Positions 1 through 41,334 of a DNA stretch of 41,334 nucleotides are shown here, one piece after another (positions within the stretch are counted from its first letter, which is position 1; each line of letters opens with the position of its first letter). Where the stretch lies: positions 1 to 41,334 of the forward strand of contig WLRQ01000019.1 of the NCBI GenBank assembly GCA_009697815.1. The letters are read 5' to 3'. Position numbers and translations under genes: made by a program. The notes below the pieces were generated by a model. The model did no database searches and was not told the origin of the DNA. It was given only the letters and a program-made list of their open reading frames with translations. This DNA is from Actinomycetota bacterium (lineage in GTDB: Bacteria > Actinomycetota > Actinomycetes > S36-B12 > CAIYMF01).

Positions 1-1
1 G

Positions 2-286
2 ACCGCGTCGAAGAAGCAACGCATCGCCCTCGACATTCGCGACAAGCACTGCGCGTTCCCCGAGTGCCGGGTAGACCCGAGCCGGTGCCAAGCCCACCAC
101 GTGATCCATTGGCAACACGGCGGCGCCACAGATCTCGACAACCTCGTCCTGCTCTGCCACCAACACCACCAGGGCGTGCACGAAGGCGGCTGGACCGTGA
201 GCCCCACACCCGCCCAGGACGGCAAGCGCTTCCACCCCGGCCACCCCGCCTACTGGCAATTCACCCCACCGCCCCCGACACGCTAG
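2..286 (+). CDS. HNH endonuclease domain protein, C-terminal fragment (DUF222/13E12-type)
   Basis: This is the last 94 codons of a gene whose 5' part lies outside the window. The frame is open from base 2 to the TAG at 284-286. The visible part is an HNH nuclease fold with zinc-binding pairs: CAFPEC, then HHVIHW containing the HH catalytic signature, then LCHQHH. This arrangement is typical of the C-terminal HNH domain that follows DUF222 in actinobacterial 13E12-repeat proteins. That family is numerous and often scattered in actinobacterial genomes, and its cellular role is poorly defined. The tail is proline-rich, with no further domain. The DUF222 part is inferred, not seen. Nothing ties it to the genes downstream. 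Confidence 0.85.
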   Translation, partial: TASKKQRIALDIRDKHCAFPECRVDPSRCQAHHVIHWQHGGATDLDNLVLLCHQHHQGVHEGGWTVSPTPAQDGKRFHPGHPAYWQFTPPPPTR

Positions 287-427
287 GTTCCCGGTCGGGC
301 GAGTCTGCGGGCAGATCTCCGATTCACCAGGGGCTGTCGCGGATGTCTGATTTATGGGATTCTGGGGCTCCGTTGGTGTCCATGGTGCTGCGGGTCTTCT
401 CACTACTGTGATCACCGGGATGTCCGC

Positions 428-1159
428 ATGCGCAAGTCTGTTCTGGCCCTGGCCGCGACCAGTGGTGTTTTCGCCCTCACCGCCGCAGGTGCGAGTCTGC
501 TGACCTTGAATGGGCCCGGGGATCTCGCGGTAGCGAACTCGGGCAGCGTGGACATCACCCAGACCCAGTGCACCGACCCGTGGACGATCACCTACACCCA
601 GACCAACCCCGGCGACCCCATCACCGCAGTCACCGCCACCGACACTGCGGTCACGCCGGCAACTGCCTGTGGCTCCTCGACCACCGCGACCTGGGCCTTC
701 GCCAACGGTCACCCGGTCAACGGCACCTGGGACAACACCGCACACGCCTGGACCTTCGACTACTCCGCCACGGCGCCGACTGCACCCACCGCCGCTGTTG
801 GTCTTCGCTACAGCTTGATCAGCAACGCGGCCGCCATTACCGGGAACCTCACCATCGGCGGACCCGCCGCGACTGACCCGGCGGGGCTCACGATCGACAT
901 CTCGGGCCTCACTTTCGACGCCACGCACGGCAGTTACGGATCAGAGTATTGGGGCGCTGGTTTTCCCTGGCTTGTGATCGCTTCGGGGGGCGACTACTGG
1001 TTCGCGAACCCTGACGCGTTTGGGACCAGCCCAGGCAGTAACGGCTACACGCTGACGAGTGGGGGCTTCTGGGAGAACATTTGGTCTCCTGGAAATTGGT
1101 ATCGCATCTACAACGCAACTGGTGATGGGCCGCAGGTTTCCTACATCCCCTTCACGTAG
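428..1159 (+). CDS. Secreted protein, tandem paralogue A (unknown function)
   Basis: A 243-residue exported protein of no family I recognise. Residues 1 to about 36 form a signal peptide: MRK, an Ala/Leu-rich core, then an AVA-like cleavage region. Residues 37-150 are rich in Thr, Ala, Asp and Trp with two cysteines (TQC and TAC) that could form a disulfide. The C-terminal 95 residues are Gly-, Tyr- and Trp-rich and share nothing with paralogue B. The first 150 residues and the upstream leader match the next gene (1319-2101), almost exactly 900 bp away, so the pair arose by tandem duplication. ATG 428 gives the intact signal peptide, although the Shine-Dalgarno is weak. No sorting motif or membrane anchor is visible, so it is probably released or wall-associated. 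Confidence 0.75.
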   Translation: MRKSVLALAATSGVFALTAAGASLLTLNGPGDLAVANSGSVDITQTQCTDPWTITYTQTNPGDPITAVTATDTAVTPATACGSSTTATWAFANGHPVNGTWDNTAHAWTFDYSATAPTAPTAAVGLRYSLISNAAAITGNLTIGGPAATDPAGLTIDISGLTFDATHGSYGSEYWGAGFPWLVIASGGDYWFANPDAFGTSPGSNGYTLTSGGFWENIWSPGNWYRIYNATGDGPQVSYIPFT

Positions 1160-1318
1160 TGGCGGCGGCGTTGGCCCGCTCGCCCGACCCAGCACCGGGT
1201 TGGGGATAGTGTCGGGTTCGGGGTGTTGCCTTTGTCCTCTTTGTGGGATTCTGTGCCGACAGATCGGTGATCGTGGTGCCGTGGTCCTGCCAACTATGTT
1301 GATCGCTGGGATGTCCTG

Positions 1319-2101
1319 ATGCGTAAGTCTGTTCTTGCCCTTGCTGCGGCCAGTGCTGTGTTTGCGCTGACGGCCGCTGGTGCCACGGGAACTCTGGTCC
1401 TCAACGGCGGTCTGGGTTCGACCTTGGCGGCGCCGAACTCCGGCAGTGTGGACATCACCCAGACCCAGTGCACCGATCCGTGGACGATCACCTACGCCCA
1501 GGTCAATCCAGGCGATCCGATAACCGCCGTCACTGCCACCGACACTGCGGTCACGCCGGCAACTGCCTGTGGCTCCTCGACCACCGCGACCTGGGCCTTC
1601 GCCAACGGTCACCCGGTCAACGGCACCTGGGACAACACCGCACACGCATGGACCTTCGACTACTCCGCCATCAGAAACGTAGGCCCCACCGCCGCTGTGG
1701 GTGTGGGCTACCCCCTGATAAGCAACGCGGCCGCCATTGCGGGGAACCTCACGGTTGGCGGACCCGTGGCGACCGACCCGTGTCCCGTGGGTGATCCCGT
1801 GAGTACGGTCCCGGTGCCTGCACCGGCGCCGGGAGTGAATTGGTCCTTTTGCGTCCTGCAGGGCATGGACCTGTCCAATGCGAACCTGACAGGAGCGGAC
1901 CTGACCGACGCGTGGATGCAGTGGACGAACTTGACCGGCGCAAACCTGACTGGCGCAAACCTGTCCGGCGCCCACCTGCTGTATGCGCCATCTACGGACG
2001 CGACCCTGACCGACGTCATCTACTCCAACACCACCTGCCCGAATGCTATGAACTCATCCGCGTACAACCCGCAGACCTGCGCCAACGACCTCAACTGGTA
2101 A
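1319..2101 (+). CDS. Secreted pentapeptide-repeat protein, tandem paralogue B
   Basis: A 260-residue exported protein. Residues 1-155 are a near copy of paralogue A: signal peptide, then a domain with TQC and TAC cysteines. Residues of about 180-225 instead carry pentapeptide repeats of the A(N/D)LxX kind (DLSNANLTGADL, then NLTGANLTGANLSGAHL), which fold as a right-handed quadrilateral beta-helix. A C-terminal segment with two more cysteines (TTC and TC) follows. Pentapeptide repeats often mediate protein contacts. Whether this domain does so here cannot be told. The leader, including GGGATGTCC just before the ATG, is conserved with paralogue A, supporting this start and shared control. Its end faces the convergent lipoprotein gene. 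Confidence 0.75.
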   Translation: MRKSVLALAAASAVFALTAAGATGTLVLNGGLGSTLAAPNSGSVDITQTQCTDPWTITYAQVNPGDPITAVTATDTAVTPATACGSSTTATWAFANGHPVNGTWDNTAHAWTFDYSAIRNVGPTAAVGVGYPLISNAAAIAGNLTVGGPVATDPCPVGDPVSTVPVPAPAPGVNWSFCVLQGMDLSNANLTGADLTDAWMQWTNLTGANLTGANLSGAHLLYAPSTDATLTDVIYSNTTCPNAMNSSAYNPQTCANDLNW

Positions 2102-2103
2102 GA

Positions 2104-2140
2104 GCCACGGGACACTAGGTCCTCACCACGGCCTCGTGGC
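2104..2140. terminator. Possible bidirectional terminator between convergent genes
   Basis: An outer stem GCCACG (2104-2109) pairs with CGTGGC (2135-2140). Inside it GGAC (2110-2113) pairs with GTCC (2119-2122), and an alternative hairpin CCACG/CGTGG is also possible. It fills the 45-bp gap between a plus-strand and a minus-strand gene, where a bidirectional terminator is expected. There is no T-run, so only position and pairing support this. Confidence 0.35.
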
Positions 2141-2146
2141 AGCGAC

Positions 2147-2710
2147 TCAGGAGCTCAGTTGAACGATCGCATGGAACTGCACCGCGCCCCCGAGCTCGGC
2201 TGAGCGTGAGCCGGCCCAGTGCCCGGTGCCGCTGGCATTTACGTAATCCTTAGTGCCCCCGATCACAGTGATCCCGCTGTCGAAGGACGTCGAGGCGCCG
2301 TCAGCGGAGGCCGTGGCCTGGCCGTCAAAGCGCATCGCGAGGGTGGAGCCATTCGCCGTCGTCACGGTGAGGAAGCCACCCAACTCACCGGCGCCCTTGA
2401 CGTAGTGCACATTTCCCAGCATCTCGAAAGTGCCCGATTTTCCTTCGAGTTTGGTGACACCGGTGAGGCGATTCCACCCGTACACGGCCTCGCCCTGCGG
2501 GCCGACCTTGGCGATCACCTTGTCGATCGACGTGAGCGAGGTGTCGATCCTGACACTGCGCACCGAGCCGGTAGGGCTCAGCGCCATCGAGGGAACGGAT
2601 ACGGTGCTCGGCTCGGCGATCACCGCCGCGCCACCCGAGCATCCGGCCAGCACCATCAGAGCAACCACCGCACACGGCACTACCAGGGCTCGGCCACGAA
2701 CGAAGTGCAT
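2147..2710 (-). CDS. Putative lipoprotein, beta-barrel-like
   Basis: A 187-residue predicted lipoprotein. From the ATG at 2710 it has a compact signal (MHFVRGR, a hydrophobic core) ending in the lipobox VLAGC with Cys24 as the lipidation site, followed by a Ser/Gly/Ala linker. The mature part is a run of likely beta-strands with a motif like GGTKDYVNASGTG near the C-terminus. That resembles the strand-turn signature of allene-oxide-cyclase/dirigent-type barrels, a weak resemblance only. An alternative start at 2755 has a better Shine-Dalgarno (GGGGA) but gives an awkward 22-residue n-region, so 2710 is preferred for the signal peptide. It lies next to the thiamine transporter but in its own unit. 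Function unknown. Confidence 0.65.
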   Translation of the reverse strand: MHFVRGRALVVPCAVVALMVLAGCSGGAAVIAEPSTVSVPSMALSPTGSVRSVRIDTSLTSIDKVIAKVGPQGEAVYGWNRLTGVTKLEGKSGTFEMLGNVHYVKGAGELGGFLTVTTANGSTLAMRFDGQATASADGASTSFDSGITVIGGTKDYVNASGTGHWAGSRSAELGGAVQFHAIVQLSS

Positions 2711-2770
2711 GGGCCAAGAATCCCATACCCCACCCCGTCCGACGAAACCGACCATGGACGCGTTTCCCCG

Positions 2771-3436
2771 TCAGGCCTCGTCTACCAATCGCGATCCGCT
2801 CGGCCCCTCCACCATGCGCAGCACGCGGTCGGCCACCAGGTGCGCCTCGTCGGGATCGTGGGTCACGTGGATCGAGGGTGTGCCCCGCGAGCGAAGCAGA
2901 TCACGGACCTCGATCGACAACCGTTCACGCAGTTCGCGATCGAGCGCCCCGAACGGCTCGTCCAGCAGGATCAGACGCGGGCCAGGAGCGAGGGCGCGGG
3001 CGAGGGCAACGCGCTGTGCCTGACCACCGGAGAGGGTCTCGACGCGACGGTCAGCGAACCCTGCCAGTCCCACCAACGACAACAGTTCATCAACCGCGCG
3101 AGCCCGCTCACGCGCCCCCATCGCCTCCCTCTCAAGTCCGTAAGCGACATTGGCCCCGACATCGCGATGGGGAAAGAGCATCGCGTCCTGGAACACCAGA
3201 CCGAATCGGCGTCGGTGCGCAGGTATGTCGGCGAGATCGGCACCCTCCCACGTCACCCGCCCGGAGTCGGGCGCCTCGAGACCTGCGATCACACGGAGCA
3301 ACGTGGACTTGCCAGCCCCGCTCGGGCCCAGGAGCGCCACGGCCTCCCCTGGCTGCACACTCAGATCGACCCGATCTAGGACCACGTATCCACCGAGCGC
3401 TACCGAGACCGCGGACACCTCCAGACCCTGTGCCAT
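2771..3436 (-). CDS. thiQ: Thiamine ABC transporter, ATP-binding protein
   Basis: The 221-residue ATPase of a thiamine importer. It powers uptake through ThiP from the cytoplasmic face. Visible motifs in order: Walker A GPSGAGKST (residues about 37-45), ABC signature LSGGQAQR, Walker B LILLDEP, and the switch histidine in IHVTHD. The length is normal for ThiQ-type ATPases. The ATG at 3436 overlaps the thiP stop as TGATG and has AAGGA five bases upstream. A GTG one codon earlier is possible but sits too close to that ribosome site. It is the last gene of thiB-thiP-thiQ, which is translationally coupled and sits behind a TPP riboswitch. Substrate assignment rests on the riboswitch and the ThiB partner, since the ATPase alone resembles Fe(III)/spermidine systems. 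Confidence 0.87.
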   Translation of the reverse strand: MAQGLEVSAVSVALGGYVVLDRVDLSVQPGEAVALLGPSGAGKSTLLRVIAGLEAPDSGRVTWEGADLADIPAHRRRFGLVFQDAMLFPHRDVGANVAYGLEREAMGARERARAVDELLSLVGLAGFADRRVETLSGGQAQRVALARALAPGPRLILLDEPFGALDRELRERLSIEVRDLLRSRGTPSIHVTHDPDEAHLVADRVLRMVEGPSGSRLVDEA

Positions 3437-5106
3437 CACAGTCCTTCCGACCCGGCGCGACGCAGACGCTCAGTGACGAGCACCGCCGCGATCGTCACGA
3501 TCACGAGAAGCACCGAGAGCGCGGCCGCCTGACCGTAGTTCGCCTGGCCGGGACGGGTTAGGAGCCGTCCGATCAGGACCGGGAGTGTTGGCGCATCCGT
3601 CCTGGCGAGGAAGGAGGTGGCTCCGAACTCACCCAATGACACCGCGGCGGCGAAGCCCGCCCCAATACCGAGAGACCGCGCAAGTACTGGGAGATCGATC
3701 GTGCGCCAGGTGGTCATCGGCGACGCACCGAGTGTGGATGTGACCTCTCGAAACCGGGGATCAATGGCGCGCAGGACCGGGAGAACCGTGCGAACGACCA
3801 ACGGAACCGCCACGAGCGCCTGCCCGATCGGCACGATGATCCAACTGCTGCGAAGGTCGACCGGGGCAACGGCAAAGGTGATGAGCAGGCCAAAGCCGAT
3901 GGTGACCGCACTGGTGCCCAGCGGCAGCATGAGCCCGATGTCGAGGGCGCCACTTCCCCTACGGGAGTATGCGATGGCGCATGAGGCAGCACCTCCGACG
4001 ATGACAGCGATCGCCACCGCCGCGAGTGCGTAGGTAAGCGAGACTCGGACGGAGTCCCACGCGGCGACATCGCGCGTTGTTGGGCCGGTGACCGTGAGCG
4101 CATGCCACCAGTCGACCCCCCAGTGATCACCCACCCGAATCGAATCACGGACCAGCGCCGCCAACGGAAGCACGACGACCACCGTCAAAACACTCACGAA
4201 GCCCACAAGCGAGCGATCCAGCGATGAGCGCGTAGGTCGCAGTGCGACATCACTGCGCGAGAGCCGCTGCCGCACGGTGAGCCGGCGTTGGAGCCGGCCG
4301 GAGACGGCGAGGACGGCGAGCACTCCGACGATCTGCACAAGACACAGGGCCGCTGCGCCACCGAGGTCAAATAGCTGCACGGTGCGTCGATAGATCTCCA
4401 CCTCGAGTGTTGTCGACGTAGGTCCACCGAGCACGAGTACGACCCCGAACGAGGTGAAGGTAAACAAGAAGACAAGTGCCGCCGCCGCGACCACCGCGGG
4501 ACGCAGCAGTGGCCACGTCACCGTGCGCAGCAGCGTGATCGGCCCGGCACCGAGCGTGCGGGCAGCCTGCTCGTATCGATCGTCGAGGTGAGTCCACAAT
4601 CCACCGACGACTCTGATCACCACCGCAAGGTTGAAGAACACATGTGCCAGCACGATCGCCGTCACCGTGCCGATCCACGCAGCGGGCAAGAGTGACCGGA
4701 ACGCCGCACCCACCACGACCGTCGGCAACACGAATGGCACGGTGAGAAGGGAGAGCATCAGCCGACGTCCGCGGAAGTGGAGCCGGTGCAAGACATAGGC
4801 CGCGGGAAGGCCCACCAGCAACGTCAGCGCAGTGCTGGCCGCTGCCTGCCCCGTCGTGAAAGCCACGACCCGCCAGGTCGCCGCAGATACCAGCACGTCG
4901 AACCCACGCGGCGAGAGACTTCGCGCCAGCACGGTCGCGACAGGCCAGAAGAAGAAGATCGCGAGGAATGCCAACGGAACCACGGCGAACCACCACCCCG
5001 GCGGCGGCTGCACGAGGGGACGACTCCGGGCCCCCGAAGCGATGGCCGCAGGAGCAATGTCGTGGGTGCTCGCTGGTGAACTCAGCGCAACGTCACCTGG
5101 TCCCAT
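3436..5106 (-). CDS. thiP: Thiamine ABC transporter, fused two-domain permease
   Basis: A 556-residue membrane protein with about twelve hydrophobic segments, made of two tandem BPD-type permease domains as in ThiP and Fe(III) permeases. Each half has an EAA-type loop that contacts the ATPase: one at about residues 179-206 (EQAARTLGAGPITLLRTV), a second at about 452-480 (REVTSTLGASPMTTWRTI). The first 35 residues are a polar cytoplasmic extension. The gene overlaps thiB by 25 bp upstream and thiQ by 1-4 bp downstream, so all three should be co-translated. The start ATG at 5106 lies inside thiB with a poor Shine-Dalgarno, and a slightly later start is possible. It would move thiamine, or a phosphate ester of it, from ThiB into the cytoplasm. 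Confidence 0.87.
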   Translation of the reverse strand: MGPGDVALSSPASTHDIAPAAIASGARSRPLVQPPPGWWFAVVPLAFLAIFFFWPVATVLARSLSPRGFDVLVSAATWRVVAFTTGQAAASTALTLLVGLPAAYVLHRLHFRGRRLMLSLLTVPFVLPTVVVGAAFRSLLPAAWIGTVTAIVLAHVFFNLAVVIRVVGGLWTHLDDRYEQAARTLGAGPITLLRTVTWPLLRPAVVAAAALVFLFTFTSFGVVLVLGGPTSTTLEVEIYRRTVQLFDLGGAAALCLVQIVGVLAVLAVSGRLQRRLTVRQRLSRSDVALRPTRSSLDRSLVGFVSVLTVVVVLPLAALVRDSIRVGDHWGVDWWHALTVTGPTTRDVAAWDSVRVSLTYALAAVAIAVIVGGAASCAIAYSRRGSGALDIGLMLPLGTSAVTIGFGLLITFAVAPVDLRSSWIIVPIGQALVAVPLVVRTVLPVLRAIDPRFREVTSTLGASPMTTWRTIDLPVLARSLGIGAGFAAAVSLGEFGATSFLARTDAPTLPVLIGRLLTRPGQANYGQAAALSVLLVIVTIAAVLVTERLRRAGSEGL

Positions 5107-6227
5107 GTCTCGAGCCAGGCGCTGCGATTGGCGTCGATCTGGGCGGGATCAAGTGTGAGCGGTTCAGCAGGTCGAGCCGCGAAGTCACTGAACACCTTGG
5201 GGAGCGCAACTGTGTCGAGCACGGGGAATACGAACATCGACAACGGCACATCCGCCTGCACCGCCGGCGAAAGCAGCCAGTCGACCACTGCGCGCGCAGC
5301 CTCGGGATGCTTGGTTCCCTTGAGCACGCCCGCGTACTCCACCTGGCGGAAGCAGCCGTCGGTCATCACCGACGTGGTGGGCTTTGTTGGCTTCGGGTCG
5401 GCGGCGTAGACGATCTCAGCAGGTGGGCTCGATGCGTACGAGACGACGATGGGTCGTGATCCCTTGCCACCAGTGGTGAATTCGCCCTCGTAGGCCTCCG
5501 TCCATCCGTTGACGACCTTGACGTCGTTGGCGCGCAGCGCCGTCCAGAAGTCCGCGAACCCGTCGTCGCCGTAGCGGGCTACGGTGGCAAGCAGGAAGGC
5601 GAGGCCGGTCGACGACGTGGCCGCGTTCTCCACCACGAGCAACCCGCGGTACTTCGGATCCACCAGGTCCGCGAGCGTCTTGGGCTCGTCGAGTTGGTGG
5701 GAAGCGAACCATGTGTCGTCGAGGTTGACGCACACATCGCCGTAGTCAATCGGGGTCACGGCATCCCGAGTCGAGACCTTCAGCGCCGACGACACAGCGG
5801 TCGCAGCGGCTGGTGAGACATACGGATCGAACACCCCGGCGTCGAGGGCACGCGAGAGCAGGGTGTTGTCGACGCCGAAGAGGACATCCCCTTCCGGGTT
5901 TCCCGCGGTGAGCGCAGCCTTGTTGACGACCTCGCCCGCATCGCCCACAGAGACCAGAGTCACCGTGATGCCGGTACGCGCGGTGAAGTCCGCCAGGAGG
6001 CTCTCGGTGAGGGCAAAGGAGTCGTGCGTGATCAAGGTGACCGTCGTGGGCGCGAATGAGGTCTGCGCCGGGGACGCACCGGTTGGGCTCGAAGCAGAGG
6101 TAGAGGGCGCTATGGACGGCCCCGTTACCGGTGCCGCGGTACCGCACGCCGCAAGGACAGTGCACGCGGCCGTGCCCACGATCCACGAGCGAGAGTCTCG
6201 ACGAGGTCGGTGTAGTGGGGAGATCAT
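5082..6227 (-). CDS. thiB: Thiamine ABC transporter, substrate-binding lipoprotein
   Basis: A 381-residue extracellular thiamine-binding lipoprotein, family 1 solute-binding fold. The signal peptide ends in the lipobox VLAAC (Cys28), followed by a Ser/Thr/Pro linker. Family-typical segments follow: VTLITHDSFALTE, the PIDYGDVCVNLDDTWF strand, and the ENAATSSTGLAFLLATVARYG region, which match TbpA/ThiB-type proteins. The ATG at 6227 is chosen because AAGGA lies eight bases upstream and because a longer frame would run into the riboswitch aptamer. First gene of thiBPQ. Expression should fall when intracellular thiamine pyrophosphate is high. Specificity for thiamine over its phosphates is not readable from sequence. 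Confidence 0.88.
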   Translation of the reverse strand: MISPLHRPRRDSRSWIVGTAACTVLAACGTAAPVTGPSIAPSTSASSPTGASPAQTSFAPTTVTLITHDSFALTESLLADFTARTGITVTLVSVGDAGEVVNKAALTAGNPEGDVLFGVDNTLLSRALDAGVFDPYVSPAAATAVSSALKVSTRDAVTPIDYGDVCVNLDDTWFASHQLDEPKTLADLVDPKYRGLLVVENAATSSTGLAFLLATVARYGDDGFADFWTALRANDVKVVNGWTEAYEGEFTTGGKGSRPIVVSYASSPPAEIVYAADPKPTKPTTSVMTDGCFRQVEYAGVLKGTKHPEAARAVVDWLLSPAVQADVPLSMFVFPVLDTVALPKVFSDFAARPAEPLTLDPAQIDANRSAWLETWDQVTLR

Positions 6228-6228
6228 G

Positions 6229-6325
6229 CTGAGAGTCCTTCCCTCCGCTGGAATTACCCAGATCAGGTTCAAGGGTCGGTGGCGGTCGGCCACCCTCTCA
6301 GCCCGGCGTTCCCCCGAGCTCCCCT
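6229..6325 (-). promoter_or_regulatory. TPP riboswitch (THI element) of thiBPQ
   Basis: On the minus strand the conserved THI-box pieces appear in order: GGGGAGCTCGGGG, GCTGAGAGGGTGG, GACCCTTGAACCTGATCTGG, and GGTAATTCCAGCGGAGGGAA. They match the TPP aptamer core. It ends at the ribosome-binding site AAGGA (6240-6236) and the thiB ATG at 6227. P1 can form from GGGAG (6323-6319) and CTCTC next to the start codon. The same CTCTCAGC (6235-6228) is also perfectly complementary to GCTGAGAG in the aptamer (6302-6295), which offers an alternative fold. No terminator T-run separates aptamer and gene, so translational control is most likely. Confidence 0.95.
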
Positions 6326-6375
6326 GGTATCAAGTTGTGAGCGCACACTATGCGATGGCGGCGCGCCCTCGCACG

Positions 6376-7113
6376 TCAGGCCTGGTCTGCGGCCTTGCGC
6401 GCCGCCCGCTCGGCACGGGCCTTGACGATGAACGCGTACTGATCAACGTAGGTCAGGTCTCCCAGCTCGGTGATCGCGTCGCGGATCACAACCGTCATCT
6501 CGTCCCCCGTCATGGTGCGCGGGTCGAGGGGCAGACGCGGTGACATCCGGACGGTCGCGACCTTGCGACGAAAGCCCCGATTCGTGTAGCTCGTCACGAC
6601 CGCGTGCACAGGGGCCTCGGGGTTGTTCGCGATCAAGGGCACGAGGACACGCTGGTGGAGGCGGTACAGGTGCGATGGGTCCGGACCGCGGGTGCCCTCG
6701 GGGTAGATACCGACCTTGCCACCGTCGGCCAGGGCCATCGCAGCCATGTCGAGTGCCCATTCGGTGGCCGCTTCGTCGCCACGGCGCAGCGGGATCTGTC
6801 CCATCCAGCGGAAGAACACCGCAGCGCGGCCCTCGAACCATTCGGCCTTGGTGAACGCCGTGATGCGCCACCACGTACTCATCACCGCAACGACGGGGTC
6901 GAGGGTCGCCAGGTGGTTGCCCACCAAGATCGCCGCACCCGGTGCAGCGTTCTGGGCGCCATCAAAGTTGATCTTGACCCGCATCTTCAGCGCCCGCAGC
7001 AGGGTGATGGTCAGCCAATAGGTTCGCGCCCGGCCCGGGCGGCCCACCCGGACATCACCAAAGATCGCAGTGGCCTCCGCCATGGCGGTGTCGTAGTCAA
7101 GTGCCGATGCCAT
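6376..7113 (-). CDS. PlsC-type 1-acyl-sn-glycerol-3-phosphate acyltransferase family protein
   Basis: A 245-residue acyltransferase of the PlsC/LPLAT fold that would transfer an acyl chain from acyl-CoA or acyl-ACP to a lysophospholipid or related acceptor at the inner membrane face. The catalytic HX4D box is NHLATLD, about residues 66-72. The acceptor-binding block is YPEGTRG, about 138-144, with the RxGD element IPLRRGDE between them. Length is normal. No strong transmembrane helix is seen, so it is probably peripheral. It lies 84 bp downstream of the holin-like gene on the same strand and just upstream of the thi riboswitch. The acceptor is uncertain: actinobacterial genomes hold many paralogues. 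No clear Shine-Dalgarno precedes ATG 7113. Confidence 0.82.
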   Translation of the reverse strand: MASALDYDTAMAEATAIFGDVRVGRPGRARTYWLTITLLRALKMRVKINFDGAQNAAPGAAILVGNHLATLDPVVAVMSTWWRITAFTKAEWFEGRAAVFFRWMGQIPLRRGDEAATEWALDMAAMALADGGKVGIYPEGTRGPDPSHLYRLHQRVLVPLIANNPEAPVHAVVTSYTNRGFRRKVATVRMSPRLPLDPRTMTGDEMTVVIRDAITELGDLTYVDQYAFIVKARAERAARKAADQA

Positions 7114-7163
7114 GGGGCAATCATCGCGCGTGCGGTGCCCGAAATGCGAACGACCAATACTCG

Positions 7164-7175
7164 ACGAGCGCTCGT
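7164..7175. promoter_or_regulatory. Perfect 12-bp palindrome upstream of the PlsC-type gene
   Basis: ACGAGCGCTCGT is a perfect dyad 51 bp upstream of the acyltransferase ATG, in the gap between that gene and the holin-like gene. It could be an operator. It is unrelated to the CCGACCGNNYGGTAG sites in the right part, and short GC-rich palindromes can occur by chance. Confidence 0.25.
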
Positions 7176-7197
7176 TCGGCTCGAACCATGAGCGATT

Positions 7198-7587
7198 TCA
7201 GGCGCGGCGCTCAGCCACTGCCTTGCGAACAAGGAGGAGCGGCAGGATGAATGCGGCGATTGCCGTGAACAACCACACCACCAGCGTGGACAGGATCCAG
7301 GTGGTGACACCGTCCATCGAGAAGTCGCCCATGAACAGAGACGTCAGGACGAGCGAGACGAACGTGGTGACGAGCCCGACTCCCCCCATGAAGGCACGAG
7401 CCTTGCGCTCAGCCACCCTGCGGAAGATCGGCGACAGGATCGCCTGAAGCAGCCCGACGATGATCGCCACGACGAGATAGGTGATCGCGCCATCGACATG
7501 GAAGCCCGAGAGGATGACGTCCGCGGCGATAATGCCGATTAACGCTGACGCGAAGTACACCGCCGTGCGAATGAGGAATCGAATCAT
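7198..7587 (-). CDS. Phage-holin-family (superfamily IV) small membrane protein
   Basis: A 129-residue integral membrane protein with four hydrophobic segments, at about residues 8-27, 35-52, 68-88 and 98-122. It matches the actinobacterial Phage_holin_4_2-like family that includes YvlD. Despite the family name these are usually chromosomal and not lytic, and no other phage gene lies nearby. The last residues are basic (RKAVAERRA), suggesting a cytoplasmic C-terminus. The start at 7587 lies nine bases after the P-type ATPase stop, so the two are likely co-transcribed. Physiological role unknown; some relatives respond to envelope stress. Confidence 0.78.
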   Translation of the reverse strand: MIRFLIRTAVYFASALIGIIAADVILSGFHVDGAITYLVVAIIVGLLQAILSPIFRRVAERKARAFMGGVGLVTTFVSLVLTSLFMGDFSMDGVTTWILSTLVVWLFTAIAAFILPLLLVRKAVAERRA

Positions 7588-7596
7588 GGGTAGAGG

Positions 7597-9948
7597 CTAG
7601 CCCCGGCGGGCGTCACCGCGCGGGAATTCGCGCCCAACAACCCCTGAGTCGAAGACGAGGACGGAGTCGGGCACGAGGGTGAAGGCGAGCTCCTCCTCTT
7701 CGGCGTTGTGCAGCCGGAGAACTGCATAGAGGCCGTACAGCAGACGGCGGAGCTCAACGACATCCTCGGGCTCGGGTGCGGAATCAGTGAGCTCGTCGAG
7801 TAGCCGACGCAGGCGGCTTACCTGGTGCTCGATTTCGACGTGGCCGCGGGTGAGCGTGCCCATCGGATCGGCACCACCCATGGCACGCGCGATCGCGGGG
7901 TAAAGTTCGCGTTGCTCAGCCCGCTCGTGCGGCAAGGTGCTCGTCTCCAGGCGCACCAGCAGATCACGGACGGGTGCGAGATCACAGCCCGCGGTGGTCA
8001 GCGCATCTGCGACCGAGCGAACCTGTTCGACGACTGGGCGCACTGACACATGCTCAGCCCGGATGCGACGCACGAGTTCGGCATCCGCGGGCGGCAAGGT
8101 GATGGTGTGCATGCGGGCGGGGAGGAGTGCGCGCAGCGCAACCGCGATGGCCAGGACGTCGATGACTTCCTGCAGGAGCGCACCGGCTGCCGGGGGCAGA
8201 TAGCCCAGTACCGCCGCCACCATCGCGATCAGTGACAGCCCCATCCCCCACGCCGCGCTCTGCATAGCGATCCGGTGAGCGCGGCGACAGATCAGGATTG
8301 CGTCCGCGAGAGCGTCGATCCGATCGACGGTGAGCACCACGTCGGCAGTCTCGGACGTGGCCGTCGCGCCGCGGGCTGCGAGAGCCACACCGACCCCAGC
8401 GGCGGCCAGAGCAGGCGCGTCGTTGACACCATCGCCGACCATGATCGTCGGCCCGTTGAGCGATTCGGCGGCGACAACCACGAGCTTGTCGGCGGGATCG
8501 CGATCGGAATGGACCGCGTCCACCCCCACGATGCGGCCGACCGACTCCGCGACATCGGCTCTATCGCCCGTCACCAGCACGGTGCGCGTGATGCCAGCGA
8601 GTCGGAGGGCACGGATCATCCGCGCGGCGTCGGGTCGAACCGGGTCGTCGAGCAGGAACGCTCCCACCGGCACACCATCGACGGCGATGTAGACCACTAG
8701 AGATCCGTCAAGGCTTGCCCGGCGACGGGCCTGACGAACCCATGCCGGCGGTGGTCCATCGACGATCCACCCTGCCTTGCCCAAGCGCACCTGATGCCCG
8801 GACACGTTGCCCTGCAAGCCATATCCGTGAATCTCCTCCACGTCGACAGGGATCACAAGGGCCTGGCCACGTGCTCGAGCGGCCGTGACGATCGCGGTCG
8901 CGAGCACATGGGGCGACACCTGGTCGAGCGATGCTGCGAACGCAAGGAGGGCGTCCGAGTCGATCGGACCCGCGGTGATCACATCAGTCAACACCGGGGT
9001 GCCACGGGTGAGCGTCCCGGTCTTGTCGAAGAGCATCACCCGCCCACCCGCCAGCCTCTCCAGCGCACCACCGCCCTTGACGATCACGCCGATCCGGGCA
9101 GCACGGGAGAGCCCCGACATGATGGCAATCGGCGCCGCGAGCAGCAGCGGGCACGGCGTCGCGACGACGAGCACCGCCACCGCGCGCACAGCCTCGCCGC
9201 TGACAATCCACCCGACCCCCGCGAGGGCGAGCGTCAATGGCACGAAGTAGATCGCAATCCGATCGGCCGCCCGAACAAATGGCGCCGACGATGCCTGGGC
9301 CTGCTCCACGAGTCGCAGGACCCCGGCGTAGCTCGAGGCCTCGGAGGTCGCAGTGGCGACGAGTCCGACGGGGGCTCCGGCGTTCACGACGCCGCTGCGC
9401 ACATCATCGCCCGCCGGTCGCTCGACCGGCAGGGACTCGCCGGTCAACGCGGCCTCATCGAACACTCCCGCGACCTCGAGTCTGCCGTCGACAGGCACGA
9501 TCTCGCCGGCGCCCACCACGAGTCGATCCCCTTGTCGCACCTGCTCGACCCCGACCTCAACCAGTAGATCGCCTTCGTGTCGTCGCGCTGTGCGCGGGGC
9601 CCTTTCGATCAACAGGCTGAGCTCACGCCGGGCTCTGGCAGCGGCTCGGGCCTCGAGGAGTACGCCGGTGGTGAGCATCACCGTGATCACAGCGCCCGCG
9701 AAGTACTCCCGCGTTGCAAGCGCACCCGCGAGTGCCAGCAACGCGATCACGTCGACCGTCGGCTGGCGTCGACGAATCGCGAGAGATGTGGCAATGAACG
9801 ACAGGCACACACCTGCCACGGTGCCGACGCCCCAGAGCGCATCCGCCCAGGCGGGGCGGCCCGTGCCGTAGGCCACGACGCCACCGGCCAGGAACAGGAG
9901 CGCCACTGCGAACGCCGCGGTCTCGCGGTGCTCTCGGATCCACCTCAC
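7597..9948 (-). CDS. P1B-type heavy-metal ATPase with C-terminal hemerythrin-like domain
   Basis: A 783-residue metal-transporting P-type ATPase. The actuator motif is TGES (in AALTGESLPVE). The transmembrane metal site is TPCP (about residue 264) rather than CPC. The phosphorylation loop is DKTGTLT (about 307), and the hinge is GDGVNDAP. There is no N-terminal metal-binding domain. Residues from about 625 to 760 form a helical hemerythrin-like unit with spaced metal-ligand candidates: HERAEQRELYP, HVEIEH and LHNAEEEEL. A TPC motif plus C-terminal hemerythrin is the architecture of the P1B-5 group (Nia of Sinorhizobium, reported to respond to Ni and Fe), so Fe or Ni efflux is the best guess. 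It starts at GTG 9948, seven bases after GAGGG. First gene of a short unit with the holin-like gene. Confidence 0.86.
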   Translation of the reverse strand: MRWIREHRETAAFAVALLFLAGGVVAYGTGRPAWADALWGVGTVAGVCLSFIATSLAIRRRQPTVDVIALLALAGALATREYFAGAVITVMLTTGVLLEARAAARARRELSLLIERAPRTARRHEGDLLVEVGVEQVRQGDRLVVGAGEIVPVDGRLEVAGVFDEAALTGESLPVERPAGDDVRSGVVNAGAPVGLVATATSEASSYAGVLRLVEQAQASSAPFVRAADRIAIYFVPLTLALAGVGWIVSGEAVRAVAVLVVATPCPLLLAAPIAIMSGLSRAARIGVIVKGGGALERLAGGRVMLFDKTGTLTRGTPVLTDVITAGPIDSDALLAFAASLDQVSPHVLATAIVTAARARGQALVIPVDVEEIHGYGLQGNVSGHQVRLGKAGWIVDGPPPAWVRQARRRASLDGSLVVYIAVDGVPVGAFLLDDPVRPDAARMIRALRLAGITRTVLVTGDRADVAESVGRIVGVDAVHSDRDPADKLVVVAAESLNGPTIMVGDGVNDAPALAAAGVGVALAARGATATSETADVVLTVDRIDALADAILICRRAHRIAMQSAAWGMGLSLIAMVAAVLGYLPPAAGALLQEVIDVLAIAVALRALLPARMHTITLPPADAELVRRIRAEHVSVRPVVEQVRSVADALTTAGCDLAPVRDLLVRLETSTLPHERAEQRELYPAIARAMGGADPMGTLTRGHVEIEHQVSRLRRLLDELTDSAPEPEDVVELRRLLYGLYAVLRLHNAEEEELAFTLVPDSVLVFDSGVVGREFPRGDARRG

Positions 9949-10118
9949 GACAGTGCCCTCCCGAGCCGCGCCCCCGGACGGGATCCGCTCTCGGTCCCAG
10001 TCTCCGAGCCCCGCTAGGCGCGCGCCGGGTTATCGGCAATCTCGCCAGTCACCGAGGCTCGCCGGCCCAGCATCCGCCCGAAAAAGGCGGCGGCGCAGAA
10101 CGGGGCGAACGGCTCGCC

Positions 10119-11090
10119 CTACTCCCCGAGGTCGATGAGCACCTTGCCGAGGGCACCGGCCTCGACCGCGTCATGTGCAGACGCCGTGTCCTCGAGTGAG
10201 TAGAGGTGCTCCGGCAAACGGCCGAGTGACCCTTCGGCAAGGGCAGCGGAAATATCACCGACAGCAGCGCCAATGGCCTGCGGCGTGAACCCGTAGACAA
10301 CGACGAATGCCAAGGTCACGTTGCCGGTCATCAGTTGCCGCACGGGAATGGTGGGATCAGACTCCTCTGTCGCGTACGACACGATGACGCCGTGGGGCCG
10401 GAGCACACTCAGACTTGCCACCAGGTTGGCCCCGATCGCCACGTCCACCACACGATCCACACCGTGAGGGGCCGCAGCGCGCAGGTCGTCGAGGAATCCG
10501 GGCACGCGATAATTGAGCACGACATCAGCGCCCGCGGCACTCGCGATCGCTGCCTTCTCGGGCGAGCTCACCGTCGCGATGACGCGGGCGCCAGCGCGGT
10601 GAGCCAACTCGATCGCGGCATGTCCCACCGCGCCGGCTCCCCCTGTCACGAGGATGGTCGAGCCGGAGATGTCGCCGCCTGCGAACAGGCATCCGTGCGC
10701 GGTGATGTACGGGATGCCGAGACCTGCGCCCTGCTGCATCGAGATGCTGTCCGGCAGGGGAACGGCCTGGCCCTCGGGCACACACGTGAAGTCTGCGGCG
10801 GTGCCGTACTGACGTCCGCTCGCGCAGTGGAAGAGCCAGACCCGCTGGCCCACGCGGGCGGGGTCGACCCCTGCCCCCACGCCCACGATGGTGCCCGCGC
10901 CGTCTTGGTTGGGAATCTGCCAGGGGACGACCATGCCAACCCTGGTGCGACTCTTCCAGTCCGTGGGATTAACACCAGAGAACCGCACTCGAACGAGCAC
11001 CTCGCCCGGCGCGGGCGCGGGGGTCTCCATCTCGACGAGGCGCAGGACATCACCCGCAGCACCAGGGCCTTCGTACCTGACTGCGCGCAT
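10119..11090 (-). CDS. Quinone oxidoreductase / medium-chain dehydrogenase family protein
   Basis: A 323-residue MDR-superfamily reductase of the NADPH:quinone oxidoreductase type. The N-terminal GroES-like domain has the family block VRFSGVNPTDWKSR. The nucleotide site is GGAGAVGHAAIELA, about residues 150-163. Catalytic-zinc ligands of classical alcohol dehydrogenases are absent, so it should reduce a quinone, enone or enoyl group with NAD(P)H without zinc. It lies 70 bp downstream of the acyl-CoA ligase on the same strand and is probably the last gene of the cupin-ligase-reductase unit. ATG 11090 has a GAGGA about ten bases upstream. In this setting it may reduce an unsaturated ketone or acyl intermediate. 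The substrate cannot be read from sequence. Confidence 0.82.
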   Translation of the reverse strand: MRAVRYEGPGAAGDVLRLVEMETPAPAPGEVLVRVRFSGVNPTDWKSRTRVGMVVPWQIPNQDGAGTIVGVGAGVDPARVGQRVWLFHCASGRQYGTAADFTCVPEGQAVPLPDSISMQQGAGLGIPYITAHGCLFAGGDISGSTILVTGGAGAVGHAAIELAHRAGARVIATVSSPEKAAIASAAGADVVLNYRVPGFLDDLRAAAPHGVDRVVDVAIGANLVASLSVLRPHGVIVSYATEESDPTIPVRQLMTGNVTLAFVVVYGFTPQAIGAAVGDISAALAEGSLGRLPEHLYSLEDTASAHDAVEAGALGKVLIDLGE

Positions 11091-11160
11091 AGGTGTCCGT
11101 CCTCGTCTTGTCGTCGACCATGACGTACCCGATCACAGCACAGCCGAGTTCGGCCCACTC

Positions 11161-12708
11161 TCAGGTGGCGAGGGAGTCCCTGACCCGGCTACGGGAAATC
11201 TTCAGGCTCGTGGTGGTCGGCATGGAGTCCAGGAACTGCACGCGGGTCGGCTTCTTGTAGCTGGCCAAGTACTCGCGGCACATCTGCAGGATCTGATCCT
11301 CGGTGACCACCACGGCGGGATCGACGACGACGGCCGCCACGACCGACTGCCCCCATCGTTCGTGCGGAAGGCCAACGACCGCACAGGACACGACACCCGG
11401 CACTCGCATGATCACCTCCTCAACTTCGGAGGGGTAGACGTTCATGCCGCCGGAGACGATGAGGTCGACTCGTCGCTCGCTGATCACGAGATAGCCCTCG
11501 GCGTCGAGGCTGCCGAGGTCGCCTGTGAAGTACCACCCGTCACGAAGGGCGTCGGCGGTGGCCTCGGGGCGGTTCCAATAGCCGACGAGGAGCGCGGGCG
11601 AGGACACGACGATCTCGCCGACGCTGACACCGTCATGCGGCACTGGCTTGCCGTCCGGTGCGAGCACCTCGACGAGGGTCTCCTGCACCGCACGGCCGAC
11701 CGAGGCCAGCCGGTCGGGACGACCCGGTTCGAGACGGATATCCGATGGGCTGGTGACCGTGACGAGGCCACCGGAGTTCTCGGTCATGCCCAGACCCTCA
11801 ATGAGAACGCCGCCGATGACATCGGCCACGGCGCGAAGCTTCTCGAGCGATGCCTTGGACGCCGAGTGCAATACCGAGAGCAGGCTCGACAGGCGCGCCG
11901 GATCAGCCGCAGCCTTCTCGGCGAACTCCCCGAGCACCGGCGAGGGCAGATAGGTGAAGGTGATCCGGTGGCGCTCGATGGTGTCAATCAGTGATGCCAC
12001 ATCCCAGCTGCCCAAGATGCGCACCGTGCCGCCGACATAGAAGTGGCTGATGATGTGCGAGGGCACGACCGCGACGAACGACATAGACCCCGTCAGAGCA
12101 CAGATGCTGCCGAGTGCGAGGCGGTAGGACTGCGCATTGAGCCGGGCAAGCGCGGCCACCGAACCCTGAGTGAGCATGGCCCCCTTGGGAAGTCCGGTGG
12201 TGCCGCTCGTGTAGCCGATCATGTAGAGATCGTCGGGCGACGGAGCCGGCTGGACGTCGTCACTTCCCGACGCGACGAGCTCGGACAGCGTGGTGGGCGC
12301 CTGTGGATCGGCGACGGTCGAAACCAGCGCGAGATCGGGCACGACCGAGGTCAGCGACGCTACGTGCCCGGACAGGCCGCCGGTGAACAACAGCACGCGG
12401 GCGCCGGAATCGCTCACCAGGTGGGTCGCCTCATGGTGGGTAAGCCGCGCATTGATCGGCACCACGACCAGACCCGCGAGGGCACACGCCACATAGACCT
12501 GGACGTACTCGAGGGAGTCCTCCATCCAGGCCGCGATGCGGTCGCCTGGGGCGAGCCCGGTGGCGAGCAGTGCGTTGCCAAGGCGACGGCCTGTGGTGAG
12601 GAGGTCCGCGTAGGTCTGCTCACTGCCGTCGGGCGCCACGATCGCCACAGTGTTGGGCGAGCGCAGCGCCGTTCCCTGAATCAGCGCTGCGACGGTGAAC
12701 CCGCTCAT
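11161..12708 (-). CDS. AMP-binding acyl-CoA synthetase
   Basis: A 515-residue ANL-superfamily ligase that activates a carboxylic acid to acyl-AMP and then to the CoA thioester. Motifs in order: P-loop YTSGTTGLPKGAML (about residue 170), the GWYFTGDLG block, the hinge and C-domain segment SERRVDLIVSGGMNVYPSEV, and the terminal catalytic lysine in TTTSLKISRSR. Length fits medium/long-chain or aromatic acid CoA ligases. The ATG at 12708 is preferred: GGGAGGA lies eight bases upstream, whereas an ATG at 12717 abuts that site directly. It follows the cupin by 40 bp and so falls under the operator at 13284-13298. It is probably the entry point that turns a free acid into a CoA ester for the beta-oxidation enzymes of the island. 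Confidence 0.9.
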   Translation of the reverse strand: MSGFTVAALIQGTALRSPNTVAIVAPDGSEQTYADLLTTGRRLGNALLATGLAPGDRIAAWMEDSLEYVQVYVACALAGLVVVPINARLTHHEATHLVSDSGARVLLFTGGLSGHVASLTSVVPDLALVSTVADPQAPTTLSELVASGSDDVQPAPSPDDLYMIGYTSGTTGLPKGAMLTQGSVAALARLNAQSYRLALGSICALTGSMSFVAVVPSHIISHFYVGGTVRILGSWDVASLIDTIERHRITFTYLPSPVLGEFAEKAAADPARLSSLLSVLHSASKASLEKLRAVADVIGGVLIEGLGMTENSGGLVTVTSPSDIRLEPGRPDRLASVGRAVQETLVEVLAPDGKPVPHDGVSVGEIVVSSPALLVGYWNRPEATADALRDGWYFTGDLGSLDAEGYLVISERRVDLIVSGGMNVYPSEVEEVIMRVPGVVSCAVVGLPHERWGQSVVAAVVVDPAVVVTEDQILQMCREYLASYKKPTRVQFLDSMPTTTSLKISRSRVRDSLAT

Positions 12709-12748
12709 GCGGCACATCCTCCCGAGACCCCGGCCATATGGACGCGGT

Positions 12749-13240
12749 TCAGCGGACGAACCGGTTCACATAGTCGGCGCCGAGGCCCACGGCCTCGTAG
12801 TGCTTCGCGGCCTGTTCGATTCGCGTGAAGACGTCGGCGAAGCCCGTCGGCGTTCCGAACTCGTCGACCTCGATCAGGCAGCCGGTGATCCAGAACAGCG
12901 TGAGCGACTCACCCGGGTCTGCGATGAGCGTGTGGGTGTCGCCGGGTGGTTCGAAAACGTACCCACCCTCCGTGGCAACCCAGTCGCGCTCGAGGTAGTG
13001 CCATTGGCCCTTGATCACGTAGCCATGCACCGGGGCGGGGTGAGCATGTCGGCTGATGAAGCCGGTGGTTCTCATGCGCGTGACGTTGACCCATGCGCCG
13101 CGCACGGTGTCGAAGAGCAGCGGTCGGATCCAGACGCCCTCGCGCGCAGTGGGGACCCACTCGCGCTCATCGGTGCTGTTGGCAAGCTCGACGATCTCGG
13201 CCGGGCTCCATGCTGAGACGGGGATCGCTGGCTCAATCAT
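12749..13240 (-). CDS. Cupin-domain dioxygenase-like protein (2,4'-dihydroxyacetophenone dioxygenase-like)
   Basis: A 163-residue single-domain cupin. Metal-ligand candidates are in HAHPAPVHGYVIKGQW (first cupin motif) and EPPGDTHTL (second), giving a His/Glu/His set for a non-haem Fe or other divalent metal. The overall pattern and length resemble 2,4'-dihydroxyacetophenone dioxygenase-type and ChrR-like cupins. The former cleaves an alpha-hydroxyketone to two acids. The ATG at 13240 is selected for GGGAGA upstream; a longer frame to 13372 would run through the operator and has no domain support. First gene of a minus-strand unit with the CoA ligase and quinone reductase, so it may form the acid that the ligase activates. 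The reaction is inferred from family and context only. Confidence 0.75.
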   Translation of the reverse strand: MIEPAIPVSAWSPAEIVELANSTDEREWVPTAREGVWIRPLLFDTVRGAWVNVTRMRTTGFISRHAHPAPVHGYVIKGQWHYLERDWVATEGGYVFEPPGDTHTLIADPGESLTLFWITGCLIEVDEFGTPTGFADVFTRIEQAAKHYEAVGLGADYVNRFVR

Positions 13241-13283
13241 GCTGGTCTCCCTCAGAGGTGTGCACTGCAGTGATGGCCCGAGG

Positions 13284-13298
13284 CTACCAAACGGTCGG
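13284..13298 (-). promoter_or_regulatory. TetR-type operator, site A, upstream of the cupin operon
   Basis: On the minus strand this reads CCGACCGTTTGGTAG, one of four sites of the form CCGACCGNNYGGTAG in the window (with 14335, 19772 and 32988). It sits 44 bp before the cupin ATG and points toward it. The final TAG continues as TAGCCT, where a -10 element would be; the -35 is not convincing. The ACCG-NN-CGGT dyad is slightly imperfect here (TTGG in place of TCGG). Confidence 0.65.
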
Positions 13299-13439
13299 AT
13301 GGAGGGATAGTCGACGGGTGGCGGAGATTGTCCGGGGAACGGGGCCGTCGATAACTCCCGCCCACCGCGCACTCACTGACAAGACCGGCGAGAGCGCGAT
13401 GGCCGTCCTGCACGCATCCTGACGGCTGCCAACCGGTGC

Positions 13440-14273
13440 TCAGCCGTCGAGCCCGAGTTCGCTGGCCTTGAACCGGCGCAGGGTCTCCTTGAAACCGTCA
13501 GTCTCGATCGCGGTCTTGATGAGGTCGACCGCATCGGTGTGGTGAACCACGACATCGGTCTCGGCGCCCATGAACGCGGTCATGCGGAAACCCTGGAGCT
13601 CCATCGTGCGGTTGATGGCGATCTTCTTCATCCGCAGGATGCTCAAGGGCACGGTCGCGATCGACAGCGCGAGTTCGCGCACATGAGTGATCAAGTCGGC
13701 CTCGGGCACGGACTCCACCGCCCAGCCCCACTCGGCCGCGGTGCGCCCGCTGAACCTGCGCCCTGGGACGAACGAGAGCAACTTCGCGCGGTTCGCCCCG
13801 ATCGAGAAGGCGAGGAGGGGGGTGATGAATCCTCCACCGATCGGCATGGGCGGCGACGCCGAGATCACCGCATCGTCGGCGGTCACGATCATGTCGCAGA
13901 AGGTGGCCATCTGCGTGCCACCAGCGATGCAGTAGCCGTGCACCGCGGCGATCACGGGCTTGGGGTGCTCCCACAGGCGCAGGAAGGTGTCGATATAAGA
14001 CGCCTGACGGTCGCGGTCGGCGACGGAGTCACCAGGCTCGGTGACCTCCACGGAGTCGTTCGAGAGGTCGTGCCCGGCCGAGAATGCCCTGCCTGCACCC
14101 CGGAGCACGATCACACGCGAGTCCGATCGACGCTCGGCCTCGAGGATGTTCTCGAGTCGATCGAGCATCTCCTGGCTGATCGCGTTCAGTTTTTCTGGGC
14201 GGTTCAGGGTGATCCAGGCGATCGGCCCCTCGCGCTCGAGCAGCACGGAGTCGGGTGAGGTCATGTGCGGCAC
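13440..14273 (-). CDS. Enoyl-CoA hydratase/isomerase (crotonase) family protein
   Basis: A 277-residue crotonase-fold protein acting on an acyl-CoA. The oxyanion-hole strand is RAFSAGHDLSND (about residues 63-74) and the second oxyanion block is AAVHGYCIAGGTQMATFCDM (about 109-128). Length is normal. GTG 14273 is used because GGGAG lies five bases upstream; an ATG three codons later is the alternative. It is transcribed away from the aldehyde dehydrogenase operon with operator site B in the shared intergenic region, so the two may be co-regulated. It could hydrate, isomerise or cleave a CoA ester. Crotonase reactions are too diverse to assign one, and the usual paired catalytic glutamates could not be placed with certainty. 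Confidence 0.86.
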   Translation of the reverse strand: MPHMTSPDSVLLEREGPIAWITLNRPEKLNAISQEMLDRLENILEAERRSDSRVIVLRGAGRAFSAGHDLSNDSVEVTEPGDSVADRDRQASYIDTFLRLWEHPKPVIAAVHGYCIAGGTQMATFCDMIVTADDAVISASPPMPIGGGFITPLLAFSIGANRAKLLSFVPGRRFSGRTAAEWGWAVESVPEADLITHVRELALSIATVPLSILRMKKIAINRTMELQGFRMTAFMGAETDVVVHHTDAVDLIKTAIETDGFKETLRRFKASELGLDG

Positions 14274-14323
14274 CGTATCTCCCGGCGCTCACGAGGGACG
14301 AATGGAGACATCCGCCTGCGGCC

Positions 14324-14352
14324 TTGAAATTCTCCCGACCGTTCGGTAGACA
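14324..14352 (+). promoter_or_regulatory. Promoter with embedded TetR-type operator, site B (aldehyde dehydrogenase operon)
   Basis: A -35 TTGAAA (14324-14329) and a -10 TAGACA (14347-14352) are separated by exactly 17 bp. The operator CCGACCGTTCGGTAG (14335-14349) fills the spacer and overlaps the -10, so a bound repressor would block RNA polymerase. The same layout recurs at 19761-19789. It lies between the crotonase and aldehyde dehydrogenase genes, which are divergent, and may also affect the former. Confidence 0.75.
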
Positions 14353-14391
14353 TGCCCCCAAGTAACCATGAGCTCCCGAAGGGACATCTCC

Positions 14392-15870
14392 GTGCAGGTC
14401 ACCCGCGACACCAAGATCCGCCTCGTCACCGAGATGACCATCGACGGCGCCGCCGTACCCGGCGCAGGCGCACCCTTCACCGTGCACAATCCAGCCACGG
14501 GCGAGGTACTCGGTGTGATCGCCGGTGCCACCACCGGCCAGACCGAGCAGGCGATCCTCGCCGCCCGTCGGGTCTTCAACGACGGCACCTGGTCCAACCT
14601 CGCTCTCCAGGAACGCTCGGCTGCCATGCATCGGGTCTTCGACGTGATCGAGGCCAACCGCGCCGAGCTAGTCGCCACCATCGTGGCGGAGGTGGGTACC
14701 CCCATCACCACCGCCGAGGCCTTCCAGTTCGACATCCCCCTGCACGTCTCGCGCGCATTCGCCGATCTCGCCGCGATCGACCGGACCGAACACATCGGCG
14801 AGCACTTCTACCCCGTCCCGAGCGCGAGCCTGGTCGGCTACCGGCCGGTGGGCGTGGTCGGCGGCATCTCCGCCTACAACTACCCGTTGCACCTCTCGAT
14901 GATCAAGATCTTCGCTGCGATGGCCGCCGGGTGCCCGATCGTGCTGACCCCGTCACCCCGCGCGCCCTTCGCCACACTTCTCCTCGGCCGCCTCATCGCC
15001 GAGGCCGGGATCCCCGCGGGCCTCGTGAACATCGTCGTGAGCGACGACCTCGCAATCCCCCAGATGATCACGACCCACCCGGAGATCGACAAGGTGTCGT
15101 TCACCGGGTCCGATGCTGTCGGCAAGATCATCATGCGCCAGGCGTCCGACACTCTCAAGGGTGTCGCGCTCGAGCTCGGCGGCAAGTCCGCCAACATCAT
15201 CATGCCGGGCACCGACCTCGCCGCCCTCCTCCCTGCCGTCCACATGCGCTACTCGCGCAATGCCGGTCAGGGCTGCGCCTCGCCGACCCGGATCCTGGTG
15301 CACAAGAGTCAGGCAGATGACTTCATCGAGCGCTCGGTGAGCACCTGGTCGGCCATCAAGATCGGCGACCCCTGGGACCGCGAGACCATCGTCGGCCCGC
15401 TGATCCGCCCCGAGCACCTCGCCCGTGTCTCGGGCTACGTCGACCTCGCCCTCAGCGAAGGCGCGTCGGTCGTCGCCGGTGGCGGCAAGCCCGATATCGA
15501 GGGCGGCTGGTGGTACAACCCCACCCTGATCGGGTCGGTCGAGAACAACATGCGCATCGCACGCGAGGAGGTCTTCGGACCCGTCGGCGCGATGATCACC
15601 TACGACACCGTCGACGACGCTGTGCGCATGGCCAATGACAGCATCTACGGACTGGCCGGCTATGTCTTCGGCGACGACCTCGACGCTGCGATCGCCGTGG
15701 GCAGCCGTCTCCAGGCAGGCACCGTCCAGATCAACGGCGGCGGTGGCCTCCGCGGCGACGCACCGTACGGCGGGTTCAAGCAGAGCGGCCTCGGCCGCGA
15801 GTTCGGCGAGTGGGGCGTGCGCGAGTTCCTCGAGCCCCAGCACCTCCAGTGGGCACTGCCTACCGCCTGA
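14392..15870 (+). CDS. NAD(P)-dependent aldehyde dehydrogenase family protein
   Basis: A 492-residue ALDH-superfamily enzyme that would oxidise an aldehyde to an acid. The catalytic cysteine is in NAGQGCASPTR, the general-base glutamate region in ALELGGKSANI, and the NAD-fold turn in SFTGSDAVGK. The usual lysine of the PWN...KPSE block is a threonine here (IVLTPSPRAP), which may change cofactor binding. The GTG at 14392 is preferred over ATG 14368 because AAGGGA lies seven bases upstream and the predicted transcript from the site-B promoter would start only about nine bases before 14368. First gene of a five-gene unit (ALDH, two SDRs, kinase-like, acyl-CoA dehydrogenase). The substrate aldehyde is unknown, probably made by one of the dehydrogenases that follow. 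Confidence 0.9.
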   Translation: MQVTRDTKIRLVTEMTIDGAAVPGAGAPFTVHNPATGEVLGVIAGATTGQTEQAILAARRVFNDGTWSNLALQERSAAMHRVFDVIEANRAELVATIVAEVGTPITTAEAFQFDIPLHVSRAFADLAAIDRTEHIGEHFYPVPSASLVGYRPVGVVGGISAYNYPLHLSMIKIFAAMAAGCPIVLTPSPRAPFATLLLGRLIAEAGIPAGLVNIVVSDDLAIPQMITTHPEIDKVSFTGSDAVGKIIMRQASDTLKGVALELGGKSANIIMPGTDLAALLPAVHMRYSRNAGQGCASPTRILVHKSQADDFIERSVSTWSAIKIGDPWDRETIVGPLIRPEHLARVSGYVDLALSEGASVVAGGGKPDIEGGWWYNPTLIGSVENNMRIAREEVFGPVGAMITYDTVDDAVRMANDSIYGLAGYVFGDDLDAAIAVGSRLQAGTVQINGGGGLRGDAPYGGFKQSGLGREFGEWGVREFLEPQHLQWALPTA

Positions 15871-15936
15871 GAACTACTGACCGGCCCCCGACTCATCGCC
15901 CCACTTCACCCCCTGATCACTCCACGGGAGAACACC

Positions 15937-16713
15937 ATGAGCAACGCACTTCAGGATCGCATCGCCCTCATCACCGCCGCCGGCTCCGGCATGGGACGTG
16001 CCTCGGCCGTCCGCATGGCACGCGAGGGTGCCACCGTCATCGTCGCCGACATCAATGACGAAGGTGCCGCCGAGACCGTGCGCCTGATCGAGGCCGAGGG
16101 CTTCGGCAAGGGTGTGGCCTACCACCTCGACGCAACCGACATGGGCGCGATCAAGACCATGTTCGAGTTCGTTGACACTGAGTTCGGCCGGCTCAATGTG
16201 CTGTACAACCACGTCGGCTCCCCCGGCCCCGCCGGGCTTCAGATCACCGATGAGCAGTGGGAACTCACCGTCGACTTGAACATGAAGAGCGCATTCTTCG
16301 CCACCATGTACGCCGAGCCGCTGCTGCGACGTGAAGCGGGCAAGGCCTCGATCATCTACACCGCTTCGGTGAGCGGCCTCGTCGGCTCACTCGCGAGCCC
16401 GCTCTACTCCATGGTCAAGGGCAGCCTGGTCTCGTTCTCCAAGTCCCTGGCCATGTCCCTCGGGCCGGATATCCGCGTCAACGTGATCGCCCCTGGCGCC
16501 GTCGACACCCCGATGCTGACGCAGTTCTTCGGACGCGACGACGAGTCGCTCGCTCCCGAGCGCGTCAAGATGTTCGTCGAGACCGGTGTGCCGCTCAAGC
16601 GCCCCTGCAAGCCCGAAGAGGTCGCCGAGGCCGCCCTGTTCCTCGCCAGTGATGCCTCGAGCTACATCACCGGCGTCACACTGCCCGTCGATGGCGGGTA
16701 CGTCGCGAAGTAG
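15937..16713 (+). CDS. SDR family oxidoreductase
   Basis: A 258-residue short-chain dehydrogenase/reductase of the classical fold. The cofactor glycine motif is TAAGSGMG (about residues 13-20). The acidic residue after beta-2 (VADIND) suggests NAD(H). The catalytic set is Ser in YTASVSG and Tyr/Lys in YSMVK. The C-terminal signature VTLPVDGGYVAK is typical of beta-oxoacyl/hydroxyacyl-type SDRs. ATG 15937 has GGGAGA five bases upstream. It follows the aldehyde dehydrogenase by 66 bp and is likely co-transcribed. It would interconvert an alcohol and a ketone on an island intermediate. Substrate not assignable. Confidence 0.88.
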   Translation: MSNALQDRIALITAAGSGMGRASAVRMAREGATVIVADINDEGAAETVRLIEAEGFGKGVAYHLDATDMGAIKTMFEFVDTEFGRLNVLYNHVGSPGPAGLQITDEQWELTVDLNMKSAFFATMYAEPLLRREAGKASIIYTASVSGLVGSLASPLYSMVKGSLVSFSKSLAMSLGPDIRVNVIAPGAVDTPMLTQFFGRDDESLAPERVKMFVETGVPLKRPCKPEEVAEAALFLASDASSYITGVTLPVDGGYVAK

Positions 16714-16773
16714 TCCGGACTTCGCAAGGCCCGGCCGATCGGCCTCCACGACTCGACATGACAGGACGGCCAC

Positions 16774-17538
16774 ATGTCAGAACGAAGTGACCTCCACGGC
16801 TCCGTCGCGATCGTGACGGGTGCCAGCCGCGGCATCGGCCTGGCGATCGCGACCGAACTACTCGGTCGCGGAGCGAAGGTGTGCATCACCGCGCGCAAGG
16901 CCGGCCCTCTCGCGGATGCCGCCCGGGCCCTCGGGTCACCTGATTCGGTTATCTCCGTGGCCGGCAACACCGATAGCTCCGAGCACCGAGGCGAGTGCGT
17001 CGAGGCCACCATGGCCGCGTTCGGCCGGATCGACCTGCTGGTGAACAATTCCGGGACCAACCCCACCTATGGCCCCATGATCGAGACCAGCCCCGCTGCC
17101 AGCAGCAAGGTGTTCGACGTCAATGTCACCAGTGCGCTCGAGTGGGTCAAGCTCGTGCACGCCACCTGGATGGGCGAACATGGCGGCTCGATCGTCAATA
17201 TCTCCTCAGCCGCAGGTATCAGGCCCGCCCTGGGCATCGGTATCTACGGAGCCAGCAAGGCGGCACTGTCGCAACTGACGGCGCAACTGGCCTGGGAGCT
17301 CGCGCCGGGCATCCGCGTCAACGCTGTGGCCCCCGCGGTCGTGCAGACCGTGTTCGCCGAAGCCCTCTATGTCGGCCGGGAAAGCACTGTGGCCTCGGCC
17401 TACCCTCTCGGTCGACTCGGGACCCCGCAGGACATCGCATCTGCCGTGGCCTTCCTGCTCTCCTCAGAAGCATCGTGGATCACCGGGCAGACCCTGGTGA
17501 TCGACGGTGGGCTCGGCCTGACCGGCGGCATCGAATGA
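16774..17538 (+). CDS. SDR family oxidoreductase
   Basis: A 254-residue classical SDR. The cofactor motif is TGASRGIG (about residues 13-20), the NNSG strand is LLVNNSGTNP, and the catalytic residues are Ser in NISSAAG and Tyr/Lys in YGASK. The C-terminus ends with the usual TLVIDGGLGLTGG. The Arg in TARKAG after beta-2 suggests NADP preference, in contrast to the preceding SDR. ATG 16774 has AGGA seven bases upstream. Its stop overlaps the next start as ATGA, so the kinase-like gene is translationally coupled. Two SDRs of apparently different cofactor preference in one operon suggest two separate alcohol/ketone steps. Substrate not assignable. Confidence 0.88.
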   Translation: MSERSDLHGSVAIVTGASRGIGLAIATELLGRGAKVCITARKAGPLADAARALGSPDSVISVAGNTDSSEHRGECVEATMAAFGRIDLLVNNSGTNPTYGPMIETSPAASSKVFDVNVTSALEWVKLVHATWMGEHGGSIVNISSAAGIRPALGIGIYGASKAALSQLTAQLAWELAPGIRVNAVAPAVVQTVFAEALYVGRESTVASAYPLGRLGTPQDIASAVAFLLSSEASWITGQTLVIDGGLGLTGGIE

Positions 17539-18569
17539 CCTCCTCCCCTCCGGGGCTCGATCTCGCAGCCCTGCGCGAATTCCTCGACGCGAACGCCCCG
17601 AGCCTCGTGTCCGGTGCGCTGCACGCCGAGGTAATCGCGGGCGGTCGCTCCAACCTGACCTACTTCCTCGACGACGGCTCCGAGCAATGGGTGCTGCGGC
17701 GTCCACCGCTCGGGCATGTCATGGCCACGGCGCACAATATGGCCCGCGAGTATCGCGTGATGGCCGCAATGGCGGGCACCACGGTGCCCTGTCCCGAGGT
17801 CCTGCTGATGTGCGATGACCCCGATGTCATCGGTGCACCCTTCTACATCATGGAGCGGGTAGACGGGGAGGTCATCCGTACGACCGACCAGTCCGCTGCC
17901 CTCGGGGTCAGCGGAACCGCCCGGCTCTCGAAGAACTTGGTGGATGTTCTCGCCTCCCTGCACTTGATAGATCCCGCGTCGATCGGGCTCGCCGACTTCG
18001 GCAGGCCTGGAGGCTTCATGTCCCGCCAGGTCGCGCGATGGGGTCAACAACTGGAATCCTCACGCACTCGCGAGATCCCCGGCATCGAGTCGCTCGGCCA
18101 CACGCTGGCCCGCGAAGTCCCACTGCCGCAACGGGTCTCGGTCGTGCACGGTGACTACCGACTCGAGAACGTCCTGGCCACTCCAGAGGCCGAGATCTCC
18201 GCGGTACTCGACTGGGAGATGGCCACCCTTGGCGACCCGCTCGCCGACCTCGGACTCATGTGCGTCTATTGGGATGCTCTGCCCGCCTTGGGCCTCAACC
18301 CTGTCGTCGAAGGGATCGCGCCGGGCCTGGGTTACCTCCGAAGCGATCAGCTCGTCGAGCGTTACCTCGCGGCAACCGGGCTCCACGATCGAGACATGCC
18401 TTGGTACGTCGCCTTCAGTTCCTACAAACTCGCGGTGATCCTCGAGGGCATCCACTACCGGTACGGGCTCGGACTCACCGTCGGTGAGCGTTTCGAGGAG
18501 ATCGGTCCTCTCGTCGCTCCGCTTATCGAGTACGGGGCCGACCAGATGCTCAGGAGTTCGCACCGGTGA
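17535..18569 (+). CDS. APH-family phosphotransferase (ACAD10/11-like kinase)
   Basis: A 344-residue protein-kinase-like phosphotransferase. The Brenner-type catalytic loop is VVHGDYRLENVL (about residues 204-215), and the metal site VLDWEMATLGDPLADLG follows. The N-terminal lobe keeps the nucleotide-binding ITYF-type strand (SNLTYFL) and LRRPP. This subfamily commonly neighbours, or is fused to, acyl-CoA dehydrogenases (ACAD10/ACAD11), where it is proposed to phosphorylate 4-hydroxyacyl-CoAs before dehydration. Here it overlaps the upstream SDR and the downstream acyl-CoA dehydrogenase by 4 bp each, matching that pairing. A role in hydroxyacyl-CoA metabolism is therefore far likelier than aminoglycoside resistance. 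Confidence 0.88.
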   Translation: MTSSPPGLDLAALREFLDANAPSLVSGALHAEVIAGGRSNLTYFLDDGSEQWVLRRPPLGHVMATAHNMAREYRVMAAMAGTTVPCPEVLLMCDDPDVIGAPFYIMERVDGEVIRTTDQSAALGVSGTARLSKNLVDVLASLHLIDPASIGLADFGRPGGFMSRQVARWGQQLESSRTREIPGIESLGHTLAREVPLPQRVSVVHGDYRLENVLATPEAEISAVLDWEMATLGDPLADLGLMCVYWDALPALGLNPVVEGIAPGLGYLRSDQLVERYLAATGLHDRDMPWYVAFSSYKLAVILEGIHYRYGLGLTVGERFEEIGPLVAPLIEYGADQMLRSSHR

Positions 18570-19717
18570 GCAATCCCCGGCCGATCTACCTTGAGGAGCA
18601 CGAGGCGTTTCGCGCCAGCGTCCGACACTTCGTGGAGAAGTCGATCTTGCCGCACTACGAGCACTTCACCGAGGAGCGCATGATCGATCGATCGGTCTGG
18701 CTCGAGGCTGGCTCTCTCGGACTTCTTGGCCTGCACGTTCCCGAGGAATACGGCGGTCAGGACGCGGGCGACTACCGGTTCACCGCGATCGTCCACGAGG
18801 AGCTCGCGAAGGTCAGTGTCGGGATGTCCTCGAGCTTCGGCATCCACTTCGACACGGTGGCGCCCTATCTCATCGAGCTCGGCACCCCCGAGCAGAAGGC
18901 ACGCTGGCTCCCGGGATTCGCCGACGGCTCGAAGATCACTGCAATTGCCATGACCGAACCCGGCGGGGGCAGCGACCTCGGCGCCCTGCGCACCACGGCC
19001 ACCGAGACTTCCGAGGGCTGGGTTCTCAACGGCAGCAAGACTTTCATCACCAACGGCTACCGGGCCGACCTCACCGTGGTGGCAGCCCGCACCGGCACCG
19101 GCAAGGCATCGAGGAGTATCTCGCTGTTCGCGGTCGAGGACGGTATGGCGGGCTTCACCCGCGGCCGCAAGCTCGACAAGGTCGGGCAGCCCGAGTGCGA
19201 TACGGCCGAGTTGTTCTTCACCGATCTCGAACTTCCGCGCACGAGCCTGATCGGCGAACTCGGCCGGGGGTTCATCCACATGATGGAGCGTCTGCCGCAG
19301 GAGCGGCTTTTCGGCGCGATCACCAACCTCGCGCACGCCGCGGACATCCTCCTCGAGACCATCGAGTACGCCAAGGAGCGCAAGGCATTCGGGCAGGCAA
19401 TCGGCAGTTTCCAGCACAATCGGTTTCTGCTTGCCGAACTCGTCACGACCGTCGACGTCGCTCAGGCCTTCCTCGACCAGTGCATCCTCGCCCACGTCAA
19501 CGGTGCACTCACACCCGTCCAGGCGGCCAAGGCGAAGTGGTGGACCGCGCAGGTCCAGAACGACGTTCTCGACGCGTGCGTTCAGATGTACGGCGGATAC
19601 GGCTACATGCGCGAGTACCGCGTCGCGCGGGCGTGGATGGACGCACGCGTGACGAAGATCTGGGCTGGCTCCAACGAGATCATGAAGGAACTCATCGGCC
19701 GGGATCTGGGCCTGTGA
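18566..19717 (+). CDS. Acyl-CoA dehydrogenase, LCAD-like
   Basis: A 383-residue FAD-dependent acyl-CoA dehydrogenase that introduces an alpha-beta double bond and passes electrons to ETF. The FAD/substrate block is AIAMTEPGGGSDLGALRT (about residues 126-143). The glutamate that ends in YEGT in medium-chain enzymes is replaced (KIWAGSNEIMKELI). Instead LPQERLF carries Glu246, at the place used as base by long-chain and isovaleryl enzymes. The C-terminal EIMKELI also matches LCAD. GTG 18566 overlaps the kinase stop (GTGA). It is the last gene of the unit; the kinase-like partner suggests joint action on hydroxylated or branched acyl-CoAs. Confidence 0.92.
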   Translation: MSNPRPIYLEEHEAFRASVRHFVEKSILPHYEHFTEERMIDRSVWLEAGSLGLLGLHVPEEYGGQDAGDYRFTAIVHEELAKVSVGMSSSFGIHFDTVAPYLIELGTPEQKARWLPGFADGSKITAIAMTEPGGGSDLGALRTTATETSEGWVLNGSKTFITNGYRADLTVVAARTGTGKASRSISLFAVEDGMAGFTRGRKLDKVGQPECDTAELFFTDLELPRTSLIGELGRGFIHMMERLPQERLFGAITNLAHAADILLETIEYAKERKAFGQAIGSFQHNRFLLAELVTTVDVAQAFLDQCILAHVNGALTPVQAAKAKWWTAQVQNDVLDACVQMYGGYGYMREYRVARAWMDARVTKIWAGSNEIMKELIGRDLGL

Positions 19718-19760
19718 TGACCTCGCGCGACAGAGCGTTCCCCGGGTCCAGCGAGAAGTG

Positions 19761-19789
19761 TTGACAGGGTACCGACCGGACGGTAGAAA
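19761..19789 (+). promoter_or_regulatory. Promoter with embedded TetR-type operator, site C (mutase operon)
   Basis: A consensus -35 TTGACA (19761-19766) and a -10 TAGAAA (19784-19789) are spaced by 17 bp. The operator CCGACCGGACGGTAG (19772-19786) lies in the spacer and overlaps the -10. Extended by one base each side it reads as the dyad TACCG-ACCGGA-CGGTA with one central asymmetry. The predicted transcript starts about 40 bases before the GlmS-like ATG. The operon it drives encodes a TetR protein, so autoregulation is likely. Confidence 0.8.
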
Positions 19790-19834
19790 CGGTGCGGCCG
19801 GAGACGGCCGCGGAACTCACGGAATGGCAGGTCA

Positions 19835-20281
19835 ATGACCGAGTCCTTGCAGGGCGCACGGGTCGTCATCGGATCCATCGGCGACGACATCCACGTGGTG
19901 GGCATCACCATCCTCGGGCATGCGTTGCGCAACGCCGGAGCCGAGGTGATCCAGCTCGGCATCCAGACCCCGGTCGAGGAGTTCGTCGCGACCGCGGTCG
20001 CCGAGGATGCCGACGCGGTGTTCGTGTCCTCGTCCAACGGGCACGCCGCGATCTTCTGCGACGGGGTGCGCGGCCTCATGGCAGCGGCAGGAGCCGACGA
20101 CGTACTGCTCTATGTCGGCGGAAACCTCGCGAACACGGCAGCCGCCGACTGGAGCGAGGTCGAGGCACGTTTCCTGGCGATGGGCTTCGATCGCGCCTAC
20201 CCCTCACGCACACAACCGGCCCAGGCCATCAGCGACCTTGTGGCCGACCTCGCCCAACGAAGGAGTGCGAGCAATGGCTGA
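19835..20281 (+). CDS. B12-binding small subunit of a glutamate-mutase-like enzyme
   Basis: A 148-residue Rossmann-like cobalamin-binding protein, homologous along its whole length to the GlmS/MutS sigma subunit of glutamate mutase. The base-off B12 motif DxHxxG is DIHVVG, whose histidine ligates cobalt. The further family elements are SSSNGHAA (the Ser contacting the dimethylbenzimidazole tail) and YVGGN. The C-terminal AMGFDRAYPSRTQP block also matches GlmS. It overlaps the large subunit by 8 bp. Together they would carry out an adenosylcobalamin radical carbon-skeleton rearrangement. It is called -like because the large-subunit active site and the neighbours argue against glutamate as substrate. 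The ATG has only a weak AGG upstream. Confidence 0.9.
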   Translation: MTESLQGARVVIGSIGDDIHVVGITILGHALRNAGAEVIQLGIQTPVEEFVATAVAEDADAVFVSSSNGHAAIFCDGVRGLMAAAGADDVLLYVGGNLANTAAADWSEVEARFLAMGFDRAYPSRTQPAQAISDLVADLAQRRSASNG

Positions 20282-21743
20282 CAACGTCACCAATGAGCGA
20301 CTGACCGACGACGCGTTCCACGCCCAGCGCGAGACGATCTTCCGTGAGCAGCTCGGGCGCGCTCCTTACGACCTCGATGAGGCCCTCGCGTTCTCGCTCG
20401 AGAACGCCAAGCGCGGCACCGTCGCGGCCGTGCTCCAGAAGGCCAAGGCCACCGGCGTCGCCGCCGTCGTTCCCAGGGCCGGTGTGGCGAGCTGGGAGGG
20501 CCAGCGCGCCCTCATGCAGATGCTCGACGAAGCCGGGGCGGCCTACCTTCCGATCACCATCGACAGTCTCACGCGCGAGCTTCAATTCGCCGAGGCCGAG
20601 CGTCGTCTGGCCTCGAGCACCACCGAGGTCTCGGCTCTCAACGGCTATCCGATCGTGGCCCACGGTATCGAGGCCAACCGCCGCCTCATTCAAAGTTTCG
20701 ATAAGCCGGTGATCGTGCGAGCGAACGCGGTCGACCTGCGCATCACGGCCGAGACGGGGCTCGCCAGTGGTGGTACCGCGTTCGTGTCCGGACCGATGTA
20801 TGCCACCCTCGAGTACTCCAAGAACACACCGCTGTCCGAGGGCATCTCCAAGTGGCAGTACATCTTCCGGCTGATGGGTATCTACTCCGAGGCCGGCGTG
20901 CCGATGGCCGATGACGCCGTCGGGTTCTCCCAGAGCGGCACGTGCTCGGTGCCCGCACTGATGCATGTTGGCGTCATCCTCGATGCGTTGATCATGGCCT
21001 CGCAGGGTGTGAAGCACATCATGTTGTATTCCATGCTTCAGGGAAATATCGCCCAGGATGTGGCGAGCTGCCTGGCTGTTGAGCAGCTTGCGACCGAGTA
21101 CCTCCACAAGCTCGGCCTCGACGATGTCTCCACCTACGTCGCGAGCAGCGACTGGAACGGCGCGTTCCCCGAGCGTCGCCCCGACGCCTACGGACTCATT
21201 GCGGCCAACGTATTCGCGGCCGCAATCGCGCGAGCACCCCTGAACTACGTCAAGACGATCGACGAGGGAATCGGCGTCCCCACCGCAGAGTCCAACGCCG
21301 ACAGCATCCGGGTCACTCGCTATCTGATGAACCTCATCGGCCGCCAGGCCCACGCTTGGCGCACCCCGGAGATCGAGTTCGAACTCCATCTCAACCTCAT
21401 CCAGGCCCGCGCCATTCTCGACGCGATCATCGATCTCGGTGATGGCGACCCCGTCGTCGGCTCCATCAAGGGGATCGGCACCGGCATCCTCGATATCCCG
21501 TTCTCGCCGAACATCCACGTGAAGGGGAACGTGCTGCCCATCCGGGATGCCTCGGGCGCGGTGCGGTTCCTCGACCACGGCGCCCTGCCCATTCCAGCGG
21601 AGGCACTCGAGATGGAACGCGAGCGACTCTCACACCGCTCGGCCGACCCGAGCGCACTGGGCTACCAAGATGTCGTCGATGACCTCCAGTTCCTCGAGCT
21701 CGACACCTTCGACCCGGCCACCGGTACGGAGGTGAAGGCGTAG
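20274..21743 (+). CDS. Large subunit of a glutamate-mutase-like (methylaspartate mutase E) enzyme
   Basis: A 489-residue TIM-barrel subunit, homologous to GlmE/MutE (about 483 residues). By alignment from memory with Clostridium cochlearium GlmE, the three substrate-carboxylate arginines are kept: Arg68 (VPRAGV), Arg101 (IDSLTRE) and Arg149 (VIVRANAVD). The cofactor-ribose residues Lys327 and Glu331 (VKTIDEGIGVPT) are also kept. The segment that holds Glu171 in GlmE (NEGGGISYNVPY) is here AFVSGPMYATLEY with no equivalent acid, and the His after Arg149 is Ala. Glu171 handles the substrate amino group, so a dicarboxylate lacking the amine is inferred. ATG 20274 has AAGGAG eight bases upstream. 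No methylaspartase or MutL gene is in the window. Confidence 0.9.
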   Translation: MADNVTNERLTDDAFHAQRETIFREQLGRAPYDLDEALAFSLENAKRGTVAAVLQKAKATGVAAVVPRAGVASWEGQRALMQMLDEAGAAYLPITIDSLTRELQFAEAERRLASSTTEVSALNGYPIVAHGIEANRRLIQSFDKPVIVRANAVDLRITAETGLASGGTAFVSGPMYATLEYSKNTPLSEGISKWQYIFRLMGIYSEAGVPMADDAVGFSQSGTCSVPALMHVGVILDALIMASQGVKHIMLYSMLQGNIAQDVASCLAVEQLATEYLHKLGLDDVSTYVASSDWNGAFPERRPDAYGLIAANVFAAAIARAPLNYVKTIDEGIGVPTAESNADSIRVTRYLMNLIGRQAHAWRTPEIEFELHLNLIQARAILDAIIDLGDGDPVVGSIKGIGTGILDIPFSPNIHVKGNVLPIRDASGAVRFLDHGALPIPAEALEMERERLSHRSADPSALGYQDVVDDLQFLELDTFDPATGTEVKA

Positions 21744-22528
21744 TGCCCGATCTCAAGGTCTGGAACACCTCGATCACCGAGATCGCCGACAGTTCGATCT
21801 CCTACCGCGGCCTTCCGATCGGGCCGCTGATCGAGAACGGTGAGCTCTCCTCGATGCTGTGGCTGCTGCTCTTCGGCGGCGATCCCACGCCCGGGCAGAG
21901 CGACGCACTGCGACGCGCGATCATCGCGGCCCTTGACCACGGGGTCACCGCACCCTCGACACTCGCCGCGCGGGCGACGGCCTCGACTCGCAGCCCCGTG
22001 CCCTTCGCGATCGCCTCAGGTCTGATCGCTTTCGGCGGACCGGCTCACGGCGGAGCCGCCGAGGAGGCCGCGTACATCTTCCGCACTATCGCCGACGGCA
22101 ATCCGGCCGATCTGGCCGAGGCCGCGATGTCGGCCATGGCCGACCTCCTCGCGGCCCGCAAGCGGATGCCGGGGTACGGGCACCCCTACCACGCGCGCGA
22201 CCCCCGGGTGGGTCCGCTGATGTCGGGTATCGAGGCCAGTCACACCTACCGCGACATCGCCACCGCGTGTGAGAGCGCCCTGCTCACATTGACGGGAAAG
22301 CCCCTGCACATGAACGCCGACGCGGCCGTCGCGGGGCTCCTGCTCGATGCAGGCCTCGGCCCTGCCGACATCACCCTTGTCACCTGCCTCGGGCGGGCCT
22401 TCGGCCTCGCAGCCCACAGTCGCGAGGAGCAGGCCAACGAGCGCCCGTTCCGCGCGCCGTCCCTCGACACCGTGTCTTACTCCCGATCCGCCTCGCCCGA
22501 CTCCAGAACGGAACAGCCCACCGCATGA
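21743..22528 (+). CDS. Citryl-CoA lyase-like protein (citrate-synthase fold)
   Basis: A 261-residue protein of the citrate synthase superfamily, of the short type seen in citryl-CoA lyase and the C-terminal part of ATP-citrate lyase. Catalytic candidates: His102 (GGPAHGGAAEEA), His147 (PGYGHPYHARDPR) and Asp193 (HMNADAAVAGLLL). It should cleave, or form, a 3-hydroxy-3-carboxyacyl-CoA to give an acyl-CoA and an oxoacid. GTG 21743 overlaps the mutase stop (TAGTG), and the gene overlaps the ligase beta gene as ATGA, so it is tightly coupled to both. The last 30 residues are a polar tail. Its position between a mutase and a CoA ligase suggests it cleaves the activated mutase product. Citrate itself is not excluded. 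Confidence 0.83.
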   Translation: MPDLKVWNTSITEIADSSISYRGLPIGPLIENGELSSMLWLLLFGGDPTPGQSDALRRAIIAALDHGVTAPSTLAARATASTRSPVPFAIASGLIAFGGPAHGGAAEEAAYIFRTIADGNPADLAEAAMSAMADLLAARKRMPGYGHPYHARDPRVGPLMSGIEASHTYRDIATACESALLTLTGKPLHMNADAAVAGLLLDAGLGPADITLVTCLGRAFGLAAHSREEQANERPFRAPSLDTVSYSRSASPDSRTEQPTA

Positions 22529-23727
22529 CCCGCCTGCTCGAGCACGTAGTCAAGGACATCCTCGAGTCCGAGGGTGTGCTCGTCCCTGCACGCCGGCTCT
22601 GTTCGAGCGCCGAGGAGGCCGTCGCCGCGTTCGAGGAACTCGGTGGCCCCATGTACCTCAAGGCACAGGTGGCCGCGGGCGACCGAGCCGGCAGCGGTGG
22701 CATCACGCGCGTCACGGACTCCGACTCGATGCGGAAAGCCGCCAACGCCATGCTCGGCATCTCGATCCAAGGCCTGCCTGTGCACTCGGTTCTCGCCGAG
22801 TGTGCGGTCGTGGCCCCCTGGGAGGGCTATGCCGCGATCTCGGTAGAAGAGAACCCCGCGAGGCGCGTCCTGCGCTTCTCCCCCACCGGCGGCACCGGAT
22901 TCGATCCAAGTCGCGCCGCGCTCGCCATGGATCTCGATGACGCGCTCGCACCCCACCGCGTGCGGCGGGAGCTTCGACGCATCGGCACGCCATCCTCGGA
23001 GCTGGTCGCGATCTCGACCTTCCTGCACAAGCTCGCGCTCATCGCGACCCGCTGGGCCGCCTACACGTTAGAGCTCAACCCCATCACTCTCACCGACGAC
23101 GGCATCGTCGCCCTCGACGCCAAAGCCGACCTCGACGACTACTCCAAGCCGCTCATCCCCGATCCCTCGGTGCTCGATGAAGAGGATCGCAATGCCCGCG
23201 AGCGCGCGGCCCGCGAGTTCCAGGCCGGCGATCACCGCGGCAGCCTGCGCTATGTGCAGCTCATCCCCGACGACGCGCCCGCAGGGCCCACGATGGTGGC
23301 CTCCCACTCGGTCGGCGGTGGTGAGTCGATGGTCGTCCTCGACGCACTCGCAGCAGTCGGCCTGCTACCCACGAACTACTGCGACACCTCGGGTTCACCC
23401 TCGGCGAAGAAGGTCTCGGTCGCGGCCGAGATAGTTGCCGGCCAGCCCAATATCGCCGGCATGCTGTTCTCCACGTGCATCGCCAACCAACCACTCTCCG
23501 TCACCGCCACCGGCCTGCTCGACGGCTGGCGCAATGTCGGGTGGACCGGGCCCACCGTGGTGCGCTTTGCTGGCAACGAGTCAGAGCAGGCCCGCGAGAT
23601 GGTTCGTGCATGGGCACTCGAGACAGGTGCGCCCACAGTCATCGTCGGCGAGGAGTCGAACGAGTGGGAGGCCGCGGCACATCTCGCTCGAATGCTCGGC
23701 GTCACCACGGAAGGAGCAGCGAGATGA
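22525..23727 (+). CDS. SucC-like ATP-grasp CoA ligase beta subunit
   Basis: A 400-residue homologue of the succinyl-CoA synthetase beta subunit, comparable to citryl-CoA synthetase and malate-CoA ligase beta chains. The ATP-grasp region starts at MYLKAQVAAGDRAGSGGITRV, about residues 45-65, replacing the usual KAQVHAGGRGKAGG. The metal/nucleotide segment LELNPITLTDDGIVALDAKADLD (in two parts, about residues 180-205) is canonical. The C-terminal CoA-ligase-like domain follows. It pairs with the downstream alpha gene through a 4-bp overlap. The divergent glycine loop and the context suggest an acid other than succinate. It would make the CoA ester that the adjacent lyase cleaves, or run in reverse. 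Confidence 0.87.
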   Translation: MTRLLEHVVKDILESEGVLVPARRLCSSAEEAVAAFEELGGPMYLKAQVAAGDRAGSGGITRVTDSDSMRKAANAMLGISIQGLPVHSVLAECAVVAPWEGYAAISVEENPARRVLRFSPTGGTGFDPSRAALAMDLDDALAPHRVRRELRRIGTPSSELVAISTFLHKLALIATRWAAYTLELNPITLTDDGIVALDAKADLDDYSKPLIPDPSVLDEEDRNARERAAREFQAGDHRGSLRYVQLIPDDAPAGPTMVASHSVGGGESMVVLDALAAVGLLPTNYCDTSGSPSAKKVSVAAEIVAGQPNIAGMLFSTCIANQPLSVTATGLLDGWRNVGWTGPTVVRFAGNESEQAREMVRAWALETGAPTVIVGEESNEWEAAAHLARMLGVTTEGAAR

Positions 23728-24593
23728 GCTTCCTGGTCAACGCCGATACCCGAGTCGTCATCCAGGGGATCACAGGCCAGCTCGGTGTGTTCGTCACTCG
23801 CATGATGGACGACCACGATCTCGCACCCGTCGCCGGCGTCACCCCAGGCCGCGGCGGCGAACGGGTCGGCAGCGTTCCGGTGTTCGACACCATTGAGGAA
23901 GCCGCACGCGAGGCCGGAGCCAACGCCTCGCTCGTCCTGGTTCCGGCCCACGGGCTCCGTGACGCTGTTCTCGAGGCCATCGAGGGCGGCATGAGCCCCA
24001 CGGTGCTCATGGTCGATGGTGTTCCACTCGGGCTGAGCGAAGAACTCCTGCGCGCCGCACGGGCCGCGGGCATCGTCATCATCGGCCCGAACAGCCCAGG
24101 CCTGATCTCCCCCGGGCAGTGCCTGCTGGGCGCACTGCACCCGGCAAAGTTCTCGGCCGGCGATATCGCCGTGATCTCTCGCAGCGGCGGCATGATGTCG
24201 ACCATCGCGCACACCCTGTCCGTGGCCGGGATGGGCACCTCGACCTGCCTGGGCATCGGCGGCGACAGCGTGATCGGGCTCGACATGGCCCAAGCGGCGC
24301 TCCTGGCCCAGAACGATGACGACAGCCGGGCCATCGTCATATTCGGCGAGATCGGCACCAGCCAGGAGGAGCGCCTCGCCGACCTCGTGAAGTCCGGTGC
24401 CGTGACCAAGCCCGTTGTCGCCTACATCGCAGGTGCAGCGGCACCTGCGGGTATCCGCTACTCCCACGCCGGCGCGAAGGTCGACGGTGTCGAGGGCTCG
24501 GCGCAGTCCAAGAAGCGGGCACTCGCCGACGGCGGGGTTCATGTGGTCGATCGCTACATCGATATCCCTGCGGTCCTGAACGACGCGATGTAG
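23724..24593 (+). CDS. SucD-like CoA ligase alpha subunit
   Basis: A 289-residue homologue of succinyl-CoA synthetase alpha. The CoA-binding Rossmann start is VVIQGITGQLGVF (about residues 11-23). The family blocks GVTPGRGGERVG, IIGPNSPGLISPG, VISRSGGMMST and IFGEIGTSQEE are present. The phosphorylated histidine is His248 in SHAGA, where GHAGA is usual. ATG 23724 has GGAAGGAG upstream and overlaps the beta stop as ATGA. With the beta chain and the lyase it resembles the two-step ATP-citrate cleavage set of Hydrogenobacter (citryl-CoA synthetase plus citryl-CoA lyase), but next to a B12 mutase. The acid substrate is inferred to be the mutase product. Confidence 0.88.
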   Translation: MSFLVNADTRVVIQGITGQLGVFVTRMMDDHDLAPVAGVTPGRGGERVGSVPVFDTIEEAAREAGANASLVLVPAHGLRDAVLEAIEGGMSPTVLMVDGVPLGLSEELLRAARAAGIVIIGPNSPGLISPGQCLLGALHPAKFSAGDIAVISRSGGMMSTIAHTLSVAGMGTSTCLGIGGDSVIGLDMAQAALLAQNDDDSRAIVIFGEIGTSQEERLADLVKSGAVTKPVVAYIAGAAAPAGIRYSHAGAKVDGVEGSAQSKKRALADGGVHVVDRYIDIPAVLNDAM

Positions 24594-24604
24594 AGGAGGT
24601 ACTC

Positions 24605-25237
24605 ATGTCGAGTGAATCCGTGGCGCCCACACCCGAGCCCCGAAAGAGCGATGCCGCCGAGCGGAGACGCGCCGAAATTCTCGAGCAGTCCGCGAGGCTG
24701 TTCGACAGGTCCGGCTACAACAAGACGTCGATGAACGACATCGCCGAGGCGGTGGGGGTTCGCAAGCCAACGCTCTACCATTACTTCGACACCAAGGACG
24801 AGATCCTCTACTGGCTCCACGAGGAGTTCATCAACACCCTCCTGACCCAACAGGAGGCGCGCATCGCCGAGCGGGTTCCCGCCGACCTCATGGTCTTCGA
24901 GATCATGGCCGACATCCTGGCACTCATGCAGACGCACAAGGGCCACGTGCGCACCTACTTTGAGAACCACCGCGAGCTGCCCGAGCGCCATCGCACGACC
25001 AGCCACGAGAAGCGCGATCGTTACCGCCGCATGCTTGAGGACGCCATCGCGCAGGGAACCAAGGAAGGCACCTTCCGGCACGTCGATCCCGGGCTAACGG
25101 CGCTCGCCATCTTCGGGATGGTCAACTGGGCCTACCAGTGGTACGAGATTGATGGCACGCGAAGCCCCCGGGACATCGCCACTGTGTTTGCCGATCTTGT
25201 CCTGAACGGCCTCACCGCGAGCCCGCCTCGGGCCTGA
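24605..25237 (+). CDS. TetR-family transcriptional regulator
   Basis: A 210-residue TetR repressor. The N-terminal helix-turn-helix is at about residues 23-66 (SARLFDRSGYNKTSMNDIAE then VRKPTLYHYFDTKDEI). The C-terminal ligand domain includes a KstR2-like block (FGMVNWAYQWYEIDG) and ends FADLVLNGL, as in actinobacterial regulators of sterol and acyl-CoA catabolism that often sense CoA esters. It has a strong AGGAGG ribosome site and sits 11 bp after the ligase alpha gene, inside the mutase operon. It is the only regulator gene in the window and the best candidate to bind the four CCGACCGNNYGGTAG sites, including the one that drives its own operon. That link is inference. Confidence 0.92.
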   Translation: MSSESVAPTPEPRKSDAAERRRAEILEQSARLFDRSGYNKTSMNDIAEAVGVRKPTLYHYFDTKDEILYWLHEEFINTLLTQQEARIAERVPADLMVFEIMADILALMQTHKGHVRTYFENHRELPERHRTTSHEKRDRYRRMLEDAIAQGTKEGTFRHVDPGLTALAIFGMVNWAYQWYEIDGTRSPRDIATVFADLVLNGLTASPPRA

Positions 25238-25241
25238 ACCG

Positions 25242-26195
25242 ATGACCCCTTACGCCACCGAGTTGGCGGCCGGAATCCGTCGCGGGCATCCGCGGTCGGT
25301 CGCCCGCGCGATCAGCCTGGTGGAGCGACGAGATCCCTCAGTCGATCTGATCATCCGCCAGATCGGCGGCGCCACCCTGCCCGCGCACGTAGTAGGCATC
25401 ACCGGGGCGCCCGGCGCTGGGAAGTCGACCACCGTGTCGGCATTGACCAGCGCCTTCCGCGAGATCGGTTGGCGCGTCGGCGTTCTCGCCGTCGACCCCT
25501 CCTCGCCCTTCACCGGTGGCGCGCTCCTGGGGGATCGGATTCGCATGCGCGACCATGCACTTGACCCCGAGGTGTTCATCAGGTCAATGGCCTCACAAGG
25601 ACACCTCGGCGGGCTGTCCGCCGCAGTGCCACAGGCCCTGCGGATCCTCGAGGGCGCCGGGTGTCGGGTGGTGCTGATCGAAACGGTCGGGGTCGGCCAG
25701 TCCGAGGTCGAGGTGTCGGGTGTCGCTGACACGACCGTGGTCGTTCTCACTCCCGGGATGGGCGACGGTATCCAGGCCTCGAAGGCAGGGGTCCTGGAGA
25801 TCGGTGACATCTTCGCCGTGAACAAGTCCGATGTCGATGGCGCAAGTACGACGGTGCGCGACATCCAGCGCATGATCGCTCTCGACCCGACCGTCGCCGC
25901 GGCCACGTGGCGACGGCCCGTCGTGCGCACGCGAGCCGACACCGGCGACACCGGCTCCCTAGTCCAGGCCCTCACCGATCGGTGGGAATGGCTGCAGACA
26001 TATGACGCACTCACCATCAAGCGTGTCGCGCGCACCGCGCTCGAGCTCGAGGCCCGCGTTCTCGATTCCGTCAGGGAAGACCTGCGCGCAGTCGATGGCG
26101 AGCATGCGCTCGATGCCCTTGCGGCGGCCGTCACCCGTGGTGAACTCGATCCGGCAGCGGCCGCATCGCTTCTGCGGCAACGACTCTCAGGCTAG
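25242..26195 (+). CDS. meaB: MeaB/ArgK-family GTPase, B12-mutase chaperone
   Basis: A 317-residue G3E-family GTPase of the MeaB type, which gates loading of adenosylcobalamin onto acyl-CoA mutases and protects or reactivates them. The P-loop is GAPGAGKST (about residues 53-61), the switch region ETVGVGQSEVEVSGVADT, and the base-specificity motif NKSD. The C-terminal dimerisation arm is present. Length is normal. It starts 4 bp after the tetR stop, as the last gene of the mutase operon. MeaB normally accompanies methylmalonyl-CoA mutase, but no such gene is here. Its partner is presumably the GlmS/GlmE-like mutase, which usually relies on MutL instead. Its stop shares CTAG with the convergent FadB-like gene. 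Confidence 0.9.
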   Translation: MTPYATELAAGIRRGHPRSVARAISLVERRDPSVDLIIRQIGGATLPAHVVGITGAPGAGKSTTVSALTSAFREIGWRVGVLAVDPSSPFTGGALLGDRIRMRDHALDPEVFIRSMASQGHLGGLSAAVPQALRILEGAGCRVVLIETVGVGQSEVEVSGVADTTVVVLTPGMGDGIQASKAGVLEIGDIFAVNKSDVDGASTTVRDIQRMIALDPTVAAATWRRPVVRTRADTGDTGSLVQALTDRWEWLQTYDALTIKRVARTALELEARVLDSVREDLRAVDGEHALDALAAAVTRGELDPAAAASLLRQRLSG

Positions 26196-28300
26196 ACCGA
26201 AGCAACGCCGACCGGCAGGAATCGTCGACCAGAGGCGCGTTCGGAGGCACCGATCCGATCGAGGTAAGGGGTCAGCCCGCCGTTGGACATCGGCCAACCC
26301 ACTCCGAGCAGCATGCAGAGGTCGATATCCTGCGGCTCAGCGACGACGCCCTCGCTGAGCATGATCGCCGCCTCGTCGGCGAGGGCATCCGCGACACGGT
26401 CGCGCACCTGCTCGGCCGTGAGTCGGGTGTCGCCCATCTCGTAGAGGGCCCGCACATCGGGGTCGATCACACGCCCACCCTCGGGGCTCCGGGCCCAGAA
26501 GGCGGTAGCACCGCTCTCGACCACTCGCCTCATATTCTCCGAGCCGTAGAAGCGGTCGGGGAAGGCATCGACCATGGTCTGCGCGCTGTGGAACGCCACC
26601 GGTGGCCCGACGAGCGCGAGCAACTCGAAGGCCCCCATCGGCACCCCCATGAGGTGTGCCGCGCGATCGGCAACCTCGAATTCGGTGCCCTCGTCAACGA
26701 CCCGCCACAACTCACACAGGAAGCGGACCAACAGGCGGTTGACGACGAAGCAGGGCGCGTCCTGGACGAGCACACATGTCTTGCCGAGCCCTTTGCCCGC
26801 GGCGAAGGCCGTCGCCGTTGTCGCGGGGTCGGTGAGGGCCGTCGGGGCGATCTCGAGCAGTGCCATCACCGCGACCGGGTTGAAGAAGTGGAATCCGATG
26901 ACCCGCTCGGGATGCCGCAGGTCCTTGGCCATGTCGCTCACCGACAAAGACGAGGTATTGGTTGCCAGCACGCAGGTATCGGACACGACAGCCTCCGCGG
27001 CCGCGAACACCGCCTTCTTGACCTCAAGATCCTCGAACACGGCCTCGATGACGAAGTCTGCGTCGGCAAGCACGCTCTGCTCGTGTGAGGCGCTGACGAG
27101 CGTGCGTATGAGTGTGGCCTCGCCCTGGCCCATGCGACCCTTGGCCACGAGGGTGGAGATCTGCTCGAGAACATTGCGCAAGCCGGCCTCTGCGCGGTCG
27201 GCCGAGAGATCGGTCATGACCACGGGCACCTTGAGGGTGCGTGCGAAGAGCACGCACAACTGGCTGGCCATGAGGCCCGCTCCGATGATGCCCACCTTGG
27301 TGATCGGCCGTGCGAGTGCAGGATCCGGCGCCCCGGAGGGCCGCTTGGCCCGCTTGGTCAGCAGTTCGAAGGAGTACACCGAGGCCCGGAAGTCCTGGCC
27401 GAATGCCAATGCGGCCAGGGCCTCGTTCTCGGCAGTGAAGCCCTCCTCGCGGGTGCGGGTCTGGGCTGCGGCGATGAGGTCGCACGCGACGTAGGGCGCG
27501 GGGGTAGCGCCTTTGACCTTGGCGTCGACGGCCTTGCGCACGGCATCGACCTCGCTCTGCCAGGTGTCCGACGCGGGCACGGATCGAGGAACCTCGATTG
27601 CTCCGGTGACAACCTGAGCGGCCCACAGGCACGACTGCTCGAGGAACTCGGCGCCGTCGAGCATGATGTCGGCGATGCCCAGATCCACAGTGTCGGAGGG
27701 CCGAAGTCGCTTATTGGACGCCAACGGGTTGGCCACGATTACCGAGAGTGCGCGGGCGGGCCCGATCAAGTGCGGCAGGAGGTAGGTGCCGCCCCACCCT
27801 GGGATGAGCCCGAGATACACCTCGGGCAATGACAGCGCAGCCGCGGCCGATGACACCGTGCGGTAGGTGCAGTGCAACGAGAGCTCGAGGCCACCGCCCA
27901 TGGCGGGGCCATTGAGGAATGCGAAGGTCGGCACCGCCATGTCGCTCAGACGCGAGAAGACGCGATGGCCCAAGGCCCCAAAATCCTTGGCGCCCTGACG
28001 ATCGGCGACCCCGGTGATCTGTCCGAGGTCAGCTCCAACACAGAAGGCCTCAGCCGTGCCGACCAACGCCACCGCCGCGATGTTGCGTTCGGCGCTCACG
28101 AGCTCAAGGGCTGCATCGAGGGATGCCAGGCCGAGTGGGCCAAAGGTCGAGGGCCTCCCGGCCACCTCATTATCAAGAGTGATCAGGCCCAGCCGTCCCG
28201 CGCTCAACGGCAGATCGATGAACTCGACCTTCGACAGCGTGGCAACCTCGCTCTGGCTCTTCGACACTGCGTTCACCGTCACCGTTCTCCGAGCGTGCAC
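26192..28300 (-). CDS. FadB-like enoyl-CoA hydratase / 3-hydroxyacyl-CoA dehydrogenase fusion
   Basis: A 702-residue two-function beta-oxidation enzyme. Residues of about 30-260 are a crotonase domain with oxyanion blocks AFCVGADLGQI and FLNGPAMGGGLELS. From about residue 325 the 3-hydroxyacyl-CoA dehydrogenase NAD domain begins with VGIIGAGLMASQLCVLFA, where the usual GxGxMG is altered to GAGLMAS. The catalytic-region histidine is in VIGFHFFNPV, and two C-terminal helical domains follow. It would hydrate an enoyl-CoA and oxidise the product with NAD+. GTG 28300 opens the longest frame; a GTG eight codons later (28276) has GGAGA about nine bases upstream and may be the true start. It ends convergently with meaB. 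HyuB lies upstream on the same strand beyond a stable hairpin. Confidence 0.9.
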   Translation of the reverse strand: MHARRTVTVNAVSKSQSEVATLSKVEFIDLPLSAGRLGLITLDNEVAGRPSTFGPLGLASLDAALELVSAERNIAAVALVGTAEAFCVGADLGQITGVADRQGAKDFGALGHRVFSRLSDMAVPTFAFLNGPAMGGGLELSLHCTYRTVSSAAAALSLPEVYLGLIPGWGGTYLLPHLIGPARALSVIVANPLASNKRLRPSDTVDLGIADIMLDGAEFLEQSCLWAAQVVTGAIEVPRSVPASDTWQSEVDAVRKAVDAKVKGATPAPYVACDLIAAAQTRTREEGFTAENEALAALAFGQDFRASVYSFELLTKRAKRPSGAPDPALARPITKVGIIGAGLMASQLCVLFARTLKVPVVMTDLSADRAEAGLRNVLEQISTLVAKGRMGQGEATLIRTLVSASHEQSVLADADFVIEAVFEDLEVKKAVFAAAEAVVSDTCVLATNTSSLSVSDMAKDLRHPERVIGFHFFNPVAVMALLEIAPTALTDPATTATAFAAGKGLGKTCVLVQDAPCFVVNRLLVRFLCELWRVVDEGTEFEVADRAAHLMGVPMGAFELLALVGPPVAFHSAQTMVDAFPDRFYGSENMRRVVESGATAFWARSPEGGRVIDPDVRALYEMGDTRLTAEQVRDRVADALADEAAIMLSEGVVAEPQDIDLCMLLGVGWPMSNGGLTPYLDRIGASERASGRRFLPVGVASV

Positions 28301-28349
28301 ACCACCGAGGCGATCGGGTCACCGCCACCAGCCTGAGCTTCACACGTCT

Positions 28350-28377
28350 GTGGGCCCGGCCCGAAGGCCGGACCCAC
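28350..28377 (-). terminator. Strong UUCG-type hairpin downstream of the HyuB-like gene
   Basis: A stem of eleven pairs with one C-A mismatch joins GTGGG-C-CCGGCC and GGCCGG-A-CCCAC around a four-base loop. Read on the minus strand the loop is TTCG closed by C-G pairs, an exceptionally stable tetraloop. It lies 53-80 bp after the HyuB-like stop and 50 bp before the FadB-like start. No T-run follows on the minus strand, so it is either a U-tail-less actinobacterial terminator or an RNA-processing barrier. Confidence 0.55.
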
Positions 28378-28429
28378 GTCCGCGTGATAAAAACCCTGGC
28401 GACCAGATGATCGATCGCCGTCTCGAGGC

Positions 28430-30628
28430 TTACTCGCTGGCGTCGAGGTAGGGGTCGAGGATGCCGAGCCGCGGGGCTGCGCAGAGATCGCGCCCGGCCA
28501 GCGTGATGTCGACCGAGAGGGCCGTGGCACATCCGGGGCAGAAGTTCTCGCGCATGACGACGGGGGCGAGGTCGCCCGTGGGCCGGATCTGCGCGTGAAT
28601 CTCCTCGAACCGCTCCGTGACCTTGCTCTCGCGGGTCACCACGGCGGTGCGCCAGTTGCCCACCTGCGGGCCAAGATCGTGCTGGCACATGGCGCATTTC
28701 CAGTTGCCCTCGGCCACCGCGAGCGGTGCGAACACCGGGCCAGCCGGGTCCGGGGTGCGGGCGGGAGCAGCTCCGAGGCGTTCCTGTCGGATCCGGGTGC
28801 GGGCGGCCAGGGTCGCCGCGACATCGGTGGCCTGGTTGGCATCGAGCACCACGCCATAGAGGAGCTCGCCGACGTCGGCGCTGACGTAGCCGTCACGGAT
28901 GTCCTTGGCCACGGAGTCGGGGTCGCGGAAGAGCGGGTCGCCCACTCCGCCGCCACCACCATTGATCACGCTGAACACATCACCGCGACGCAGGATGAGG
29001 TCACCGGTCTTCGCCGGCTGCGGCACCTTGCGGCCCTTGAGGACATCCTCAGTGGGCCAGATGCCCTGCTCGAGGAGCTCGAAGACATTGGTGTCGGTGA
29101 GCAGGGTCCACTCGCCAGCGCCGGAGGGGTAGCCACCGGATGCGCCTCGGGCCGGGATGTAGGCGGCGTTGTTGTAGCCGCCACCGGTCATGAACTCACT
29201 GTGGACGATCGCGAGGGCGCCGCTGACTCCCATGCCACCGCGGTGGGTTCCCGCACCGGCCTGATCGCGAGAGATGCGACGCCAGAGGATGTAGCCGGGC
29301 TGGCTGGTCTCCTCCATCTCGACATCGGGGGTGTTGCAGCCACACATGCACTGCGCGGCGTAGGTGTCGAGACCGTCCGTGACGGTCTGCGCCCCACCAC
29401 CACACGGCTGCCCCAGCGAGACCGGGAAGGCGACGGTGGGCCACCCGGTGCGCAGGTCGACACCGAAGGAGGTGAAGAAGGCGAGGTTCTGACACGGTGC
29501 GCCCGCGACGCGACTGGCGACAACGGGGTCCGTGCTCAGCGCGCAGGCCTGGGAGAGCACCTCGATGAGGATCTTGTTGATCCTCATGCCGGTTTCCATG
29601 TGGGACTGGGTCACCGGGGAGGGCGGTAGTGAGTTGACGATGCTGCCCTTGGGCCCGAGATCGAACACGATCGGGCGCCATAGGCCCTGGTTGACCGGGA
29701 TGTCGTAGCACAGCTGGGAGAGCAGGGTCGACCACGACTGTCCGACCACCGCGGGCCAGGCTCCGTTGATGAAGGAGTCGGTCTGCTTATCACCGCGGTA
29801 CTGGATGGTCATCTGGTCGCCGTCGACGACGAGGCGGCATCGGACGTTGAAGAATTCCAGCGGCCCGCGTCCGTCGTATTCGACCCAGTCCTCGCTCTCG
29901 TAGGTGCCATCGGGGAGGCCGCTGATGCGGTTGCGCATCGCCTTCTCCGAGAGGTCCTTGGCCGCCTCGTTGAGTTCGGTGAATCGCTCGAAGCCGATGT
30001 CGTCGAGCATCGACTGGATCCTGCGCTCACCGGCGCTGTTCGCGGCGATCATGCTGCGGATGTCGTTGAGGACGATCCGCTCGAGGCGAACGTTGTTACC
30101 GATGAACGATTCCCATTCGGGTTCGATCTGGTAGTTGCGGATCACGCGGACCGCGTTGAAGTTCAGCGTCTCGGAGTACTTGTCGTGGGCCGCCGGCGCG
30201 AAGCCGGAGACCGCCGAGCCGCCCGCGTCCAGGACGTGCTCGTTGACATAGCCGAACGCGACGATCTCGCCGTTGTGGAAGAACGGCATCACCACCCCGA
30301 GGTCGCCCTGGTGGATCGCACCCGAGGTGTGGGGGTCATTACACAGGAACCCGTCGCCCGGGCGGAGGTCCTCCATCGCATGCCCACGCAGGACCGCCTT
30401 CACCCCGCCGATGGCGGTGGAGATGTGGAAGGTCACGAAGCCGGCGAAGGCCAGCTGCTCGACATTGCGGTCCAGGATGCAGGTGCTGAAGTCGAGGGCC
30501 TCGGTCACCACGGGTGATCCGGAGGTGCGCATCAGCGTGATGGCCATCTCATTGGCCATATTGCGGATCGACTTGCTGTGAACCTCGATATCGATGATGT
30601 CGAGGGTTGCTTCGGTGCCGGCGCTCAC
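28430..30628 (-). CDS. HyuB / acetone-carboxylase-alpha-like subunit with fused gamma-like zinc domain
   Basis: A 732-residue protein. Residues 1 to about 620 are the hydantoinase B/oxoprolinase/acetone carboxylase alpha family, beginning with the family block IRNMANEMAITLMRTSGSP. Family features such as LRPGDGFLCNDPHTSGAIHQ and the Gly-rich GGGGGVGDP are present. Residues of about 642-732 are extra. They hold CAMC (Cys645/648) and FCPGC (Cys697/700) in a layout like the small zinc-containing gamma subunit of acetone carboxylase. The fusion favours ATP-dependent carboxylation of a ketone over hydantoin hydrolysis, although neither is proven. GTG 30628 has AAAGGA eight bases upstream. It follows the HyuA-like gene by 16 bp as its partner subunit. 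Confidence 0.86.
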   Translation of the reverse strand: MSAGTEATLDIIDIEVHSKSIRNMANEMAITLMRTSGSPVVTEALDFSTCILDRNVEQLAFAGFVTFHISTAIGGVKAVLRGHAMEDLRPGDGFLCNDPHTSGAIHQGDLGVVMPFFHNGEIVAFGYVNEHVLDAGGSAVSGFAPAAHDKYSETLNFNAVRVIRNYQIEPEWESFIGNNVRLERIVLNDIRSMIAANSAGERRIQSMLDDIGFERFTELNEAAKDLSEKAMRNRISGLPDGTYESEDWVEYDGRGPLEFFNVRCRLVVDGDQMTIQYRGDKQTDSFINGAWPAVVGQSWSTLLSQLCYDIPVNQGLWRPIVFDLGPKGSIVNSLPPSPVTQSHMETGMRINKILIEVLSQACALSTDPVVASRVAGAPCQNLAFFTSFGVDLRTGWPTVAFPVSLGQPCGGGAQTVTDGLDTYAAQCMCGCNTPDVEMEETSQPGYILWRRISRDQAGAGTHRGGMGVSGALAIVHSEFMTGGGYNNAAYIPARGASGGYPSGAGEWTLLTDTNVFELLEQGIWPTEDVLKGRKVPQPAKTGDLILRRGDVFSVINGGGGGVGDPLFRDPDSVAKDIRDGYVSADVGELLYGVVLDANQATDVAATLAARTRIRQERLGAAPARTPDPAGPVFAPLAVAEGNWKCAMCQHDLGPQVGNWRTAVVTRESKVTERFEEIHAQIRPTGDLAPVVMRENFCPGCATALSVDITLAGRDLCAAPRLGILDPYLDASE

Positions 30629-30644
30629 GGTGGTGGTCCTTTAC

Positions 30645-32735
30645 CTAGATCGAGACGGAGAAGTTGAAGAAACGGTCGCGCTCACACACCGAACTCGTGG
30701 GCACATAAATCGTGGTGTCGCCGACGTCGATGATGCAGGGGCCAGTGACCTTGGTGCCGGGGATGAGATCGGCCTCGGCGTAGATCGGAATCGTTGCCAG
30801 GCGACGTGCCTCGGGCAAGAACACCTCACGGCTGCTCACCGCCGCCGGCGTGGGCGCGCCAGCCACCGGGTCCTGCTGACGACTCGTGGGCTTGGGGCGG
30901 CGGTAAACCGCGCGCACCGAGATGTTCACGAGCATCGCCGGGGAATCGCGCCACGCCGTACCAGGGCCATACGCACGCTCATAGATCGACGGGAAGTCAG
31001 ACGAAAGGCTCGCACCGTCCTCAGCGGTGACCGGCCGGTTCGGCAACGGAACGGTGATCTCCCACACCTGACCGGCGAAGCAGCCATCACCAGAAATCGA
31101 GAACTCCAGATCCGACTGCGTCAAACCATCGTTCGCCGCATCGGCAAGTGCCTGCGCGCGCATCTCGTCGAGAACTGCGTTGATCCGCGGCACCTGGGAC
31201 TCATCCGACATCATCCAGTTGATGGTGCGGTTGTACTGGCGGACGTAGTCAGCCATGAGAACACCCTGAGCCGAGAACGCCGAACTGTTGTCCGGGATCA
31301 CCACATTCGGGCAGCCGAGCCGGCGTGCGACCTCGACCGCGAAGAGCCCCAACCCGCCGCCATAAGCGAAGAACGAGAACGCCCGAGGGTCGTATCCGCG
31401 CTCAATGCTCACCGTGCGCAGGGCATTGGCCATGTTGATGACCGCGAGGTCGAAAATGCCCGCCGCCGCGGTCTCAACCGACCAACCCAACGGCTTAGCG
31501 ATGACTTCCTCGATCGCGGCGGCCGCAGCCGCGCGATCAAGCTGGTGGCGACCCTTGAGGTAGTTACCCGGGTCGATCAAACCAAGCACGATGCTGGCAT
31601 CGGTGACCGCAGGGATAGTGCCCCCGCGCCCGTAACAGACCGGACCGGGCATCGACCCCGCACTGTGGGGGCCGACCTGGGGAACACCACGTGAATCGAT
31701 CCACGCGAGACTGCCGCCACCGGCACCGACCGAGACAACGTCGATGATGTCGACACCAGTCTGGAGTTGGCCGATCGCAACACGCTTGGCGATCGCGGGC
31801 TCAAGGTTGTGCAGCAAAGCGGTATCGAAACTCGTACCGCCCATATCCCCGATCAGAATATCCTTCAAACCCATCTGAGCAGCCAGTGCCGCCGCGCCCA
31901 TAACTCCACCAGCGGGCCCCGAGGCCAGCATCGTCATCGGCTTGGCCTTGACCGCGTCGCCACTGGCCGAGCCACCGATGCCCTGGAAGAACGAGAGCGC
32001 GCCCGTGAAGCCGCGGCGCGTCAACTCAGCGGTGATCTGGTCAACGAACCGGGTCGCGCCGCGGTGGGAGAGGCAGTTGAAGACCGTCGTGAAGAACCGC
32101 TCGGTCTCCCGAATCACCGGGTGCACCTCACACGAGAGCATCACCACAGCCTCGGGGTGCTCCTCCAACAGGATCGTGCGGGTGCGCTGCTCATGGCTCG
32201 GGTCGTTGAACGACCACAGGTAGCAGATGGCATAAGCCTCCACACCCTTATCCCGGAGACGGCGCACCGCCGCGCGCACCTCGTCCTCGACTAGCGCAAC
32301 AGGTGAGGAACCATCAACAAGCACCCGCTCGGTGATCTCCTCAATGCAATCACGCGCCACGACCTCAGGAGGGGTGGTCTGCACGTGATCGTCGTAATCA
32401 GCCTTACGAGCACCACGGGCGATACGGAACGTGTCCTTGAAGCCCCTCGTGATCAACACACCAACCTTGGCCCCACGCATCTCGGTCACCGCGTTCGTCA
32501 CGATCGTCGAACTGTTAATGAACGCATGGCATCCACCGACCAGCTCATCGGTGGTAATCCCGAGAGTGTCCGCAGCAACAGCAATCGCGTCAAAAACGCC
32601 GACGCTGTAGTCATCGTGCGTCGTGAAAGCCTTGCTCCGCGTCAGCCCCGACGCCGACGCCACGATCATGTCGGTGTGCGTGCCACCGATGTCAACGCCA
32701 ATGCTGAAACCGGCGGAGGTTGTCTGCTGAGTCAC
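30645..32735 (-). CDS. HyuA / acetone-carboxylase-beta-like ATP-hydrolysing subunit
   Basis: A 696-residue protein of the hydantoinase A/oxoprolinase family, which phosphorylates a carbonyl or amide with ATP. The first ASKHA phosphate loop is GVDIGGTHTD (about residues 13-22). The second is IGDMGGTSFDTALL (about 295-308). INSSTIVTNAV, a family-typical segment, is also present. Length is as for HyuA and acetone carboxylase beta. GTG 32735 has AAGGGG eight bases upstream. It leads a two-gene unit with the HyuB-gamma fusion. Together they could carboxylate a ketone to a beta-oxoacid (acetone/acetophenone carboxylase type) or open a lactam. The CoA-catabolic setting and the gamma-like domain make the first more likely. 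The promoter region is not resolved; operator site D lies about 250 bp upstream, pointing the other way. Confidence 0.87.
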   Translation of the reverse strand: MTQQTTSAGFSIGVDIGGTHTDMIVASASGLTRSKAFTTHDDYSVGVFDAIAVAADTLGITTDELVGGCHAFINSSTIVTNAVTEMRGAKVGVLITRGFKDTFRIARGARKADYDDHVQTTPPEVVARDCIEEITERVLVDGSSPVALVEDEVRAAVRRLRDKGVEAYAICYLWSFNDPSHEQRTRTILLEEHPEAVVMLSCEVHPVIRETERFFTTVFNCLSHRGATRFVDQITAELTRRGFTGALSFFQGIGGSASGDAVKAKPMTMLASGPAGGVMGAAALAAQMGLKDILIGDMGGTSFDTALLHNLEPAIAKRVAIGQLQTGVDIIDVVSVGAGGGSLAWIDSRGVPQVGPHSAGSMPGPVCYGRGGTIPAVTDASIVLGLIDPGNYLKGRHQLDRAAAAAAIEEVIAKPLGWSVETAAAGIFDLAVINMANALRTVSIERGYDPRAFSFFAYGGGLGLFAVEVARRLGCPNVVIPDNSSAFSAQGVLMADYVRQYNRTINWMMSDESQVPRINAVLDEMRAQALADAANDGLTQSDLEFSISGDGCFAGQVWEITVPLPNRPVTAEDGASLSSDFPSIYERAYGPGTAWRDSPAMLVNISVRAVYRRPKPTSRQQDPVAGAPTPAAVSSREVFLPEARRLATIPIYAEADLIPGTKVTGPCIIDVGDTTIYVPTSSVCERDRFFNFSVSI

Positions 32736-32792
32736 GTACTCGTCCCCTTAAGTGAACTGCTCGGGCCTGTGGTGAGAGTGATCCGGATCCTG

Positions 32793-32832
32793 CGGTGGTT
32801 CGGTGGTTCGGTGGTGCAGTGGTGCGGTGGTT
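32793..32832. repeat. Five tandem 8-bp repeats, unit CGGTGGTT/G
   Basis: Five head-to-tail copies: CGGTGGTT, CGGTGGTT, CGGTGGTG, CAGTGGTG, CGGTGGTT. They lie 58 bp upstream of the HyuA-like GTG, in the promoter-proximal part of the intergenic region. A microsatellite of this kind could vary in copy number by slippage and alter promoter spacing. No function is established. Confidence 0.8.
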
Positions 32833-32839
32833 CGCCATC

Positions 32840-32863
32840 GCGTCATGGCGTCATGGCGTGATG
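32840..32863. repeat. Three tandem 8-bp repeats, unit GCGTCATG
   Basis: GCGTCATG, GCGTCATG, GCGTGATG head to tail, seven bases after the preceding array but with a different unit of the same 8-bp period. Confidence 0.75.
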
Positions 32864-32987
32864 ACTGCGGCCCTAGCCTGCCCCCTCGAGCACTTGGACG
32901 CCAGCCGCGTCGGACGGCTGGCAATTCGCCTTGATCGCGCCGCTGCGTTCCCTGGCCTCGGGGACAGTCACACGCAGCAGGAATCTG

Positions 32988-33005
32988 CCGACCGATCGGT
33001 AGAAT
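32988..33005 (+). promoter_or_regulatory. TetR-type operator, site D, upstream of an SDR gene
   Basis: CCGACCGATCGGTAG at 32988-33002 contains the perfect 12-bp dyad GACCGATCGGTA short of its ends (core ACCGATCGGT, 32991-33000). The trailing TAG continues as TAGAAT (33000-33005), a fair -10. A -35 at the right distance is not recognisable. It points toward the SDR at 33164, 160 bp downstream, and sits in the gap shared with the divergent HyuA-like gene. Confidence 0.7.
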
Positions 33006-33163
33006 CTCACACGAATGTAGACGCTCGCGAGCGGATGCTCAATGGTTTGGAGCGGCCAATTCCCGACACACTCATCGACAGGGCGGACCGGGGCTCAACT
33101 ACCCCTGAGACTTCTGACACGATCGGCACCACGCTCGACAGTGGCAAGCCGGAGGGAACCACG

Positions 33164-33922
33164 ATGACCGACTACGACGTCCAGGACATGGTCACACTCG
33201 TCACAGGCGGTGCCTCGGGCATCGGTGAGGCGACCTCTCTGCTGCTGGCGCGAGGCGGCGCACATGTGGCTGTCGCCGACTTGCGGCTCGAGGCCTCCCA
33301 ACGCGTGGTCGACTCCATTACCGCCGCAGGTGGTCGGGCTTTCGCGCTCGAGGTCAATGTCACCGACGAGACATCGGTCGATGCCGCGGTCTCCGCGGTT
33401 CTGGCCACCGCTGGCCGGCTCGACGCCGCAGTCAACAGCGCCGGGGTCGGCATGGAGGCTGCCCCCCTCGCCGACACGACCACGGAGGAGTACCGACGCG
33501 TCGTCGGGGTCAACCTCGACGGAATCTTCTTCTGCCTGCGCGCCCAGATTCGCGCGATGCGTCCCACCGGGGGCGGTTCGATCGTCAACCTGGCCTCGAT
33601 GCTCGCCCAGGTCGCGACTGCTGGGGCTTCGCCTTATGTCGCCGCCAAGCATGGGGTGCTCGGCCTCACCCGCACGGCGGCCCTCGATCATGCCGCCGAC
33701 GGCATCCGCGTGAACGCCGTGGCACCTGGGTACATCGGTACCCCGATGGTGATGTCACACACCGGCCCCGAGAGGCTGGCCCTGCTGAACTCCCTGCACC
33801 CCGTCGGCCGCCTTGGCCAGGCCGAAGAGGTCGCCGAGATGGTCGCGTGGCTGGTGAGCGCGGCGTCGACCTTCTGCACCGGCTCGATCTTCACAGTCGA
33901 CGGTGGCTACACCGCACGCTGA
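33164..33922 (+). CDS. SDR family oxidoreductase
   Basis: A 252-residue classical SDR. The cofactor motif is TGGASGIG (about residues 14-21), Asp in VADLRL after beta-2 suggests NAD(H), and the catalytic residues are Ser in NLASMLA and Tyr/Lys in YVAAK. The C-terminus SIFTVDGGYTAR is family-typical. ATG 33164 has GGAGGG seven bases upstream; the open frame extends to about 32795 but would place about 120 residues of non-SDR sequence before the fold. It is followed 48 bp later by a crotonase, likely the same transcript, under operator site D. It probably oxidises a hydroxyacyl intermediate. Substrate unknown. Confidence 0.88.
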   Translation: MTDYDVQDMVTLVTGGASGIGEATSLLLARGGAHVAVADLRLEASQRVVDSITAAGGRAFALEVNVTDETSVDAAVSAVLATAGRLDAAVNSAGVGMEAAPLADTTTEEYRRVVGVNLDGIFFCLRAQIRAMRPTGGGSIVNLASMLAQVATAGASPYVAAKHGVLGLTRTAALDHAADGIRVNAVAPGYIGTPMVMSHTGPERLALLNSLHPVGRLGQAEEVAEMVAWLVSAASTFCTGSIFTVDGGYTAR

Positions 33923-33970
33923 GAGGTGCGACGAGCGATCCCTGATCCGTCGAGAAGTGGGAAGGCAACG

Positions 33971-34675
33971 ATGACCGACCTCAACTGCGAGATCACTGAC
34001 GCCGTCGCGACCGTGACGCTGAACCGCCCCCAGGCGCGCAATGCGCTCTCGGCCGCACTGCGCCAGGAACTGCGCGCGACCATCGCACGCCTCGACGACG
34101 ATGACACCGTCCGCGCCATCGTGTTGACCGGCGCCGATCCGGCGTTCTGCGCCGGGGTCGATCTTCGCGAGCTGAGCGCACCAGGACCCCATCCGGCGGT
34201 CGGGCCCCTGGCCGAGCCGTTCATCACCTCGCGGACCCCGCTGATCGGCGCCATCAACGGCGCCGCCTATACCGGTGGGCTCGAGCTCGCCCTGGCGTGC
34301 CACTTGCTCGTGGCCTCCGAGCGCGCGAGTTTCGCCGATACCCACGCCCGCATCGGCTTCACGCCCGGCTGGGGACTCACCGTGCTGCTCACCGAGGCGA
34401 TCGGGTCACGACGAGCTCGAGAGATGACGCTGTCGTGTCAGCCGATCGACGCCCAGACCGCCCTGCAGTGGGGGCTGGTGAACCGGGTCGTTCCGCACGA
34501 AGATCTTCTCCGCGAGACCGCCGCACTGGCCTCGGCGATCGCGGCCAACGACGCCGCCGCGGTCAGACGGCTCACCGGCCTGTTCAACGACCAAGCCGCC
34601 GCCCGTGATCTCACGAGTTGGCAACTCGAGGCGAAGGCGTTCATGGGCTCGGAACTGCCCACAGACCGTCAATGA
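33971..34675 (+). CDS. Enoyl-CoA hydratase/isomerase (crotonase) family protein
   Basis: A 234-residue crotonase. Oxyanion-hole segments are PAFCAGVDLREL (about residues 57-68) and GAINGAAYTGGLELALACHL (about 94-113). The C-terminal part is short compared with 255-260-residue hydratases, and the last residues (KAFMGSELPTDRQ) lack the usual final helix. ATG 33971 has GAAGG upstream. It lies 48 bp after the SDR and converges with another crotonase across a hairpin. It is one of four crotonase domains in the window, so each probably handles a different CoA ester. The exact reaction is not assignable. Confidence 0.86.
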   Translation: MTDLNCEITDAVATVTLNRPQARNALSAALRQELRATIARLDDDDTVRAIVLTGADPAFCAGVDLRELSAPGPHPAVGPLAEPFITSRTPLIGAINGAAYTGGLELALACHLLVASERASFADTHARIGFTPGWGLTVLLTEAIGSRRAREMTLSCQPIDAQTALQWGLVNRVVPHEDLLRETAALASAIAANDAAAVRRLTGLFNDQAAARDLTSWQLEAKAFMGSELPTDRQ

Positions 34676-34689
34676 TCTGATCGTTCGAT

Positions 34690-34722
34690 GGTCGACCCCG
34701 GACCTCATGCCCAGGGCCGACC
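34690..34722. terminator. Bidirectional terminator hairpin between convergent crotonase genes
   Basis: GGTCGACCC (34690-34698) pairs with GGGCCGACC (34714-34722), eight of nine bases plus one A-C mismatch, with a 15-base loop. It occupies the 54-bp gap between two convergent stops. There is no T-run on either side. Confidence 0.5.
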
Positions 34723-34729
34723 ACCACGA

Positions 34730-35581
34730 CTAGTGAGAGTCGGGCCGGCTCGCCTGGTCGAGCCAGGCACGCCGATCCTCGAAGGGCAGGGCGACGTACT
34801 CGGACATCCTTGTGACCGATTCCGGGTCGAGCTTGGCCCGGAACGCGGCGTCGATCTCCATCACCGAGGCCGCAGCCATGGTGAGTTCCCGCGCCTGGTA
34901 GATCACGCGCTTCGCGATGCCCACTGCCCCTGCCGGAAGATTGGCGATTTCGGTCGCGATGACGATGGCGCGGGCCAGCGCATCGTCGGCGAGCTCGGAC
35001 ACTGCACCCATCTCAAGGGCTTCCTCGGGAGTGAACACCCGCGCGCGGAGAATGAGCTCGAGCGCACGGTTCACGCCCACGAGTCGGGCCAGACGCTGGG
35101 TACCCGTGCCCCCGGGAAGGATCCCGAGACGCACCTCGGGAAGTCCGTAGCGGAAGTCGCCGTACTGGCCGATCCGGAAGTCGGTGGCCAGCGAGAGCTC
35201 GAACCCGAATCCCATGGTGTCGCCGTTGAGCGCCGCGATCACGGGCTTGTCGAGTGAGTGCAACCGGTTGAGGAGATCGTGCACCTCGTAGTTGATCTTG
35301 GGGCCTGCCGCGATGAAACGCTCACGATCGACGTTCGTGCTGAGGATCTCCGACACATCGAAGTGGGTGATGAACCGACCCGGATTCGCACCACCGAGCA
35401 CAACCGCGCGAATGGCCGGATCCGCCCAGGAATCAACGAGCAATGACAGTTCGCGCACGGCGGCACTGGTGGCGTAGTTCATCGGCGGGTTGAAGTACGT
35501 CGCAATCGCAACGCGGCCCCGCATCTCGACCGACCAGAGCGGGCCCGCACCCTCTGCCTGGTCAGCGCTGCCGACGCTCAT
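34730..35581 (-). CDS. Enoyl-CoA hydratase/isomerase (crotonase) family protein
   Basis: A 283-residue crotonase. The first oxyanion segment is unusual: GRFITHFDVSEI in place of the FSAGxD pattern. The second is AALNGDTMGFGFELSLATDF (about residues 116-135), followed by YGLPEVRLGILPGGTGTQRL, which matches the family's Glu-Pro region. The altered first loop may mark a distinct reaction or substrate. No Shine-Dalgarno precedes ATG 35581. The N-terminal 20 residues lie outside the core fold, so a later start is possible. It is upstream of no close neighbour on its strand: the SDR at 35668-36423 precedes it by 86 bp and may be co-transcribed. Confidence 0.83.
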   Translation of the reverse strand: MSVGSADQAEGAGPLWSVEMRGRVAIATYFNPPMNYATSAAVRELSLLVDSWADPAIRAVVLGGANPGRFITHFDVSEILSTNVDRERFIAAGPKINYEVHDLLNRLHSLDKPVIAALNGDTMGFGFELSLATDFRIGQYGDFRYGLPEVRLGILPGGTGTQRLARLVGVNRALELILRARVFTPEEALEMGAVSELADDALARAIVIATEIANLPAGAVGIAKRVIYQARELTMAAASVMEIDAAFRAKLDPESVTRMSEYVALPFEDRRAWLDQASRPDSH

Positions 35582-35667
35582 GCTGAGTACGACACGAGTG
35601 ATGCGTCAGGAAATGTCATGGTGTCCGCCTTCATCGAGTGCCGAGACCACCGCAACGCGGCAACCTA

Positions 35668-36423
35668 TTACGCCGACCAACCACCGTCGATACCGACGAT
35701 CGAACCGGTCATGAATGCGGCCTGGTCGCTGGCCATCCAGGCCGCGAGATAGGCGACGTCGGACGCGCTGCCGAATCGTCCGAGTGAGGTGAAACCCATG
35801 AGTAGATCCGCGAACTCCCCCACCGGCGGTGTGCCCTCGGTGGCGATGGGCCCAGGAGCGATCATGTTCACCGTGATCCGTCGAGGTCCGAGATCACGCG
35901 AGAGCGACGTGGTGAACCCCTTCAGCGCGGCCTTGGTCGTGGTGTAGACCGAGGCCCCCGCATAGTGAGCCACCGAGCCAACACAGCTGCCGATCGTGAT
36001 GATGCGCCCGCCGTCACCGATGTGCCGGATGGCCTCCTGGGTGGAGTACACAACGCCATTGATGTTGATGGTGAGCATCGCCTCGAGCTGCTCATCACTC
36101 GTCTCGTCCAGGGGCGAGATCCATCCGACCCCCACGTTGTTGACGAGGATGTCGAGTGATCCCAACGCCTCGACCGCCTCGCGGATGCCCGATCGCGACC
36201 CTGCGGCGGTGCCATGGTCAGCGCGGATTGCCACTGCCCTGCCACCTGCGGCCGTGATCGAGTCGACCACCTCGGCGGCGGCCTCAGGTGAGTTGAGGTA
36301 GGTGATGGCGACGGATGCGCCCTGGTGCGCGAGTTCGCGGGCGATCTCGGCACCGATCCCCCGGGAGGCGCCGGTGACGATCGCCGTCTTACCTGTGAGG
36401 GAGGTGCCGAGACGCTCTGCCAT
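35668..36423 (-). CDS. SDR family oxidoreductase
   Basis: A 251-residue classical SDR. The cofactor motif is TGASRGIG (about residues 18-25), NNVG is present in LVNNVGVGW, and the catalytic residues are Ser in GSCVGS and Tyr/Lys in YTTTK. The C-terminus is SIVGIDGGWSA. Thr/Tyr after beta-2 (ITYLNS) suggests NADP(H), as in FabG-like reductases. ATG 36423 has AAAGG six bases upstream. It lies 39 bp after the flavin monooxygenase stop on the same strand, so a monooxygenase-SDR-crotonase transcript is likely. It may process the hydroxylated product of the monooxygenase. Substrate unknown. Confidence 0.87.
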   Translation of the reverse strand: MAERLGTSLTGKTAIVTGASRGIGAEIARELAHQGASVAITYLNSPEAAAEVVDSITAAGGRAVAIRADHGTAAGSRSGIREAVEALGSLDILVNNVGVGWISPLDETSDEQLEAMLTININGVVYSTQEAIRHIGDGGRIITIGSCVGSVAHYAGASVYTTTKAALKGFTTSLSRDLGPRRITVNMIAPGPIATEGTPPVGEFADLLMGFTSLGRFGSASDVAYLAAWMASDQAAFMTGSIVGIDGGWSA

Positions 36424-36462
36424 CGGGGGCCTTTCGTGAGTCAGGGGGCGCTAGCGAACCGC

Positions 36463-37635
36463 TCAGGGCTTGAGCTTCCCCTTCTCGGCTTCCCAGGTGG
36501 CGGTGGCCAGTGCCTGAGCGTTCTCGACCTGGAGGCTCCAGTCGTTGCGCAACCCCTGGACATGCTCGAAGTTGCTCAGCAAGCGGGCCGTGGTTCCCTG
36601 GAAGTGCGGTGCCACGTCGCGCATGACGAGTTCGTGAGATCGCATCGTCTCCTGGCGATCGGCGATCTCGGTGCCGAAGCCCAGGAACGCGCCGTAGCCG
36701 CCCGTCTGCGCCTCGAAGGCGTGCAAGTGGTTGATGAGACGCTCTGGGCCTCCGATCACCATCAGGCCGATGTCATTGAGCTCGTCGATACTGCGGTCGA
36801 TATCGGTGATATCGGTGAGCGCGTTGGCCAGCGGCGTGGTGGTGCTCAGGTACTTCAGCAGGTGCCCGAGCCCGAACCGGACGTCCTTGCGGGCCTGCTC
36901 CTCGGTATCGGCGATGTGGTAGAAGCTCACGAGCCGCCAGTTGGCACGGTCGACGGTCTTGCCATGGGCCTCAGCCTCGGCTTCGACGATGCTCCAGGTG
37001 TTGCGCAGGGCTTCCCAGCCCTCGGGGCTGCTCGCGGCGATCGTGAGCAAGGAGACCCCGTGCTTGCCTGCCTGACGCGGGCCGTAGGGAGAGGCCGTGC
37101 CCGCGGTGCTGACCTCGAAGTGCGGGGTGGAGTAGGGCTTGAGTTGGAGTTGCGCGTCGCGCATCGTGAACCAATCAGTCTCCATGGTGATCGGCTCGTC
37201 GCTGGTGAGCAGCGCCATGATCGCATCGAGACCCTCGCCAAGCTTGCGACGGTTCTGGGAGTAGTCGAGACCGAAAATGTGGGCGTCCCACGACAGGGAG
37301 CCGGGGCCCACACCGAGGATGGCGCGACCGCGTGTGAGGTGGTCGAGGGTGACCATCCGCTCGGCCACCATGAAGGGGTGGTGGTAGGGCAGCGTCGTGA
37401 CACCGGTGGCGAGCTTGATGTTCTTCGTACGCTGCGCGGCAGCGGCGATGAAGATCTCGGGGAAGGGGATGAGCTCCCAGCCGCCGTTGTGGTGCTCTCC
37501 GAACCAGGCCTCGTCGTAGCCGACCTTGTCCATCCACTCGACCATCTCGAGGACTCGCTCAAGAGCCAGCGTGGGGTTTTGGTCGGGGCGCTGGATCGGC
37601 GGGGTGAAACTTCCGAAACGAAGACGCCGGGACAT
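36463..37635 (-). CDS. LLM-class flavin-dependent monooxygenase (limonene 1,2-monooxygenase-like)
   Basis: A 390-residue bacterial-luciferase-fold monooxygenase using reduced flavin (FMNH2, or possibly F420). The N-terminal block LRFGSFTPPIQ, the WFGEHHNGGWELIPFPEIF segment (about residues 44-62) and TTLPYHHPFMVAERMVTLDH are typical of the group annotated as limonene 1,2-monooxygenase. ATG 37635 follows AGGAGG by four bases; a TTG one codon earlier is less likely. A well-formed promoter with an embedded dyad lies at 37684-37712. It would insert oxygen into a hydrophobic or terpenoid-like substrate or do a Baeyer-Villiger-type step, an upstream reaction for the island. A separate flavin reductase is not in the window. 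Confidence 0.85.
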   Translation of the reverse strand: MSRRLRFGSFTPPIQRPDQNPTLALERVLEMVEWMDKVGYDEAWFGEHHNGGWELIPFPEIFIAAAAQRTKNIKLATGVTTLPYHHPFMVAERMVTLDHLTRGRAILGVGPGSLSWDAHIFGLDYSQNRRKLGEGLDAIMALLTSDEPITMETDWFTMRDAQLQLKPYSTPHFEVSTAGTASPYGPRQAGKHGVSLLTIAASSPEGWEALRNTWSIVEAEAEAHGKTVDRANWRLVSFYHIADTEEQARKDVRFGLGHLLKYLSTTTPLANALTDITDIDRSIDELNDIGLMVIGGPERLINHLHAFEAQTGGYGAFLGFGTEIADRQETMRSHELVMRDVAPHFQGTTARLLSNFEHVQGLRNDWSLQVENAQALATATWEAEKGKLKP

Positions 37636-37683
37636 CAATCCTCCTCACGCAGTCTCGGCTCGGTGCCGAGGACGCAAGGCACC

Positions 37684-37712
37684 ACGATACAAACGGTTGG
37701 TAGGCAAATCAA
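37684..37712 (-). promoter_or_regulatory. Promoter with embedded dyad, site E (flavin monooxygenase)
   Basis: Read on the minus strand: -35 TTGATT (37712-37707), exactly 17 bp, then -10 TATCGT (37689-37684). The spacer contains TACCAAC-C-GTTTGTA, a 15-bp dyad with six of seven matching pairs and a central base. The layout copies sites B and C but the half-site and spacing differ, so a different regulator is likely. It ends 49 bp before the monooxygenase ATG. Confidence 0.6.
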
Positions 37713-37737
37713 GAGATTGCCGACACCATCAACGGGT

Positions 37738-38547
37738 CTAGCGAATCGTGAGCCCCGCATCGATCGGCAGCTGCACGCCAGTGATGTAGCGACCCGAGTC
37801 CGACACCAGGTAGAGGATCGCGTTGCTGATGTCCTGCGCCTCGACGAGGTCGATGGGCAGAGCATTCAGAAACAGCGGAGCCATGTCCGGCTCCTTTTCC
37901 AGCAGCCCAGGCATTCCGCCGAGTCCCTGGAGCATCGGGGTGTCGACACCTGTGGGGTGCACCGTATTGATCCGAATGTTGTGCTTGGCCAGCTCATTCG
38001 CCAGGGACTTCACCAAGCCCACGATGCCGTGCTTGGAAGCGGCGTAAGGGGCAAAGAAGGGGCGGCCCACGATCCCCAGCGTGGAGCTTGTTGCCACCAT
38101 CGCGCCACCACCTGCGGCGATCAAATGAGGAACGCCTGCAACGAGGGTGTTCCACACCCCAGTGAGGTTGATGTCGATGGTGTCTTGCCAGACCTTCTCG
38201 CTGACTTCGTCCCACCGGTTCAGGGTCGAGATCCCGGCATTGGCCAACACGATGTCGAGGCGGCCAAGCTCGGCCACACCCGCGTCGACCGCTGCTTGCA
38301 CTCCCTGCTTGTCGCGGACGTCCACGTGCGCGGTGACAACGCGACGACCCAAGGCCGCGACCTGGCGCTTGGTCTCTTCGAGGTCGGCCGGTGTGGCGAA
38401 CACATAGCTGTCGGAACCACTGGGGGCGCAGATGTCGACGGCGATGATGTCGGCACCCTCGGCTGCCAATGTGACGGCGTGACTGCGGCCCTGCCCACGC
38501 GCAGCACCGGTGATGAATGCGACCTTGCCCTCGACACGACCGGTCAT
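37738..38547 (-). CDS. Mycofactocin-coupled SDR family oxidoreductase
   Basis: A 269-residue SDR of the mycofactocin-dependent type. The hallmark N-terminus is GKVAFITGAARGQGRSHAVT, followed by EGADIIAVDICAPSG and the inserted helix FATPADLEETKRQVAALGRR that sets this family apart from ordinary SDRs. The catalytic residues are Ser in ATSSTLG and Tyr/Lys in YAASK. In this family NAD stays bound and electrons go to the redox peptide cofactor mycofactocin, which is largely actinobacterial. The mycofactocin synthesis genes are not in the window. ATG 38547 has GGAGG upstream. It lies 66 bp after the carboxyltransferase-like gene on the same strand. It would oxidise an alcohol of the pathway. Confidence 0.9.
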   Translation of the reverse strand: MTGRVEGKVAFITGAARGQGRSHAVTLAAEGADIIAVDICAPSGSDSYVFATPADLEETKRQVAALGRRVVTAHVDVRDKQGVQAAVDAGVAELGRLDIVLANAGISTLNRWDEVSEKVWQDTIDINLTGVWNTLVAGVPHLIAAGGGAMVATSSTLGIVGRPFFAPYAASKHGIVGLVKSLANELAKHNIRINTVHPTGVDTPMLQGLGGMPGLLEKEPDMAPLFLNALPIDLVEAQDISNAILYLVSDSGRYITGVQLPIDAGLTIR

Positions 38548-38613
38548 GGTGGTTCCTCCGTCAGAACTAGATGGTGGCCGGGTTGGCCAGGGCGGGAAGT
38601 GCGGGTGGTGCCG

Positions 38614-40092
38614 TCAGCGTCCGGCCGTGCTGCGGTGAAGTGCGATGCTGAACTCCGGGGTGCTGACGCGCACGGCGGAACTACGGGAATCCTCCGCCAC
38701 GAGTTCAGCGACGTTCTGGAGTATCGAGTTGGTCGAACGCCGGAGGTCGGTGCGCAATGGCCCGGCCGCGAGCATGGCCTCGACCTCCGTGTCGGAGGTC
38801 ATCAGGCGAAGCAGGAGCTCCTCGTCGCTGATGGACTTGCTGAACCGCTGGCGCACCTCCGCCAACGACGGCTGCGGAGCGGTCCAGCCGCGAAAGTGTG
38901 CGGCTCGGGGCTGGGCCATGATCCGGTCGTTGACCGCCGGGTCAATAGGGCGCGGCACTGGGCCGTAATGGCCCATGGCGTATTGGATCACCTCATCGGG
39001 CACGAGGCTGTAGCGCTCACCCGTGACGACGTTGAGCACCGCCTGCACCCCGACGAACTGCGAGAACGGGGTCGCCATGATCGGCTGGCCAAGCTCCTCG
39101 CGCACGCGCGGGATCTCTTCGAGCACGGCGGGCAGACGGTCGGCCATCCCATGCTGAGCCAGCTGGTTCTTCAACGTGCCCGTCATACCGCCGGGCAGTT
39201 GGTGGTCGTAGATGCGAGGGTCGTACTCGGCCATGGTGCCGGCGGGGAATCCAGCGTCGCCGGCGGCCCATTCGAAGTGCCGCGCCACTGGCTCGAACAT
39301 CGAGGTGTCGAGCCTGTGCTCGAGCCCGAGCTGCTCGAGGATCGGCATCATGCCTTCGGTCGACGGCAGAGAGGGACCATTGGCCATCGGACGAGTGGCC
39401 GTGTGGAGCACGGTGAATCCGGCCTTGAGTCCCTCGATGTAGTTGTGCTGGGCGAGCCCAGTGGTGTTGTGACAGTGCAGTTCGAGTGCCGTGGCACCGG
39501 TGCTCGCGCGAAGTGCGGGGAGCAGAGTTTTGGCGCGTTCGGGCTTGAGGACACCTGCGGCGTCTTCGACGTAGATCGACTTCACGCCCGGCCAACGCGA
39601 CATCTCACCGGCACGCTCGGCGAAGAAGGCGTCGTCATGGACGTCGGTGAGCCCGTACATGATCGCGGGCACCGGGGTACCCCCGGCCTCGTGGATGACC
39701 TTCGTCAACCGCAGCAGCGTGGGCATGTCGTAAAGACAGTCGTAGATCCAGAAGCTCGGCACGCCGTGCTTGATCAGAGTGCGGACCCAGAGATCCATGA
39801 TGGAGTCGGGGGTGAACCCCATCCCCATGATGTTGCGCGAGCGCATTCCGCTGCGAACACTGTTGTTCGGGAGGTTCGCCACCAGGAAGTCCGTGGAGGC
39901 CCAGGGATTCTCGCGGAACTGCCGAAGCAGAACTGTGAACATCCCTGGGCCGGTGAGATCGACGACCTCGAATCCGGTGCGGTCCAGGTACGGCAGGGCC
40001 TGCGCCGCCTGGTAGGCGCGCAGTCGGATGCCCCACAGACTTTGCTGCCCATCGCGGAGCGTCTGGTCGATGAACTCGATGGTGCTTGCCAC
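38614..40092 (-). CDS. Carboxyltransferase-fold (OadA/PycB-like) protein, atypical
   Basis: A 492-residue DRE-TIM protein homologous to carboxyltransferase domains of oxaloacetate decarboxylase alpha, transcarboxylase 5S and pyruvate carboxylase. The metal motif is DQTLRDGQQSLW (Asp10), with the later metal histidines His206 and His208 in ELHCHNTTG. In biotin-dependent members the metal is also held by a carbamylated lysine in KDMAG. Here that place reads VEDAAG with Glu176. No biotin-carrier domain follows and none is encoded nearby. It may therefore be a lyase or carboxyltransferase that does not use biotin in the usual way, or work with a carrier encoded elsewhere. GTG 40092 has AAGGAG nine bases upstream. 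It lies between an acyl-CoA dehydrogenase pair and the mycofactocin SDR. Confidence 0.82.
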   Translation of the reverse strand: MASTIEFIDQTLRDGQQSLWGIRLRAYQAAQALPYLDRTGFEVVDLTGPGMFTVLLRQFRENPWASTDFLVANLPNNSVRSGMRSRNIMGMGFTPDSIMDLWVRTLIKHGVPSFWIYDCLYDMPTLLRLTKVIHEAGGTPVPAIMYGLTDVHDDAFFAERAGEMSRWPGVKSIYVEDAAGVLKPERAKTLLPALRASTGATALELHCHNTTGLAQHNYIEGLKAGFTVLHTATRPMANGPSLPSTEGMMPILEQLGLEHRLDTSMFEPVARHFEWAAGDAGFPAGTMAEYDPRIYDHQLPGGMTGTLKNQLAQHGMADRLPAVLEEIPRVREELGQPIMATPFSQFVGVQAVLNVVTGERYSLVPDEVIQYAMGHYGPVPRPIDPAVNDRIMAQPRAAHFRGWTAPQPSLAEVRQRFSKSISDEELLLRLMTSDTEVEAMLAAGPLRTDLRRSTNSILQNVAELVAEDSRSSAVRVSTPEFSIALHRSTAGR

Positions 40093-40136
40093 GATCAGGA
40101 ACTCCTTGGTGGGCAGTGCTGGGCGTACTCACTACT

Positions 40137-40150
40137 CCTGCCGAGGCAGG
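40137..40150. terminator. Small perfect palindrome between acyl-CoA dehydrogenase and carboxyltransferase genes
   Basis: CCTGCCGAGGCAGG can form a five-pair stem with a CGAG loop, and one more T-A pair extends the dyad. It lies in the 83-bp gap after the dehydrogenase stop on the minus strand. No T-run follows, so it may be a weak terminator, a processing site or an operator. Confidence 0.3.
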
Positions 40151-40175
40151 ACTCAGACCGGGTGGGGCTGGCCCG

Positions 40176-41060
40176 TTACTGCCACAGACCCTTGACCAGT
40201 CGGCGCCTCATCAGCATGGTGCGCATGTAGTAGTGCAGACCCATCTCCCAGGTGAACCCCATGCCCCCGTGCACCTGGATCGCACTCTCGGCCACCTTGA
40301 TGGATGTGTCGAGGGCGTAGCGAGTCTGGCGCTGGGCATTCTCGGGCTCATGGCTAGCCCACACTGCCGCGGTCTCGGCGTACTGGGCCATGGAGTGCAT
40401 GTCCGCAAGACGGTGCTTGATCGCCTGGAAACTGCCGATCGGCTTGCCGAACTGCTGGCGCTCCTTGGCGTAAGCAACCGACAAGTCGACGAGTTGGGCC
40501 GCAGCCCCCGCGGCCTCCGATGCCCACAGGATCGCGAGCTCATTCGCTGCAGCGGGTTCGAGCGCCGTGGTCCATGGCAGGATCCCTGCCCGCAGGTGCG
40601 GTGCGATGTCGTCTTCGGCTGCCTCGGGAGAGAGCTCGAGGACATCGGCCGCCTGGCCGATACTGCGCGCCACACTCACCCCGGCGCCGAGGGCGAACGG
40701 CGCGACACCACTCGAACCTCGTGCACCTACGCGAGCCACCGACACAGTGACGGGCCCGTCGGACTCACGTGCAGCGGCAGACCAGCGCTTGGCCCACATC
40801 GTCTCGATCAGAGGAAGTGCTACGCACGTGTGTCCCCACACCATCGCCACCTCGGCGAGATCGCGCAGTGATGCGCCACCACCGTCGTGGCTCTCCGGCA
40901 CCCCGACGAGGTCCCAACCACCGTCTCCGATGGTGGCCCAGGGCATGGGGTCGCGGTGGGCGTAGTCGGCGACAGGAGTGCCGGCCACGGCACGCTCGGC
41001 CAAATCGCGAATCGCGTCGGCCGAGACGCGCCCGACCTCGGAAGCCTCAAGAGTTGTCAT
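40176..41060 (-). CDS. Acyl-CoA dehydrogenase subunit, short heteromeric type
   Basis: A 294-residue acyl-CoA dehydrogenase-family protein, about 90 residues shorter than homotetrameric enzymes. The C-terminal helical domain is clear: YAKERQQFGKPIGSFQAIKH (about residues 213-232) and VHGGMGFTWEMGLHYYMR. The N-terminal and middle beta domains are shortened, and the usual TEPxxGSD flavin block is missing. There is no YEGT-type catalytic glutamate. This matches the partner subunits of alpha2beta2 dehydrogenases of actinobacterial sterol and branched-acid catabolism (FadE28/FadE29 type), in which only one subunit carries the catalytic base. It overlaps the next gene by 4 bp (ATGA), which encodes another dehydrogenase chain. 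FAD binding would be shared between the two. Confidence 0.83.
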   Translation of the reverse strand: MTTLEASEVGRVSADAIRDLAERAVAGTPVADYAHRDPMPWATIGDGGWDLVGVPESHDGGGASLRDLAEVAMVWGHTCVALPLIETMWAKRWSAAARESDGPVTVSVARVGARGSSGVAPFALGAGVSVARSIGQAADVLELSPEAAEDDIAPHLRAGILPWTTALEPAAANELAILWASEAAGAAAQLVDLSVAYAKERQQFGKPIGSFQAIKHRLADMHSMAQYAETAAVWASHEPENAQRQTRYALDTSIKVAESAIQVHGGMGFTWEMGLHYYMRTMLMRRRLVKGLWQ

Positions 41061-41334
41061 CGTGGTAGCCCCAACACGCGATCGCCGATGATGTTTCGCT
41101 GAATCTCGTTTGCCCCGGAGTAGATCGAGCAGGCCCGGGTTTCGAGGTATTGATTGCGCCAGTGCTCGTCGTGGTCCGGGCAGTCGAGAGCGACCGCAAA
41201 GGACGTGAGCTCCTGCCAGAGCTCACTCCACATGACCTTGAGCATGCAGGTGGCCTGGAAGAATCGCTCGACGTCGTCGACTCGGTCGAGGGCCTTCATG
41301 ATCTGCCATCTGATCAATTCGAGCCTGGTGTCGA
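41057..41334 (-). CDS. Acyl-CoA dehydrogenase, C-terminal part (gene runs off the window)
   Basis: The final 91 codons of an acyl-CoA dehydrogenase whose start lies beyond base 41334. The frame is open to the window edge. The visible part is the last helical region, ending CSIYSGANEIQRNIIGDRVLGLPR (two blocks), which is the family C-terminal signature. The residue at the medium-chain catalytic position is Ser (IYSGANE), so the base must lie elsewhere in the missing part, if present. It overlaps the downstream short dehydrogenase by 4 bp, so the pair is translationally coupled and probably forms one heteromeric enzyme. A TTG at 41317 could be misread as a start; the coding sequence plainly continues upstream. 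Confidence 0.87.
   Translation of the reverse strand, partial: DTRLELIRWQIMKALDRVDDVERFFQATCMLKVMWSELWQELTSFAVALDCPDHDEHWRNQYLETRACSIYSGANEIQRNIIGDRVLGLPR

What the first reader, a model, noticed from the sequence alone, without database searches (positions are those of the whole stretch)
19835..26195. A B12 mutase - CoA ligase - citryl-CoA-lyase-like - TetR - MeaB operon of unknown pathway
Seven overlapping or closely spaced genes join a GlmS/GlmE-like mutase to a citrate-synthase-fold lyase and a SucCD-like ligase. Glutamate fermentation genes (methylaspartase, mesaconase, MutL) are absent. Inference: the mutase rearranges a dicarboxylate without an amine, the ligase makes its CoA ester, and the lyase splits it to an acyl-CoA and an oxoacid. 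One chemically consistent example is 2-hydroxyglutarate to 3-methylmalate, then 3-methylmalyl-CoA, then propionyl-CoA plus glyoxylate. The true substrate is not readable. I know of no described pathway with this set.
Basis: partly seen in the sequence, partly recalled or inferred. Interest (0 to 1): 0.88.

Follow-up and report, generated by a model that had tools for sequence, protein, structure and literature searches.

The report
Retooled B12 mutase, ligase, lyase operon
A rare but well-kept bacterial gene set joins a vitamin-B12 enzyme, whose amino-acid-gripping part has been swapped out, to two enzymes that activate and cut an acid, so it probably carries out a breakdown route not yet described.

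Summary
The seven genes are present as described. The conserved unit is five genes, glmS-glmE-lyase-sucC-sucD. I saw them in this order in five genomes of three actinobacterial lineages (57-71% identity to the window) and in no other genome searched; TetR and MeaB join them only here. The glmE product keeps the glutamate mutase fold (TM 0.92) and the three-arginine claw for two carboxylates. In 5 of 5 members the amine-binding Glu171 is Val, with H150A, Y177A and P180E; 86 of the other 89 homologues aligned keep Glu171. The substrate is therefore probably a dicarboxylate without an amine. The ligase has a citryl-CoA-synthetase-like loop, and the lyase keeps citrate-synthase catalytic residues. 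A TetR-type operator inside a TTGAMA-17-TAGAMA promoter precedes both glmS and an aldehyde dehydrogenase/SDR operon, here and in a second lineage, which ties those genes to the pathway. Best reading: a 2-hydroxyglutarate-type acid (2-H or 2-methyl) is rearranged to a 3-methylmalate type, activated with CoA and split to propionyl-CoA plus a 2-oxoacid. The substrate is not shown. My literature searches found no paper with this set.

The parts
19835..20281 (+). GlmS-like B12-binding subunit; DxHxxG (DIHVVG) cobalt-ligand motif kept
   Evidence: glutamate mutase sigma, 4.5e-30; motif name recalled
20274..21743 (+). GlmE-like TIM-barrel subunit: claw Arg68/101/149 kept; H150A, E171V, Y177A, P180E relative to glutamate mutase
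21743..22528 (+). short citrate-synthase-fold lyase (citryl-CoA-lyase-like); His102, His147, Arg155, Asp193, Arg218 and Arg237 kept in five members
   Evidence: mapping to citrate synthase H274/H320/R329/D375/R401/R421 is recalled numbering
22525..23727 (+). SucC-like ligase subunit with a citryl-CoA-synthetase-like substrate loop (IAN)
23724..24593 (+). SucD-like ligase subunit with phospho-histidine motif SHAGA
   Evidence: role of the His recalled
24605..25237 (+). TetR-family regulator (next to the unit only in the window)
25242..26195 (+). MeaB-family GTPase, likely cobalamin chaperone (next to the unit only in the window)
19770..19785 (.). palindromic operator TACCGACCGGACGGTA inside promoter TTGACA-17-TAGAAA of glmS
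14333..14348 (.). same operator type in the promoter (TTGAAA-17-TAGACA) of the ALDH operon
32986..33001 (.). same operator type between the HyuA-like gene and SDR3; no clear -35 here
14368..15870 (+). aldehyde dehydrogenase; 59% orthologue behind the same operator type in G778
15937..16713 (+). SDR1 short-chain dehydrogenase; 62% orthologue after ALDH in G778
16774..17538 (+). SDR2 short-chain dehydrogenase
17550..18569 (+). APH-fold kinase resembling the ACAD11 kinase domain (start codon uncertain)
18566..19717 (+). LCAD-like acyl-CoA dehydrogenase; 63% orthologue directly before glmS in L092 and G783
26192..28300 (-). FadB-like hydratase/dehydrogenase; possible further pathway member
28430..30628 (-). 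HyuB/CapB-like ATP-dependent amidohydrolase or carboxylase subunit; possible further pathway member
30645..32735 (-). HyuA/CapA-like partner subunit, divergent from the third operator
33164..33922 (+). SDR3 behind the third operator
33926..34675 (+). enoyl-CoA hydratase family protein after SDR3

Best explanation
A catabolic module built around a neofunctionalised glutamate-mutase homologue. SDR1 and ALDH oxidise a primary alcohol to a carboxylate, giving a 2-hydroxyglutarate-type acid, HOOC-CH2-CH2-C(OH)(R)-COOH (R = H or CH3; inferred). The AdoCbl mutase moves the C(OH)(R)COOH group by one carbon and gives the 3-methylmalate type, HOOC-CH(CH3)-C(OH)(R)-COOH. This turns a gamma-hydroxy acid, which cannot undergo retro-Claisen cleavage, into a beta-hydroxy acid, which can (inferred). 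The SucCD-like ligase makes the CoA ester with ATP, and the citrate-synthase-fold lyase splits it to propionyl-CoA and a 2-oxoacid (glyoxylate if R = H, pyruvate if R = CH3). MeaB would load or repair the cobalamin cofactor in place of MutL, and TetR would repress the promoters (inferred). Shown by computation: the genes, their conserved order, the retained folds and catalytic residues, the loss of the amine-binding Glu, and the shared promoter-operator. Not shown: any activity, the substrate, the direction, or binding of TetR to the operator.
For: Claw arginines, Gly68 and Asn123 (adenosine contacts in PMC9545868) and Lys326 and Glu330 (role recalled) are kept in the operon members; E171V, H150A, Y177A, P180E in 5 of 5, with E171 in 86 of the other 89 homologues aligned. 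In glutamate mutase R66 and R149 hold the migrating group, E171 its amine, R100 and Y177 the acrylate (PMC9545868, passages). Model pLDDT 88.8, TM 0.92 to glutamate mutase. Five-gene order kept in three lineages, with 1- to 8-base overlaps here. Ligase loop like citryl-CoA synthetase. Lyase catalytic residues kept. Operator and promoter shared by glmS and ALDH here and in G778. The genome has an ORF matching methylmalonyl-CoA mutase models, a sink for propionyl-CoA, and a malate synthase without a detected isocitrate lyase, so a glyoxylate source would make sense.
Against: No substrate is identified. No producer of 2-hydroxyglutarate is apparent among the annotated cluster genes. The lyase keeps an equivalent of citrate-synthase Arg421, which might point to a two-carboxylate oxoacid (oxaloacetate) rather than glyoxylate or pyruvate; Arg or Lys stands there in the three related lyases compared too, so it discriminates poorly. 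G778 shows neither malate synthase nor isocitrate lyase, and G779, G781 and G783 show both, so the glyoxylate argument holds for the window's genome alone. The ALDH and SDR1 orthologues were found in the window and G778 but not in the other three islands, which have a P450, another SDR and an ADH. The ACAD in G781 is broken. G783 has a clear methylaspartase elsewhere (319 bits) and G778 a partial match just over the cut-off (29.5 of 27). At 2 or 3 mismatches the operator core is not enriched over controls in the genome or window.
Confidence: 0.48

Rival explanations
1. Mutase and ligase/lyase serve separate steps of one catabolic pathway: the ligase/lyase pair is a split ATP-citrate-lyase-like enzyme (citrate or 2-methylcitrate to acetyl- or propionyl-CoA plus oxaloacetate), and the mutase acts elsewhere on another dicarboxylate.
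For: Ligase loop and lyase residues both look citrate-like, including an Arg421 equivalent. Citryl-CoA lyase is the best solved match of the lyase, and citryl-CoA synthetase is among the matches of the ligase.
Against: The five genes keep one order in three lineages, which fits consecutive steps. NCBIfam citryl-CoA-lyase and SucC cut-offs are missed by far.
Confidence: 0.15
2. Homocitrate/2-methylcitrate mutase: the migrating group is C(OH)(COOH)CH2COOH, and the module gives propionyl-CoA plus oxaloacetate.
For: Widened mutase pocket (H150A, E171V, Y177A) and citrate-like ligase and lyase. Same chemistry as the best explanation with a larger R.
Against: None of the four changed positions of the GlmE pocket gains a positive charge to hold a third carboxylate; no homocitrate synthase, methylcitrate synthase or PrpD is among the annotated genes of these clusters.
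Confidence: 0.12
3. 2-Methyleneglutarate-type mutase giving 3-methylitaconate, then CoA ester, hydration by an enoyl-CoA hydratase to 2,3-dimethylmalyl-CoA, and cleavage to propionyl-CoA plus pyruvate, parallel to itaconate degradation.
For: Val at the amine site suits a methylene group; hydratase-family genes lie near the operon in the window and in G778.
Against: No hydratase within the five-gene unit, and no match to the window's hydratases in the three other islands.
Confidence: 0.1
4. Same reactions run in reverse: propionyl-CoA plus a 2-oxoacid is condensed, the ligase yields ATP, and the mutase makes a linear 2-hydroxyglutarate-type acid for assimilation.
For: Mutases, SucCD-type ligases and citrate-synthase-fold enzymes can be reversible (established knowledge).
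Against: Clusters look catabolic: importer, P450, ALDH, SDR, ACAD.
Confidence: 0.1
5. Ordinary glutamate mutase of a methylaspartate route with missing downstream genes.
For: Family membership by HMM and fold. One carrier, G783, has a clear methylaspartase on another contig.
Against: Amine-binding Glu171 lost in 5 of 5 members; both TIGR equivalog cut-offs missed; no methylaspartase over cut-off in the window's genome.
Confidence: 0.05

Closest known systems
Glutamate mutase GlmES (Clostridium cochlearium, PDB 1cb7, 6h9e)
   Same: Two-subunit AdoCbl mutase, fold, arginine claw, adenosine-site residues
   Different: E171V, H150A, Y177A, P180E; no MutL or methylaspartase seen in the cluster; MeaB beside it here
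Split ATP-citrate lyase: citryl-CoA synthetase CcsAB plus citryl-CoA lyase
   Same: SucCD-type ligase with an AN-type substrate loop plus a short citrate-synthase-fold lyase
   Different: Far below family cut-offs; encoded together with a B12 mutase
CaiB-type CoA-transferase plus citryl-CoA-lyase-like modules of Alphaproteobacteria (L175, L176, L178)
   Same: CoA activation next to a PRK06224-type lyase, with importers
   Different: CoA transferase instead of ligase; no mutase among the annotated neighbours
Methylaspartate clusters of Ensifer, Rhizobium and Gemmobacter (L030-L032)
   Same: GlmSE followed by CoA activation and a CoA-ester lyase
   Different: Methylaspartase present; lyase annotated as CoA ester lyase, not as citryl-CoA lyase; Glu171 kept in the two GlmE checked (L030, L031)
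Nicotinate fermentation end pathway (2-methyleneglutarate to 2,3-dimethylmalate to propionate plus pyruvate; recalled)
   Same: B12 mutase on a C6 dicarboxylate followed by cleavage to a C3 acid and pyruvate
   Different: Lyase there acts on the free acid; different enzymes
2-Hydroxyisobutyryl-CoA mutase pathway (recalled; PDB 4r3u)
   Same: B12 mutase makes an OH-bearing skeleton degradable
   Different: Acts on a CoA ester, MCM-type mutase

Membership tests
Glutamate mutase (GlmES) | fold and family HMM | tested here: met
   PF06368 373.2 bits; TM 0.92 to 6h9e
Glutamate mutase (GlmES) | arginine claw R66, R100, R149 | tested here: met
   kept in 5 of 5 operon members
Glutamate mutase (GlmES) | Glu171 that binds the substrate amine | tested here: not met
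   Val in 5 of 5
Glutamate mutase (GlmES) | NCBI equivalog cut-offs TIGR01503 and TIGR01501 | tested here: not met
   332.5 of 390.1 and 133.7 of 135.8 bits; PRK02261 (S) is met, 152.5 of 110
Glutamate mutase (GlmES) | methylaspartase in the genome | tested here: not met
   sub-cut-off only in G000 (22.3 of 27); among the five operon genomes two are over cut-off, G783 clearly (319) and G778 partially (29.5); PF07476 also rings in 11 of 14 controls, 2 over cut-off
Glutamate mutase (GlmES) | turnover of L-glutamate | not testable with these tools
   needs assay
Citryl-CoA synthetase / ATP-citrate lyase ligase part | phospho-His of the alpha subunit and AN-type substrate loop | tested here: met
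   SHAGA; IAN aligned with TAN of 6hxq
Citryl-CoA synthetase / ATP-citrate lyase ligase part | closest family by overall score | tested here: inconclusive
   best solved match is SucC (135.5 bits) ahead of citryl-CoA synthetase (101)
Citryl-CoA lyase | catalytic His, His, Asp and oxoacid-binding Arg residues | tested here: met
   residue roles from recalled citrate-synthase numbering
Citryl-CoA lyase | NCBI family cut-offs | tested here: not met
   150.1 of 261 bits for the best model
Citryl-CoA lyase | cleavage of citryl-CoA | not testable with these tools
   needs assay
Malate-CoA ligase plus malyl-CoA lyase route | CitE-fold lyase | tested here: not met
   lyase is citrate-synthase fold, PF00285 its only Pfam match

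The most novel reading that the evidence does not exclude
A new free-acid AdoCbl mutase that shifts a hydroxyl from gamma to beta by skeleton rearrangement, in particular 2-hydroxy-2-methylglutarate to 2,3-dimethylmalate, then CoA activation and cleavage to propionyl-CoA plus pyruvate. It would let actinobacteria break down tertiary-alcohol (isoprenoid-type) ends after P450, SDR and ALDH oxidation of a methyl group. Val171, Ala150 and Ala177 would make room for the methyl group where glutamate mutase holds the ammonium.
Probability: 0.22. Interest if true: 0.88.

Novelty: new variant of a known kind. Interest (0 to 1): 0.74.

Why it matters
Carbon-skeleton AdoCbl mutases with a known reaction are few. 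A glutamate-mutase fold whose amine-binding residue has been replaced and which is genetically tied to a ligase and a lyase would be a new reaction and a new route for branched or tertiary-hydroxy acids. The module is compact, the residue changes are clear, and one carrier is a named strain (Acrocarpospora catenulata H8750), so the idea can be tested directly.

Tried and rejected

Thirteen of these 27 loci hold only about 4 kb, so distant neighbours would be missed. Of the 18 class genomes with a GlmE match, 17 were in that comparison; the weak match of G642 was not.

Alphaproteobacterial GlmSE clusters looked promising but are methylaspartate routes.

I first took APH plus ACAD as a full ACAD10/11 or LvaA/LvaC pair. 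The kinase fits, but the ACAD is LCAD-like and ACAD11 is not among its 60 best solved matches, so only the kinase half is claimed.

The sigma-70 scan missed the operator promoters because its second-hexamer rule asks for T at position 6. They were read by eye and then counted, so that description is after the fact.

Of six window hits to the looser operator pattern, three were set aside: 22830 lies inside the SucC gene, and 5961 and 6126 inside a predicted gene at 5082-6293. The exact form TACCGNNNNNNCGGTA occurs at three places in the genome, as often as its reversed control, so it is the longer core that carries the signal.

The structure model of the lyase had pLDDT 44 and was not used. Literature searches gave no paper with glutamate mutase and citryl-CoA lyase or methylaspartate mutase and citryl-CoA; some searches listed papers, and I saw none on this gene set in the listings. 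Protein searches of plasmids gave no GlmE, ligase or lyase match of 60% identity or more.

Full report
OBSERVATION. The seven open frames are real and tightly packed (junctions). Family searches identify a GlmS-like B12-binding subunit, a GlmE-like subunit, a citrate-synthase-fold lyase of only 261 residues, SucC- and SucD-like ligase subunits, a TetR regulator and a MeaB GTPase. Several fall below the curated cut-offs of the named families: GlmE 332.5 of 390.1 bits, lyase 150.1 of 261, SucC 134.1 of 370, SucD 268.6 of 336. MeaB is above its cut-off (289.8 of 240.75).

DISTRIBUTION. Among 60 relatives searched the GlmE-like gene is found only in the window's own genome (0 of 59 others: 10 same genus, 6 same family, 43 same order). 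In a sample of the class, 18 of 393 other genomes have any GlmE match, the best at 34% identity. In a sample of the phylum, 25 of 396 genomes match PF06368 at E 0.001, 8 of them over the cut-off, the window's genome included. None of the other 78 loci matches the lyase or ligase genes. Searching the order of L092 added two more, G781 and G783 (3 of 345 with G779 itself); a sample of the order of L091 added none (1 of 298, itself). So five genomes in three lineages are known to me. G781 and G783 are unnamed; I call them Acrocarpospora-type because their GlmE is 93-94% identical to that of L092.

SYNTENY. All five carry GlmS, GlmE, lyase, SucC and SucD in one order. The ORF filter did not list GlmS for the L092 genome or the lyase for G778, but one search shows both. 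Identities to the window are 57-71%. TetR and MeaB have no match among the neighbouring genes of the other four genomes (the G778 contig is 15 kb and starts just before glmS); MeaB relatives at 55% and 53% lie elsewhere in G778 and G779. In G778 the unit is followed by orthologues of the window's ALDH (59%) and SDR1 (62%), then a class III aminotransferase and a hydratase. The three Acrocarpospora-type genomes share an island with P450, ACAD (63% to the window's), the five genes, a branched-chain-type importer, an SDR, a luciferase-like monooxygenase, a SnoaL-like protein, a flavin reductase, an MFS protein, a GntR regulator and an ADH-like gene (order; families named on the L092 genome; the ADH by similarity only). 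In G781 the ACAD lacks about residues 166-352.

MUTASE. The AlphaFold model (pLDDT 88.8) matches glutamate mutase epsilon with TM 0.92. In the glutamate mutase structure paper (PMC9545868; abstract and passages seen) R66 and R149 hold the migrating glycyl group, E171 its amine, and R100 with Y177 the acrylate. I aligned 94 GlmE-like proteins: the window, 80, 11 picked from other calls, and G781 and G783. R100 is in 94 of 94, R149 in 93, R66 in 90. E171 is in 86; the five operon members have Val, and three others have Ser, Thr or Asn. At 150, 177 and 180 the five members have Ala, Ala and Glu; of the 89 others 85 have His, 87 Tyr and 85 Pro. In a quick tree the five form one clade (SH-aLRT 100) on a long stem; its neighbours are other long branches, so deeper placement is unsure. 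Inference: two carboxylates are held as in glutamate, the amine grip is gone, and there is more room at the migrating carbon.

LIGASE AND LYASE. The SucC-like protein scores best against succinyl-CoA synthetase among solved structures (135.5 bits; citryl-CoA synthetase 101), but its substrate loop (TCIANQ) aligns with the TAN loop of citryl-CoA synthetase and not with the GGI type of SucC. The phospho-His motif is intact. The lyase is nearest to citryl-CoA lyase 6hxp (3.2e-27). It keeps residues that I map, from recalled numbering, to citrate-synthase H274, H320, R329, D375, R401 and, with a one-residue shift, R421. The first five are also in all three Alphaproteobacterial relatives compared; at the last, one has Arg and two Lys. 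Those relatives sit beside CaiB-type CoA transferases and importers, so CoA activation followed by this lyase type is a recurring arrangement.

REGULATION. The 16-mer TACCGACCGGACGGTA before glmS has two further copies within 3 mismatches in the window, before ALDH and before SDR3 (six strand hits against 0.35 expected, maximum 2 in 100 shuffles). With the core TNCCGACCGNNCGGTA these three are the only exact matches in the held genome; that core was derived from them, so this count is not independent, and with 2 mismatches there are no more hits (44 and 47) than for the reversed control (49 and 67). With 3 mismatches the window count, 27, is not above chance (22.0). An independent check is G778: it has TACCAACCGAACGGTA before glmS and TACCAACCGAATGGTA before ALDH (three hits in the contig, 0.10 expected, maximum 2 in 200 shuffles). 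The third hit, at 52-67, lies further upstream of glmS and was not used. Each of the four glmS and ALDH sites lies between TTGACA or TTGAAA and TAGAAA or TAGACA, 17 bases apart; the SDR3 site has no such first hexamer. The three Acrocarpospora-type genomes carry another palindrome, TGTATTCAAGATACA, which lies just before glmS in the two whose upstream sequence I read (L092 and G783). That TetR or GntR binds these sites is inference.

MECHANISM. The mutase must interconvert HOOC-CH2-CH2-X and HOOC-CH(CH3)-X, where X carries a carboxylate and no amine. If X is C(OH)(R)COOH, the branched form is a beta-hydroxy acid, and the ligase and lyase can act on it to give propionyl-CoA and R-CO-COOH. The linear form cannot be cleaved that way. 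The window's genome has an ORF matching methylmalonyl-CoA mutase models for propionyl-CoA, and a malate synthase but no detected isocitrate lyase (genome 93% complete), which favours glyoxylate weakly. G778 has neither, and G779, G781 and G783 have both, which does not help. The window's APH-fold gene resembles the kinase domain of ACAD11 (1.7e-46, third after 9o56 and 3dxp), which acts on 4-hydroxyacyl-CoAs (PMC11342911, abstract start and passages); 2-hydroxyglutarate-type acids are also 4-hydroxy acids. The HyuAB-like and FadB-like genes may belong but are not tied by conservation.

AGAINST. No producer of 2-hydroxyglutarate is seen among the annotated genes. The Arg421 equivalent could mean oxaloacetate as product. 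ALDH and SDR1 orthologues were not found in the Acrocarpospora-type islands. G783 has a clear methylaspartase elsewhere and G778 a partial match just over the cut-off, so glutamate chemistry exists in at least one carrier, though not beside this operon.

NOVELTY. The parts are known families. The mutase fails the amine-binding test of glutamate mutase, and no held paper joins it to such a lyase (open-licence PubMed Central only). I rate it a new variant of a known kind, with a plausible new pathway.

Noticed in passing
L107 5910-11168, L037 1939-8463, L097 3479-9440: GlmE-like proteins with changed pocket residues (L107: R66E, E171S; L037: R66Q, R149N, E171N; L097: H150P, E171 kept) sit with a MmgE/PrpD-family gene, a GlmS and a MutL (Pfam in L107; MutL in L037 and L097 and GlmS in L107 and L097 by eye); L097 also has an ACAD. 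This may be a second family of re-purposed glutamate mutases.
   Followed up: partly
L146 2871-11307: Betaproteobacterial GlmE-like protein (R66L, H150I, E171T, K326N) near matches to HyuA and HyuB, an AtuA-like gene and, by eye, a MutL-like gene.
   Followed up: partly
window 36463-37638 (-), L184 10110-11195, L189 11086-12069: A luciferase-like monooxygenase gene lies within about 20 kb of the operon in all three lineages; the family is large, so this may be chance.
   Followed up: no
window 38614-40092 (-): ORF with HMGL-like and PYC_OADA carboxyltransferase-type domains next to an SDR and the luciferase-like gene.
   Followed up: no
L030, L031, L032: Plasmid-borne GlmSE, methylaspartase, CaiB CoA transferase, CoA-ester lyase and fumarase-type clusters in Ensifer, Gemmobacter and Rhizobium; in Gemmobacter next to histidine-degradation genes.
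   Followed up: no
L175, L176, L178: Modules of CaiB-type CoA transferase plus citryl-CoA-lyase-like protein with importers; substrate unknown.
   Followed up: no
G781 island (L185/L186): The ACAD next to glmS lacks about residues 166-352, while it is intact in the two sister genomes.
   Followed up: partly
window 7597-9948 (-): P-type ATPase with a C-terminal hemerythrin domain.
   Followed up: no
G000 contigs C12 and C108: IcmF-type mutase appears split over two contig ends, likely an assembly break.
   Followed up: no
G000 C21: Malate synthase without a detectable isocitrate lyase in the window's genome (93% complete).
   Followed up: partly
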